Origin: Phlebopus portentosus
Lineage: Eukaryota > Basidiomycota > Agaricomycetes > Boletales > Boletinellaceae
Direction: 5' to 3'
Assembly: GCA_037892935.1 (NCBI GenBank)
Contig: JAYXKI010000002.1
Coordinates: 1,798,001 to 1,862,000 of the forward strand
DNA length: 64,000 bases
In this document: positions 1 to 64,000 of the stretch, piece after piece
Numbering within the stretch: the stretch's first letter is position 1
Layout: each line of letters begins with the position of its first letter
The notes under the pieces: model-generated
The model's input: only the letters and a program-made list of their open reading frames with translations
What the model was told of the DNA's origin: nothing
Database searches by the model: none
Position numbers and translations under genes: made by a program

Positions 1-55
1 CCTTACTCATCATCTCTATTGTGGCTCCATATGTAGCTCCATCGGGTGGAGTGCA
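1..55. other. Flank of T copy 1, probable 3' internal region of element C
   Basis: These 55 bases precede the left inverted repeat of transposon T copy 1. By position they should be the part of gypsy element C that lay between its pol stop (19898) and its 3' LTR before T inserted. I could not match them to the C-family LTR at 26833-28398, so they are probably still internal. No gene is seen. Confidence 0.4.
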
Positions 56-72
56 CATCAGGAAATCAGTCC
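56..72 (+). repeat. Left terminal inverted repeat of T copy 1
   Basis: Begins CATCAGGAAA and matches the reverse complement of 19869-19885 at 16 of 17 positions (T versus A at position 11). The same sequence opens copy 2 at 29419. Confidence 0.85.
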
Positions 73-150
73 ATTTGAGTTATTAATGGATAGTGAGTTA
101 TAACACCATAGTAGTTCATAGTAGTGCATAGTATACTATAGTAATATATA

Positions 151-700
151 GTAATATATAGATACATATAGATAGTATTCTATAGTAATGCATAGTATAT
201 AGATATGAATAGCAATTAATAGTATCACATAGTTTAATACCTCTGTATAGGGCCTGGTAGACAGTTATAGGTAATAGTTCAAAGAAGTATATAGCTGTTT
301 ATAGTGGTGAGCAATTCATAACAGTATTTAGATAGCAATAGAGGTTAGTAATATATAGTCAATATATAATTAGTTATATATAGTAATATAGTAATATATA
401 GATGCATATAGATGATATCCTATAGTAACATATACTACATAGATATAAATAGTAATCAATAGTAGTATATTGTCTGATATCTCTGTATAGATCCTAATAA
501 ATAGTTATAGTCCATAGTTTAAAGAAGTATATAGTTGTTTATAGTGGTAAACTGTCTATATTACTGGATAGAGATTAGTAATACATAGTCAATATATGAC
601 TAGTAATATATAGTAATATATAAATGCATATAGATGATATTCTATATCAATATTAGTACATAGTTATGAATAGCAATCAATCACTGCATATTGGAGATCC
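151..700. repeat. AT-rich subterminal tandem repeat of T copy 1
   Basis: About 2.4 units of 220-240 bp, starting near 151, 391 and 613. Each opens with GTAATATATA followed by A-rich TAG/CATATAG motifs. Units are diverged but alignable by eye. No coding content. The stretch from 700 to 1107 is also non-coding as far as I can see. Confidence 0.65.
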
Positions 701-1107
701 TTAACACATGCCTGTGTAGCTGAACGTACCCAAGATAAGGAAATCTACACAAAAATCTGTCTTACATCACACAGAAAATTTGTGTAGAACAAGGTACATT
801 AGGTACACAAATATATGCATTTCTGTGTAGATCACCTAACATAAATGTCTGTATAGTTTTGTCTAGCTGACATGGTGTTTGATTAGGTTTTGAGAGTTGA
901 TATACAAGAACTGGACTAGATTTGCATAATAGAACTATGTAAATCTACATAGATCTACATGAGCCAGTGCCAGTATTTGACGAGCTTAGATTCATTTTGA
1001 CATGTTGTCCTCTTTGTCTCTTGCCACCACTGTCATGCCACTCTTTTCACCCTCAGCACCTACAAATTATCTCCATCCCTGCTTTATCCTCCTCATTCAT
1101 GACTGTT

Positions 1108-1553
1108 TTACAGCACCGTCACTGAGGCTGTCATCACTATTCTTGCTTACTTTAACAACTCGCAATGTCAGGCGACACCAGTGTTATCTCTAGCCTCAAC
1201 TTCTTCTAACTCATCAATGAACCCACAGTGGCTGCTATCATGTATGGTCTTGACAAGAAGCTCTAAGGCAAGTGCAATGTCCTCATTTTTGACCTTGGTG
1301 GAGGTACCTTTGATGTATCACTCTTGACCATTGAGGAGGGTATCTTCGAAGTTAAGGCGACTGTCAGCAATAGTCACTTGGGTGATGAGAACTTTGACAA
1401 TCACCTTGTAAACTACTTTATTCAGGAGTTCAAGTGCAAGAACAAGAAGGGTATGTAATTTAAGTCATTCCGATAGCGTATGATCATGGTATTGACACTG
1501 ATTTTCTTAGATCTTTCATTGAACCCTTGTGCTCTTTACTGACTCCATACCGC
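1108..1553 (+). pseudogene. HSP70 fragment (nucleotide-binding domain), T copy 1, first part
   Basis: Recognisable HSP70 ATPase-domain stretches in order: TVTEAVITI..AYFNNSQ, then after a frameshift [16 protein letters not shown], the phosphate-binding stretch [25 protein letters not shown], and [16 protein letters not shown] 60-nt GT-AG intron (1451-1510) is still present. Copy 1 has TAA where copy 2 has CAA after DKKL. The fragment is cut at 1553 by gypsy element A and continues at 13577. Frameshift, stops and missing 5' portion make it a captured gene fragment, not a chaperone gene. Confidence 0.85.
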
Positions 1554-3181
1554 TGAAACTCCTGTGGACGTTCTGATGCCGGACAGGGAGTGTATAGTTC
1601 GAGGGGCTGCCCTAGAATACCTTCAAACGGTCAGCAGAGAATTACACCCGAGCTAAGGGCACGAAGGAGTGGAGGGAAATAGGGATAGACAATGGAAGGG
1701 CTTGGTGAGAACCGGGGATATGAGGGAAGCGCTCGAGGGGGAATTCCGAGGGTAGGCTTCTCCCGAGATCGACGGTGGCGGTGCAAAGGCTAAATCGACT
1801 CTCCGGCTCAACTGCGAGCTCTGGACTAAAGCCGACTAACCCAAGGCACAAGAACTAAACTAACTAAGCTACGCTAGTCGAACCACCAACCCGAACGTGA
1901 CTAATCGACTGTGCTAACACACTGGCAAGCGACTGCAGTCGATCTCACTCGTAGTCTTAAGTGTCGGAACGCGGCGTAACGATTCGAAACGCGATTTGAT
2001 GGACGAAGGACAATTGCTGAGTGTGTCGAAATGTGATGCGAGGAATGGAGGTGCGAAACGATGACGGAAGGGGACTGAGAGAATCGAAGGATATGTGTGG
2101 GACGATGAAACCGACCGTTTCCGATCGAAACGATGCGGAATAGCACCGGGCTGGTCTTGAGGAAGCGGAGAGTGGAAAGTCAAGAGGAAAGGGGTGATAT
2201 GGTGTCCTTTCCCGACGACAATGGAGAGGAGAAGGTGTTGCGAGACCAAATGCGAGCGGCATGCGGAGTAACTGAGTTACGAGCAAAACTGGGCGAAACG
2301 GATCGAAACACGTGAGGGGGTCTTGTTTCGGGTGAGAGGAGATAGAGAAGCCTTTATACGATGACGGCGAACTATACGAACGCACGAACGGCTCTACTGC
2401 GAAGAGAGGTCACCGATCGACTGTACAGAACACGAAATGTCATATATTAGACTATAGAGATGAGAGAGTCCACTACGAACAAGTAGACTAGAGGTCGAGA
2501 GGCTTTGAGACGATGTGAGAACTGCAAGCTAAGCTCCCACTCAGCTCCCACTAAGCTGTCCCTCTACTACGAGAGTCGTGCTATATTTATACTAAACGTC
2601 CAAGACTGAGCCTCCCAGCGGTCAGAGAACCTATGTCATAAAGAAAAGGGAACGCATATCGCTATCTACAAAGGAGAGGAGCGCATAGGAATGGTTTAAG
2701 GGACATATAGGTCAAAAGAAACAATACTAAGCATGTCTGGAACGAGAGCATAATGGATTAAAGAGGACGCATATAGAAAGGTCAGAATATGTGCGGAACC
2801 TTCGGAACCGGGTCTCTTTGAGCGGAACGAAGCGGAACTCGGGGAAACGACTCGGAAGGGCTCTGGCTAGCCTGACAAAGTAAGTCTGCGATGTTCAACA
2901 AAGGAGAGGGACTGAGGACGAGGTTGCAGGGTCAAATCTCTTTGTCTGGAATGCGGATCCGAGGTCCGGAGACTTGTGATCGACGCGTGCAAACTCGATG
3001 CCGTGATTCTCCCGTCTTGATGGCCGATCAAAGAACGGTGCACGTGCCATCTGGACTATGGCGTTCTTGCTAAGTTCACTCGTTCGAGCGAAACCAGTCG
3101 AAACCGAGCGAAACTAGTCGGAACACCGCGGAACTGGTTGTAACGACTCCGTACGTTCCCAAGCTTCAGACTTACTCTTCA
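1554..3181 (-). repeat. 3' LTR of element A
   Basis: 1628 bp. In element direction it begins TGAAGAGTAAG and ends AGGAGTTTCA, giving the usual TG...CA ends. A short purine run (GGGAGA) borders it on the inner side. It differs from the other LTR at about eleven positions found by eye. Open frames inside it, up to 142 codons, are not supported as genes. Confidence 0.93.
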
Positions 3182-3309
3182 TCTCCCGGGTTCATGAAAT
3201 AGTGACCATCCGCGGTCACTCCCATCTCAATCCGACGCGTGGGAGTTTCGAAGCATAACGCGTCGCGTCCAAATTTTCTTCCGCTGTCATCTCTTCTTCA
3301 TTCTTCAAC

Positions 3310-5565
3310 ATGTTCACTTCCGAAGAAATCGTCGCGCTCTTGGGACCCATCAACTCCGATGACGACTGGAAGGCGGCGGTCGCGAAATTCGAGGCAGACG
3401 TTGCCTTGGCCAGGTCGGCAATGGATGAACTAGACCATGGCGTCACGACGGTAATTCTGCCGGATAAGACAAAACCGGTAGAATGGATCGCGCCTACAGG
3501 TTCGATGACGGTTCGGTGGTTGACGAATCCGGTGATGGAATCTTTGATGGATGGGTGGAAGGCAACCACGGTGCGTAAACTGTGCACTTTAATCAAGAAT
3601 TTTTGTTAACGAAATTCGACAGGCACGGAAGGAAGCGTTGGAGCAAGTCCGTCCCAAAGGAACGAAAGAAGTCTGGTCGGAGACGGCGTACTCCAACTAC
3701 TGCGACACGGATGCTCTCCTACGGACGCTGTACTACGATCGACGGGAATTTTACGCCAGGATGGAGACCAAATGACGAGCTTTCTTCCGCAGACGCAGGG
3801 TTCCATTCCATCCTGCCTCGTTCGATTCGATTCGTGGGTTCTTCTTGGGCGAATCGTCCCCTCCAATGTTCCCGAAACCGCGCCCTGACATCGAAAAGGC
3901 TCTCGAGAACGTGAGAATGGAGAGCTCCAAGTTCCAACAAATGGCGAGGTTCACCGGCAACACGGACTACACGCGAGACGAAGCTGTCCGGAGTCACGTA
4001 GGTACTTCTTCTTGTCTATCATCTCCATCTAATCCTTCCTACAGCAAGCGTTCGAATATTGGGAGGATATCGAGCAACGACACCTTCGTGCAGGGCACAT
4101 CCTTCGCATCGACAGGGTGAAATTGCGAACGGTCCGGCTCCTCTGGGAATACTACGGCTATTCCATTCTTCGTTGTCGGCTCTATCAACTCGTTCATGCT
4201 CAGGAATCCGAAATGCAACAACAACAACAGCAACAACAACGATCCCAACAAGTGCTGTCTGAACCTTCCCAACCTCTTCCTCAACCGCAACAACAACAAC
4301 AGCAGCAACATCAAATGCTGCCTCAGGACGTCGATAGTCCAATGGAGGTTGATTCTGCTCCTCTTCAGGTCGAAACTGGCGAAACGATTGAGGACGGAGA
4401 GGTCGCAGAACCGGTCGAAATGCTCGAAACCGGAGCGGAACGTTTGGAAGGGGCTAGCCGTTCTACACCCTTAACCTCACTCGAACCTACAATGCTCGAG
4501 ATTGAGCTTCGCGAGAGTGAAAGACGAGAAGAAGAAGAACGCGCTGCTCAACGCGCCGAAATCTCCCGGATGGCTGCCGAAATCGAGGCCAACATGCGAC
4601 GACGGCTAGATGCAGGGACTCGCCGCGTTCGTGGTGTTCGGCAAGTGGTGGACTCGGACGAGGAGACTCCTGCGATTCAGGAAAGTCCTGAGAGTCCTCC
4701 TCCTGGTCATCGGGGAGAAGACTCCGTTATCATGAGTCCAGGCGACGGCGGAATGGATATCGGTGATGTGGGAATAGAGGCGAATGAGCCGTTTGAGGCG
4801 GACGCAAGCCTTGAAGAGATTCAGGCTCTCAATACCGCGAGCAACAACAACAGCAACAACAACAACAACAATAGCGGTACTGCTGCTGTTCCGCGCGAAA
4901 CTGTCGAAACGCAAGCGAGACGCGTTTCTCCGGCACGACGAGCGTCTTCTCAACCTGAGGCTGGTCCTTCTAGGATTCCGGCTAATGGTGGTGGTTCTGG
5001 AGGTGACGACAACGATAATGACGACGACGACGACAACGACGACAACGACGATGGTGACGAACGATTAGGCGATGGGCACGTTCGTCATCGGGTTCCGTGC
5101 GACCAGTGCCAGAAGCGTGGCCGTGATTGCGTGGGTCTTCCGCAGAGGACCTGCGCTCCGTGCTTGAAGTAGGCGAAGGGCTGTAGTCTAGCCACGAAGG
5201 GCAGGGCTGTAGCCGCGAAGCGTAAGGCAGCTCGGGAGGCGCGCGATCGGGAAGCAAAACGCCGGAAAGTCACGGCTCTGGCGGCCAGATCAGTGGGTGG
5301 TTGCGTCGAGCATGAAGCTCTGCAGCGGGAGGTCGGGGAATCCGAGCTGCAGTTCGTGCTGGCGCGGATGGATCACCGGGACAAGGTCCTGTCCCGGATG
5401 CTGAACAAATTCAGCGTCCTCGTAGCGCAGGCGCACGCGGATCGTCGTCTGCTGCTCGAGTTGGCTGGGGTGAAGACGGGGGAAGGTGAAGACGAGGAAG
5501 AGGAAGATAGAGGGGAAGTGGAGAGGGTTCGTCAGTCGAAGGGGAAAGGTAGGGCTCGGGAATAG
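3310..5565 (+). pseudogene. Antisense accessory gene of element A, Zn(II)2Cys6-like protein with two stops
   Basis: Three exons on the strand opposite to gag-pol: 3310-3570, 3623-3997 and 4045-5565, joined by 52-nt and 47-nt GT-AG introns that keep one frame. Predicted length is 718 codons. The protein has a helical N-terminal half, Gln/Asn-rich and acidic tracts (about 4210-5060), and near the C-terminus six cysteines at about residues 564, 567, 574, 582, 585 and 592. The spacing C-x2-C-x6-C-x7-C-x2-C-x6-C is that of fungal zinc-cluster regulators. A Lys/Arg-rich linker and a helical, probably coiled-coil, segment follow. Two stops interrupt it: TGA at 3773-3775 and TAG at 5170-5172, the latter between cysteines 5 and 6. 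A role in transcription is inferred from the cluster only. Confidence 0.72.
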
Positions 5566-6009
5566 AGTATAATCATCGCGTATGCTCTATGTCCTGGTCG
5601 GACTTTTGTAAAATAGAAAAAGAAAAGGACAAAAGAAAAAGAAAAATAACTTGTACTGTACATAGTTGTTTTTATAGTTAATTTATACGATTTTGTTTCG
5701 GTTTTTGTGAATTTTCGTGCGATCGAGCGAGACTGAGTGAAGGCTAGAAGAATAGATCAAAGAATTCAAGGAATAGGATGAAAGGAAACTGATACGAAGT
5801 GAAATGAGGCGTTTCGCCGTCGTTCCGCTGTTTTGAACGGCGAAACCGTGCGGAACTACGTATTAAGTAAAAGTACACGCGTTAGATCCTATTGTGGATC
5901 ACGCTAGCAGAGACGAAACTATAGAAGGAGAATTGGAAGATTAGAATTGATCAGAGGAGAGAGAGAATCGGAAATAAGTAAGGAGCATATATGAAGGGAA
6001 ATGAATGAT
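5566..6009. other. Intergenic region between two convergent genes of element A
   Basis: No open frame of note. It contains an A-rich run near 5608-5650, a plausible 3' end region for the plus-strand gene, and separates it from the pol stop at 6010. I see no other element. Confidence 0.5.
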
Positions 6010-9000
6010 TTAATCGGAATTTTGGGACTCATCGTCAGGGAATTTCTCTGGCGAATCTTCTATTTCGGGTATGTCATCATCTTCGTGCGATCCAATGAGC
6101 TTGGTCACCGGAACAGTTAAATGCGAACGCGGGAAGTACGGAACCAGGCGAAACGCTGCTATTCGGAGTTTCGAAACCGCTCCATCGAGTTCGGCGACGA
6201 TATACGAACCGCCTTGGGTGCGTCGAACTACCACGTAGGGGCCTAAATAGCGGGGTTTCATTTTACGATTGAGTTCCATCTTGATACGCGTGTTTCGCAA
6301 GAGTACGAGGCTTCCTGGCTGAAAGTCGTAGTCCTTGATTCTATGCTTCTCCACCTCGGCGAACTGCTTCGCGTATGCATGCCTTGCATTCATGACGAGT
6401 TTCGCAACGCGATCCAACTCTTCTGGACGTTTCTGGAGTTGTTTTGCACGTATTACGATGAGTTCCGACGTCGTAATTGGCGAATCGAGCGGCGGTGCTA
6501 GGTATGTTGCTTCTGCAAGGTCGAAAGGCAAAACTGCTTCAACTCCATGGGCCATGTAATACGGGGACATTCCTGTTGCTCTGTTGATCGTGATTCTTTC
6601 GGCCCAAAATACCGAGTCAGCGTGATCACTCCAACGCTTGTCATTACCGTCTGCAGCTTTAATCAAGGCTTCCTGTACGTCAAAATGTCTGCGTTCGACT
6701 AATCCATTTGCGCGTGAGTTGTATGACGAAATCCGAATGTGGTTGATGTGATACCGCGTCTTCAAGTAATCTAGCGCGGCGACGAATGGTGTGCCGTTAT
6801 CTGTAACGATTTCGGGGCATGCTCCATATCGACACAAAAGGTTCTGGAAGATAAACTGGCCTACGGTCTTACCAGTTTCTTCTCGAAGAAGTCTAAATTC
6901 GGGATACGCGGTTAACGAACAACGCGCATGTACGATATACCGGAATCCACTCGATTTCGGCATAACCTTCGAGTCAATATGGATGCGTTGAAAAAGAGGG
7001 GCTACCTCCGGTACGTTTGGCAGGATAAGAATATTCTTCGTCTGGCGTATCTGGCACTCATGACAGGTGCGCACGAAATACTTTACGTCCTGTCCTAATG
7101 ACGGCCACCAAAATCTCTCTAGCAGTCGCATTCGAGTGCAGAAAATTCCTTTGTGTCCTAGATCGTCGTGAGCTTGCTTGACTAGGTCCCACCTGCGTTT
7201 TGCTTCTATTACGACTTGGTGCCGGCCGTTCCGCGCCTTTCTCCACAGACGGCCTCCCTTCACGAAGAAGTCAGCTGCGTACCTGATTAGCTTCGCATAG
7301 CCACTATTGCTAAGATTGTCTGGGCGTGTGAGATGCGTGATTAGCTTCGTGACATCATCTAAGCGGCTATCCTTCCTTCTCGCGGATTCCGTAGAAGGAA
7401 ATAGGTTCTCCATCGCTGTTTCGCTAGGTGTTCCGCCCTGTTGCGCTACTTGGTATGTCGAAACCGGCTCTTCTATCGCAAAACCGTACATTTCGTCTAC
7501 CCAGTCTTCGTACGTTTCATCCGGAGGGGGGTCTTCTTCAGCTGCTCTTCGTCTGGATAATCCATCGGTACATCGGAAATCGGCTGCTGGGATGTGTCTG
7601 AGCTTGAAACTGAAGAGAAGGATACCTGCGATCCATCTGTTAATGGTCGCATTGGGCTGCAGGTTGGGATTGTTGATCATCCCCTTGATGTATGCTGCGT
7701 CCATTTCGACTACTAGATTCTGGACTCCGATGAGATACAGTCGCATCGCATGCAATGCTCAAAATAAGCCGTATAACTCGATTTTCGGCTGTGAATACGA
7801 TGCCTGGGTCTGATTCTAGTTAATAGAGCCAAAACGATTGATCCTTCGCCTTCCATCCAAGTGCTCTTGTCCTAAATACCAACCAACTCCAATAATAGAC
7901 GAGTCTACCGCCAATATTACTTCCTTGTCTGACGCGTAGTCGATTGCGCACAGCGCCGGGCAAATAATAACGGCTTGCTTTAGTTCGTCCATTGCGTTCT
8001 GTTCTTTGTCTGTCCACGCGAAAATCTGGTTCTTCCTTGTCATGCGGTACAACGGGCGAGCGAGTTTCGAATAATCCTTGACGAAAATCCGAAGGACTCC
8101 TACCGTTCCCAGAAATCCTCGGACTTCCGTCAGCGTTCTACATGGCGGCCAATCTCGTATCTTCTGTACTTTCGAATTGTCTGGCTCGCGTCCTTGGTAC
8201 GTCAACTTGTGTCCAACGAATACGGCCGACTCCACACACGGAACCAACTTCTTTCCTGAAAACGTTCCTCCTACGGCCTTCATTCGCTGCAAAATTCTGT
8301 TCACATCGCATATATGCTCATACACGAAACGACGAATCTCGGAGTTTCCCGGTATGGTCTCGTACGAACCGTCTGGTAACTCGTATCGCGATTTCGGACC
8401 TAAACCGGGCGCATCGTCTGCGAAAGGGTTCGTAACGTGCAGAATCTCGTCCTGAAGGATAAAGGCCACGTCGTTATGCATAATCTGCAATGAATTGGTG
8501 TATCCCATTGGTAGAACCGTCATTCGAAATGTTCCCAAGGGTGTCTGGAACGTAGTAAGATCTCGAGATTGTTCGTCCAGCTTTCTTTGGTCGAATGCCA
8601 CGAATAAATCCAACTCCGTGTAACAAGCTCGTCCACCACTGCTCTCCGCGATCGTTTCGACGTTCGGTGGTACTGCCGAGTCCTTGACCGTAACCGCATT
8701 AAGATCCTGCAAGTCGATAATGGATCGTAACGTTTCCTTGTCTTTCTTTACCAAGCAAAACCATCTAGATCGATATGACGAATTCGACGGTTCAATAACC
8801 CCGTTGCGAATCTTCTCTCGAATAAGCTCGAGGGCCTTGTCATGAATTCCCGGGGGAATTGGAATGCTCTTGTGCTGCCACGGTATATGCGGTATCGTGG
8901 GAATGCGTATCGGGTCGAAATACGTCGGATCGAGAGTTCCGCGTTCGGATTTGGTCCATGCTAACGCTTCTCCCTGCAACATAATCAGATTCTTCACTAA

Positions 9001-9453
9001 TAACCTCTCCGCCGGCCACAGAAAGGTATTCTCGTCGATCTTCAGTGCTTCCATCCTTTCGGCGGTTACACGACCCGTGGGTTCGAACGGCTTCGGTACA
9101 ACTGGCATCTCGGGCATCCCTCTCAACGGATCCGGATGCTGCCTTCGTACGATCCTGTATTCTTCTGGAAGGACTCCCGGGATCGGCCTGACTTTCTGTG
9201 CTACTCGTTTGTAAGCCATTACCACCGCGTCTTCTTCTTCTGGGGTTTCTAAAACACATGAACGATAAGACCGTTCTTCTTTGTCAGTAGTATAGCAATT
9301 TTTGTTTAATAAATAAGGCAATCGTTGGTTGAAAAGAGATGGGATCATGTGTGAAATAAATTCGAAATCATAAGAAAATACCTGAACCGGCAATTGGTTA
9401 CTACCATTCTCGTCTCGCCGATTTCTCTCAATCAGTTCCTCGACGCTTGCGGA
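6010..9453 (-). pseudogene. Element A pol: reverse transcriptase, RNase H, integrase (two stops)
   Basis: Reads in one frame, -1 relative to gag, from the overlap near 9453 to 6010. RT blocks include LVKKD, LDLFVAFDQRK, PMGYTNSLQIMHNDV and FADD as the catalytic box (family consensus is Y/F-x-D-D). RNase H starts at AVDSS and is broken by TAG at 7816-7818 (aligns with Trp in element B) and TGA at 7759-7761 (aligns with Arg in B). Integrase has an H-x4-H...C-x2-C finger (near 7170-7040), catalytic D (HIDSKV), D (VTDNGTPF) and E (GLVERRHF), then a GPY/F-like stretch. No chromodomain. In cells the polyprotein would copy the RNA and integrate it; here it is dead unless stops are read through. The short AT-rich stretch 9249-9381 looks intron-like but is 133 nt and does not restore a frame. 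Confidence 0.9.
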
Positions 9454-11825
9454 AAACCCTTTGGAAGTGGTCCTCGCGCGATCGTTCGAATTCCGGTGGC
9501 CACTTTGCTTTGCTTTCTGCGATCGTTCGGGTCCGTTAAGGTGATATGTTGGTCACCTGATGTGTAATCCTTCGTTTCGCACTCCGTAATAGCGAAAAAC
9601 GGTCTCCCCAACAAAGCCTGGAAGGGAGCGTTCGGAACGACTTGCACTTGGAGCGAAACGTCAATCCCGGCTATCGTGAACTTCGCATTAGAGATCATGC
9701 CAATGGTAGATGACCTAGCTGCGTCTGCTGTCTCGAGGATCATTCCTTTGTCAGGGGATAGGGGTATCTGAAGCTTCTCCCACACGTCTTCGCGGAGCAG
9801 ACACACTACGGCTCCCTGGTCGAGCACGCATTCGACTTCCATAGTGTCTTCAATCAACGCGCTAACGGTCCTGAGGGGCATGGATGCCTCTGCGGCAACG
9901 CCTTGTCCACTGAGCGCCAGTATTTCCTCCGTCGAAAGCGTTTCGCCTGTTTCGACTTGTTCCGACGCGAAACGCCCAACTTGTAATGTAAGTGAATCAT
10001 CTACGACCTCACCGTATTTGACTTCAGCCGCGTTGTATCTCTTCGCCGTCGTCAGCTCCTTCATCTGTTTCCTAACGTCCGGGGCGATTGAGAGGAGTTC
10101 ACGTTGGCTGATGGTGATAGGGGTATCGAGGGTACGAGTCAGAACGTTGGAGACTGCGCTCGAGTCTTCTATTGGTACGACGTATTTATACTGGGGTTGT
10201 GATTTCCTGGTAATGTCGTCCTGCTGCGGTGACTGGAGTGACCTTGTCGAGGGCCGCGCGCCACTCGGTGGCGCGGGCTGCAGTTTCGCCTGCGCCTTCT
10301 TATGAGGCTGAACTCTAGGGATCTCTACGCCATCGGGCTTCGTTCTTCGTCCACCAGCTGCCTTCTTCTTCGCCTCGTTAATCAAAATCTCCAAACGTTC
10401 GATGTCGTAGTTTTCCTGCTCGTCCTGATCTTCTTCGTCGTGACTATATGCGTACGCTGGACCAGCTTGATGGCTATATGCGGGCGTGACCGACTCGACC
10501 ATCCCTACTGTGTGTGTCGCCAGGGCTTTAGCATGAAAGCCATCGATTCGTTCTTTGAGATTGTTCCCCGGTAGCGACCTCGTAATGAGACCGCCGTTCG
10601 GCAACACAATCCTTCCATCCTGGCTCCTAACGCACTTTCCGGCTTGGATGTACTCGAGAACCTTCGTACACGATCGAATATAGTGTCCTGCTTCGCCGCA
10701 GAAGTTGCAAACTGGGTTTCGCAGAGTTTCGCTACGTTCCGCCCCTGGTCGATGCGGAACGTTCCCCTTGCTCAGGGCGTCGAGCGTAACCTGAAAACTC
10801 TTCAACGTATCCATTACCTTGGCCAAATCCACTTCTTCCTTCTTCACGATACTTGTCGAAGCTTCTCCGGTAGCTGGGGGTGGAAAGTTACTGCCGAAAC
10901 TGCCCACAATCTTTCCTCCCAGCACGAAATTCGAATGTTCGAGCACGTCCTTAATCTTGTAAGGCGTAGACGAATCGTGGTCTGGTAGCTTGATCTCGAT
11001 ACGACGAATTAGCGCCTCTCTAAGGTCTCCTGTAATTCCCATCAGGAACATCTCATCAGCTTGGGACTCCAAGATCTTTCCGTTCGTTATAAGATACTTA
11101 GAGCGCCTGACGAATTCTCGATGATATTCGCCTAGGTCTTCTCGGTTCTTGATCCCTTTCTTCGCCCGTTCTACGACCAAATGCTCCAGTTCTCCTTTGG
11201 AGTAGCGTTTCCCTGCCGTGAGACTCGGGTATAGAGCTATAATCTCTCTCTTCACCATCTCCACATCAGGGTTCGGGTTGGTAATCTCGTCGGTTGTCTC
11301 CCAAAGTTCCGCGACGTCAGTCTTCGCATAGTACAAGAACTTTCGGACGTGATCTCTACCGTTCCACGCGGCCTGTCTTGCTATTTCTGCAACGTCTTCG
11401 AAGAACCTAGGGAGTTCCTTTGGTTCTGAGCCGTCAAACGTTGGGGCACGTTTGTCCCCACGCGAGGGCGGTTGGTACGCCATTGCGGTTTGTCGATTTG
11501 TAAGTTGTTGTAATACGTTAGCGTTAGCAGACAGACGAGCTATTATTGCTGCGTTGCTGGCTAAGATCTGTTGAGTTCCGGTAGGTAGTTGGTAATTGGT
11601 AGGCGGGCTAGCTGGTCTGTTCGGTGAGCCTGGGGTGGAAGCTGGCACGGATGAGAGGTTGGGGAGTTCTGAATCGGCGATGGTAGATGGGGAATGATCT
11701 AGGGAATCGGTGTTGGAAGGAATGGCGCTAACGGATTGTCGCAAGGGTGTTTCGCTGTGTTCCACGTTTTCCGCAGCGGAACGTATGTTGCGATTGACAA
11801 TCCTAGGCCTTCGAGTCGGCGGCAA
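9432..11825 (-). CDS. gag: Element A gag with retropepsin domain
   Basis: Open for 797 codons to TGA at 9432. Capsid-like region near residues 125-300 (KRAPTFDGSEPKEL onward), zinc knuckle CNFCGEAGHYIRSC (C-x2-C-x4-H-x4-C) near residue 380, and aspartic protease near residue 690 with LDQGA in place of the usual D-S/T-G and a closing LLGRPFF. Asp is kept; Gln at the second position departs from the canonical motif. The frame has no ATG before about codon 115 (11483); it is open with no ATG back through the primer-binding site into the LTR, and the start at 11825 is a TTG. Element D keeps the same frame without ATG, so initiation is unusual or the start comes from a spliced leader. Confidence 0.85.
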   Translation of the reverse strand: MPPTRRPRIVNRNIRSAAENVEHSETPLRQSVSAIPSNTDSLDHSPSTIADSELPNLSSVPASTPGSPNRPASPPTNYQLPTGTQQILASNAAIIARLSANANVLQQLTNRQTAMAYQPPSRGDKRAPTFDGSEPKELPRFFEDVAEIARQAAWNGRDHVRKFLYYAKTDVAELWETTDEITNPNPDVEMVKREIIALYPSLTAGKRYSKGELEHLVVERAKKGIKNREDLGEYHREFVRRSKYLITNGKILESQADEMFLMGITGDLREALIRRIEIKLPDHDSSTPYKIKDVLEHSNFVLGGKIVGSFGSNFPPPATGEASTSIVKKEEVDLAKVMDTLKSFQVTLDALSKGNVPHRPGAERSETLRNPVCNFCGEAGHYIRSCTKVLEYIQAGKCVRSQDGRIVLPNGGLITRSLPGNNLKERIDGFHAKALATHTVGMVESVTPAYSHQAGPAYAYSHDEEDQDEQENYDIERLEILINEAKKKAAGGRRTKPDGVEIPRVQPHKKAQAKLQPAPPSGARPSTRSLQSPQQDDITRKSQPQYKYVVPIEDSSAVSNVLTRTLDTPITISQRELLSIAPDVRKQMKELTTAKRYNAAEVKYGEVVDDSLTLQVGRFASEQVETGETLSTEEILALSGQGVAAEASMPLRTVSALIEDTMEVECVLDQGAVVCLLREDVWEKLQIPLSPDKGMILETADAARSSTIGMISNAKFTIAGIDVSLQVQVVPNAPFQALLGRPFFAITECETKDYTSGDQHITLTDPNDRRKQSKVATGIRTIARGPLPKGFPQASRN
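9453..9459 (-). promoter_or_regulatory. Candidate -1 ribosomal frameshift site for gag-pol of element A
   Basis: In gag frame the minus strand reads G GGT TTT, matching the X-XXY-YYZ slippery pattern, shortly before the gag stop at 9432. The pol frame is exactly the -1 frame and is open across this point. No downstream pseudoknot was assessed. Confidence 0.55.
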
Positions 11826-11924
11826 AACCTGATGTTCTATAGGGACTCGAGCGGATTGGCTACGTGTAACTCGTCTGCTAGACGAATTTGGCGGGGTATT
11901 CGTAATGGTTGGACAGTGAAATCC

Positions 11925-11942
11925 CCCTCGCCGTGGGCTCCA
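11925..11942 (-). other. Primer-binding site of element A
   Basis: The minus strand reads TGGAGCCCACGGCGAGGG two bases inside the 5' LTR. It begins TGG, as expected for pairing with a tRNA 3' CCA end. Elements B and D have the same site with only one to two changes. The tRNA is not identified. Confidence 0.75.
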
Positions 11943-11944
11943 CT

Positions 11945-13572
11945 TGAAACTCCTGTGGACGTTCTGATGCCGGACAGGGAGTGTATAGTTCGAGGGGCTG
12001 CCCTAGAATACCTTCAAACGGTCAGCAGAGAATTACACCCGAGCTAAGGGCACGAAGGAGTGGAGGGAAATAGGGATAGACAATGGAAGGGCTTGGTGAG
12101 AACCGGGGATATGAGGGAAGCGCTCGAGGGGGAATTCCGAGGGTAGGCTTCTCCCGAGATCGACGGTGGCGGTGCAAAGGCTAAATCGACTCTCCGGCTC
12201 AACTGCGAGCTCTGGACTAAAGCCGACTAACCCAAGGCACAAGAACTAAACTAACTAAGCTACGCTAGTCGAACCACCAACCCAAACGTGACTAATCGAC
12301 TGTGCTAACACACTGGCAAGCGACTGCAGTCGATCTCACTCGTAGTCTTAAGTGTCGGAACGCGGCGTAACAATTCGAAACGCGATTTGATGGACGAAGG
12401 ACAATTGCTGAGTGTGTCGAAATGTGATGCGAGGAATGGAGGTGCGAAACGATGACGGAAGGGGACTGAGAGAATCGAAGGATATGTGTGGGACGATGAA
12501 ACCGACCGTTTCCGATCGAAACGATGCGGAATAGCACCGGGCTGGTCTTGAGGAAGCGGAGAGTGGAAAGTCAAGAGGAAAGGGGTGATATGGTGTCCTT
12601 TCCTGACGACAATGGAGAGGAGAAGGTGTTGCGAGACCAAATGCGAGCGGCACGCGGAGTAACTGAGTTACGAGCAAAACCGGGCGAAACGGATCGAAAC
12701 ACGTGAGGGGGTCTTGTTTCGGGTGAGAGGAGATAGAGAAGCCTTTATACGATGACGGCGAACTATACGAACACACGAACGGCTCTACTGCGAAGAGAGG
12801 TCACCGATCGACTGTACAGAACACGAAATGTCATATATTAGACTATAGAGACGAGAGAGTCCACTACGAACAAGTAGACTAGAGGTCGAGAGGCTTTGAG
12901 ACGATGTGAGAACTGCAAGCTAAGCTCCCACTCAGCTCCCACTAAGCTGTCCCTCTACTACGAGAGTCGTGCTATATTTATACTAAACGTCCAAGACTGA
13001 GCCTCCCAGCGGTCAGAGAACCTACGTCATAAAGAAAAGGGAACGCATATCGCTATCTACAAAGGAGAGGAGCGCATAGGAATGGTTTAAGGGACATATA
13101 GGTCAAAAGAAACAATACTAAGCATGTCTGGAACGAGAGCATAATGGATTAAAGAGGACGCATATAGAAAGGTCAGAATATGTGCGGAACCTTCGGAACC
13201 GGGTCTCTTTGAGCGGAACGAAGCGGAACTCGGGGAAACAACTCGGAAGGGCTCTGGCTAGCCTGACAAAGTAAGTCTGCGATGTTCAACAAAGGAGAGG
13301 GACTGAGGACGAGGTTGCAGGGTCAAATCTCTTTGTCTGGAATGCGGATCTGAGGTCCGGAGACTTGTGATCGACGCGTGCAAACTCGATGCCGTGATTC
13401 TCCCGTCTTGATGGCCGATCAAAGAACGGTGCACGTGCCATCTGGACTATGGCGTTCTTGCTAAGTTCACTCGTTCGAGCGAAACCAGTTGAAACCGAGC
13501 GAAACTAGTCGGAACACCGCGGAACTGGTTGTAACGACTCCGTACGTTCCCAAGCTTCAGACTTACTCTTCA
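11945..13572 (-). repeat. 5' LTR of element A
   Basis: 1628 bp, same ends as the LTR at 1554-3181. Contains the element promoter by position; a TATAAATA box lies on the minus strand at 12975-12982. Differences from the other LTR found by eye are all CG to TG or CA. Confidence 0.93.
12975..12982 (-). promoter_or_regulatory. Putative TATA box of element A 5' LTR
   Basis: Minus strand TATAAATA, the canonical form, about 1 kb from the inner end of the LTR. The same box is in the 3' LTR at 2584-2591. Transcription start not mapped. Confidence 0.4.
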
Positions 13573-13576
13573 CCGC

Positions 13577-13912
13577 TTGCAAGCGTGCGAAGCGTACACT
13601 GTCATTAGCAGCACAGATGACCATTGGAATTGATTCACTCTATGAGGGTATCAACTTTTACATCTCAATCACCCATGCACAATTCGAGGAGTTATGCCAA
13701 GATCTCTTCCAGTCTATGCTTGAGCCTGTTGAGAAGGTTCTCTGGGACTCCAAGGTTGATAAGTCCAATGTACATGAGATGGTCCTTGTCGGAGGTTCCA
13801 CCCATATCCTCTATATTGTCAAGCTCTTTTCTGACTCCTTCAACAGCAAGGCGCTATGCAGGTCTGGCAACCCAGATGAGGCTGTCGTGGATGTCTACAT
13901 AGTAACTTGATA
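13577..13912 (+). pseudogene. HSP70 fragment, T copy 1, continuation after element A
   Basis: Continues the exon cut at 1553: [51 protein letters not shown], which is the C-terminal part of the HSP70 ATPase domain. Reads open to the TGA near 13910, where HSP70 similarity ends. In T copy 2 the same exon is continuous (45460-45836), which proves the split by A. Confidence 0.88.
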
Positions 13913-13927
13913 GAGAAATGTATTGAT

Positions 13928-14570
13928 TTTTTGGCACATACTGTCATCACTGGAGACCCAAATCTGGAACTGGACGAAGTTGCCGCACTGAAGAGCATCA
14001 TCATGCCTCTCACGTACCAAGAAAGAGGTTAGTAGGAAGAGCATCTTGGTTGATGTGTGATTTAAAATTGTTTGACAGTGACTCCGTACAATATCACATA
14101 CTTATAAGAGCTCATGCAGAATTGATTGAGAGAATACCCTCAAGTGCAATATGTGATTCAAGATACCGGAAAGCATATAGATCTTTGGTACAATAAGCAT
14201 ATGGACGTCTTTCTTCAGTATCAACATGGTTATATCATCTTCAACTGACAGCCATCGTTGCACAAGATGTCTATGGTGTGTCTCCAGGTCTGACTAGTGC
14301 CCTATTTGAGTGCATACCCAACCTATATATTCATGTCTGAACTCTGACCAATTTTATGCAGGCTTTCGTCTCAATCTTTCTGTCACTCCTCTGTACAATG
14401 CTGGCTTCTATAGTGATGAATAAACATGTAGTATGTCATATCGCTTTTGCTTTGTGTTATTGTCTCTGATCTCTGTGTGGCATTCCCCAGAGCGAGGAGA
14501 CTGGGGCCAAACTCAGTCAAATAGTGTGGGTCGCCAGGCAGATCATTTTGCTCCAAGCGAACAAGATTGT
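13928..14570 (+). pseudogene. RPB1 fragment (RNA polymerase II largest subunit), T copy 1
   Basis: Plus strand shows AHTVITGDPNLELDEV, then a 51-nt GT-AG intron (14028-14078), then TPYNITYL and [13 protein letters not shown], then FNxQPSLHKMSM. After another intron-like gap come FRLNLSVTPLYNAGF and [14 protein letters not shown]. These are in RPB1 order across the region leading to the NADFDGDEMN active-site loop; here that loop is decayed (NAGFYSDE). Stops and lesions make it non-functional. It directly abuts HSP70 sequence on both sides, so the element is a mosaic. Confidence 0.82.
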
Positions 14571-14976
14571 TGGCTGCTATCCTCAAGGGCGACACCTCGA
14601 AGAAGACCCAAGACCCCTTCTTGCTCGATGTCGCTCCTCTGTCGCTTGGTATCAAGACTACTGGCAGTGTCATGACTGCATTTATCAAGCATAATATGAC
14701 TGTCCCAATGAAGAAGTCAGAGATCTTCTTGACATATGCCGACAATGATTCAAGGAGCTGTGCCAGGATCTCTTCCATTCCATGCTTGAGCCTGTTGAGA
14801 AGATTATCCGGGACTCCAAGATAGACAATTCCAATGTACACAAGATCATCCTCGTCAATGGTTCTACCTGTATACCCCGAATTGTCAAGTTCATGCCTGA
14901 CTTCTTCAACAGCAAGGAGCCATGCAAGTCTATCAACCCAGATGAGACTGTTGTGTACGGTGCCACCATCTGCTAA
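14567..14976 (+). pseudogene. Second HSP70 fragment, T copy 1
   Basis: [27 protein letters not shown] and VPMKKSEIF match the end of the HSP70 ATPase domain and start of the peptide-binding domain. They run directly into a second copy of [40 protein letters not shown]..., which in a normal gene precedes them. Order is therefore scrambled relative to HSP70. A frameshift separates the two blocks near 14755. Ends in TAA at 14974-14976. Confidence 0.82.
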
Positions 14977-15629
14977 GCTTGCATGTATTTTGATAATTTC
15001 TAATCAAATATAATTATAAATTGGTCTGAAAGCGGAAAACAAAATTTCTAACTGTTGAGGCAGCAGAGCCTGTTAAGAAAGCAGAGAGTAAATATATGCA
15101 GGCCTACACATAGAGATGTAGGTCATGTATGCATATCTATATGTATGTACAACCTATTTCATCTAGACGGTCCGTGCTAAACCAGTGCTAGTTATACATT
15201 TGTAATTTAATACGGATCTCGTGTAGATGATGTACAAAGCTAATGTACTCATGGGTTACATGACCTACCCAAATACACACCTCCTAAGAGTAAGAGCAAC
15301 AGATGCGTACGCATCCGAGTTTTTGAAGACTTTCCCACAATCACATGATAGAGTTAAATAACACCTTAAATATAGTACAGTACTTTCTGGTTATGCTGAC
15401 CTTCTGAGCTTGCTTTGTTTACATCAGGCAGCTTTAGAAAGTGCTATAATGATATAAATTTAGGTTCAATTTTATCAAGATTTGTTTATTATCATTAGGA
15501 CTTGTGAACATGGGGAGCATCAATCTTGTCTTTTTTTTTCGGTCTTACCCTTTTGTTGCACGTGACAAAGTTGACTTTGCAACTCGCAATCCACACAAGT
15601 CACATCCCTCCTTCCCCATCCTCACCTCC
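14977..15629. other. Non-coding stretch inside T copy 1
   Basis: No recognisable protein similarity. A 69-codon plus-strand frame (15504-15713) overlaps the Argonaute fragment and is not supported. Counterpart in copy 2: 46903-47555. Confidence 0.5.
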
Positions 15630-15905
15630 TTACTGCCCTCGACCGGCGACATCACCTTGCACATGCTTGACTTGCCAGTAGGCTGGCAGTTTCAGGCTCA
15701 CACCCTTCGTTGATACTGACCACAGGTATGAGATTTCATTGATGCCTTGCTGTAGGGTGTTGGGAGATAACTTCTTGTCATTATGGAGGACGGTGTAGTG
15801 AACTGCACGAGCGATACCTTGCATGCCTGCATGAGCCTGCAAAGAGAAATCGTAGTCGTAAATGCTCATCATGCCCTGGTCTATGCTCATTCCCACCATA
15901 GAGCA
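15630..15905 (-). pseudogene. Argonaute PIWI C-terminal fragment, T copy 1
   Basis: Minus-strand translation contains SMVGMSIDQGMMSIYDYDFSLQAHAGMQGIA, AVHYTVLHNDK and LQQGINEISYLW. It corresponds to the Argonaute block with the pattern VDxGI..(F/Y)DF.LQSHAGLQGT..P.HY.VL. It is separated from the rest of the Argonaute fragment by a SAC3 fragment on the other strand, so the gene is broken. Confidence 0.82.
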
Positions 15906-15941
15906 CGAGGTCTTGTCAGTCGTCGTGATGTGCAGGATGCA

Positions 15942-16474
15942 TCTGATGAACTTCAGTGACTTCACGGAGACTCGGGCATTTGCCAGAGATTGCTCTCAAG
16001 CTGTACGCAATGGTTTCACAATTCAGCAAGACAACGGACCAATAGCTATCGAGTCTCACAAATGATGTACACGTTTTCATATCCTTTCACTCTATCTCAT
16101 GTACGACGTACCTACGTTTGATCGAGCTTTGGAGATCCAGCAGCTTATGAACTGTGAGTCCTCAACCTTGCCGTCAAGTTGTTGTCTGGATCTTTACGCC
16201 TGCAAAAGCTCTGCTGTCTCTAAAGGAGTTCTGTGACGATCAAAGAGGAAAGGCTGAATCACCTAACGAATTGGAGATGTGTGTATACCGTTGTCTCAGC
16301 CTCATCCATGACCAGCACGAACGAAATGACAGACCTCCACCACATATTGCCAGCGACCTAGCCTTCCAGCTTATATCCCGTTTCCGCAGTGAAGTCCAGG
16401 CTGCCACAGTCCAATCACGAAGACTTCGAAGCTCAGAGTCAATGGGGCTGCCATGTAAACGTTTGCCGAACTAG
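15942..16474 (+). pseudogene. SAC3/GANP-family fragment (mRNA export), T copy 1
   Basis: ETRAFARDCSQAVRNGFTIQQ, GPIAIESHK, CTRFHILSLYLM, then an intron-like gap near 16150-16205, then LLSLKEFCDDQRGKAESPNELEMCVYRCLSLIHDQ and LAFQLISRFRSEVQAA. This pattern (R-D-..-I-R-..-F-T-I-Q-..-I-E-..-RFHILS; SPNE-E) is that of the SAC3/GANP domain of the TREX-2 mRNA export complex. Copy 1 has TGA after ESHK where copy 2 has CGA. It lies inside the captured Argonaute gene in opposite orientation. Confidence 0.78.
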
Positions 16475-16593
16475 CGACCACCACTGACGGTCGTCAACAT
16501 CATCGACACTTGTTTGATGGGCAGCCTCGGGAATATGCAAGTTCCAGTGTTTTCGTACAGCAACTCAAGAAACTGTATAGGGGCATTTCGAAC

Positions 16594-18734
16594 TTAGGAT
16601 TGTCTGCGGCTGGGGTAGAACTGAGTCTGATGACCTTTGCTACAAGTGATGTAAGTCAACTTCGGTTTGTATTTCTTCAGTTCACTGAATGCTTCGTTCA
16701 GCTGCTTGATCTCGGTGGCCATTACCTGCATGTGCTGGCCGTCTGAAATACTGGCACGGAATATAAGGATCCGTTCAGGGAACGAGCCCATGCTTTGACG
16801 GTAGTTCTTTAAGCATTTCAGAATCATACCACGTAAGTTTTCAACTGTCTATGAATAGCTGCATCAGGCGCCTGCATAATAGCATAAAAACGAGAGCTCA
16901 CCTCTTCTTTTACTCCCTGAAGGGAGACACTTGCATGGCACTTTCTGAAGTTCACGTCGCACAACACCACGACCGCTGCGATACCAGGCGTGCCCTTGAC
17001 CGCATTCCCACCCAGCTTAATCACATCAAACCCGACCACCATCGTGTTTGCCAGCCGTTTCAGAGAAGCAGGCTCCAGCCGATGGTTGACCCCACCGAGC
17101 TTTGTATTAACCTTGAGCGTGAGATTCGGCAGATACTGATCGTGGCCCTCCTTGTCGAGCATGTTCTCGATGAGGCCAATCATGGACTGGAAGTCCTGGC
17201 TGACGTCAAAGTACCGGTGGAGTCCCGCATAGATGTGCTTATTTTTGTTTGACATAAGGGCAAGAACCATTTGGGGCCTGCCTGGCAGCGATTCGAACAA
17301 CCTTGATACTTTGTCCACATCCTCATCGCAGTATGGATCCTCTCGACTCGGACGGCGGAGCTGCAGGACCTGCATGATGAAGTCCGAGTTGACGTTCATT
17401 CCACGTGCGTGACATTTTCCGATCAGAGCCTTCACCGCCTCGTGCACCTGCACCTCGAGCGAGCTGTTGGACTCTTCTATATTCCCATCCTTTAAGACCA
17501 CAACTGCAAGGCGTTTAAGCTCTGCAAGCCTCGCAAACTGAATGCCACGCGCCGTCCAAGATCCATTGACAATTTGTGCACAGCCCGAAGGATAAATCAC
17601 CAACGGTGCGAGGAGAACACGAGCTGTGACAACAGCCATATTTGTCGAGATTTTGATTCCGAAGCTGACCATCGGAGGTGTGCCCTCCTCGAAGCCTAGG
17701 AGACGGAGACCCTTGATAGTGATTGTCTGTGCGTGACCGGCTGGCGTCTTGTTGTTTGCAGCACACAGGGCTGCGCTCTCCCCAGACTTCAGCTCACCCG
17801 TGAAAAGGGTCCCTGGTACAATCTTGCACAGCTCGGCTGGTACGAAAACGTCCTTGCCCTCTTTCCCAACATTCACCACGGGCAGGTCATCTGCGTGGTG
17901 GAGTGTGATGTGGAACTCTGTGCGATAGTCAGCACGATTCCTATTCGATCCACGGATGACTTACTTTTCTGGAAATATTCCTCCACTGTGATATTGCCGA
18001 ATTTTTCACTCTGGATCTTTGTCCGTCTCGCTGTACTGGGTCCAATCGCCTTCACGGTGTTGCGCCTATCATACCCGAGATAACTTGTAACTACCCTCAT
18101 ATTACCGAAGAATTTCTGAGGTACGGCACCACGAGATTGCTGCATGAACTCGTGCAGCGCATCGGCCATGCTTCGCAGGACGTGGAACGTGCTCATGCAC
18201 GTATTCACGCTGACCATGAGGGACTTGTGAACTGGACAGACGGAAGCGAAGAAGCCGTTGACGACCTTGATGCTAGGGCGAGTAGGCACGCCCGTATCCG
18301 CATTGGGGTCGAAATAGTATGCATCCTTGGTGAGTGCGCGAAAACCAGTGTGAGCGGCATGTGCCATAACGATCAGGTTGAAGGCCGAGACGATAGGTGC
18401 AGGATCGTAGTCGGGATTCTCACCACGTAGGTACCTGTTGAAGAAAGAAGTCAGTATCACTATTAGATTACGGTCGAAGGGCAAGCCTTACCCAGCGAGG
18501 TCCACTGATTTAAGAGGATTAGGTCCGACAAGTGTGACAAAGTACGGGATATCGTGCGTGCGTGCGCCCAGTTCCTCGGACGATGGGGCCGGTGCCATCA
18601 CCGTGACCTGAAAGTTTTTCGGCAGCGGCAGCTTTGTGACGAGGCGACCGACGCCATCATGCGCGATGCCCTGCGCGTTCTGCGATAGTTCCTGAGACTG
18701 AGCAAATTCGGCAACAATGTGCCTGCGCAAGTCG
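16594..18734 (-). pseudogene. Argonaute fragment (N, PAZ, MID, part PIWI), T copy 1
   Basis: Minus strand, N to C: N-domain exon 18734-18490; intron-like gap; linker exon from about 18437 with RALTKDAYYFD, GFFASVCPVHKSLMVSVN, RSMADALHEFMQQSRGAVPQ and VTSYLGYDRRNTVKAIG; PAZ-type EEYFQK, then VNVGKEGKDVFVPAELCKIVPG; MID region; PIWI start with LKVNTKLGGVNHRL and VVGFDVIK; and LIFRASISDGQ with YKPKLTYITCSKGHQTQFYP. The first catalytic Asp position is kept, but the second (Asp in R-D-G-V-S-E/D-G-Q) reads Ala. With the gene split by SAC3 sequence it cannot give an active slicer. Captured at DNA level because introns remain. Confidence 0.85.
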
Positions 18735-18860
18735 ACGGCCTCCTAGGTACGGCACTGCAAGATTACTGCATGAACTCGCGCAGTGCATTGGCCATGCTGT
18801 GTGGGACATGGAATGCACTCATGCACGTCTCCAGGCTGGTGCTGAATGGACCTGTAAGGC
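18735..18860 (-). pseudogene. Duplicated Argonaute exon scrap, T copy 1
   Basis: Near-copy of the stretch at about 18120-18190 (coding HVPRSMADALREFMQQS-like sequence), lying just upstream of the N-domain exon. Shows internal rearrangement of the captured gene. From here to 19320 I see no recognisable gene. Confidence 0.6.
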
Positions 18861-19319
18861 AATTGGCTCCTTATGTTGAGCCACCGAATTGTGGATGTGT
18901 ACGCATCCACATTCTGAACCGTCTCTCACCTTGCAGATTGCAATGGCTTCAGGCCACTTCATTACCTTTTCTTTTAATTGTTGTTCTGGCTGTTGGGAGG
19001 TCTGTGGTTCTTGGATACCTCTGTCCCTGTCGCAGCGGGCAGCCCAGGTGTAGAGGCAGTATGTTGAGTGCTGCTGAACCTGTGCACTTAGCCAGGGCAG
19101 CACCTATTATACTGTGGCTGTTTGCCAGCCAGCTAGAGGTGTGCTATGTGCTGCTGAACCTGTGCCACTTAGCTGGGGCGGCGCTAGTGCACTCTGACCT
19201 TGTGTTAACCAGTTTGGGCCTTGAAGCCAGTGGAAGTTCCTTTGTCCTGTCAACAGTGTTTAGTGTTAACACTTTTGACTATTTATTATCTCCGACAAGT
19301 AGCATTGGTCTATATTAGT

Positions 19320-19868
19320 ATAGATGTATATGAGTGTACGCCTAGCTCACATAGATTCTGTAGTAAGCTGTACATGTAATTAGTTACATGCTTGTATGGG
19401 TCTGTAAGTAGTATACTATCGATATATTTAAATTTAATAAAAATTAAATATGTTCTCCGATATGCTCGTGGTCTCTAATAAGTGCTATCTATGATAATAT
19501 ATGACTATCTATATCTTTAATATGCTATGGCAATATATCACCTAGAAGAACTATCAACTATAAGCATCTAGTATCAGCTATAAACTCATACTAATTACTA
19601 TAAGGCACTATGCACTATGCGCTAGTAGTACTATAAATCTGTATCAATTGCTACAGGTTGCTATATATTATGCACTATTCATCTCTTTCTAGTACTATGA
19701 ATAAATATTAACTATAGCATCTATACACTGTTACAGCCCTCTATATAGTAGGGGGGTCACGATAAATCACTATGGACTACTAACCTACTATAGGCTGCTA
19801 TATAGCAGCCTATAGTAGTGAGTAGCTATGAGTAGCTATGGGTAGCTATGGGTAGCAGTGGATAATTT
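19320..19868. repeat. AT-rich right subterminal region of T copy 1
   Basis: Rich in CTATAG/TAGTAG motifs and without coding potential. Ends with four close copies of an 11-bp motif of the type GAGTAGCTATG/GGTAGCTATG just before the right TIR. Confidence 0.6.
19785..19818. repeat. 34-bp perfect palindrome in T copy 1
   Basis: Centre at TATA; arms read CTACTATAGGCTGC outward and are exactly self-complementary over 34 bp. Same palindrome at 51712-51745. It lies about 65 bp from the right TIR. Confidence 0.85.
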
Positions 19869-19885
19869 GGACTGTTTTCCTGATG
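19869..19885 (-). repeat. Right terminal inverted repeat of T copy 1
   Basis: Reverse complement begins CATCAGGAAAACAGTCC, matching the left end at 16 of 17 bases. Confidence 0.85.
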
Positions 19886-19897
19886 CATGTGATGCAA

Positions 19898-22800
19898 TTA
19901 TCTCCTAATTTGTCTTCGTTCGGTGATCCATTGATTAAGGTTTGGTGGCCTCATCGCCTGAGGGTACCTCTTGTGGAACTCTTCTATCATTTGATAGGAG
20001 TTCTTGAGATTATCGAGTGGTTCCCATGTTCGCTCTTGGTATTCTTTCCATTGAATAAGATACTGTATCTTGTTTCGATGATGTCGTGTGTCATGAATTG
20101 TCTCTACTTCATATTCCACTTGGCCCTCCACTTCAATAGGTGGTGGCTCATCTAGAGTGGCTCTTCCAGGGTAGTCCTTTCGCTTGTAAGGCCTGAGAAG
20201 ACTTGCATGGAATACAGGGTGGATCGGAAGGGTTTTGGGTAAGCATAATCTGAATGACACTTGTCCAACTGCCTTCTCGACTTTATAAGGGCCTGCCCAT
20301 TTCATTGCAAGTTTCTTTGTCAGTTCCAGTCGACTGAGATTCTTCATGTCTAGTAACACTTCATCTCCTGGCTTGTACTCTGGCAGTTTGCCTCGATGCA
20401 GGTCTGCATAAAGCTTCATTGCCTCGTTCGCTTGCCTAATCGAATTATAGGCTTCTTGCTGTACTTGTCGAAGCTCCTCTAGGTGATTTATTGCTTCTGG
20501 CATGTTTGAATCACCGGTCTCCACAACATCCAGGTGAGGGTGCCATCCATACAGTGTATAGAATGGTGACTGATGAGTGGTACTGTGTTTTTGATTGTTG
20601 TAGGCGAATTCTGCCATATCGATGTACTCTGCCCAATCTGTTTGGCGGTAGGACACGTAGCAGCGTAAGTACTGTTTGAGTTCTTGATTGAGTCGCTCAG
20701 TTTGACCATCGGTTTGTGGATGATACACTGTACTAGTTTTCCACTCGACATCGATGAGTCTGCAGAACTCCTTGAGGAATTGCGCAGTGAAGTTGCTACC
20801 TCAGTCAGAGATTACTTATTTAGGGGCCCCATAGTATTTGAAGATGTGTTGGCGAAACAAGCATGCCAACTGCTTAGCATTGGGTATCCCCTGGCAAGGA
20901 ATGAACTTCCCCATTTTAGTGAGTTTGTCCACTATAACAAGTATTGAACTGTAGCCTTCATTGCTGACTGGTAAATCGGTAATCAGGTCACAAGTTATGG
21001 TTTCCCATGGTTGATGCGGTGCCTGCAATGGTTGGAGCGGCGGATTTCGAAACTGCCAAATCGGTTTTGCACGTTGACATATGTCACAGGATGAGATATA
21101 TTCTCGGATCATCTCTTCCATCTTCGGCCAATAGTATGATCGCTTTACAAGTTCTATGGTCTTTTCTGCTCCTGGGTGGCCTGCGAGCTTGTGGTCATGG
21201 TGCCTTCGGATTAGCAACGCTTTTAGGTTGGCAGATGGCGGGACATATAATGCATTGGTTATATAGTGCAAGCCATTCCTGTAACTGTAGCCATTGCTCT
21301 TCTTGATCATCAATATTTCCTTCTTGGCTTCCTCGGTATTGTAGTGTCTCTTGATCGTTCTGATGATCGGATCAGAGATAGTGACCATTTCTGTTTCTAG
21401 CCTGTATAGACCATTGATCTCGGTTTGTTGCAATGTCTGCTGCTTGATCATATCGGGTGGTAGCAAGGTAACACCTAAGTTATCCTTGTCCTCTGGCATA
21501 TAATCGGCTCGTCGTGATAGTGCATCTGCCTGATTCTTCTTGCCTGGCCAATGGAGAATCTTGAAGTTATATCGTGATAACTCTAGTGCCCATCTTGCTT
21601 GACGTCTTGTTAGATTCTGAGCTGTCATAAAGTATCGGAGGTTTGCATGATCGCTTTGAATGGTTATTGGTTCCTTTGTTCCTTCCAATAAGTGTCTCCA
21701 ATGTCCGAGTGCTTCCATGATTGCTAGCATCTCTTTGTCATGCGTCGGATAATTTTGTTGAGCACTTGTTAGTGTCTTCGACATGAAACCTAAAGGTCTC
21801 AGTTCTCCTTGGTCATCTTCTTGTTGTAAGACTGCACCAATCGCTACATCGGATGCATTGGTTTCCAATGTATATGGTTTGTCTGGCTTTGGCATTGCCA
21901 ATGCCACTTCGGTTTCAAATGCCTTCTTGATACTTTCAAAAGCTTTGTCCTGTGCTTCTGTCCAAATGAACTTGTGATCCTTCTTGATAAGTTCGCCAAT
22001 AGGTGTGTATAAATCAGCATAGTTCCTGATGAATCTTCGGTAGAAGTTGCAAAAGCCTTGGAACTTTCAGATCTGTCGTTTCGTCTTTGGTATTGGCCAT
22101 TCTCGTATCACTTTGAGTTTGTAAGGATCCATTTGGATGCCTTTCGTTCCTACTACAAATCCCAGATAGTCGAGTTGGGTTTGGAGGAAATGACATTTCT
22201 CGATTTTGAGATAGATGTCAAGTTCTCGGCATTTCTGTAGAATTGCCCTGAGGAGTGTCCAGTGCTCCTTTTCAGTTTGCGCTTGGCCAATGAGGTCATC
22301 TAGGTAGTTTAGTGCCTCCTCTGTTCTGAGCCAATATTCGAAGTTGTCATTCATGAATCGTTGGAATACTGCAGGTGAGTTCTTCATTCCAAACATCATG
22401 ACCTTCAGCTTGTAGACTGCATTGCCAACTCGGAATGCTGCCTTCCATTTGTCTCCTTCTCGAATTCTCAGGTTGTTGTATCCTGATCGCATGTCGAGGG
22501 TGAAGAAGAATTTTCCTTTCTCCAGTTTCTCTGATAGAACGCTCATAATCGGTATTGGGTATGGATCTGATACTGTCGCGTCATTAATGTCTCGGTAATC
22601 GGTTACTGCTCATGCTCCTCCATCTTTCTTTCCAACAAAGAAGACTGGTGCTGCTACCGGACATGGTTCATGTGGGTGAACCTTCTCAATCCATCCTTTG
22701 TCAAGTAATTCTTGGACATAGACATTGAGTGCTGCCTGCTCTTCTCGTGTGAGCTTGATAATAGGCCTCGGTTTTGGTAATGGTACTCCTTCCTTGAGGT

Positions 22801-24307
22801 TTATCGCCATATCCCATTTTGTATGTTTGGGTAACCTCCTTGATCTGTCTGGATCAAATACGTCTGCATAGTCTGCAATTTGCTTTGGTAGGAGTTTTCG
22901 CCAATCTCGTTTCTCTGTGCTGAGTAATCCTTCTGCAGCTGCCTTCTGCTGTGAATACTGCTGTGATACTGAACTCGCTTTGTTCAGTGGTTGTGAGACT
23001 TGGTTCCTTGGTGACCAATTTCGCTTAAGGTCTAGCTCTAGCTTTTCAGCGAGCTCTTCCTTTCTGGTGAGGGTAATTGGTTGATCGGTCATTCTGAGCC
23101 TTTCAATGTCTAGTGGCTCTATATCATGCATAGAAGTGTCTTCTGTTGTCTCCTGTTCATCTTGCATATCGATATCGCTATTCTCGTCTGCCCATCTTGT
23201 ACGCTTTGGTGTGGGAGTTGCTTCTTTGAGTGGTATTGGTCATGGTGTCCAATTTCGTTTCGTTCCTGCCATTCGTCTGTCATGATATCGTTCCTCTGGT
23301 GGATGTGTACTAGTTGTCATCCCAGGGTTTTCCTTTGGTACTGGCTGGATTTTTTTGCCATCTGGTTTCTTCTGTACCAGTGGTAGTGGTCGCCTTCTTC
23401 GTAGTGGCTGTTTCTTCCAACGCTTAGGAGAGTCGTTTATTTCCTCCTGTTCGTCTTGGCTATGCTTGCCTGTTACTTCGGTAACTTCGTTTTCAGATGT
23501 CTGGTACAATTGCCATGCTGGGATCATCCTTCTCAGTATGTGCCTTGTTCGTCGTTGCACTGTAATCATTCCTTCTGATGATTGTCTTGATGTAGAGTCT
23601 GGTATCGTTTCCATGCTCGGACTCTTTGCTTCGTCTGCCTTCTTTGGCTGTTCTGGTTTCGGTGTTACTGGTCGGCTTTCCAGTTTCGCTTGCGGCTTCA
23701 TCTCTTGAGGGTTTCCATTGTTACCTTCCCTCCATGGTGCAAATAGTATTCCTGGTGCTCCAGAGTGTCGATAGTTGTCTCTGTTCTGAGCTTGTTGCTT
23801 TGTGTTATGCCTAGGTCTTATCTTGTCAGATTTGTCTTTCCTCTGCCGCTTTCGCTTGCGCTTTCTGCGCTTTCGCTTCTTGATAGCTCGTATAATGCTA
23901 AGCTCAAATGGTATCACATTACCATTCCGATTCCATATTTGATTCTTCCAATCAATTTCTGGATTGACTTTGGCCAAATAGTCAATGCCTAGGATCACTT
24001 GATCCTGTCCCGTAGTTGCTACTGCCAGTGTTTGTGGCTGTGGCTTAGGTCCATCAAAGATTAATGAGTAGACCTCGTGTGTGATTGCTCCTCCTTGGTT
24101 TGGGCTTCCATCGGCATTATTCAGGGGTCGAGGGTGATCAAGTCTCTTCTTGAATAGGTTATGGTGTCGTACCAGGTTGGGGTGTATCCTACTACATGTT
24201 GCTCCGGAATCAATTAACGCTTGGACTGCTAGGGTCTTTGTTCCAACCTTCACTCGAATAGGTAATCGAGGATGCAATGCATGTATTGGCAATCGCTTAT
24301 TATACAT
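19898..24307 (-). pseudogene. Element C pol with C-terminal chromodomain (multiple stops)
   Basis: One frame from 24307 to 19898 with stops at 23240-23242, 22610-22612, 22067-22069, 20816-20818 (TAA) and 20801-20803. Order: aspartic protease (ALIDSGATCSRIHP), basic/low-complexity spacer, RT (FFTLDMRSGYNNLRI, YLDD at about 22300), RNase H (where the first catalytic Asp of T-D-A-S reads Asn), integrase with HHCC finger and D...D...E (CDLITD, VISD, DGQTERLN), and a chromodomain with YLIQWKEYQERTWEP near the end. Chromodomains of this group direct integration to marked chromatin. No other coding unit is needed to explain this stretch. Confidence 0.9.
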
Positions 24308-24411
24308 CGCTTCACTGGGGTTGAACCCAGGAGGTATGAAACACTGGTTGTTGAAACCATTCTTGCTACTCTTTGTACTCTCGCATTGCGCAGTCTTGTT
24401 CGATGGAGGTT

Positions 24412-26685
24412 CTAGTCTTTTCCCTGTTGCTCTTTACTTGCTAGGGAATTCTGGAAGTTGTTTCGGTATTCTTCGTCATGCTTGCAGGTGTATCCTGCTG
24501 ATTCGTCTCCTCTAGCCCATGCTATGTGATCATAGTGGACTGGCCTTCGACAATGAGGGTCGGGACATGTTTCCTTGAAATTCACAGCTCGTGCTGTCAT
24601 CGGCTTTCGTTTCTGACCATTTGTTCTCTTCTTCGGCTGTCCTAAGGAAGAACCCTTTTGCTTCCTTGGTGCTTTGCAATTCTTCGAGTAGTGTCCAATC
24701 TTTCCACAGTTGTAGCATTTTGCTCCCTTCTTCAGCAAGCCTCAGAGTGCATCTACATCCATGGCGTCTGGATCACGTTTTGCTTGTTGTATTGGTGGTC
24801 GGAATGATGACTGCCCATTTGTTTTGAATCTCGGGGTATATATCTGACTTCCAATCAGCTTCTGTCTTGCATCGACATCTGCTAAGTTGCTTGTCCATGT
24901 CATCCATTCTTCCAGCTTGTACTTTTCAAAAGCATCGGGTTGTACAGATTTGACTCGTCGTTTGACCCAATTATCTAGTCCTTTGACATAGATGTACTTG
25001 AGCATAGTAGCATCAATTGATGGTGGTGCTCTAGCTCTGAGTTGTCGAAATTCATCATTGTATGCCCTGATGCTTGATCCTTTTTGCTGGATGCATAGAA
25101 GATGGAATAGTGCTTCTTGTTCTCCAACTATTGGATGTCCTGCTCGGACTCTCATCCAATCCAACATCTGCTTCAAAGATGTGAACATTCCTCCTCCATT
25201 TGGATCGATAATTGCTGGTACTGGTTTCAGCTTTCCTTTATCATCAAATGATGTCAAGGTCTGCTTCTCTGCAAACCAATCGTAGCTGTCGCCTTCAAGT
25301 GCTGCAAATAGACTCTTTGCAATCTCATCCTCGCTCTTGACTCCATGCTGTGCCAATTTTGAAATACATCGGCTGACCCATAGATTAATATCTTCGCTTC
25401 GCTTGCTATAGTACTTTGGCAGTTTGATGCTGTGTTTAGAGAGTTGTATCTGAAGAGTTTGTAGTTGCGTCTCCAGGATCTAAACTTTCTGGTCGGTGGT
25501 CGACATGATCGTATGTGATTATAGGCACTGCTGGTGGCGAATATGTAGCTGGATGTTCTGGTGCTTGGGCTGTTACTAAACCACTGGTTGGTACTTGGAG
25601 TGTAGTGCTTCGACTATTAAACCCTTGCAACAAGTATGGGTTTAGTGCTCGTGATAACTCCTCGTCGGATGATACTGTTCCGTCGGAAGTATGCTCTGCT
25701 CGATGATGTAGCTCTCGAATTCGTTGAGCTTCCTGTCTGAGATACTCTGCGTGCTCGAGTATGTTCCTTGCAGTACTTTCTGTTGTCTGTACTGATGCAA
25801 TCAATGTCAAGTAGGCTTGTTGACTTGATTCGACTGTTTGTCCTAGTGTCAGGAGTGCTTCGCGTAAGTTGCTAATGTCTTCTGCAACATTTGGTGTCGA
25901 TTGAGTGATCCTTGTAAGTTCTGTAGTTGCTGTTTCAACTGCTTGGATTCGTTGCTTGTGGGCGTTAAGTGTATTGCATAAATGTTCTATCTCGTCTTGA
26001 ACTACTGATATCTCCATGGTAACTTGTTGGCTTAGGAGTATAACTGATTGATCTAGTGAATTGTCGTTTCGATGTAGTGTTGCTACTTGTGCTCCTAGTC
26101 CATTGGTGTTAATCTCGAGTGCTTCAAGTCATTGTCCAACTGTAGTTGCGTATGCTCCACTCAGCAGGTTGTTATCTGCTTGAGCTCTCGCTTGACTAGT
26201 CTGTAGTCCTTCGAGTTGTACTATCCTCTCTCGTAGAGATAGTATTATGGGTGGATATTCGTTGTCTGTTCGGGTGGCAGTTCCCCAAAGAATGTCTCTA
26301 TCCAGTTCCAATCTCGATATCCTTCCTTGGATATGATTCAGTTTGCTATCTTGGTGCGATCCTGATCTCGTTTGGTTATTTGTTCGGTTACTCGTCCTTT
26401 GGTTGTTACTTCTTCCACTTGAGTTCTCTGGATGGTTCATTAACCACGTTTCTCGCCTATAGCTTCAGGCGAATCATTATGAGGTACGGTAGACCAAGCC
26501 ATTCCTTTCTCGTCGAATTTAGCAATAGTAGATGGTACTGTTGCTACCTTGGTTGTTGTTGTTTGTGTGCTCCCAACTGCAGGGCTACCAGATGCCTTTG
26601 CTATTAGGTACACTTCATCAGTAAAGGGGTTATGATAATAGATGTTTGATTTGAGTGAATCGGGTTTGTTCTCCAGGATGTGCAC
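24412..26685 (-). pseudogene. Element C gag region (coiled-coil, capsid, zinc knuckle), broken
   Basis: Successive minus-strand blocks: 26685-26440, overlapping by TAATG with 26440-26129; 26017-25436, rich in Gln/Glu and likely coiled-coil; 25356-24742 capsid-like (WVSRCISKLAQHG, LLCIQQKGSSIRAYNDEFRQL); and 24738-24412 with zinc knuckle CYNCGKIGHYSKNC. Stops at 26129-26131 and 24742-24744 are TGA in frame with the next block; a frameshift lies near 25440. The first small block may be a separate leader protein or gag start. Confidence 0.8.
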
Positions 26686-26812
26686 TTGTCCTAGGGAATG
26701 GGTTTGCTAATCTCGAAACTAGCAGCGTCAATAGGGACTTGAGGTCGACGGTCCTCGCCTCGATAAAACACTAGCCAAGAACCTTGCCCGTGAGAGGTGG
26801 TGTTAAAACTAG
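26686..26812. other. Element C leader between primer-binding site and gag
   Basis: About 125 bp without a frame of note; 5' untranslated leader of element C by position. Confidence 0.5.
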
Positions 26813-26831
26813 CGAGTGATCTTTCGATCCA
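26813..26831 (-). other. Primer-binding site of element C
   Basis: Minus strand TGGATCGAAAGATCACTCG, one base inside the LTR. Starts with TGG as expected for tRNA CCA pairing. Differs from the site shared by A, B and D, so another tRNA primes this family. Confidence 0.65.
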
Positions 26832-26832
26832 A

Positions 26833-28398
26833 TGTTAGAGGTGTAGGTCCGGGGTTACACCGGTTTCGATCCTTTTGCCTAAGCAGCGGTATGTTGTGCA
26901 GAGGTGATCTATCTACCCACGTTTAGCTGTACCACGTGGTCCCCTTACTATCCCTCCTAGTTGCAGTCCTGGTAAGGGATGCTTTCAGAAACAAGGTAGA
27001 GTAAGAGCAGATTGGGATTTCCAAGAGGCGTAGTAGTACAAAGCACACAGTGAGTCGTGTTAGGACACTATCACCAGTGTGTTAAGAGGATCGAAAGATG
27101 GGGGAAAGAGGGCCTACTTCTAATGCTATTTATGCTTTCTAGATAATCCATTTTCCATCCTATTTCTTACTCATCTTCTCTCCACTTTACTCCACCATGC
27201 TCCACCTTGCTCCACTTCTCTCCACCATTACATCACTTCCTTCGTCATTCTGCTCTACTGAGCGCCACTTTGCTCCAATGTATCTCCACTATGATGGAAT
27301 TCTGTGGGGTTGCTGACTGAGACAATAGGGGTGCTGCTCCAGTATGGAAAGCTCCACTGTCAGTGCTCCACTATGACGTCGATTCTATCACCAGGTGAGA
27401 TTGTAGCTCTTGGTGCAATGTAGGCAGCTCGATATGTGACTCTTCGCTGTTCGTCTTGTGGTCCGAAGGGTGTAAGCACAACTCGCACATCAGTATTGAG
27501 ATGTCGGGTTGGTGTAGAGTATGGTCCAATGCATACCATAAATTGTATGAGTTCAGCTGGGGGATGCAGTTGTGTTCAAGTGACTAGCTATGCTTTGCCT
27601 GGGAGTCTAACATCGCGAATGTATTGCCATATCCTTCATTGAAGTACCAGTTGTAGTTGCTTGGTGTCCAGGTTCGCATTCTTTGGTAAATAAAGGTTTG
27701 CTTGTACTGTAGAGGCTGGACATGAGTTATGCAGCTCTGGCTTGTACCATCCTAGTATCCTCCAAGTTATCGGGTCTGCAGCTCGAGGGGTTCGAGTTGT
27801 AACAATGAGTTCCTCATGTCGCTTGGGTATTATAGGATTTGGTGGATTGGCATGTAACGCTTCTTGCGTGTGACGTTGGACTTCGATTTGGCAGTCACAC
27901 ATTTCGCTTGTAGCATGACATACTGTGAAGTATATCTCATAAAGGACCATGTACGCTTGGGCACAAGTCTGACAGTGCTGAAATGCCAGTGATGTCTCCA
28001 TTGGGCTCGGATTAGCCTTTAGACTTTAGGTGTTAGGCTTTAGTAGTTGTGTTCTAGACTTCTCGGGCTTCTAGTAGTTTTGATCGCTTCTTGACTTCTT
28101 TTAATCAGGTCGGGTCAGGAGTTTGGTCGGCGGTGTTAAGGTGACGGTCGGCGGTAGTAAATCGGCGGTGGTAATTACTGGTTGGCGGTGTTAAGTAGTC
28201 TGCGGGGTTACGTACTTGTGGCGTGCTTCTCAGGTGCTCATATATTGCTGTTGATGCCCATGACTGTTGCCTTGGTCACGTTAACAGTAGTTTGGCTCTA
28301 GTGACTGCTAGACTGTTACTAGTCGCATTTGGAATGCTGATCCTGTTGATCTGCCAATCGTGTCGATCTTGATGCGAGTTTTTGAGCAGATCCTTTCA
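26833..28398 (-). repeat. 5' LTR of element C (1566 bp)
   Basis: In element direction begins TGAAAGGATC and ends CCTCTAACA. Same sequence as the solo LTR 29175-53132 without its insert (1561 bp). Contains the LTR reading frame at 27360-28001. Confidence 0.88.
27360..28001 (-). pseudogene. LTR-encoded reading frame of family C, copy in 5' LTR
   Basis: ATG at 28001 to TGA at 27360, 213 codons, with three in-frame stops near the middle (TGA, TAG, TGA). At those same codons the solo LTR copy (52099-52740) has CGA, TGG and CGA, so the common ancestor was open there. Protein is Cys-containing near the N-terminus (HCQTCAQAY, CDCQ), then ITWRILGWYKPEL, IRDVRLPGKA, and ends RVTYRAAYIAPRATI. No family recognised; no signal peptide or membrane segment. 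Function unknown. It starts about 400 nt into the LTR in the sense direction. Confidence 0.5.
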
Positions 28399-29174
28399 AT
28401 CAGGTTCCGGCCTAGAACCCTACTCAATATGAAGGCTCCATTTGGCATGACTACTCGTCTGTTCAAGTTACGTAGACACTTCCTAGCCTGGATATACTCA
28501 AGTACCTTTGGGCATGATCTTATAAAGTGGTCAGGATCACTGCAGAATGCACATCCGGGTGTGCGAGCTAATGGGGCAGGTTGTAGACCTGTTGCAATTC
28601 AAGGGTCCTAGCCCCTAGTGAGTAATTTCAGTATTACTTGAAATTCTTTCAGTGTTTTCCAGACTTTACTCAAGTCCATTTCTTCCTTCTTGACAGTCAC
28701 TCCATGTCCTCCTGATGATGTGCTCATTATTGTGCTCATTCCACTGCTCATCGGGTCTGATCTGATCTGATCAATTGCAGATCCCAAAAGAATATACATA
28801 GCTGCATTTGCTACTTTCTCAATGTCATAGGGGTTGCCCCTCTCATAGTCTGGGTCTTTGATTTCGAGCCTCTGCAGGATATCCTTCCTAGTCTGGCCCA
28901 ATATGCCTCAAAGAAATGTGAATTTTGAGTCATTCTCGATAAGTTTGTTGCTGGCAATGAGATACCTGGCTCTGCATAGGAACTCGTGATGATAAGTGCT
29001 GAATTCATCTCTGGTGTGAATACCTTTCTTGGCCCATTCAGCAATGAACTGCTCCAATTTGCCCCTAGAGTATCTCTTGCCATCTACCAAACTTGGAAAA
29101 AGCTTCTTGATGGCCAATTTGAGATCTTCGACATTTGCAGAGGTGGCAGAAACTTCCGGGAGAGTTTTCCATAC
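28399..29174 (-). pseudogene. Element D gag, C-terminal fragment
   Basis: Minus strand: LFPSLVDGKRYSRGKLEQFIAEWAKKGI..., PYDIEKV..., VKKEEMDLSKVWKTLKEFQV, then zinc knuckle CAFCSDPDHFIRSC and KVLEYIQARKCL. Clear relative of gag A (SLTAGKRYSKGELEH, VKKEEVDLAKVMDTL, CNFCGEAGHYIRSC). Interrupted at 28399 by element C and at 29174 by the solo LTR. A frameshift lies near 28905 and another near 28610. Confidence 0.85.
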
Positions 29175-29418
29175 TGTTAGAGGTATAGGTCCAAGGTTAC
29201 ACCAGTTTTGATCCTTTTGCCTAAGCAGCGGTATGTTGTGCAGAGGTGATCTATCTACCCACGTTTAGCTGTACCATGCAGTCCCCTTACTATCCTTCCT
29301 AGTTGCAGTCTTAGTTAGGGATGCTTTCAAAGACAAGGTAGAGTAAGAGCAGATTGGGATTTCCAAGAGGCGTAGTAGTACAAAGCACACAGTGAGTCAT
29401 GTTAGGACACTATCACCA

Positions 29419-29435
29419 CATCAGGAAATCAGTCC
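29419..29435 (+). repeat. Left terminal inverted repeat of T copy 2
   Basis: Same 17 bases as 56-72. Confidence 0.87.
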
Positions 29436-29513
29436 ATTTGAGTTATTAATGGATAGTGAATTATAACACCATAGTAGTTCATAGTAGTGCATAGTATACT
29501 ATAGTAATATATA

Positions 29514-30063
29514 GTAATATATAGATACATATAGATAGTATTCTATAGTAATGCATAGTATATAGATATGAATAGCAATTAATAGTATCACATAGTTTGA
29601 TACCTCTGTATAGGGCCTGGTAGACAGTTATAGGTAATAGTTCAAAGAAGTATATAGCTGTTTATAGTGGTGAGCAATTCATAACAGTATTTAGATAGCA
29701 ATAGAGGTTAGTAATATATAGTCAATATATGATTAGTTATATATAGTAATATATAGTAATATATAGATGCGTATAGATGATATCCTATAGTAACATATAC
29801 TACATAGATATAAATAGTAATCAATAGTAGTATATTGTCTGATATCTCTGTATAGATCCTAATAAATAGTTATAGTCCATAGTTTAAAGAAGTATATAGT
29901 TGTTTATAGTGGTAAACTGTCTATATTACTGGATAGAGATTAGTAATACATAGTCAATATATGACTAGTAATATATAGTAATATATAAATGCATATAGAT
30001 GATATTCTATATCAATATTAGTACATAGTTATGAATAGCAATCAATCACTGCATATTGGAGAT
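29514..30063. repeat. AT-rich subterminal tandem repeat of T copy 2
   Basis: Counterpart of 151-700 with the same 220-240-bp period. The following 400 bp to the HSP70 fragment hold no gene that I can see. Confidence 0.63.
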
Positions 30064-30470
30064 CCTTAACACATGCCTGTGTAGCTGAACATACCCAAGA
30101 TAAGGAAATCTACACAAAAATCTGTCTTACATCACACAGAAAATTTGTGTAGAACAAGGTACATTAGGTATACAAATATATGCATTTCTGTGTAGATCAC
30201 CTAACATAAATGTCTGTATAGTTTCGTCTAGCTGACATGGTGTTTGATTAGGTTTTGAGAGTTGATATACAAGAACTGGACTAGATTTACATAATAGAAC
30301 TATGTAAATCTACACAGATCTACATGGGCCAGTGCTAGTATTTGACGGGCTTAGATTCATTTTGAGATGTTGTCCTCTTTGTCTCTTGCCACCACTGTCA
30401 TGCCACTCTTTTCACCCTCAGCACCTATAAATTATCTCCATCTCTGCTTTATCCTCCTCATTCATGACTG

Positions 30471-30574
30471 TTTTACAGCACCGTCACTGAGGCCATCATC
30501 ACTATTCCTGCTTACTTTAACAACTCGCAATGTCAGGCAACACCAGTGTCATCTCTGGCCTCAACTTCTTCCGA
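30471..30574 (+). pseudogene. HSP70 fragment, T copy 2, part before element B
   Basis: TVTEA.ITIPAYFNNSQ-type HSP70 sequence, cut at 30574 by element B. The last four bases CCGA are repeated at 45155-45158, and the reading resumes at 45159. Confidence 0.78.
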
Positions 30575-32413
30575 TGTAGACTATCAGACTCTCCTAGATA
30601 GGGACAAAGGCGGCGGCGGCGGCGTTCGACCACAGAGAGGCGATGTCAAAGGTGTCAAGAGGAAAAAGGGGAGGTCCTACCAGATCTACAGACTACCTAC
30701 AGGCTTTCAGAAGCGACACTCAGCTCAGATGCACAAGGATCTGGCCGTTAGGCAGATCTGCCGCGCCTTCGAATAACTCGCCGTGGCGATCCGGGCCTCG
30801 ACAGCTGTATAGGGATCGTCGAGTCCGACTGAACTGGCGAAGGGGTCGCAGCGGCGGACTGGGTGTGGCGCCGGCGGAGGTTCGCACCAGTGCGATTCTG
30901 CCTGGTAGTCGGGGAGATGACGTTGGAACGACACAGAGAAGATGTGGGAGAGAGAGCGTCGACACTACTTGAAAGGGTAGTAGTGTCGGCGGTGGACCGA
31001 CGTGGAGGCGGCGGAGGCGGCGAGAAGTGGGAGACTGGATTCAGTCGGAAAGGGGCACCGGCGCCGACGGTAGCGGCGAACACAAGAAGAGTGACAGCTG
31101 CGTCGAGACGTCGAGGAAGTATAACAGATGCCTAGAAGAGTGACGGCTGCGTCGAGGCGTTGAGGAAGAATCACAAACGATCTGAACCGAGCAGCGGTGA
31201 CGAAACACAAAAGGGGCCTCAGGCGCAGGGAGAAATCGAAGACCGTGGGATTGATTACTAGAGGAGTGACGGCTGCGTCAGGACGTGGAGGAGGAATCCC
31301 GAACACTCAGGACCGAGCGGCGGTGGAGGCTAGAGAGAGAGGGACGGCGATGCAGATATAAGTGGGAAGTCCCCGGAGCGATTACTAGACGAGTGACAGC
31401 TGCGCAGAAGGGAGATGACCAGGGCGGCGAATGAGCTCAGCGGCTTCTATCCTGTGAGATCGGGGGCCACGCCGTCAGGACGGGATCGGCGAGGGCACGT
31501 GACCGGGAGTTCGCCCGATCCGGCTGTCTGGTTCTCTGTATATACTGGTTTCTTGATGGAGGCTCCTTTACTTGTGGTTGGTCTCTGGTAGCTGCATTCT
31601 AGAGTGTATATCTGCTGCTTTTTAGGATAGATACATGCTCTCTATATATACTATGAGTCCTTGATAAGAAATATCACTTAAAGCGGCGGGCGGCGAGGCG
31701 CGACAGGCGCGCCGCGACGGCGGGGGCCACCGCCGAGATGCGCCGCCAAGCCACCAAGACCTAGGGGCACCCCAATCGGAACGGCGGAGTGCTGGTACAT
31801 CGTGTCGGACGTCGGGGCCGTTCGGATCGGTCAGGACGCGCTCTATATGGATCTGAAACGCCAAGGGGTCGAATAAAACTAAAAGGGGGAATATACGGAC
31901 GGCCGCCGGGCATGCTACCATGCTCGGCGTACAATGTGGGATGATAAGAATATAAAACAATCAACGAAATGGACCTGAGATTGGCTATCGTTCACCCAGC
32001 CGGCGCGGCGGCGGGCATACACCTCCGCGATGGCGCGATATACATCCGCCGCAGCGTGTCCGGCCGCCGTGCGAGCATTTCCGAAGCCCGGAGTCACCGG
32101 ATTCGGCAGAACCGTTCTTGAGAGAGGCTGGAGAAGGGGAACTAGGATTTGGTCGAAGGGGGGACAAGGTGATCATAAGATAGGAGTGGAGGCGTCGCCG
32201 CTGGTTTGTATGGTCGGCGGCGGCGGCAGCGTGGGTGCTGTTCCTAGGCCGCCGAAAGTCCGGCGGCCACTGAGCAGGCTGTATTATGGGTAACGGCGGC
32301 GAAGGCTGGTTTGCTGACAATAGTATGCGGGGTGTCCTGGGTATGGCATAGGGGAGTACAGCCCTTACAGGCCTGTGCCGCTGGACCGGTACAGGTTAGT
32401 GCGGTGCACTACA
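30575..32413 (-). repeat. 3' LTR of element B
   Basis: 1839 bp. Plus strand begins TGTAGACTAT and ends GCACTACA. GC-rich, so full of chance frames up to about 110 codons in several frames; none supported. Confidence 0.92.
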
Positions 32414-32542
32414 TCTCCTTCTGACGAAGTAAAAAAAAGATTAAAAAAAAAAAAATGCTGGGTAGTGTAGGGGAGGTTTTTAGGCGAAGTTGAGCGGGGG
32501 TTGTGATGTAACTGGGTGGTATGTCTGTGACTTGCTCCTGGA

Positions 32543-33895
32543 TTAGTCTTCGGTTGTGAGATCGATCATCGGCAGATCGTGGATTGGTGCGGCGGTGTGC
32601 GGTGGAGGGTTGGCTCTGTCCGCCGCATCTTGTTGAGGTACGTTGTTGAGGTATGGGTGATGTTCAATGGATTCCCGAAGCTCGGCGAGGTGCTCTTCGA
32701 TGTCCTGGGCAGCTGCGATTGCTGAGAGCGAATACTGTTGTGCTTGGAGTATAATGGCGATGATGTTGGCGGCACAGTTGTGTATATCATCGTCGCCGCG
32801 CTCGTCGAAGAGGCGTAAGACTTGGATTATGGCATTGTGGGATAGTTCTGAGGCGGCGTCGGAGTAAATGACGGCGTTTTCGAGTGCAATAGGCGCTTCT
32901 CTGAGGATGGCGAGGGGGGCATTGGGTAGTACGCCATCGCCGAGAGGCGCGCCGAGAATTATGGGGATAGTAGTGAGGGCGCCACCGATGCGGAGCGTTT
33001 CTCGGATGCGGCAAACGAGTGTCGCTTTGTTGGCAGGTGTCAGATGGTGTCTGGCGAAGAGTTCGGGGATGATCTGAAGCATTGCGGGAACGTGTCTGGC
33101 GGGGAATGGCATCGCCGCAGGAAACGCGTCGGCGAGGAGGTCGCAAAATGATCCCCAGTTTCCGCCGGAGAGGCGTGGGTCTTGACAGAGGAGTTGCTGG
33201 GCGTCCGGCGAGGCCCAAATATATAGCAGGAAGATTAGAGTCGCCGTGTCGGGGCAGGGGTGATGAAAACTGCGAAGGGCGGCGATGAGAATATTTGGTA
33301 TAGCTGTGTAATCAGGGTGCCATGGGTAAAGGAGCATGGGGTGTCCGGGAAGTGTGATTAATTGGGCGAAGTTGAAATCTAAAAGGTGTTGGGCATGGCG
33401 GGGGAAGTGGACTGGGTGCGGGACTTGGAGTAGTGGTGTCGCCGGTGCGAATGGGAACGCTTCGGCGAGGCTGGGAACCAGCTGGGGCATGTTGTAAGGA
33501 GCGCCGATGGTATTCGTAATCTGTAGGGTAGATGTTTTGGGGGCGGCGAGTAGGTCGCCGACCGCTTTATATATTTTCGGCGAGTGTTTTCCGGGTTGGC
33601 CGGAGGGTATGATGGCTTTTGGCAAGGTGAAGTTGCCAGTATTATAGTGTAGAGGCCAATATAGGCGAAAGCCGAAGTAGTGTTCTAATGGAAGGGGGCC
33701 TAGGCGAAGGTGTTTCGTGTAGGCGGATCGTCGGCGGGACGAGTAAGTGGGATGGGAGGCTAGCGGCGAGGCTGGTTCGCCGGTAGTTCGGGTATGGTGG
33801 CCTGTAGCGGCGTGGGGCGAAGCAATCTTTGAATAGAAGGGGGCCTGGGCGAAGGAGTTTCGTATAGGCGGGGCATCGGAGGGATGAGCTTCGAT
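32543..33895 (-). CDS. Element B sense accessory frame between antisense gene and 3' LTR
   Basis: Open on the minus strand from just after a TAA at 33896-33898 to the stop at 32543, 450 codons, with no ATG in the first part; a TTG lies at 33625 and the first ATG is around residue 45 after it. Sequence is Ala/Leu/Pro/Ile-rich with no membrane or zinc motif: LLYPWHPDYTAIPNILIAAL, LIFLLYIWASPDAQQLL, AANIIAIILQAQQYSL, acidic C-terminus (MIDLTTED). Not recognised. A roughly 40-bp direct repeat (about 33688-33727 and 33826-33871) lies in its 5' part. Missing start suggests a spliced exon or non-ATG start. Head-to-head with the antisense gene at 34491. Confidence 0.5.
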   Translation of the reverse strand: MEAHPSDAPPIRNSFAQAPFYSKIASPHAATGHHTRTTGEPASPLASHPTYSSRRRSAYTKHLRLGPLPLEHYFGFRLYWPLHYNTGNFTLPKAIIPSGQPGKHSPKIYKAVGDLLAAPKTSTLQITNTIGAPYNMPQLVPSLAEAFPFAPATPLLQVPHPVHFPRHAQHLLDFNFAQLITLPGHPMLLYPWHPDYTAIPNILIAALRSFHHPCPDTATLIFLLYIWASPDAQQLLCQDPRLSGGNWGSFCDLLADAFPAAMPFPARHVPAMLQIIPELFARHHLTPANKATLVCRIRETLRIGGALTTIPIILGAPLGDGVLPNAPLAILREAPIALENAVIYSDAASELSHNAIIQVLRLFDERGDDDIHNCAANIIAIILQAQQYSLSAIAAAQDIEEHLAELRESIEHHPYLNNVPQQDAADRANPPPHTAAPIHDLPMIDLTTED

Positions 33896-34490
33896 TTAGA
33901 AGGGAGTTCGGAAGTAAAGTTTAAATGGTTAATCATGGAAGGTGTCGTCATATCATGATCTTGATCTGGTACCAGATATGGATACAATGGCCTTGTAGTC
34001 AGGGGTAGTGGTACATCGGAAATACAATTCGGTGGGCTTTTGGCGGTCCGGGAACCAGTCGGGGACGCCTGGTAGTTAACTAGGGTGGTGTAGGTCGTAG
34101 CATATAGGTTGAGGATTCGTTAATGGGTGTAGGTACGGCTAGGGTAGGGTGTGCGGCGATATTTGATGATCGGCGGGGGGGGGGGGATCGGCATAGAATG
34201 TTGTATCGGCCGGCTTGGCAGGGGTCTGGAAGGTTGGGGCTGTGTTGTGGCGGGGTTCGGCGGATTGTTCCAGCGAGTTTTGGAGGGGGGAGAGTCGCCG
34301 AGGGGTTTGTGGAATTTGAGTGGAGATTGCGGCGGAGCAGTGGGGAGGATTTGGTAATTGATTGGTAAAAAGGGGGCGGGGAGGTCGCGTGTGTGGAGGG
34401 CTGAAATCGGAGTTTGAATTGGGTGCGGTGAGGATATAGACGACGGGGACTCGTGTCTGAGTTCCCCGTTTCTCTTTTTCTCTTTCCACC
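33896..34490. other. Intergenic region between two divergent accessory genes of element B
   Basis: No supported frame; several C-rich chance frames. By position it could hold promoters for both the plus-strand gene (34491) and the minus-strand frame (33895). A G9 run is at about 34174-34185. No clear TATA box. Confidence 0.4.
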
Positions 34491-36138
34491 ATGGCGCCGA
34501 CGATTCTCAGCGTCAGCAGCAGCAGCGACAGCAGCAGCAACAACAGCAGGGAGGGGTCGGAGGCTCCCTCCGACCAGATGGAGGTGGACGCCGGGGCGGC
34601 GACGGGGGCTCCTGCCACGGGCGGGATGTTGCGGGCCCCCAGCGGGCAAGAGGTCCTGCCGGAGTCGCAGGGGGAGACGGAGGAGGAGGGTAGGGAGGGG
34701 GGGGAGGGGGGGGAAGAACTGGACGCGGCTATGTGGGCGGCCATTACGGCGGTGAGGGGGTGGATCGAGCGGGCCCGAAACGATGAGGGGCCCGCTGCTG
34801 ATGAGCTCGATGGGCTCTTGGTAAATTTGCATTCCCTTGATAATAACCGTGTGAGCTGACGATCTGGTTTACTTTTTCAGAAGGGGCTTGGGGAGCGCTT
34901 CCCTGCGCTATCCGACGATGCGAGGGCTGAGAAGCCCGAATATTATTGCGCGGGGAGGTGGTTGGTGAACCGGGCAACGGTGGTGCGGATGGCCGCCGGG
35001 GAGGCTAAAGACGCTGCCGAGGCATTGGACAAGGCCGCCCAGTTGGAGGTGAATCGCCTCCGATGCATCGCGGAGAGGCTGGCCGAGCGCCGGGAGGAGG
35101 AGGCTCGTGAGGAGGCGAAGCAGAGCGCAGCGAAGGTGGCCGAGGAGGCGAAAGCCTCCTTCCTCAAGACGCTCGCCACCCTGCGAGTTGGGGGCCCGGA
35201 GGTCGTCGAGGCCTTCTGTAGGTCCTCAGGGCGCGATGAGGCGGGGAACCTGGTAAGTCGTTGTCTTGAATTTTGTTTTTTACTGTCTCTGATAATATCT
35301 TCTTAGGTTGCGGCACCTAAAACGAGCACCAAAGCGAAGGTGCAGGCGCGTCCCGCGGCCAGGCTGGCGACAGGAAAGACGATTACTCTTCCTGGGTCAT
35401 TGATCCCTGGTCTTGAGGTGGCGGGTTCGTCCAGCGAGACGCTCAAGGGGGAGAGTGGTCGAGTGATGCGAGGGGGATGCTCGGGGACGGTCACGGGAAA
35501 GACCATTACTCTTGAGGTTGAGTCTGATGAGGGGTCAACGCGAGCGAAAAGGTCGAGTGGAAAGGAGGTATATGTCGATGTGTGTTTTATGTCCTGGATC
35601 TTATTCTTCACTGACATGTTTCGTTTCTAGGTGCCTCCCCTTCCGAAGCGCATACGTGAGCCGGTGGTCGAGCCGCCGGCGAAACGAGCAAGAGCACCGG
35701 GAGTGGCGGCCTCGGGTGGGGGAAGGGCGAAAGAGGAGGCGACAGGAAGACAGGACGGGGCGGTGAGTGCTGTCTTGAATTTTGTTCTCGACACTCTCTG
35801 ACTATAATATTCAGAGGGAGGAGGGGGGTTGGGAGTTCGAGAGGGTGGGGCGGCTCCCCAGGGGTCAGAGCCGCCGCCTCCTCGAGTTCGTGTCGCCAGG
35901 GTGCAAGCGGTGCATCGGGCGTGGGGAGATGTGCACGAGGCGCCCGCCGGCGCTCCTGTGCCAGGCGTGCTGGGTATCGCACCGGTGGTGCAATATCTTG
36001 GAGTCGGATGTGACCTTCCTGGCGCAGCAGGAGGTCCTCGCTCTCCGCCGGCAGCTGGAGGGGATGGAGTCGACGTTGGCGGGAGAGAGTGCGGGTGGGG
36101 GGGTGGAGGAAAAGGCCCAGGGTGAACGCCGTGGATAG
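34491..36138 (+). CDS. Antisense accessory gene of element B, Zn(II)2Cys6-type protein
   Basis: Five exons on the plus strand: 34491-34820, 34881-35252, 35307-35567, 35631-35762, 35815-36138. Introns of 60, 54, 63 and 52 nt are all GT-AG, all phase 0, three with CTGAC branch sites. The 472-residue product reads without a stop. N-terminus is Ser-rich then acidic; residues about 140-200 are a long Ala/Glu/Arg helix, probably coiled-coil; exon 3 has a repeated TGKTITL motif; exon 4 has a basic PPAKRARAP nuclear-signal-like stretch. Cysteines at 395, 398, 405, 414, 417 and 424 give C-x2-C-x6-C-x8-C-x2-C-x6-C, the fungal binuclear zinc cluster; a short helix follows. Likely a nuclear DNA-binding factor (inference). 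It is tail-to-tail with pol and fully antisense to the element's genomic RNA. Confidence 0.75.
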
Positions 36139-36575
36139 GTGGCGAGCCAAACGACGCAAGCGGCGTCGGCTCGCTGTCTTCGGCGACCATGAAGCACCCT
36201 TGGGCCGAAAAAAAATAAAAAAAATAGGAAAAATATGAAAGTACAAAAATATTGTATTTTTCTTTTTCTTGTGTACTATAGTGGCTTGTAATAACAAGCC
36301 AAATGTTTTTCTTGTGAGGATGGTTCTTTGTGAGATCAGGGAATGTAAGATTGAGATGGGCTGGAGTGAAATAGGGAGGATAGGCGCCCTAAAAATAGTG
36401 CCGGGGCCAAAAGACTGACTTGAGTAAGGTGAAAATGTGGAAGGGGGTGACTCGGCGTCTCGCCGCAGTCGTTTGAGTGATGATTGGAGAGTGTGAAGAT
36501 AGCGGCGGGTCCAAATAGGTGACTTAGAGAATGTGTATATAAGGGAGAGGGTGATTATGAGGCTTCGGCGGATCT

Positions 36576-39500
36576 TCATAAGTTGGATTCGGCGTCTAGG
36601 TCATCCGCCGCGGTCTCTTGTGCTAGGTTGTCGAGTTCCGGTGTGGATTTCTGAGTGAGGTCTTCGACTGAGTCGATGATTCGAGTGCGTGCGTGGTAGG
36701 GGATAACTCTGAATGCTGCGTAACGGAGTGCTGAAATGGCGCCGTTTGCTTCGGTGAGAACGTAGGATCCTCCTTTGGTTCGCCGCACGACAATCATGGG
36801 CCCTAGGTACTTCGGCTTTGTCTTCCTGTTCAGCTCGTTTTCGATCTGGGAGTTCCGGACCAGCACGAGTGAGCCGGGGGCGAAATTGTAATCCTTAATT
36901 GTTGCGGCGTGGGTTTTCTCGAAGTCCTGTATGGATTTGAAACGCCCCTGGATGACGGATTCCTTGACTCGTTGGAGGTCCTCGGGTCGTTTCTGGAGTG
37001 CCCTTGCTCTCACCGCGATGAGTTGTGCGTCGGACATCTTGGAGGTGATCGCCGGCGAGATGTACGTCTGTTCGGCGAGGTCGAAGGGGAGTACTGGTTC
37101 GACGCCGTGGGCCATAAAGTATGGGCTATAGCCTGTGCGGCGTTGGATCGTGATCCGTTCGGCCCAAATGGCGTGGTATATATGCTGGGACCACTTGTCT
37201 GGGCTTGCGTCGGCGAGCTTCATTAGGGTTTCTCTAAGGTCCCGGTGTCGCCGCTCAATGATTCCGTTGGCTCTTGAGTTGTACGGCGAGATTCGAATGT
37301 GCTGGACATTGTATTTGGCGAGAAGGCGGGGTAAGTCCTTGGAGAATGAGGCGCCATTGTCGGTTACGATCTCCTCGACTCGTCCCCATCTTGACAAAAT
37401 ATCTTTAAAAACGAAGCGTGCTATTGAGGCGGCGTTATCTTTGCGCAGCATTCGGAATTCGGGGTATCCGGTGAGCAAGTCTCGGGCCTGAACGATATAC
37501 TTGAATCCGCCGGAGGGCAGCATTAACATCACGTCTATATGCACCCTGGTGAATAGCGGCGCAGGCGTCGGGCTTTGCGGCGTAGTATATATTTTCGTAA
37601 ACTGCCTCATTTGGCATCGGTGGCAGGTTCTGATATACCATTTGATGTCCTGATGCATTCCTGGCCACCAGAATCGGTCTTGGATCGTTGTTCTGACAGA
37701 GAAGAAGCCTTTGTGGCTGAGTTCATCGTGGGCAGTTCTGATAATGGAAATTCGGCGTTCCGGCGGAATAGCGAGTGCGGCGTGACCTTTGTCGTTCTTT
37801 CTGTAGAGTTCGCCGTGCTGTAGGAAGAAACGAGTGGCTCGGTGTACGAACTGTTTGAATTGGGCGTCTGAAAGATCGGCGGGGCGGGATGGGGCGGCGA
37901 GAAATTTCTTGATACAATCGAGGTCTTTGAATCCTTTTTGGGAGGCTTTGTGATCGGGGAGTTGTATGGGTTCGCTGTTTGGGGTATAGGCCGTGTCGGA
38001 AAGGTCTTGGTTTAGGAAGGAGTATTGATGGTCGATCCATTCTTCGAAGCCTTCGTCTCGCGGCGGATCGGTTTGTGCGGCGCTGCGGCGTGATAGGCCG
38101 TCTGGGCCGAGGTGTTTGGGCGCCGGCGTATGAATGATCGTAAAATTGAAAAGTAAGATGCCGGCGATCCATCTATTGATAGTGGCGTTGGGTTGGAGGT
38201 CTGGGTTGTTAATCATGCCTTTAATATAGCTGGCGTCGACTTCGACAAAAAAGTGATCGATGCCGACGAGGTATATGCGTGCCTCATATAGAGCTCTGAA
38301 GAGGCCGAAGAGTTCTAGCTTCGCCTGGGAGTAGTTTCGTTCTCTGTTGTTCCAGGTTCCGGACATGAAACGAGATGGGACCCTTTCGCCGTTTTTGCCG
38401 AGCTGTAACAAGATGGCGCCGTAGCCATGAACGGAGGAGTCTACACAGAAATGAACAGGTTGTCCTGACTCGTAGTCAATAGAACGAATGGCGCCAGAGG
38501 ATGCTATGGCGTGTTTTAGTAGATCCATAGATCGGCGGGCGTCTTCGTCGAATAGGAAGGGCTGGTCTTTGCAGAGTAGTTTGTTGAGACCGGCGGATAG
38601 TCTGGCGTAGTTCTTCACGAAGTGTCTAAGGACGCCGGCCATACCTAAGAATGCCCGAACATCGTGGACATCCCACGGCGGCGGCCAATCTATTATCGCC
38701 TTGACCCTGGATGCGTCTGGGACTCGGCCGGCGTAATTACAGGTGTGTCCTACAATGACTGCTTCTGGTGCGGCGATGATGAGTTTCTTACCCGAGACAG
38801 TGGTGCCGACTACTTTAAGGCGTTGGAGGACGCAGTTGACGTCGTTGAGGTGTTCCCAGATGAAGCAGCGGATGTTCGGGTTCCCCGGAATGCTTTCGTA
38901 TTTTCCGGCGGCGAGCTCGTATCGGGATTTAGGGCCTTTTACAGGAATATCGTCAATGTATGGGATACAGACATGGGGTATCTCATCTTTGAGGACGAAC
39001 GTGACGTCGGCGTGCATAATTTGTTGCGAGTTGGTGTATCCCATAGGAATCGAGGTGAGGCGAAACGCGCCGAGAGGTGTTTGGAATGTTGTGAGGTCAC
39101 GGGATCATACGTCGAGCTTTCTCTGGTCGAAGGCGATGAATAGATCGAGTGTGGTGTAGCAGGCATGGCCGCCGAAGGTCTCGGCGATGTGTTCTGTGGG
39201 GTAAGGGACAGAGGGGTCGCGTATGGAGACTTTGTTGAGTGGCTGGAGATCGTGTACAAGCCGAAGGGATTTTCCATCCTTTTTAACGACACAGAACCAT
39301 CGGGAGCGGTAAGAGGAATTGGACGGCTCGTAGACGCCGGATTTAATTTTGTCTTTGATTATGCGAACCACTTCGTTGAAGATCCCCGGCGGAATAGGGA
39401 TGTTTTTCATTACCCACGGCGTATGGTCGACAGTAGGAATTAGAACCGGCGCGAAGTATTGATAGTCGAGGGAGCCCTTTTCTGTTTCGTCCCAAGCTAG

Positions 39501-40061
39501 GCCGTCTTCATGTTGTAGAAGGGTCCAGTAGGCGAGGTTCTTTTCTTCCTCACTGAGGAAGCCAGTTGGGTCGATGTCTAGGGCGTCGAAGCGTTCTTGC
39601 GTAAAGCGGCGTCCTGGAATGAACTCCGGCGGATCGATAGGGAGCTTCGGTAGATCTGTGAGCGGCTGCAGGTGTGATTTGCGTATGATGCGGTAGTCCT
39701 CTGGAAGGGTCGCCGATATAGGTTTGGTTCGTTGGGCGACCTTTTTGTACTTGTATGCGTGCCCGGCCGGTTGAGCGGCCTTGGTATTAAGAGTGCTGTT
39801 GGAGCGGGGTATTCGGTTGCGTACGGGGAGTGATTCATCGTCGAAAATAGAGTTAATGAAGAAGGCTGGATGTTTTTGGGCTTTGTTCTGGGCTGTGAAA
39901 CCCTTTTCAGCGGATCGATCAGAAAATGAGGTGGAGATATCTATGGTGTGGGGACTGAAGGCGATATTTACAGTCGCCGGGCCGTGATGGAGCACATATG
40001 CGTCGGGTATGGTTGGGGGTATACGCCGCATATATTCTGGCGGACGCTGCTGGGGCGTCAT
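36576..40061 (-). pseudogene. Element B pol: RT, RNase H, integrase (one stop)
   Basis: Starts at ATG 40061, whose TG is shared with the gag stop (ATGA). One frame to 36576, 1161 codons, with one TGA at 39105-39107 after FIAFDQRKLDV, consistent with CGA to TGA. RT box YIDD (CIPYIDDIPVKG), RNase H around FCVDSSVHGYGAILL and YSQAKLELFGLF, integrase finger H-x4-H...CHRCQ, catalytic D (HIDVML), D (VTDNGASF) and E (GIIERRHRD), GPY/F-like KYLGPMIVVRRTKGGSY. About as long as pol of A and clearly related, but with a different way of linking to gag. Would be functional but for one codon. Confidence 0.92.
40058..40061 (-). promoter_or_regulatory. ATGA stop/start overlap between gag and pol of element B
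   Basis: Minus strand ATGA: TGA ends gag and ATG opens pol. Fits coupled termination-reinitiation as known for some fungal retroelements and viruses; inferred here. Confidence 0.65.
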
Positions 40062-42517
40062 TGTCTAGGGGGGCGCTGTTTTTCTGTCCCGGCGCCGCGC
40101 TGAATCGTCGGGATCGACATGGTTTCGTTCGTATCGGGATGAGTAAGGTATAGCGTCTGTTCACCGTCGGCCTCGTCTATGACCTGCGCCCTGGTGTGTA
40201 CGAAAAACGGCTGGCCTAATAGTAGCTGAAAGGGGGCCTTTTCGACGACCTGGACTTGGACAACAATAGAGAAGGCGCCTATGGTGAGTCTGACGCGAGG
40301 GATGAGTCCCGCCGAGCGTGAGGTTTGTCTGTCGGCGGTTTCTACTGTGATTGCTTGGCTCATTATCGTCAGGGACCCGAGGTCCTTCCATACCTCTTTT
40401 GGCATGGCGATAAATGTCGACCCCGAGTCGAGCAAAGCTTTTACTTCGAATTTATCATCGAGCCAGACCTCGATTTCGCGGAGGGGAATGTTCGGCGGGG
40501 CGATGGAAGGATCTTCGTCGCCGAAGTTAACCGGCGAGGTGGGCCTCAGGATTGAGGCATACATTGCCATCTCGTGATCAGGATTTTCCCTAATTAGTTC
40601 TCGGCGCCCCGTGACGAATTCTTTACACTTCTTTCTGATTTCGGGAGAGGCGGCGAGCAGGCTTCGGATCGGCAGGGTGACTTCCGAGTCCAGAATCTTG
40701 TCGAAAACGTTTGATACCGCGGCGTCATCATATGCTGGTACAGTGGTTCGGTATTGTGGCTTCGGATCCGCCGCGTCATCCCTGTGCGGCACCGAGGGCA
40801 TCGGCGGCGGGGCCAGGCGTTGTCTGGGTGGTTTCCCTTTCTTGCTGTTATCTCCCCATTTTGGGTTGGGGTCTCGAGGCGGCTTTCTGGTGGGGATTTC
40901 GATTCCGTCGAAAACTTCTCTGGGGCCTGGCTGTCTTCCGGCGGCGGCGAAGGCATTCTGCGGTTGTTCGGTGGATTCTTCTTGTTCAAAAAGGAGTGCG
41001 ACTCCGTCGCAGGCATCGTCGTCTGGGGGGTCTTCTGGGGTGATAGCCTCAAAGTAGTTCGATTCCTGGATTCGCGGCGGCAGGCCGTTCGGCGGATTTG
41101 TATTGTAGGCTAAGGGAGGCGGTGCCCGGTTGAGGCCCTGGTACATAGATTCCTGTGATGGAGGGTGTGACTGATACATGGATTGTTGAGTCTGTGGTTG
41201 TCCCTGATATGTAGGATCCTGCCTTGGCGGAGCGATCCTTGGCGGCGTGTCGGATACGGGCTGAATGGGGAGCTGGACGCCAACTGGTGCGTAGTTTGGA
41301 TTCTCTATGAAGAGCTTATTAATCCTGTCCAGTACCGACATCCCCGGTTCTCCCTGAGGAAGTCGGCCATTGGAGGGGTACAAGTACCCTTTGGCGTCGG
41401 CGAGCATGATTCCCCTCTGGATCAGGGAGATCTTGGTGGGACAGTCGTGGGTAGAGTGCGTTATACTGGCGCATACGGCGCATTTTCCGTTAAATCTGGC
41501 TTGTCGGGGCTGCGGCGGGGCTCCTGCGGTTGGCGGCGGAGCGCGGCAGTTTGACTTCTCGGTGGCTTCACGGAGGGCGCGCATTTCCTGGATTAGGAGG
41601 GACACCCACAGTTCTTCTTGCTTGACCTGGGGTTGGTTGATGACTCCGTAGGCCGGAGCACCGGGTTGCGGCGGCGGCGTGTACGTCGTAACTTGTGTAT
41701 AGGTGGGCATGGCCGCTGTCGCTGCATACATCAGGGGTTGGTCGGCGGTTGTGAGGCGGCCGCCGGTTAGGATGCGTTCTAGTTCTCTTACGACTGTGTC
41801 GATGTCCCAGGGCACGCCAGTAGGGTGGTCGTGCTTGACAAACCGCAAATTAAGATCCAGCTCTCTGTTTAGCGTCGGGTGGAGGCCTTCTCTGAACATA
41901 CGCTTCTGTTCGAACTCTGATAGCATGCCGGCGTCAATAAGATACGAGGAGATGGTGATAAAGTTCCTATGGTATTCGCCGAGGGCGGCGGTGTTCAGCA
42001 TAATTTGGTTGCAGCTTATGTTAATAAGGTTGTGGAGGTCGCCGAGTGTGTACTGGGTCGTAGCATTTGGGTAGTACTTTAGGATAGTGTCTTTGAATGC
42101 CATAAAGTCATTTCCTCTCATTTCGGGCCTTTTGCACCATAGCTGATCGTCTTTAGTGTCAGCGTAGCATCTTGCCCAAGCAATCATTTGTGCATCTGTT
42201 AGGCCAGCACTTCGTCCAAATAGCCGGACTCTGTTAAAGAAGATGGGGATTTCCGCGGGGTCGCCGGAGGCGTTGAACTTCGGCACGCGGCGGTCTCCCG
42301 GGTAGGGCATTGTGGCTCCTGGCACTGGTGGGTTGGGACCACTTAATGGATGGGTATCTGGGTCACTGAGGTCTGGGAGAGGGGGAAAGGCGCCCGCGGG
42401 GGGTGGTGCTGGTGCGGCATAGGCTGGTGCGGCGGGGGACGGCTGTTGGGGGGGCGGCGGGGTCGATCCTGAGGCTGCGGGGGGCGCAGCGGGAATGCCG
42501 GTATGGGTGCTGGTCAT
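40058..42517 (-). CDS. gag: Element B gag with retropepsin domain
   Basis: ATG at 42517 to TGA at 40058, 819 residues, uninterrupted. Pro-rich N-terminus, capsid-like region about residues 75-280 (RRVPKFNASGDPAEIPIFFNRV), zinc knuckle CAVCASITHSTHDC near residue 350, Pro/Gln-rich spacer, and aspartic protease near residue 700 with canonical LLDSGSTFIAMP and LLGQPFF. Both boundaries are ATGA overlaps: its ATG overlaps the ORF0 stop, and its TGA overlaps the pol ATG. Confidence 0.9.
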   Translation of the reverse strand: MTSTHTGIPAAPPAASGSTPPPPQQPSPAAPAYAAPAPPPAGAFPPLPDLSDPDTHPLSGPNPPVPGATMPYPGDRRVPKFNASGDPAEIPIFFNRVRLFGRSAGLTDAQMIAWARCYADTKDDQLWCKRPEMRGNDFMAFKDTILKYYPNATTQYTLGDLHNLINISCNQIMLNTAALGEYHRNFITISSYLIDAGMLSEFEQKRMFREGLHPTLNRELDLNLRFVKHDHPTGVPWDIDTVVRELERILTGGRLTTADQPLMYAATAAMPTYTQVTTYTPPPQPGAPAYGVINQPQVKQEELWVSLLIQEMRALREATEKSNCRAPPPTAGAPPQPRQARFNGKCAVCASITHSTHDCPTKISLIQRGIMLADAKGYLYPSNGRLPQGEPGMSVLDRINKLFIENPNYAPVGVQLPIQPVSDTPPRIAPPRQDPTYQGQPQTQQSMYQSHPPSQESMYQGLNRAPPPLAYNTNPPNGLPPRIQESNYFEAITPEDPPDDDACDGVALLFEQEESTEQPQNAFAAAGRQPGPREVFDGIEIPTRKPPRDPNPKWGDNSKKGKPPRQRLAPPPMPSVPHRDDAADPKPQYRTTVPAYDDAAVSNVFDKILDSEVTLPIRSLLAASPEIRKKCKEFVTGRRELIRENPDHEMAMYASILRPTSPVNFGDEDPSIAPPNIPLREIEVWLDDKFEVKALLDSGSTFIAMPKEVWKDLGSLTIMSQAITVETADRQTSRSAGLIPRVRLTIGAFSIVVQVQVVEKAPFQLLLGQPFFVHTRAQVIDEADGEQTLYLTHPDTNETMSIPTIQRGAGTEKQRPPRQ

Positions 42518-43374
42518 TGTTGGTATCGAGGCCGTCTTAGGGGTGTACTGGGGGTGGGTGGTTGGGCATTGTCAATTGGGGAGAGCCGCGGCCTCTGAGC
42601 TGGGGTCAGCGGCGTAAGAGGGGGGGGTGGGGAGAGCCTCACCAATCGCTCTTCTTCGACGGGGGATAGTGGAGAGTCGGGGGTGATTGCGTGGCCGTGT
42701 ACGAGGGAGTCGGGGACGTAAAGGTTGTCGTCCTCCTGTTCTTCTGCGGCGGGGTATAACTGTAGGCCGGTGCGGCGGTGGATATCTGGGGGGTTGTCTA
42801 TGTCGGAGAAGAGGTCTGTTTCGATGGGACCGGTGGCTGGAGGTTCCTGGAGGGATATTGACAGGTCCTCGATGCCGCCGGGGACACGAACGTGAGTACT
42901 GGGGCGAATTTCGGATTCGCGGAGGTCTTTAGGAACGTGGATGAAGCGAGGGGGAATTATAGGCAATATAGGGCATGCGGCGGCGGTGCTTATGCTTTCG
43001 CCAGGCGGTGGGTTGTGTGTAAAAGGAGTGATAGATGCTCTTCTGGGACGCCGGGTGGGTAGGTCATCTGCGGCGATGGATGCGCGTCGACGGTTCAGCG
43101 CGGACGGAGATCTGGGTGCGGTGGGACGGGGTTCTTCTGTTTGGCCTCTTGTAAAGAGTGTGGAATAATGGTATGGTTGGCCGGCGGTTGTGGCTGAGGC
43201 TGTTTGACTGTTTTCCGCCCTTCTTTGCAGCCTTAGTGAGTATCGCGTGCCCTTGGAAGGGCCTGAGATCGGTTGGAACGACACCTTTTTACCTCCCTCG
43301 CGGTGGGCTCCAAAATGTAGACTATCAGACTCTCCTAGATAGGGACAAAGGCGGCGGTGGCGGCGTTCGACCAC
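42514..43374 (-). CDS. Element B ORF0, frame without ATG upstream of gag
   Basis: Open for 286 codons from inside the 5' LTR (GTG at 43374), through the primer-binding site, to TGA at 42514, which overlaps the gag ATG as ATGA. It contains no ATG at all. After the primer site it reads VSFQPISGPSKGTRYSLRLQRR, then basic RRRASIA and RPRRASIT repeats, then an acidic Pro-rich half ending TPSTPLRRPRYQQ. Protein-like composition and exact abutment to gag argue for coding; the start may be non-ATG or supplied by a spliced LTR leader. No family recognised. Confidence 0.5.
   Translation of the reverse strand: MVERRHRRLCPYLGESDSLHFGAHREGGKKVSFQPISGPSKGTRYSLRLQRRAENSQTASATTAGQPYHYSTLFTRGQTEEPRPTAPRSPSALNRRRASIAADDLPTRRPRRASITPFTHNPPPGESISTAAACPILPIIPPRFIHVPKDLRESEIRPSTHVRVPGGIEDLSISLQEPPATGPIETDLFSDIDNPPDIHRRTGLQLYPAAEEQEDDNLYVPDSLVHGHAITPDSPLSPVEEERLVRLSPPPPLTPLTPAQRPRLSPIDNAQPPTPSTPLRRPRYQQ
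43295..43312 (-). other. Primer-binding site of element B
   Basis: Minus strand TGGAGCCCACCGCGAGGG, three bases inside the LTR; one base from the site of element A. Confidence 0.75.
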
Positions 43375-45154
43375 AGGGAGGCAATGTCAAAGGTGTCGAG
43401 AGGAAAAAGGGGAGGTCCTACCAGATCTACAGACTATCTACAGGCTTTCAGAAGTGACACTCAGCTCAGATGCACAAGGATCTGGCCGTTAGGCAGATCC
43501 GCCGCGCCTTCGAATAACTCACCGCAGCGATCCGGGCCTCGATGGCTGTATAGGGATCGCCGAGTTCGACTGAACCGGCGAAGGGGTCGCAGCGGCGGAC
43601 TGAGTGCGGCACCGGCGGAGGTTCGCACCAGTGCGATTCTGCCTGGTAGTCGGGGAGATGACGTCGGAACGACACAGAGAAGATGCAGGAGAGAGAGCGT
43701 CGACACTACTTGAAAGGGTAGTAGTGTCGGCGGTGGACCGATGCGGAGGCGGCGGAGGCGGCGAGAAGTGGGAGACTGGATTCAGTCGGAAAGGGGCGCC
43801 GACGCCGACGGTAGCGGCGAACACAAGAAGAGTGACAGCTGCGTCGAGACGTCGAGGAAGTATAACAGATGCCTAGAAGAGTGACGGCTGCGTCGAGGCG
43901 TTGAGGAAGAATCACAAATGATCTGAACCGAGCGGCGGCGACGAAACACAAAAGGGGCCTCAGGCGCAGGGAGAAATCGAAGACCGCGGGATTGATTACT
44001 AGAGGAGTGACGGCTGCGTCGGGACGTGGAGGAGGAATCCCGAACGCTCAGGACCGAGCGGCGGCGGAGGCTAGAGAGAGAGGGACAGCGATGCAGATAT
44101 AAGTGGGAAGTCCCCGGAGCGATTACTAGACGAGTGACAGCTGTGCAGAAGGGAGATGACCAGGGCAGCGAATGAGCTCAGCGGCTTCTATCCTGTGAGA
44201 TCGGGGGCCACGCCGTCAGGACAGGATCGGCGAGGGCACGTGACCGGGAGTTCGCCCGATCCAGCTGTCTGGTTCTCTGTATATACTGGTTTCTTGATGG
44301 AGGCTCCTTTACTTGTGGTTGGTCTCTGGTAGCTGTGTTCTAGAGTGTATATCTGCTGCTTTTTAGGATAGATACATGCTCTCTATATATACTATGAGTC
44401 CTTGATAAGAAATATCACTTAAAGCGGCAGGCAGCGAGGCGCGACAGGCGCGCCGCGACGGCGGGGGCCGCCGCCGAGATGCACCGCCAAGCCACCAAGA
44501 CCTAGGGGCGCCCCAATCGGAACGGCGGAGTGCTGGTACGTCGTATCGGACGTCAGGGCCATTCGGATCGGTCAGGACGCGCTCTATATAGATCTGAAAC
44601 GCCAAGGGGTCAAATAAAACTAAAAGGGGGAATATACGGACGGCCGCCGGGCACGCTACCGCGCTCGGCGTACAATGTGGGATGATAAGAATATGAAACA
44701 ATCAACGAAATGGACCTGAGATTGGCTATTGTTCACCCAGCCGGTGCGGCGGCGGGCATACACCTCCACGATGGTGCAATATACATCCGCCGCAGCGTGT
44801 CCGGCCGCCGTGCGAGCATTTCCAAAGCTCGGAGTCACCGGATTCGGCAGAACCGTTCTTGAGAGAGGCTGGAGAAGGGGAACTAGGATTTGGTCGAAGG
44901 GGGGACAAGGTGATCATAAGATAGGAGTGGAGGCGTCGCTGCTGGTTCATATGGTTGGCGGCGGCGGCGGCGTGGGTGCTGTTCCTAGGCCGCCGAAAGT
45001 CCGGCGGCCGCTGAGCAGGCTGTATTATGGGTAATGGCGGCGAAGGCTGGTTTGCTGACAATAGTACGCAGGGTGTCCTGGGTATGGCATAGGGGAGTAC
45101 AGCCCTTACAGGCCTGTGCCGCTGGACCGGTACAGGTTAGTGCAGCGCACTACA
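43316..45154 (-). repeat. 5' LTR of element B
   Basis: 1839 bp, matching 30575-32413. A TATATATA run on the minus strand at 44384-44391 could serve as a TATA box. Chance frames ignored. Confidence 0.92.
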
Positions 45155-45158
45155 CCGA

Positions 45159-45836
45159 CTCATCAATGAACCCACGGTGGCTGCTATCATGTATGGTCTT
45201 GACAAGAAGCTCCAAGGCAAGTGCAATGTCCTCATTTTCGACCTTGGTGGAGGTACCTTTGATGTGTCACTCTTGACCATTGAGGAGGGTATCTTTGAAG
45301 TCAAGGCGACTGCCGGCAATAGTCACTTGGGTGATGAGAACTTTGACAATCACCTCGTAAATTACTTTAATCAGGAGTTCAAGTGCAAGAACAAGAAGGG
45401 TATGTAATTTAAGTCATTCTGATGGCGTATGATCATGGTATTGACACTGATTTTCTTAGATCTTTCATTGAACCCTTGTGCTCTTTACTGACTCCATACC
45501 GCTTGCAAGCGTGTGAAGCGTACACTGTCATCAGTAGTGCAGATGACCATCAAAATTAATTCACTCTATGAGGGTATCAACTTTTACACCTCAATCACCC
45601 GTGCACAATTCGAGGAGTTATGCCAAGATCTCTTCTGGTCTATGCTTGAGCCTGTTGAGAAGGTTCTCTGGGACTTCAAGGTCGATAAGTCCAATGTATA
45701 TGAGATGGTCCTTGTTAGAGGTTCTACCCGTATCCTCTGTATTGTCAAGCTCTTTTCTGACTCCTTTAACAGCAAGGCGCTATGCAGGTCTGGCAACCCA
45801 GATGAGGCTGTTGCGGACATCTACATAATAACTTGA
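45159..45836 (+). pseudogene. HSP70 fragment, T copy 2, part after element B
   Basis: [53 protein letters not shown]..., a 60-nt intron at 45400-45459, then LSLNPCALY, stop (TGA for an Arg position), [14 protein letters not shown] and on through FEELCQDLF and [15 protein letters not shown]. The exon that element A splits in copy 1 is continuous here. Confidence 0.88.
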
Positions 45837-45853
45837 TAGGGAAATGTATTGAT

Positions 45854-46496
45854 TTTTTGGCACATACTGTCATCACCGGAGACCCAAATCTGGAACTGGA
45901 CGAAGTTGCCACACTGAAGAGCATCATCATGCCTCTTATGTACCAAGAAAGAGGTTAGTAGGAAGAGCATCTTGGTTGATGTGTGATTTAAAATTATTTG
46001 ACAGTGACTCTGTACAATATCGCATACTTATAAGAGCTCGTGCAGAATGGATTGAGAGAATACCCTCAAGTGCAATATGTAATTCAAGATACCGGAAAGC
46101 ATATAGATCTTTGGTACAATAAGCATATGGACGTCTTTCTTCAGTATCAATGTAGTTATATCATCTTCAACTGACAGTCATCATTGCACAAGATGTCTAT
46201 GGTGTGTCTCCAGGTCTGACTAGTGCCCTATTTGAGTGCATACCCAACCTATATGTTCATGTCTGAACTCTGACCAATTTTATGCAGGCTTTCGTCTCAA
46301 TCTTTCTATCACTCCTCTGTACAATGCCGGCTTCCATAGTGATGAATGAACATGCAGTATGTTATATTGCTTCCACTTTGTGTTATTGTCTCTAATCTCT
46401 GTGTAGCATTCCCCAGAGCAAGGAGACTGGGGCCAAACTCAGTCAAATAGCATGGGTCTCCAGGCAGATCATTTTGCTCCAAGCGAACAAGATCAT
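45854..46496 (+). pseudogene. RPB1 fragment, T copy 2
   Basis: Collinear with 13928-14570 and with similar lesions: AHTVITGDPNLELDEVATLKSI, intron, TPYNI-type block decayed to [25 protein letters not shown]. Not functional. Confidence 0.8.
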
Positions 46497-46902
46497 TGGC
46501 TGCTATCCTCAAGGGTGACACCTCAGAGAAGACCCAAGACCCCTTCTTGCTCGATGTCACTCCTCTGTCGCTCAGCATTGAGACTACTGGCAGTGTCATA
46601 ACTGCATTTATCAAGCATAATATGACTGTCCCAATGAAGAAGTCAGAGATCTTCTTGACATATGCTGACAATGATTCAAGGAGCTGTGCCAGGATCTCTT
46701 CCATTCTACGCTTGAGCCTGTTGAGAAGATTATCCGGGACTCCAAGATAGACAATTCTAATTTACACAAGATCATCCTCGTTGATGGTTCCACCCGTATA
46801 CCCCAAATTGTCAAGTTCATGCCTGACTTCTTCAATGGCAAGGAGCCATGCAAGTCTATCAACCCAGATGAGGCTGTTGTGTACGGTGCTACCATCTGCT
46901 AA
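46493..46902 (+). pseudogene. Second HSP70 fragment, T copy 2
   Basis: [33 protein letters not shown], then [29 protein letters not shown] in another frame, ending TAA at 46900-46902. Counterpart of 14567-14976. Confidence 0.8.
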
Positions 46903-47555
46903 GCTTGCATGTATTTTGATAATTTCTAATCAAATATAATTATAAATTGGTCTGAAAGCAGAAAACAAAATTTCTAAATGTTGAGGCAGCAGAGCCTGTT
47001 AACAAAGCAGAGAGTAAATGTATGCAGGCCTACACATAGAGATGTAGGTCATGTATGCATATCTATATGTATGTACAACCTATTTCATCTAGATGGTCCG
47101 TGCTAAACCAGTGCTGGTTATACATTTGCAATTTAATTTGGATCTCGTGTAGATGATGTACAAAGCTAGTGTAGTCACAGGTTACATGACCTACCCAAAT
47201 ACACACCTCCTAAGAGTAAGAGCAATGGATACGTACACATCCGAGTTTTTGAAGACTTTCCCACAATCACATGATAGAGTTAAATAACACCTTAAATATA
47301 GTACAGTACTTTCTGGTTATGCTGACCTTCTGAGCTTGCTTTGTTTACATCAGGCAGCTTTAGAAAGTGCTATAATGATATAAATTTAGGTTCAATTTTA
47401 TCAAGATTTGTTTGTTATTATTAGGACTTGTGAACATGGGGAGCATCAATCTTGTCTTTTTTTTTCGGTCTTACCCTTTTGTTGCATGTGACGAAGTTGA
47501 CTTTGCAACTCGCAACTCACACAAGTCACATCCCTCCTTCCCCATCCTCATCTCC
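46903..47555. other. Non-coding stretch inside T copy 2
   Basis: Collinear with 14977-15629; no gene recognised. Confidence 0.5.
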
Positions 47556-47830
47556 TTACTGCCCTCGACCGGCGACATCACCTTGCATATGCTTGACTTG
47601 CCAGTAGGCTGGCAGTTTCAGGCTCACACCCTTCATTGATGCTGACCACAGGTATGAGATTTCATTGATGCCTTGCTGTAGGGTGTTGGGAGATAACTTC
47701 TTATCGTTATAGAGGACGGTGTAGTGAACTGCACAAGCAATACCTTACATGCCTGCATGAGCCTGCAAAGAGAAATCGTAGTCGTAAATGCTCATCATGC
47801 CCTGGTCTATGCTCGTTCCCACCATAGAGC
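47556..47830 (-). pseudogene. Argonaute PIWI C-terminal fragment, T copy 2
   Basis: SMVGTSIDQGMMSIYDYDFSLQAHAGM, then a stop not present in copy 1, then AVHYTVL and LQQGINEISYLW. Minus strand. Confidence 0.8.
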
Positions 47831-47867
47831 ACAAGGTCTTGTCAGTCGTCGTGATGTGCAGGATGCG

Positions 47868-48400
47868 TCTGATGAACTTCAGTGACTTCATGGAGACTCG
47901 GGCATTTGCCAGAGATCGCTCTCGAGCTGTACGCAATGGTTTCACAATTCAGCAAGACAACGGACCAATAGCTATCGAGTCTCACAAACGATGTACACGT
48001 TTTCATATCCTTTCACTCTATCTCATGTATGACGTACCTACGTTTGATCAAGCTTTGGAGATCCAGCAGCTTATGAACTGTGAGTCCTCAACCTTGCCGT
48101 CAAGTTGTTGTCTGGATCTTTACGCCTGCAAAAGCTCTGCTGTCTCTAAAGGAGTTCTGTGATGATCAAAGAGGAAAGGCTGAATCACCTAACAAATTGG
48201 AGATGCGTGTATACCATTGTCTCAGCCTCATCCATGACCAGCACGAACAAAATGATAGACCTCCACCACATATCGCCGCTGACCTAGCCTTCCAGCTTAT
48301 ATCCTGTTTCCACAGTGAAGTCCAGGCTGCCACAGTCCGATCACGAAGACTTCGAAGCTCAGAGTCAATGGGGCTGCCATGCAAACATTTGCTGAACTAG
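47868..48400 (+). pseudogene. SAC3/GANP-family fragment, T copy 2
   Basis: ETRAFARDRSRAVRNGFTIQQ, GPIAIESHKRCTRFHILSLYLM (Arg codon CGA intact here), gap, LLSLKEFCDDQRGKAESPN, LAFQLIS, and SKLRVNGAAMQTFAELA in the next frame. Better preserved than copy 1. Confidence 0.8.
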
Positions 48401-48519
48401 CGACCACCACTGACGGTCATCAACATCATCGACACTTGTTTGACAGGCAGCCTTGGGAATATGCAAGTTCCAGTGTTTTCGTACAGCAACTCAAGAAACT
48501 GTATAGGGGCATTTCGAAC

Positions 48520-50660
48520 TTAGGATTGTCTGCAGCTGGGGTAGAACCAAGTCTGATGACCTTTGCTACAAGTGATGTAAGTCAACTTCGGTTTGTATTT
48601 CTTCAGTTCACCGAATGCTTCATTCAGCTGCTTGATCTTGGTGGCCATTACCCACGTGTGCTGGCCGTCTGAAATACTGGCACGGAATATAAGGATCCGT
48701 TTGGGGAATGAGCCCATGCTTTGACGGTAGCTCTTTAAGCATTCCAGAATCATACCACGTAAGTTTTCAACTGTCTATGAATAGCTGCATCAGGCACCTG
48801 CATAATAGCATAAAAACGAGAGCTCACCTCTTCTTTTACTCCCTGAAGGGAGACACTTGCATAGCACTGGGGTGAAGTTCACGTCGCACGACACCACGAC
48901 CGCTGCGATACCAGGCGTGCCCTTGACCGCATTCCCACCTGGCTTAATCACATCAAACCCGACCACCATTGTGTTTGCCAGCCATTTCAGAGAAGTAGGC
49001 TCCAGCCGATGGTTGACTCCACCGAGCTTTGTGTTAACCTTGAGCACGAGATTTGGCAGATACTGATCGTGGCCCTCCTTGTCGAGCATATTCTCGATGA
49101 GGCCAATCACGGACTGGAAGTCCTGGCCGACATCAAAGTACCGGTGGAGTCCCGCATAGATGTGCTTATTTTTGTTTGACATGAGGGCAAGAACCATTTG
49201 GGGCCTGCCTGGCAGCGATTCGAACAACCTTGATACTTTGTCCACATCCTCATCACGGTATGGATCCTCTCAACTCAGATGGCGGAGCTGCAGGACCTGC
49301 ATGATGAAGTCCGAGTTGACGTTCATTCCATGTGCATGATATTTTCCGATTAGAGCCTTCACCGCTTCACGCACCTGCACCTCGAGCGAGCTGTCGGACT
49401 CTTCTATATTCCCATCCTTTAAGACCACAACTGCAAGGTGTTTAAGCTCTGCAAGCCTTGCGAACTGAATGCCACGTGCCGTCCAAGATCCATTGACAAT
49501 TTGTGCATGGCCCGAAGGATAAATCACCAATGGTGCGGGGAGAATGCGAGCCATGACAACAGCCATATTTGTCGAGATTTTGATTCCGAAGCTGGCCATT
49601 GGAGGTGTGCCCTCCTTGAAGCCTAGGAGACAGAGACCCTTGATAGTGATTGTCTGTGCATGACCGGCTGGCGTCTTGTTGTTTGCAGCACACAGGGCTG
49701 CACTCTCCCCAGACTTCAGCTCACCTGCGAAAAGGGTCCCTGGTACAATCTTGCACAGCTCGGCTGGTACGAAAACGTCCTTGCCCTCTTTCCCGACATT
49801 CACCATGGGCAGATCATCTGCGTGGCAGAGTGTGATGTGGAACTCTGTGCAATAGTCAGCACGATTCCTATTCGATCCACAGATGACTTACTTTTCTGGA
49901 AATATTCCTCCACTGTGATATTGCCGAATTTTTCACTCTGGATCTTTGTCCGTCTCGCCGTACCGGGTCCAATTGCCTTCACGGTGTTGTGCCTATCATA
50001 CCCGAGGTAACTTGTAACTACCCTCATATTACTGAAGAATTTCTGAGGTACGGCACCGCAAGATTGCTGCATGAACTCGCGCAGCGCATCGGCCATGCTT
50101 CGCGGGACGTGGAACGCACTCATGTATGTATTCACGCTAACCATGAGGGACTTGTGAACTGGACGGACAGAAGCGAAGAAGCCGTTGACGACCTTGATGC
50201 TAGGGCAAGTAGGCACGCCCGTATCCGTATCAGGGTCGAAATAGTATGCATCCTTGGTGAGTGCGCGAAAACCAGTGTGAGCGGCATGCACCATAACAAT
50301 CAGGTTGAAGGCCGAGATGATAGGTGCAGGATTGTAGTCGGGATTCTCACCACGTAGGTACCTGTTGAAGAAAGAAGTCAGTATCACTATTAGATTACGG
50401 TCGAAGGGCAAGCCTTACCCAGCGAGGTCCGCTGATTTAAGAGGATTAGGTCCGACAAGTGTGACAAAGTACGAGATATTGTGCGTGCGTGCGCCCAGTT
50501 CCTCGGACGACGGGGCCAGTGCCGTCATCGTGACCTGAAAGTTTTTTGGCAGTGGCAGCTTTGCGACGAGGCAACCGATGCCATCATGCACGATGCCCTG
50601 CACGTTCTGCGACAGTTCCTGAGACTGAGCAAATTCGGCAACAATGTGCCTGCACAAGTC
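48520..50660 (-). pseudogene. Argonaute fragment (N, PAZ, MID, part PIWI), T copy 2
   Basis: Collinear with 16594-18734. N-domain exon about 50657-50415, intron-like gap, 50357-49880 linker and PAZ start, 49806-49270 PAZ/MID, then TGA at 49270 where copy 1 has CGA, and 49245-48790 PIWI start. Same Ala for Asp change in LIFRASISDGQ as copy 1, so that change predates duplication of the element or was in the captured source. Confidence 0.84.
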
Positions 50661-50790
50661 GACGGCCTCCTAGGTACGGCACTGCAAGATTACTGCATGA
50701 ACTTGCGCAGTGCATTGGCCATGCTGTGTGGGACATGGAATGCACTCATGCACATCTCCAGGCTGGTGCTGAATGGACCTGTAAGGTAAT
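50661..50790 (-). pseudogene. Duplicated Argonaute exon scrap, T copy 2
   Basis: Counterpart of 18735-18860. From 50790 to 51245 no gene is recognised. Confidence 0.58.
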
Positions 50791-51244
50791 TGGCTCCTTA
50801 TGTTGAGCCACCGAATTGTGGATGTGTACGCATCCACATTCTGAACCATCTCTCACCTTGCAGATTGCAATGGCTTCAGGCCACTTCATTACCTTTTCTT
50901 TTAATTGTTGTTCTGGCTGTTGAGAGGTCTGTGGTTCTTGGACACCTCTGTCCCTGTCGCAGCGGGCAGCCCAGGTGTAGAGGCAGTATGTTGAGTGCTG
51001 CTGAACCTGTGCACTTAGCTAGGGTGGCACCTATTATACTGTGGCTGTTTGCCAGCCAGCTGGAGGTGTGCTATGCACTGCTGAACCTGTGCTACTTAGC
51101 TGGGGCGGCGCTAGTGCACTCTGACCTTGTGTTAACCAGTTTGGGCCTTGAAGCCAGTGGAAGTTCCTTTGTCCTGTCAATAGTGTCTAGTGTTAACACT
51201 TTTGACCATTTATTATCTCCGACAAGTAGCATTGGTCTATATTA

Positions 51245-51795
51245 GTATAGGTGTATATGAGTGTACGCCTAGCTCACATAGATTCTGTAGTAAGCTGTAC
51301 ATGTAATTAGTTACATGCTTGTATGGGTCTGTAAGTAGTATACTATCGATATATTTAAATTTAATAAAAATTAAATATATTCTCCGATATGCTCGTGGTC
51401 TCTAATAAGTGCTATCTATGATAATATATGACTATCTATATCTTTAATATGCTATGGCAATATATCACCTATAAGAACTATCAACTATAAGCATCTAGTA
51501 TCAGCTATAAACTCATACTAATTACTATAAGGTATTATGCACTATGTGCTAGTAGCACTATAAATCTGTATCAATTGCTACAGGTTGCTATATATTATGC
51601 ACTATTCATCTCTTTCTAGTACTATGAATAAATATTAACTATAGCATCTATACACTGTTACAGCCCTCTATATAGTAGGGGGGTCATGATAAATCACTAT
51701 GGACTACTAACCTACTATAGGCTGCTATATAGCAGCCTATAGTAGTGAGTAGCTATGAGTAGCTATGGGTAGCTATGGGTAGCAGTGGATAATTT
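51245..51795. repeat. AT-rich right subterminal region of T copy 2
   Basis: Same TAG-rich composition as 19320-19868, with the 34-bp palindrome at 51712-51745 and the GTAGCTATG repeats before the TIR. Confidence 0.6.
51712..51745. repeat. 34-bp perfect palindrome in T copy 2
   Basis: Identical to 19785-19818. Confidence 0.85.
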
Positions 51796-51812
51796 GGACT
51801 GTTTTCCTGATG
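51796..51812 (-). repeat. Right terminal inverted repeat of T copy 2
   Basis: Identical to 19869-19885; followed by CCA target duplication. Confidence 0.87.
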
Positions 51813-52098
51813 CCAGTGTGTTAAGAGGATCGAAAGATGGGGGAAAGAGGGCCTACTTCTAATGCTATTTATGCTTTCTAGATAATCTATTTTCTATCCT
51901 ATTTCTTACTCATCTTCTCTCCACTTTACTCCACCATGCTCCACCTCGCTCCACTTCTCTCTACCATTATATCACTTCCTTTGTCATTCTGCTCCACTGA
52001 GCGCCACTTTGCTCCAATGTATCTCCACTATGATGGAATTCTGTGAGGTTGCTGACTGAGACAATAGAGGTGCTGCTCCAGTATGGAAAGCTCCACTG

Positions 52099-52740
52099 TC
52101 AGTGCTCCACTATGACGTCGATTCCATCACCAGGTGGGATTGTAGCTCTTGGTGCAATGTAGGCAGCTTGATATGTGACTTTTCGCTGTTTGTCTTGTGG
52201 TCCAAAGGGTATAAGTACAACTCGCACATTGGTATTAAGATGTCAGGTTGGTGTAGAGTATGGTCCAATGCATACCATGAACTGTATGAGTTCCGCTGGG
52301 GGATACAGTTGTGTTCGAGTAACTAGCCATGCTTTGCCTGAGAGTCTAACATCGCGAATGTATTATCATATCCTTCGTTGGAGTACCAGTTATAGTTGCT
52401 TGGTGTCCAGGTTTGCATTCCTTGGTAAATAAAGGTTTGCTTGTACTATAGAGGCTGGACATGAGTTATGCAGCTCTGGCTTGTACCATCCTAGTATCCT
52501 CCAAGTTATTGGGTCTGCAGCTCGAGGGGTTCGAGTTGTAACAATGAGTTCTTCATGTCGCTTGGGTACTATAGGATTTGGTGGATTGGCATGTAACGCT
52601 TCTTGCGTGTGATGTTGGACTTCGATTTGGCAGTCACGCGTTTTGCTTATAGCATAACATACTGTGAAGTATATCTCATAAAGGACCATATACACTCAGG
52701 CACAAGTCTGACAGTGCTAGAATGCTAGTGATGTCTCCAT
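52099..52740 (-). pseudogene. LTR-encoded reading frame of family C, copy in solo LTR
   Basis: Same 642-nt length and frame as 27360-28001. Has its own stops at different codons (Gln, Trp and Arg positions by comparison), while keeping CGA, TGG and CGA where the other copy has stops. All changes between them at these codons are C-to-T or G-to-A. Function unknown. Confidence 0.48.
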
Positions 52741-53132
52741 TGAGCTCAGATTAGCCTTTAGACTTTAGGTGTTAGACTTTAGTAGTCATGTTCTAGACTT
52801 CTCGGGCTTCTAGTAGTTTTGATTGCTTCTTGACTTCTTTTGATTGGGTCGGATCGGGAGTTTGGTCGGCGGTGTTAAAATGATAGCCAGCGGTAGTAAA
52901 TCGGTGGTGGTAATTACCGGTTGGCGGTGTTAAGTAGTTCACGGGGTTACATACTTGTGGTGTGCTTCTTAGGTGCCCGTATATTGCTGCTGATGCTCAT
53001 GACCGTTGCCTTAGTCACGTTAACAGTAGTTTGGCTCTAGTGACTGCTAGACTGTTACTAGTTGCATTTGAAATGCTGATCCTGTTGATCTGCTGATTGA
53101 TCTTGATGCGAGTTTTTGAGCGGATCCTTTCA

Positions 53133-53861
53133 CATACTTCTGCAACATCAGTCTTTGCATAGTATAGGTACCCACATCTGATCATATTAGATGCATCCCA
53201 GTTGGAATATATTGTGATTGCATCTACATCGTTAAAGAAGTGGAACAGTTCCTTCAGATCAGAACCATCAAATATTGGTGCTCTCTTGTTACCTCAAAGA
53301 GGCAGTCTAACTACAGCCATCTGGTTTGATATATGCTGCAACTGCTGATAATTAGTCTGAAGTTGGTTAAGGATCTGTACGTTACTTCCCAGTCCTTGGA
53401 GGTGGTGAGCGAGAGTTAACCTGCTCAGTTGCGACTGTTGCACAAGTAGATTGACTTAGATTGCTTGATTGGAAGTCTGAGGCTGTTGGAGCCTAGCGGG
53501 GTCTGGGTAATTGAGTTGAACAGTGATATCCTCTAGCAATGAGGATTCTTGCTCAGAGGATTCAGTAGGTAGATTGGTTTCTTGGAAATTAAAAGGAGAC
53601 AATTTGGCCGACACCTCTAATGATAGTAGGGTACTGGACTCAGTTAGGGGTGAAGGCTGAATTACTGAAGAACTTAGCAATAATGCTGTAGTGCTTCTAG
53701 TGCTTGCTCTCTGCCTAGGTGTCTGAGGTGTGACTTGGGGTAAGGCTTGGTGAACTATGGGGATATAGACTGATTGACTGCAGATAGTCCGAGTACTACC
53801 TGGAGTTTGGTTACTTATTTTGGATAAACAGTGAATTTTCTCCCTCACTGTGGGCTCCACT
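53133..53861 (-). pseudogene. Element D gag, N-terminal fragment
   Basis: Minus strand from the primer-binding site: IHCLSKISNQTPGS..., SQSVYIPIVHQALP, then a Ser/Thr/Pro-rich stretch to a stop at 53456, then LQGLGSNVQILNQLQTNYQQLQHISNQMAVV and KRAPIFDGSDLKELFHFFNDV, ending LYYAKTDVAEV at the solo LTR. Matches gag A along its length, including the ATG-less N-terminus. Interrupted by the solo LTR; continues at 29174. Confidence 0.85.
53842..53859 (-). other. Primer-binding site of element D
   Basis: Minus strand TGGAGCCCACAGTGAGGG, two bases inside the LTR, same family as A and B. Confidence 0.7.
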
Positions 53862-54453
53862 TAAAACTCCTTTAGATTGTCTGATAGCTGAGGAGTGTCT
53901 CAGTTCTTGGGGGCTGTTCGGTAAGATCAAAATGAGTAGAAAAGAGAAGGGTGAGCTTGGGAGAATACTAGAGTGAGACTAATGTGTTGACCTGAGTTCC
54001 AGAGTAGTTCTGGAAGGGATGGAGGAGAAATAGGATTGAAGGCTGCTGGATGTATATGAGGGGGGGATTGAGTTAAGAAGATAGGTAAAGAAGCAAAGTG
54101 GGAGAAGTTGAAGCAAGTGAGATTAAAGGTGATAATGCAAAGGTAAACAATGTCCTCACAGGTAATCCCTCAATGGATTTGAACCCTAGAGGCAGGAAAC
54201 GATGAGGCAAAGCTTAGAGAAAGACTTCTTCTAAGTGCTGATGATACAAAAGTGGTTCTTACAAGGATCCAAATACGATATAATGAGTTACGACAAGTTA
54301 TGACAAGTTTCAATGGGTTTCAAAATGAAACAGAGCGATACAATGTGGAATGAAGTGATATATAAAGGACTCAGGTGAGACTTTGCATAGGGGTATAAGG
54401 AAGAGTGATAAGGATCTCGAACTTCAATATGGGTTGAACTGATCACACTGGGC
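53862..54453 (-). repeat. 5' LTR of element D (extent inferred)
   Basis: Inner end reads TAAAACTCC on the plus strand, aligning with TGAAACTCC of A after the same two-base spacer. The outer end is not proven; I place it where the gypsy RT fragment begins. No coding content seen. Confidence 0.5.
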
Positions 54454-54840
54454 TCAGGTACAATCTCCCAGGTATAGTTGAAAGATATGATTCATTAGAG
54501 CTTGGTACGTTGCTCCACTATTACAATCTCCCAATTGCATTACTTGACTAACCATTGTGCCATCAGGTGTATTGAATATAGTTCTCAATACATGTTCTGG
54601 GACAACTCGAATTTGCTCATAAGCATCTTTTCCATCTATTAATGATCTGTATTTCTTAGATACAACTCTACAAAGTACAGATTCAATGTCGGGCAATGAT
54701 GAAGTTAATTTTCAAGTATTTGCATTCTGATCTCATAAGTCTACAACCATTCTCAATCAAATCAGTTCATCTTTATTCTTACAAGGTTTTTGCAGCAATA
54801 ACATTGGCATTGCATTTGAACCAGTGTAAGGAGCATCAAC
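54454..54840 (-). pseudogene. Gypsy RT fragment, minus strand (inverted part of element E or another element)
   Basis: Minus-strand translation MPMLLLQKP..., LPDIESVLCRVVSKKYRSLIDGKDAYEQIRVVPEHV, FNTPDGTMVSQVMQLGDCNSGATYQALMNHIFQLYLG: the first half of a gypsy RT up to just before the YLDD box. Two stops upstream. The remainder of a like RT runs on the plus strand from about 55590. Confidence 0.8.
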
Positions 54841-55589
54841 ATGCTAGGTCCGAGATTACACATGAGACATGTGTTCTGCAGTAACCTGCATTGTAACAGC
54901 AGAACTCAGTGTGGATCAACTTGATTTAAAATAGAACAGACTACTACAGTCTCTTGCACTCGACTGCTGTGTAGGAAGAACTCTCGATGCTCAGAATCCA
55001 TCATAAGTGGCCAATTGGACGTTCAAGCCACCCAGTCAAAAACTTACAAAGGGCTGACTTAGCTAGCTTGTCTTACTAAAACCTAGGCACGAGAGATAAA
55101 TTGAAGGATTTGCAATCGGCCCTCAATGCCTCCCAAGCTTCAACCTGATGCAATGTGCTCTAGCTTTTCCCTTTTGAGTCCCATATGTATCTATATTTTG
55201 TTTTGTCCCCCTATGATTCTTATGCTTGTCATTCTATATGCACTTACATTTTGTATTGTGCTCTATAGTCATTATGCTCACTACTATCTAGATATGCTCA
55301 CTTCATCTTTTGTTTCCCATATGTTCCTTTATGTTTACCACTTCCGATTTCCTTTCGGTATGCTCCCTGATGCTCTAAAGGCTCAGGTTCAGATAATGTT
55401 ATAAATAGACATGCTACTCATAGTAGGAGCCCAGTTAGTTTAGCTCGAGACAGCTCAGTTTAGAGTTCAGTTTGGACAAGAATCCTACTCTAGCTACAGT
55501 TAAGATTAATTTAACTCTTCCTATACTCTCTTTAACTCTTTAACTCTCACAAATACACAATAGTTCTGTTTCATACGCCTTAAGTCTTC
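54841..55589. other. Unassigned stretch between inverted gypsy halves
   Basis: No recognised protein. A 92-codon hydrophobic plus-strand frame (55126-55404) is AT-rich and unsupported. The part near 55400-55600 (CT-rich, ending CTGCA) looks like an LTR end, but I found no partner. Confidence 0.35.
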
Positions 55590-57770
55590 TGCCCTGCAGT
55601 TGTACCTGTGACCTGGTGATATATTCTGATATGGTTGAAGATCACATTTGACATCTGAAAATTGTTATTGACATTTTGCACAAAGAACAGTTTTACCTTA
55701 GTGAACACAAGATGCAACTGTTTCAACCAGAATTATGCATATTAGAGCATATAGTCAATGATAATAGTATCAGGATGGACCCATATAAAATAGATTCTAT
55801 TCAAAAATGGAAGGTACCAAGCAGTAAAGATTTGTTGAGATGATTCTTAGATGCAGTAGGGTATTTAGCACCAAATATTCCACAGCTGAGAATACCAATA
55901 GGAGTACTTACCAATATTTTGGGTGAAACTGCTCAATTTCAATGGTCATTCACTAAATAATGAGCATTTGACCAAATTGTAAAATTGGTACATAATTTTT
56001 AAAATCATCATTATGTAGTTTTGCAATATAGGAAAAACACACCTCCAATCAATGTAACTATAGATGCTTCTCACACTGGAATTGAAGGAATAATCAGTCA
56101 AGGAGACAATTAGCAAAATGCAAAAGTTGCTACATTTTATTCTACTAAGTTGAATTCTGCACAGCAGAACTATCCTGTATATAACAAAGAATTGTTAGCA
56201 AGAGTCAAGACTATGCTCAGACACAAAAACTTACTTCAAGGAGCACATTTCCAATGGCTTACAGATCATAAACTACTACAACACTTATTTGAACAGCCAA
56301 ATCTAAGTGGCAGACAAGCTAGATAGATAGAGAAAATTTCAGATTTTAACTTCAAAGTAATCTATGTTACAGGAACTGAAAATATCTTAGCAGATGCATT
56401 ATCATGCATATACGCAGAAGACTTACCTGGTACAGTTCAAACTCAATCAGAATACACAAATCAGATTGATAATGATGATATACCAGTCTTACACCGCTTG
56501 GAAAATAAAGGTGCAAGCCCAATACTAGTTAATCCAATGCATATACTTCATATGTATTCTATTCCAATCTATGAGAACATGGATCAACTTTTAAATATGG
56601 CTATAAATATACCTAAAAGACTTTGAATTACCTTTAAAAGAGGAGAACAGCAAGATAATTTATCTAATATTCAGGAGGGCAGAATACAAAGACCATAAAT
56701 TAAAAAAGTGACTTTGAGAATCTGAAATCAAGACACACCTAGCAACAACAGTCTTGATGATCGACAAAATAATCTGCATGAGAAAGACATGACTCAGCAA
56801 AAAGATTGACTCACTAATCTATCCTCTGAGCCAATCACTAGAAATAGCAAGATGATCCAAGATTATCCTCATGCACCAATCCCATCTAAACTTTCACAAG
56901 TCGTGACTTTCAAGTTAACACATACAGGCAAGGAAATGGACACCATTGATCCACAATTTCCTACAATACAGTCAGATACTCAAAATTTACAACAGTCAGT
57001 AGAACTAACACTCACCAATATGATTGCACAAGTACAACTACAAATACAGTTTCCTAACTGTTTGAAAAATCTATTTCATGAAGATCAGTTTTTCAAACTG
57101 ATCATGGAGAATCCTGCCCACTACAAAAATTTTCACATCAAAAATAGATTGATATTTTGATAGGAGAGCAAGAGATACCTGCTATATATACCCAGAATTC
57201 TGCTCAACAACAGGAGTGCATGAAAAATTGTAATTGAGCATGCACATTCAATTCTTGCACACTTGGAAATACGAAAAATATTGCAATATCTAAGAGATTA
57301 GGTCTGGTGGAAAGAAATGGTATCAGATATTAGCTTATATTGTGATTTATGTCATACCTATAAGATTTCGAAGCTAAATCACTAAAGGCCATATGAATTG
57401 TTGAATCCATTAAATGCACTAATGCAACCTTAGCAAACTATTGGCATAGATTTTATAGGACCATTTCCTGAATCCAAGAATCGACTTAGTTCATTTGATA
57501 TGATCTGCATAATTGTATGTTTACTCACCAGAATAGTTTATTTACTACCTTGTAAGCAAATATACAGAGCTAAAGAGTTTGCTAAGTTGATTTTTAAGAA
57601 TGTATACAAATTGCATAGCTTACCCAAGTTGATTGTGAGCGATCAAGGATTGTTGTTCATAAGTACACTGTAAAAATACTTAAATAAGTTATTAAATGTA
57701 AGATTGAAATTATCAAGCACTTACTATCCACAAACTAATGGAGCAATGGAGCAAATGAACAAAACTATTA
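55590..57770 (+). pseudogene. Element E: decayed Ty3/gypsy pol, RT to integrase
   Basis: Plus strand, same frame in long blocks with many stops: LVIYSDMVEDHI, HKMQLFQPELCILEHIV, QKWKVPSSKDLLR, RNase H VTIDASHTGIEGII and YPVYNKELLARVK, FNFKVIYVTGTENILADALS, spacer (56852-57160, DQFFKLIMENPAHYKNF), integrase finger remnant (CDLCHTYK), GIDFIGPFPESKNR, IVSDQGLLF, TYYPQTNGAMEQMNKTI. Cut at 57770 by the copia LTR. Distinct lineage from A-D. Confidence 0.85.
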
Positions 57771-59079
57771 TTAGAAGTGTGATTCTGACACTCTTAGTAT
57801 TTTGTAGTGTATTATTCTGTTTATATTCTTCCTTATGTCTGCTTTCTTGATCATGTGATGCTTATGTAATCTTCTGTAAAAGCGGCACAGTCCATTGGTG
57901 AGTACTCTACATCAAGTGTACTCACCACTGGACTCAGGTATGTAGTTAGACTGCTAATATACATCAAGTGTACTCACCACTGGACTCAGTGGTCCCTTGC
58001 TGGATTTGTGTGATCTAATAGGTTATGAGCCTTGAGCTCTAGCTGTCTGCACTGCCGCATTTTTGAGTTTTTAGTTTTAGAGAGCTGCTGCTATTGTCAG
58101 AGAAGCTTTTAGTATTCTGGACTGGCCTTTTGGTGTGTTCCTAGTGTTCCCATCACCTTCTGCACCCTTCTGTGCAGTTTCCACAGTCCTAGAGCCCTCT
58201 GCCTTCTTCTTTGGCCTTTATTAGTACTAAATCTCCCCAAAACTCCGCTGCTTGATTGCTCCACAACCGTCTAGCCGTTTTCAACGCCCTTTGGCATGTT
58301 TACTCGGCCCATTTAGGCCTACTGTCCTGCCGAGTTTCAGCCTGATCCGTCGCGATTTGATACCGCTATAGCCCTATCAATTTTGGCTATTTTTGAAGTT
58401 GCATTGCCTATCCCGGGTGAACTGCTAATTTGTTTCTCACAAAATTTGGCACGTCTATTTGGCCTATTTCCTCGTCCCCTGTCGCGAAGTTTCAGCCAAA
58501 TCGGTCAAGAACTTGCCGACTTATTGAAGGATCTTTATTTTATATCTTATCTTGGCAACTTTCAATTTTCTCGGCAACCGCTGATCCGATCCGGACGCCC
58601 TTTGGTGTGCATATGGCTCCCATACCTGTGCATACTTCTATCAAGTTTCAGCTTGAGCAGCTGTGGTTTAACTGCGCTGTGGGCTTTTTTTGTGCCGACA
58701 AAAATTGTTGATTGCTGCTGATCCGCTGATCCGATCCATGTGCTCTTTACACCGTTCGATTCCACTCATTGTCATCTATCTACTTGACAATTTGCACACC
58801 ATTCCACCCTTTTGTTCCCTCTCTGCCCTGCATTTTGTGTCTGGCAGCTCTGGTGTTAATTAGCATGTGGCTCCATCACTGTTGTTGGATCAGCCTAGCT
58901 TACAGACTGTGAAGCTTGCCTGCCTGGCCTTAGTTCGCTAGTTGTAGTCACTCTTTGAGTGTCTACTTAAGCCTAGAGCCTCTCTCAGTTAGTGGTGCCT
59001 GCGGGGTCTTAGCAGACTAACAGACCAGCATTATCTTGCGGCAAATCTGTGTATACTTCAGTGACTGTAGAAGACTACA
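57771..59079 (+). repeat. 5' LTR of copia element F1
   Basis: Begins TATTAGAAGTG (F2 shows TGTTAGAAGTG) and ends GACTACA, about 1309 bp. A 28-29-bp motif (ATCAAGTGTACTCACCACTG...) is repeated at about 57910 and 57962. Start supported by F2; the inner end is judged from the ACA/TGG boundary and is less sure. Confidence 0.68.
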
Positions 59080-59080
59080 C

Positions 59081-59095
59081 TGGTTGGCATTGATC
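59081..59095 (+). other. Possible primer-binding site of F1
   Basis: TGGTTGGCATTGATC directly after the LTR end; only the TGG start is characteristic. Confidence 0.35.
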
Positions 59096-59149
59096 TGTCA
59101 CCTCCAGGCATAAATTTGTTAGCGCTCTCTCCCTCATTGCTCTCTCACT

Positions 59150-62100
59150 GCTTATTTCTTCTAAGCATCATCTGTCCACTATCACTAAGCTCAATAACAG
59201 CAATTACTCTGTCTGGAAGCATGATATGCGTGCTGCACTTCAAGTCAAGAAGTTGTGGCACCTGACCTCTGGTCAGGAAGCTAAGCCTAATGCTCCAGCA
59301 GAGGCTGTCCAGCTCTGGAAAGAGAAGGCTGAGCAAGCTGCAGGCCTGATCTATCAGAGAATTGAGCATAGCATGCAGATTATGGTGCAGGACTACATGG
59401 ATGATCCAATCAAGATATGAACTGAGCTTCAGAAGATCAATGAGCAGGACAACCCAGCTGTGTACTTTAATACCTATGATGAGTTCTTTAACATCACCAA
59501 GAAGGAAGATGAGTCCCTCACCAATCTGGTGAGCAGGGTTGAGCTAGCACTGCACAAGATCAGAAGCACTCATTCTAGCACCCTCAAACTTGAGGAGTTT
59601 GAGAATGAGCTTGCATGTGCATGTCTAATTCATGCTCTTCCTGAGGACTATGCTTCCTTTCGCTCTGCAGTGCTCCTTATGAAGGAATTCAAGTGGAATA
59701 ACCTCAAAGAAGTATTTGTCTAAGAGCAGCAGAACTATCAAGAGCACATTCAGCTTCAGCCCCAGGTCATGTTCACATCCACTAGTAGTGCTGTAAAGCC
59801 TATCTCCTCTCAAGGTGTCACTTGCACCTTCTGTGGTATTCCTAAGCATACAGAGGAGAACTGCTATATAAAGCAGGCAGCTTCTAAGGATGCACATGTC
59901 AGGGCTAAGAAGAACAGGGAAGAGAAGAGGAGGAAGGGCAGAAAGGGCCAGAAGGCCCATGTTGCTCAACAAGATAAATCTGCTGAATCTGCTGAATTTG
60001 CTGGCAATGCAAGTGCTCTTGACTACACCAATCCTCATTCACCTCTTATCCCAGATGCAGAAACTGACTGGATTGCTGACACAGGTGCCACTTGCCACAT
60101 GACTCCACATCGTCATTGGTCCACTAAATACTCAACAAATCACACCCCTATTTGTTTAGCCAACAACCAAGTTATTTATTCAGTTGGTGTTGGCACAGTG
60201 CACTTTCAGCCTGTAGTTGGTGGCAAACCTGGACAGTTACTTGAATTTGAGCATGTACTTCATGTTCCTGATCTTAGAAACAATCTTCTCTCAGTCCTGT
60301 ATTTGACTTGTTCCAAATCATATGTTGTCACCATTCACCATAACAAGATGCTTTTCTATCATCATGGAACAGTTCTTTTCACTACAAACATCACCTCTTA
60401 CAATGCAGCAACTCTCAATGGCCATATTGTCCCTACTATTGCTTATGCTGCATTCACCAGCACCTGTCCACTTGACACTACACTTTGGCACAGGTGCTTT
60501 GCACATCTCAATCATAGTGATGTAAACAGGTTGATGACTGAGGAGCTAGTCAAGGGAATGGTTGTCAAATCCAAGAGCACTCCAGATCCTATCTGTGAAC
60601 CTTGCATTGCTGGCAAGCAGCACAGGTCTAATGTCTCCAAACTTGCATCTCACAGAGCTTCTGGTCTCCTCCAATTGGTTCACTCTGATGTTCATGGTCC
60701 ATTGCCTGTTCAATCTAGACATGGCTTTAAATATTGGATCACTTTCATTGATGATTACAGCTGCTACTGGGCTGTTCTCCCATTGAAGAAGAAGAGTGAT
60801 GTATTTGCTGCCTTCAAGCAATTTAAGGCCTATACAGAGAACCAGTTAGGAGTGAAGATCAAAGCCACTCGTGATGATAAAGGTGGAGAGTATGTGTCTA
60901 AGGAATGGGACCAGTTCTGTATTACTGCAGGCATCCACAGACAGCACACTATTAGAGATGAACCTCATCAGAATGGTGTTGCAGAGCATGCTAACAGGAC
61001 ACTTGCAGAGGGCATTACTACTATGCTTAATGAAGCACACCTGCCCTCTAGCTTCTGGTGGAATGCAGTAGCAGCATTTGTACATGTACACAACCGCTCT
61101 CCCACCTCTGCTGTGTCTGCCAGTACACCTTATGAGCTCTGGTTCCAGTCAAAGCCAAATGTCTCTCACTTGCGTATATTTGGATGCACCTCCTTAGTAG
61201 CAATATGGACCCTGAACTTATAGGCTGGTAATGCCAATCTAAAGTGATTAACCTGGCTAGATAGCTTAGTGGTGAAAGCATCTGGTATATACTCAGGAGA
61301 TCCTAGGTTCAATCCCTAGTCTGGCCAGTCACCTGTTTTCAACTCTTAATAGAATATGCCTACACAGACAGAAGATCTGCCAGAACAGGGGGGAGTAGAG
61401 GATGCTATTGATGTTCTGCCAGCTCCTCCTCCTCCACCTGCTCCTATGCATCCAGCAGATCCTCTTATGCCTACACCTACACCTACACCTAGTCCTCCAC
61501 CCAATCCATCACCTAGTCCTCCTTCACACAGTCCCTCACATCATCCTCCTTCACCAGCCACTCATCCACCAAAGCGTGAACACACTACTTCACCACTGCT
61601 ATCTGAGCAGGCCTCAAAGAAATAAAGGCCTGCTTCTCCCTGGTGGCCAGATCAAATGTGGAGACCTATTAGACATCATACCACTGGCTGGTAGGATGTG
61701 GACTATGTTGGACAGTGCCTTCCCAGATGTGTCCCAGGCTCCCCTACTCCACCACAGTGCTTCAACTTCAACTCAGCAGAGCCAACTGTATCTGACACTG
61801 CATCTGACACTGCTTCTGATACTGACTCTGCAGCTCAGCCAGATGTTGTAGAGCAGCCAGAGCAGGATGTTGAGATGGACAGTGACTCACCTGATGAACT
61901 GGACATCATGTCAGAAGAGGAGTTGCAAGCTGAAGCACTTATGTTTGCTGGCCTAATAGATTTTGGTGCTAATGCAGGACTAGAGGACATCTATCTGTCT
62001 TATGAAGATGCTCTAGAATATGCATTCCAGTCATCTAATTGCGCTTGCACAAGATGTGCAACACATCAGTTCTGAACCCTATCAGTGGAAGGACATCAAA

Positions 62101-63140
62101 GGACGTCCTGATGCAGACCTCTGGGAGAAAGCAGCCATGGAGGAATTTATCAGTCTGATTGAGAATGGCACATTTGAACCAGTCAGACTACCTCCTAGCA
62201 GAAAGCCCATTGGATGCAGATGGGTGTTCAAGCTCAAGCGCAAGGCAATAGATCTGTAGACAGGTACAAGGCAAGGCTGGTAGCCAAGGGCTTCTCTCAG
62301 CAACCAGGTCTTGAGTTCTGTCAGGTGTTTGCCCCTACAGCCAAGTGGGCTGCACTTAGAGCCATCCTGGCAATAGCTGCATTTGAAGACCTTGAGCTGT
62401 ATAGTGTTGATATCTCTACTGCTTTCCTCAATGGTGAGATGGAGCATGATGTCTACATGACCCAGCCTGAAGGATTTGAGGACTACTTTGGCCCTGGATT
62501 TGTTCTCAAGCTGATCAAGTCAATTTATGGCCTTAAGCAGGCTGGACACCAATGGCACAAGAAGCTTGATTCAGTGATGGAGAGCATGGGCTTCAAGTTA
62601 GTGCGCTGTGATTACAGCATTTGGGTATACAGCAGAGATGAAGTGCGCATCATCATTCCAGTCTATGTTGATGATATGACCATTGCTGTAAAGTCTAAGC
62701 ATCAGTATGAGTCTGTCAGAGATGAACTGGCCAAGCACTTTAAACTGCATGAGTTGGGCCCAACCTCATTCCTACTAGGAGTCCATATTCAGAGAGACTG
62801 CTCTAAGCACTCTATCAGTCTGTCACAGAGACAGTATATTATTGATGTGCTAGAGTGCTTCAGCATGAGCAACTGTGGCACTGTTACTACTCCTCTCCCT
62901 GAGCAGAAGCTCAGCAAGGACATAGCTCCTAAGACCCCTGCAGAGATTAAATACATGAAGCAGGTGCCCTACAAGCAATTGGTTAGTGCACTCATGTATT
63001 TAGCTATTGCTACTAGGCCAGATATTGCCTATGCAGTTAGTGTCTTGGGACGCTTCAGTTCTAATTCTGGTCCAGCTCATTGGAAGGCAGCAAAGCATCT
63101 ATGTCGCTATTTGCAAGGTACAAAGGATTTCAGGTTGACT
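59150..63140 (+). pseudogene. F1 gag-pol polyprotein (copia), multiple lesions
   Basis: Gag: SSKHHLSTITKLNNSNYSVWKHDMRAALQVKKLW, with in-frame TGA (59418) and TAA (59721), both C-to-T type. Zinc knuckle CTFCGIPKHTEENC (59832), protease WIADTGATCHMTP (60070), integrase with H..H..CEPC finger, catalytic VHSDVHG, ATRDDKGGEY and GVAEHANRTL. Reading stops at 61223; about 150 bp containing a tRNA-like gene replaces the following domain. A Pro/Ser-rich spacer (61356-61625) and acidic linker follow in shifted frames; RT resumes WVFKLKRKA then after a frameshift RYKARLVAKGFSQ, SVDISTAFLNGEM, SIYGLKQAG, YVDD (about 62668). RNase H is truncated. Confidence 0.88.
61255..61327 (+). tRNA. tRNA-like gene inside F1 pol, formal anticodon UAU
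   Basis: 73 nt fold into a full cloverleaf: acceptor GGCTAGA/TCTGGCC (7 pairs, one T-G), D arm GCTT/AAGC with GG in the loop, anticodon stem TCTGG/TCAGG, 5-nt variable loop, T arm CTAGG/CCTAG with loop TTCAATC, discriminator A. A box TAGCTTAGTGG and B box GGTTCAATCC match the pol III consensus. Loop is TATATAC, so formal anticodon TAT (Ile) but position 33 is A rather than T. May be a displaced tRNA gene, a tRNA pseudogene, or the head of a SINE. AATATG occurs on both sides (61202-61207 and about 61352-61357). Confidence 0.72.
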
Positions 63141-64000
63141 TATGTTAGATCACACAAATCCAGCAAGGGACCACTGAGTCTAGTGGTGAGTACACTTGAT
63201 GTATATTAGCAGTCTAACTATATACCTGAGTCCAGTGGTGAGTACACTTGATGTAGAGTACTCACCAATGGACTGTGCCGCTTTTACAAGAGATTATATA
63301 AGCATCACATGATCAAAAAAGCGGACATAAAGAAGAATATAAACAGAATAATAAACTACAAAATACTAAGAGTGTCAGAATCACACTTCTAACACTCCCC
63401 CCTGATCTGACACTTCTTCCTTCAACATAATCCCAGCATCTTACACATCTCCTGCACCTTTACTCTGCTTAGTGCTTTGGTCATAATGTCTGCTGGCATG
63501 GTCTAAGTGGGCAAGTAATGCACTTTGATATGACCAGCCTCTACAACATCTCTCAACCAGTAGAAACACAGATCTAGGTGTTTCATGCGTCCATGATGCT
63601 CAGGATTGTTTGCCACAGACAGAGCAGACTGGTTATCAATGTACAGAGAAGAGCGTGCATCAAACTTGTAGCCAAACTCTGTAAAGAGATTTCTCAGCCA
63701 CATAATCTCTTGTCCTGCACTAACAGCAGCAATGTATTCTGCTTCAGTGGTAGATAGAGTCACAAAGGGCTGCAACTTGCTAGCCCAGCTGATAGCACCA
63801 GTTCCCATCTTGACAACCATCCCACTTGTGGACCATCTGTTATCCTCATTTCCTCCATGGTCAGTATCACAGAAGGTAGTGAACAGCTCAGAGGACTTAG
63901 GATCAGGTGCATAAGTCAACCTGAAATCCTTTGTACCCTGTAGATAGCAACCTAGATGTTTTGCTGCCTTCCAATGAGCTGGACCAGGATTAGAACTGAA
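63141..64000 (-). mobile_element. Copia element F2 (minus strand), 3' LTR part and pol C-terminus
   Basis: Minus strand from the window edge: pol C-terminus, purine tract AGGGGGGAG (63398-63408), then LTR from 63397 to 63141, which is the reverse complement of 57771-58020. Pol sequence at 63919-64000 repeats the F1 pol sequence near 63050-63140, so F1 and F2 are the same family in inverted orientation. Confidence 0.85.
63430..64000 (-). pseudogene. F2 pol C-terminus: copia RNase H
   Basis: FCDTDHGGNEDNRWSTSGMVV, SWASKLQPFVTLSTTEAEYIAAVSAGQEIMWLRNL, LYIDNQSALSVANNPEHHGRMKHLD, HYLPT, stop (TAG for Gln at 63503-63505), TMPADIMTKAL: the usual copia RNase H with D, E, D residues. Continues beyond the window. 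Confidence 0.88.

Follow-up and report, generated by a model that had tools for sequence, protein, structure and literature searches.

Intron-containing antisense genes with six-cysteine, zinc-cluster-like motifs in two families of DUF4100-type Ty3/gypsy elements of Phlebopus portentosus

Antisense genes and their host elements

The window analyzed here (64,000 nucleotides of contig JAYXKI010000002.1 of Phlebopus portentosus) contains two long terminal repeat (LTR) elements, A and B, both on the minus strand and each with a gene on the plus strand. Gene B (34491 to 36138) has five exons and 472 codons from ATG to stop, antisense to Ty3/gypsy element B. Exon 1 (34491 to 34820) starts with an ATG in an ACCATGG context and includes a poly-G tract (34688 to 34714). 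Exon 2 (34881 to 35252) looks coiled-coil-like by eye, exon 3 (35307 to 35567) is coding, and exon 4 (35631 to 35762) is basic, with a stretch (KRIREPVVEPPAKRAR) that by eye could be a nuclear localization signal (NLS). Exon 5 (35815 to 36138) carries a six-cysteine cluster (35902 to 35991) and ends with the stop codon (36136 to 36138). The introns (34821 to 34880, 60 nt; 35253 to 35306, 54 nt; 35568 to 35630, 63 nt; and 35763 to 35814, 52 nt) all have GT-AG borders and are all in phase 0. Their GC content is 0.30 to 0.39, compared with 0.60 to 0.70 in the exons, and each contains an in-frame stop as well as a branch-like motif, CTNAY, starting 17 to 31 nt from its 3' end. Our analysis reproduced the coordinates, strand, five exons, four phase-0 GT-AG introns, 472 codons, and six-cysteine cluster of an earlier, sequence-only reading of this locus. 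The weakest part of the model is the 3' half of exon 1, which is missing from two Sanghuangporus sanghuang NCBI proteins (P0001 and P0002).

The same reading had placed the gene between the pol gene and the 3' LTR of a gypsy element, and the features on the opposite strand bear this out. The 3' LTR (30574 to 32413) and the 5' LTR (43315 to 45154) are each 1,840 bp long, differ at 72 positions (96% identity), and are paired, with TG..CA ends and a 4-bp target site duplication (TSD), CCGA. The pol part (36576 to 39104) matched RNaseH (186 to 314), an H2C2 zinc domain (446 to 501), and the integrase core rve (520 to 610; 31.5 bits, just under the cutoff of 32.6). RNaseH thus precedes integrase, as in Ty3/gypsy. 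The gag-pol part (40058 to 42571) contains DUF4100 and an aspartyl protease, and no reverse transcriptase (RT) model matched the intervening piece (39105 to 40064) in the Pfam scan. The ATG of gene B lies 2,077 bp from the 3' LTR, and some 440 bp separate its stop from the end of the pol part, tail to tail. This is the aORF-3R arrangement (antisense, between pol and the 3' LTR). Directly after the 5' LTR, elements A and B both carry TGGAGCCCAC.., a candidate tRNA primer-binding site.

A sense open reading frame (ORF) of 450 codons (32546 to 33895, minus strand) lies between gene B and the 3' LTR and has many genomic copies. It had no Pfam or NCBIfam match, and its ratio of amino-acid-changing to silent changes outside CpG sites (non-CpG N/S) was 0.57 (P = 0.004; 19 copies, 2 dropped). 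Within its 5' part sits a 206-bp unit (33683 to 33888) that is single in the window and in copy L025 and has at least two matches in the other 19 B copies examined. Elements A and B are each nested in a copy of another long repeat (54 to 1554/13561 to 19886 and 29417 to 30571/45158 to 51813, respectively).

Element A carries an analogous antisense gene, on which the sequence-only reading was silent. Gene A (3310 to 5565, plus strand) has three exons (3310 to 3570, 3623 to 3997, and 4045 to 5565), two phase-0 introns of 52 and 47 nt, about 718 codons, and a cluster reading CDQCQKRGRDCVGLPQRTCAPCLK.AKGC, which is adjoined by a basic stretch and a coil. Two in-frame stops interrupt the window copy; intron 1 is without a CTNAY motif, and intron 2 is without an in-frame stop. 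On the minus strand, the element has gag-pol ORFs (6010 to 12002) with DUF4100, protease, RT, RNaseH, and H2C2 domains, flanked by a 3' LTR (1554 to 3181; TSD CCGC) and a 5' LTR (11945 to 13572) that are 99.3% identical. The ATG of gene A lies 128 bp to the inside of the 3' LTR. The pol parts of A and B are 48% identical (276/580). There was no BLASTP similarity between the two antisense proteins (P0001 against P0010, an A-family protein), and a profile comparison aligned cluster on cluster only weakly (E = 0.012; probability, 3.7%). Judged from these sequences, a common origin followed by fast divergence is the likelier reading of the two genes.

Genomic copies, CpG decay, and selection

A DNA search of the genome (38.37 Mb, 23 contigs) returned 40 matches to gene B, 26 of them full length. 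All 26 have the four introns with GT-AG borders and the six-cysteine spacing in exon 5, and 25 have kept the ATG. The sequence-only reading had called the gene intact. This applies to the open window copy, but a fully open frame together with the cluster and splice sites is found in just 6 of the 26 full-length copies. Exons 2 to 5 alone are open in 13 of the 26. The length of exon 1 is not a multiple of three in 11 of the 26 copies; in the alignment, frame-changing indels fall in the poly-G tract, whose length differs between copies and breaks the frame in some. These indels may result from slippage or from assembly error.

A protein search with exon 5 gave 33 genome matches. Each is at least 80% identical to B, and the 35 candidates scored included no remoter paralogue at an E value of ≤0.1. 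In 30 of the 33, the other strand has DUF4100 no more than 9 kb away toward pol (median distance, 4,463 bp); 3 of the 33 are without it. The search for the gene in other gypsy copies, which the sequence-only reading had proposed, was therefore positive, and gene B belongs to the element. We rejected a recent capture of a host gene, as 30 of the 33 exon-5 matches are paired with DUF4100 and the gene occurs in two families with pols 48% identical.

We examined 12 copies of gene A (the window copy and L037 to L047). Three of them (L042, L044, and L045) are intact: they start with ATG, have GT-AG borders at both introns, stay open, and retain the cluster. In 3 of the 12, AT stands at the second donor, and the 5' part is unmatched in L040. 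Among the best 51 of the 120 listed genome matches to P0010, DUF4100 lies antisense to 37 (median distance, 4,478 bp) and is lacking as such a partner in 14, 4 of which lie near DUF4100 in another arrangement. Up to 56 of 123 DUF4100 matches have no neighboring A or B antisense gene, an upper bound as only the best 51 A matches were entered. In a further DUF4100 set with 889-residue frames (10 matches), none was paired with an A or B antisense match. The presence of an antisense gene in two families looks like part of the biology of these elements rather than an accident.

Most differences between paired LTRs were of the CpG type: 62 of 72 in B and 11 of 11 in A (73 of 83 together). This makes plain LTR dating unreliable and suggests that the copies are strongly methylated and decay after insertion. 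CpG transitions were also the bulk of the changes in the genes. They showed no constraint in gene B (nonsynonymous/synonymous rate ratio, 0.88; P = 0.22) or in gene A (about 0.94, from counts), and there was little in pol (0.77; P = 0.02). The sequence-only reading had pointed to dN/dS across copies as a check. The naive value across B copies was 0.41, which we rejected as evidence because most substitutions were C>T or G>A and CpG transitions were without constraint in B. The constraint appeared once CpG transitions were left out and the remaining changes were stratified by transition and transversion. The odds of amino-acid-changing versus silent changes were 0.49 in gene B (P = 0.0033; 26 copies, poly-G excluded) and stayed at 0.49 without codons near indels (P = 0.0048). 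They were 0.38 in gene A (P = 1.2e-5; 12 copies, with codons close to indels left out) and 0.19 in a piece of pol used as a positive control (P = 1e-20). The pol control used 19 of 21 copies with pol-side sequence, with L009 (partial) and L026 (no match) dropped. Both antisense genes are under selection at non-CpG changes.

We also calculated the ratio in the other five frames. Four of them gave 1.1 to 2.0 for B as well as for A. The remaining one, a minus frame with the same third positions as the gene, had ratios of 0.45 (B) and 0.37 (A). For the pol piece, the frame test covered all three plus frames and a single distinct minus frame. By exon, the non-CpG ratios of gene B were 0.49, 0.16, 0.66, 0.31, and 0.50 (exons 1 to 5), the lowest within-family value (exon 2) coming from 4 and 8 changes, and those of gene A were 0.36, 0.95, and 0.29. 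The 90-bp cluster alone had five nonsynonymous changes and one synonymous change within B and so showed no constraint of its own. Conservation of splice sites was rejected as proof of selection: the introns are CpG poor and barely vary, and with changes at 13 of 193 inner sites, the conservation alone is not significant.

In the aORF-3R class, the antisense gene is present in most copies and conserved as a protein. Here, 30 of the 33 exon-5 matches are paired with DUF4100 and the non-CpG changes are constrained, yet 6 of the 26 full-length copies are fully open. As read from sequence, gene B is a sound gene model under selection, with a predicted product.

The cluster, related proteins, and LTR triplets

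The cluster of the predicted B protein (CX2CX6CX8CX2CX6C; CKRCIGRGEMCTRRPPALLCQACWVSHRWC; residues 395 to 424) is encoded in the last exon and lies 48 residues ahead of the C-terminal end. When 10 cysteines were placed at random in 472 residues, this spacing occurred in 0 of 100,000 trials. The clusters of both B and A have the spacing of Zn(II)2Cys6 (PF00172), CX2CX6CX5-12CX2CX6-8C. The sequence-only reading had spoken of a perfect Zn(II)2Cys6 cluster and a fungal-type transcription factor domain; the putative domain is read from the cysteine spacing. Neither Pfam Zn_clus nor TRP28 (PF04195) was listed for the full B protein at an E value of ≤1 or for B exon 5 and the related proteins P0001 to P0003, P0006, and P0008 at an E value of ≤10. 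In the Pfam scans of the B protein, exon 5, and relatives, no bZIP model was listed and no other transcription factor domain exceeded its cutoff. An AF2 model of B exon 5 from 10 sequences had low confidence (pLDDT, 48), with a helix predicted after the cluster, and a model of P0010 alone was poor (pLDDT, 46). With the exon-5 model, the first PDB match in Foldseek was HAP1 in complex with DNA (1qp9), which at an E value of 2.5 and a probability of 0.08 was not significant and is not evidence by itself. A PDB sequence search gave nothing better than an E value of 0.91 for B exon 5 and nothing at an E value of ≤1 for P0008.

The closest proteins to B are two from S. sanghuang, one 84% identical over 60% of the query and the other 94% identical over 53%. 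A Sanghuangporus vaninii protein is 53% identical over 69% of the query; it aligns with B without extra residues at junctions 2, 3, and 4, and its predicted C terminus is without the cluster. Relatives of the A-family protein are annotated in S. sanghuang, Sanghuangporus baumii, and Sanghuangporus weigelae. Between the S. sanghuang and S. baumii A proteins, 65 of 68 residues are identical in the cluster and basic region and 61 of 71 in the coil, against 130 of 172 in the low-complexity middle and 119 of 183 in the N-terminal part. The protein searches, each of which scored the approximately 8,000 candidates sharing most words and may miss distant relatives, returned Sanghuangporus proteins and one Chlorella ohadii protein. 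The latter (E = 4e-7) was set aside, as it matched over 9% of B and has a ubiquitin-type annotation. Among viral contigs, there was no relative of the B pol or of P0010.

We also looked at the arrangement of CGG triplets in the LTRs. In the B LTR, 9 of 63 classes of triplet pairs were in excess at P < 0.03 (four direct, four everted, and one inverted), compared with 1 of 63 in the A LTR and 2 of 63 in the B region from 32414 to 34490. Adjacent pairs numbered 23 against 2.3 in shuffles that preserve dinucleotides only, and CCG-N9-CGG occurred five times against 0.9, at five positions shared by both LTRs. The triplets are spread over several patches and do not form one simple tandem array. This excess is compatible with zinc-cluster binding sites and is not specific to them; composition could explain it.

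Known antisense genes and possible functions

The antisense gene brtn of the element Boty was reportedly described by Zhao et al. in 2011. The sequence-only reading had known such extra genes from some plant gypsy elements. They are not confined to plants: Boty, a fungal gypsy element of Botrytis and Sclerotinia, has brtn (PMC7264820). According to the same source, antisense accessory genes of LTR retrotransposons occur in plants and one fungal element and are of unknown function. Like gene B, brtn lies antisense between pol and the 3' LTR of a fungal gypsy-type element, in Botrytis cinerea and Sclerotinia (PMC7264820, PMC8365987). Unlike element B, Boty has an ascomycete host, and Boty-like Gag-Pol has a chromodomain (PMC4227169); the comparison covers host, element, and gene position. 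In plants, Retand has antisense ORFs with a TRP28 domain for which DNA binding is predicted and a regulatory role has been proposed (PMC11963269), and comparable ORFs are present in Grande (gene23) and RIRE2. Retand differs from B in host kingdom and in its TRP28 domain (PF04195), which is unmatched here, and the word "zinc" is absent from the main text of the Retand paper (PMC11963269).

Among retroviruses, HBZ of human T-cell leukemia virus type 1 (HTLV-1) and APH-2, APH-3, and APH-4 are antisense spliced genes whose mostly nuclear proteins act on their own LTR (PMC10186651). The likeness of gene B to these genes lies in its antisense position and predicted splicing. HBZ differs in being a bZIP protein, in belonging to a retrovirus, and in being transcribed from the 3' LTR, and no homology is implied. 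Fungal Zn(II)2Cys6 transcription factors (PF00172) share with B the six-cysteine spacing (CX2CX6CX7-8CX2CX6C); the B cluster differs in its position near the C terminus, the lack of a Pfam match, and its multicopy occurrence in elements. The sequence-only reading had taken the arrangement to be undescribed. Among the top matches listed, judged by titles and abstract openings and with most subscription journals outside the search, we likewise found no published account of a fungal gypsy element with a zinc-cluster gene on its antisense strand. As far as the literature was searched, an antisense gene of the zinc-cluster type that is spliced, resides in a basidiomycete, and occurs in two element families is new. 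With two basidiomycete families carrying spliced antisense genes for DNA-binding-type motifs under selection, function becomes testable in one organism. Uptake of double-stranded RNA is reported to work in S. vaninii (PMC9769868).

On balance, we lean toward gene B being an accessory antisense gene of DUF4100-type Ty3/gypsy elements that acts as a DNA- or chromatin-binding regulator of the element. We infer antisense transcription, splicing, a nuclear protein, and binding to DNA or chromatin. Gene B would be transcribed from its own promoter, whereas the promoter of gene A is expected within or next to the 3' LTR, given the proximity of its ATG to this repeat. Once spliced, the transcript would encode a nuclear protein that combines coiled-coil, basic, and Zn(II)2Cys6-like parts; by binding DNA or chromatin, this protein would adjust the transcription or silencing of its own element. 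Regulation of the LTR or of silencing is the leading candidate function by analogy with HBZ and with the proposal for TRP28; the sequence-only reading had suggested that the gene could regulate the LTR or host genes. The introns would survive retrotransposition because the sense genomic RNA offers the spliceosome just their reverse complement, so that they are copied and not removed. Antisense placement would in this way explain how introns persist in a retrotransposon, and their retention in all 26 full-length copies of gene B fits such protection. A broader and more tentative version is that an antisense, intron-bearing zinc-cluster transcription factor in DUF4100 gypsy elements of mushroom fungi predated the split between A and B. 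It would be an HBZ-like arm independent of retroviruses that regulates the LTR or resists silencing by DNA methylation, protected from intron loss by its antisense position. If gene B is a regulator, it would parallel HBZ of HTLV. The arrangement also illustrates how a retroelement can keep its introns. Annotators of mushroom genomes should note that some gene models listed as hypothetical are genes of elements.

The gene could also be coding and selected without being a transcription regulator, its product serving as a nucleic acid chaperone, an integration-targeting or nuclear import factor, or a silencing suppressor without sequence specificity. We regard this as rather unlikely. It would suit a cluster that Pfam Zn_clus does not match and that lacks, between cysteines 2 and 3, the usual basic pattern, as well as an A LTR with hardly any excess of CGG pairs. 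A regulator better suits the six-cysteine spacing kept in two families, the basic stretch and coil beside the cluster in A, and the CGG-pair excess in the B LTR; HAP1 as the first, nonsignificant fold match for B exon 5 points the same way.

It is improbable that the antisense transcript acts as an RNA, pairing with sense genomic RNA and feeding or evading RNA silencing, while the protein matters little. Dicers, Argonautes, and RNA-dependent RNA polymerases (RdRPs) are reported from S. vaninii (PMC9769868), antisense RNAs have been discussed as regulators for plant elements (PMC7264820), and the inferred methylation of copies would fit silencing. The excess of non-CpG third-position changes in the predicted frame of both families and the protein blocks conserved across species, however, need a protein. 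Still less probable is a host transcription factor gene that the element acquired by transduction and carries as a passenger. Introns are normal for host genes, and 20 of the 26 full-length B copies are not fully open, but the gene occupies the same place in two families with diverged pols and is constrained in both, and its exon-5 matches stay within close identity and, in 30 of 33 cases, beside DUF4100.

We give very little credence to the last alternative, a shadow ORF, in which GC-rich DNA facing a sense gene or a noncoding region is open by chance. The exon GC content of 0.60 to 0.70 favors long ORFs on both strands, sense ORFs of 245 to 330 amino acids lie opposite the gene, and one of these (245 amino acids; 34139 to 34876, opposite exon 1) is, by its coordinates, in the minus frame with the equally low ratio in B. 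But this frame contains stops: 2 in the B column reference, 5 in the window over 34491 to 35762 plus exon 5, and 18 in A, whose plus frame has the signal. Both long sense ORFs opposite exon 5 are, by coordinates, in frames with pooled ratios of 1.1 and 1.6, and spliced six-cysteine proteins are predicted in two families.
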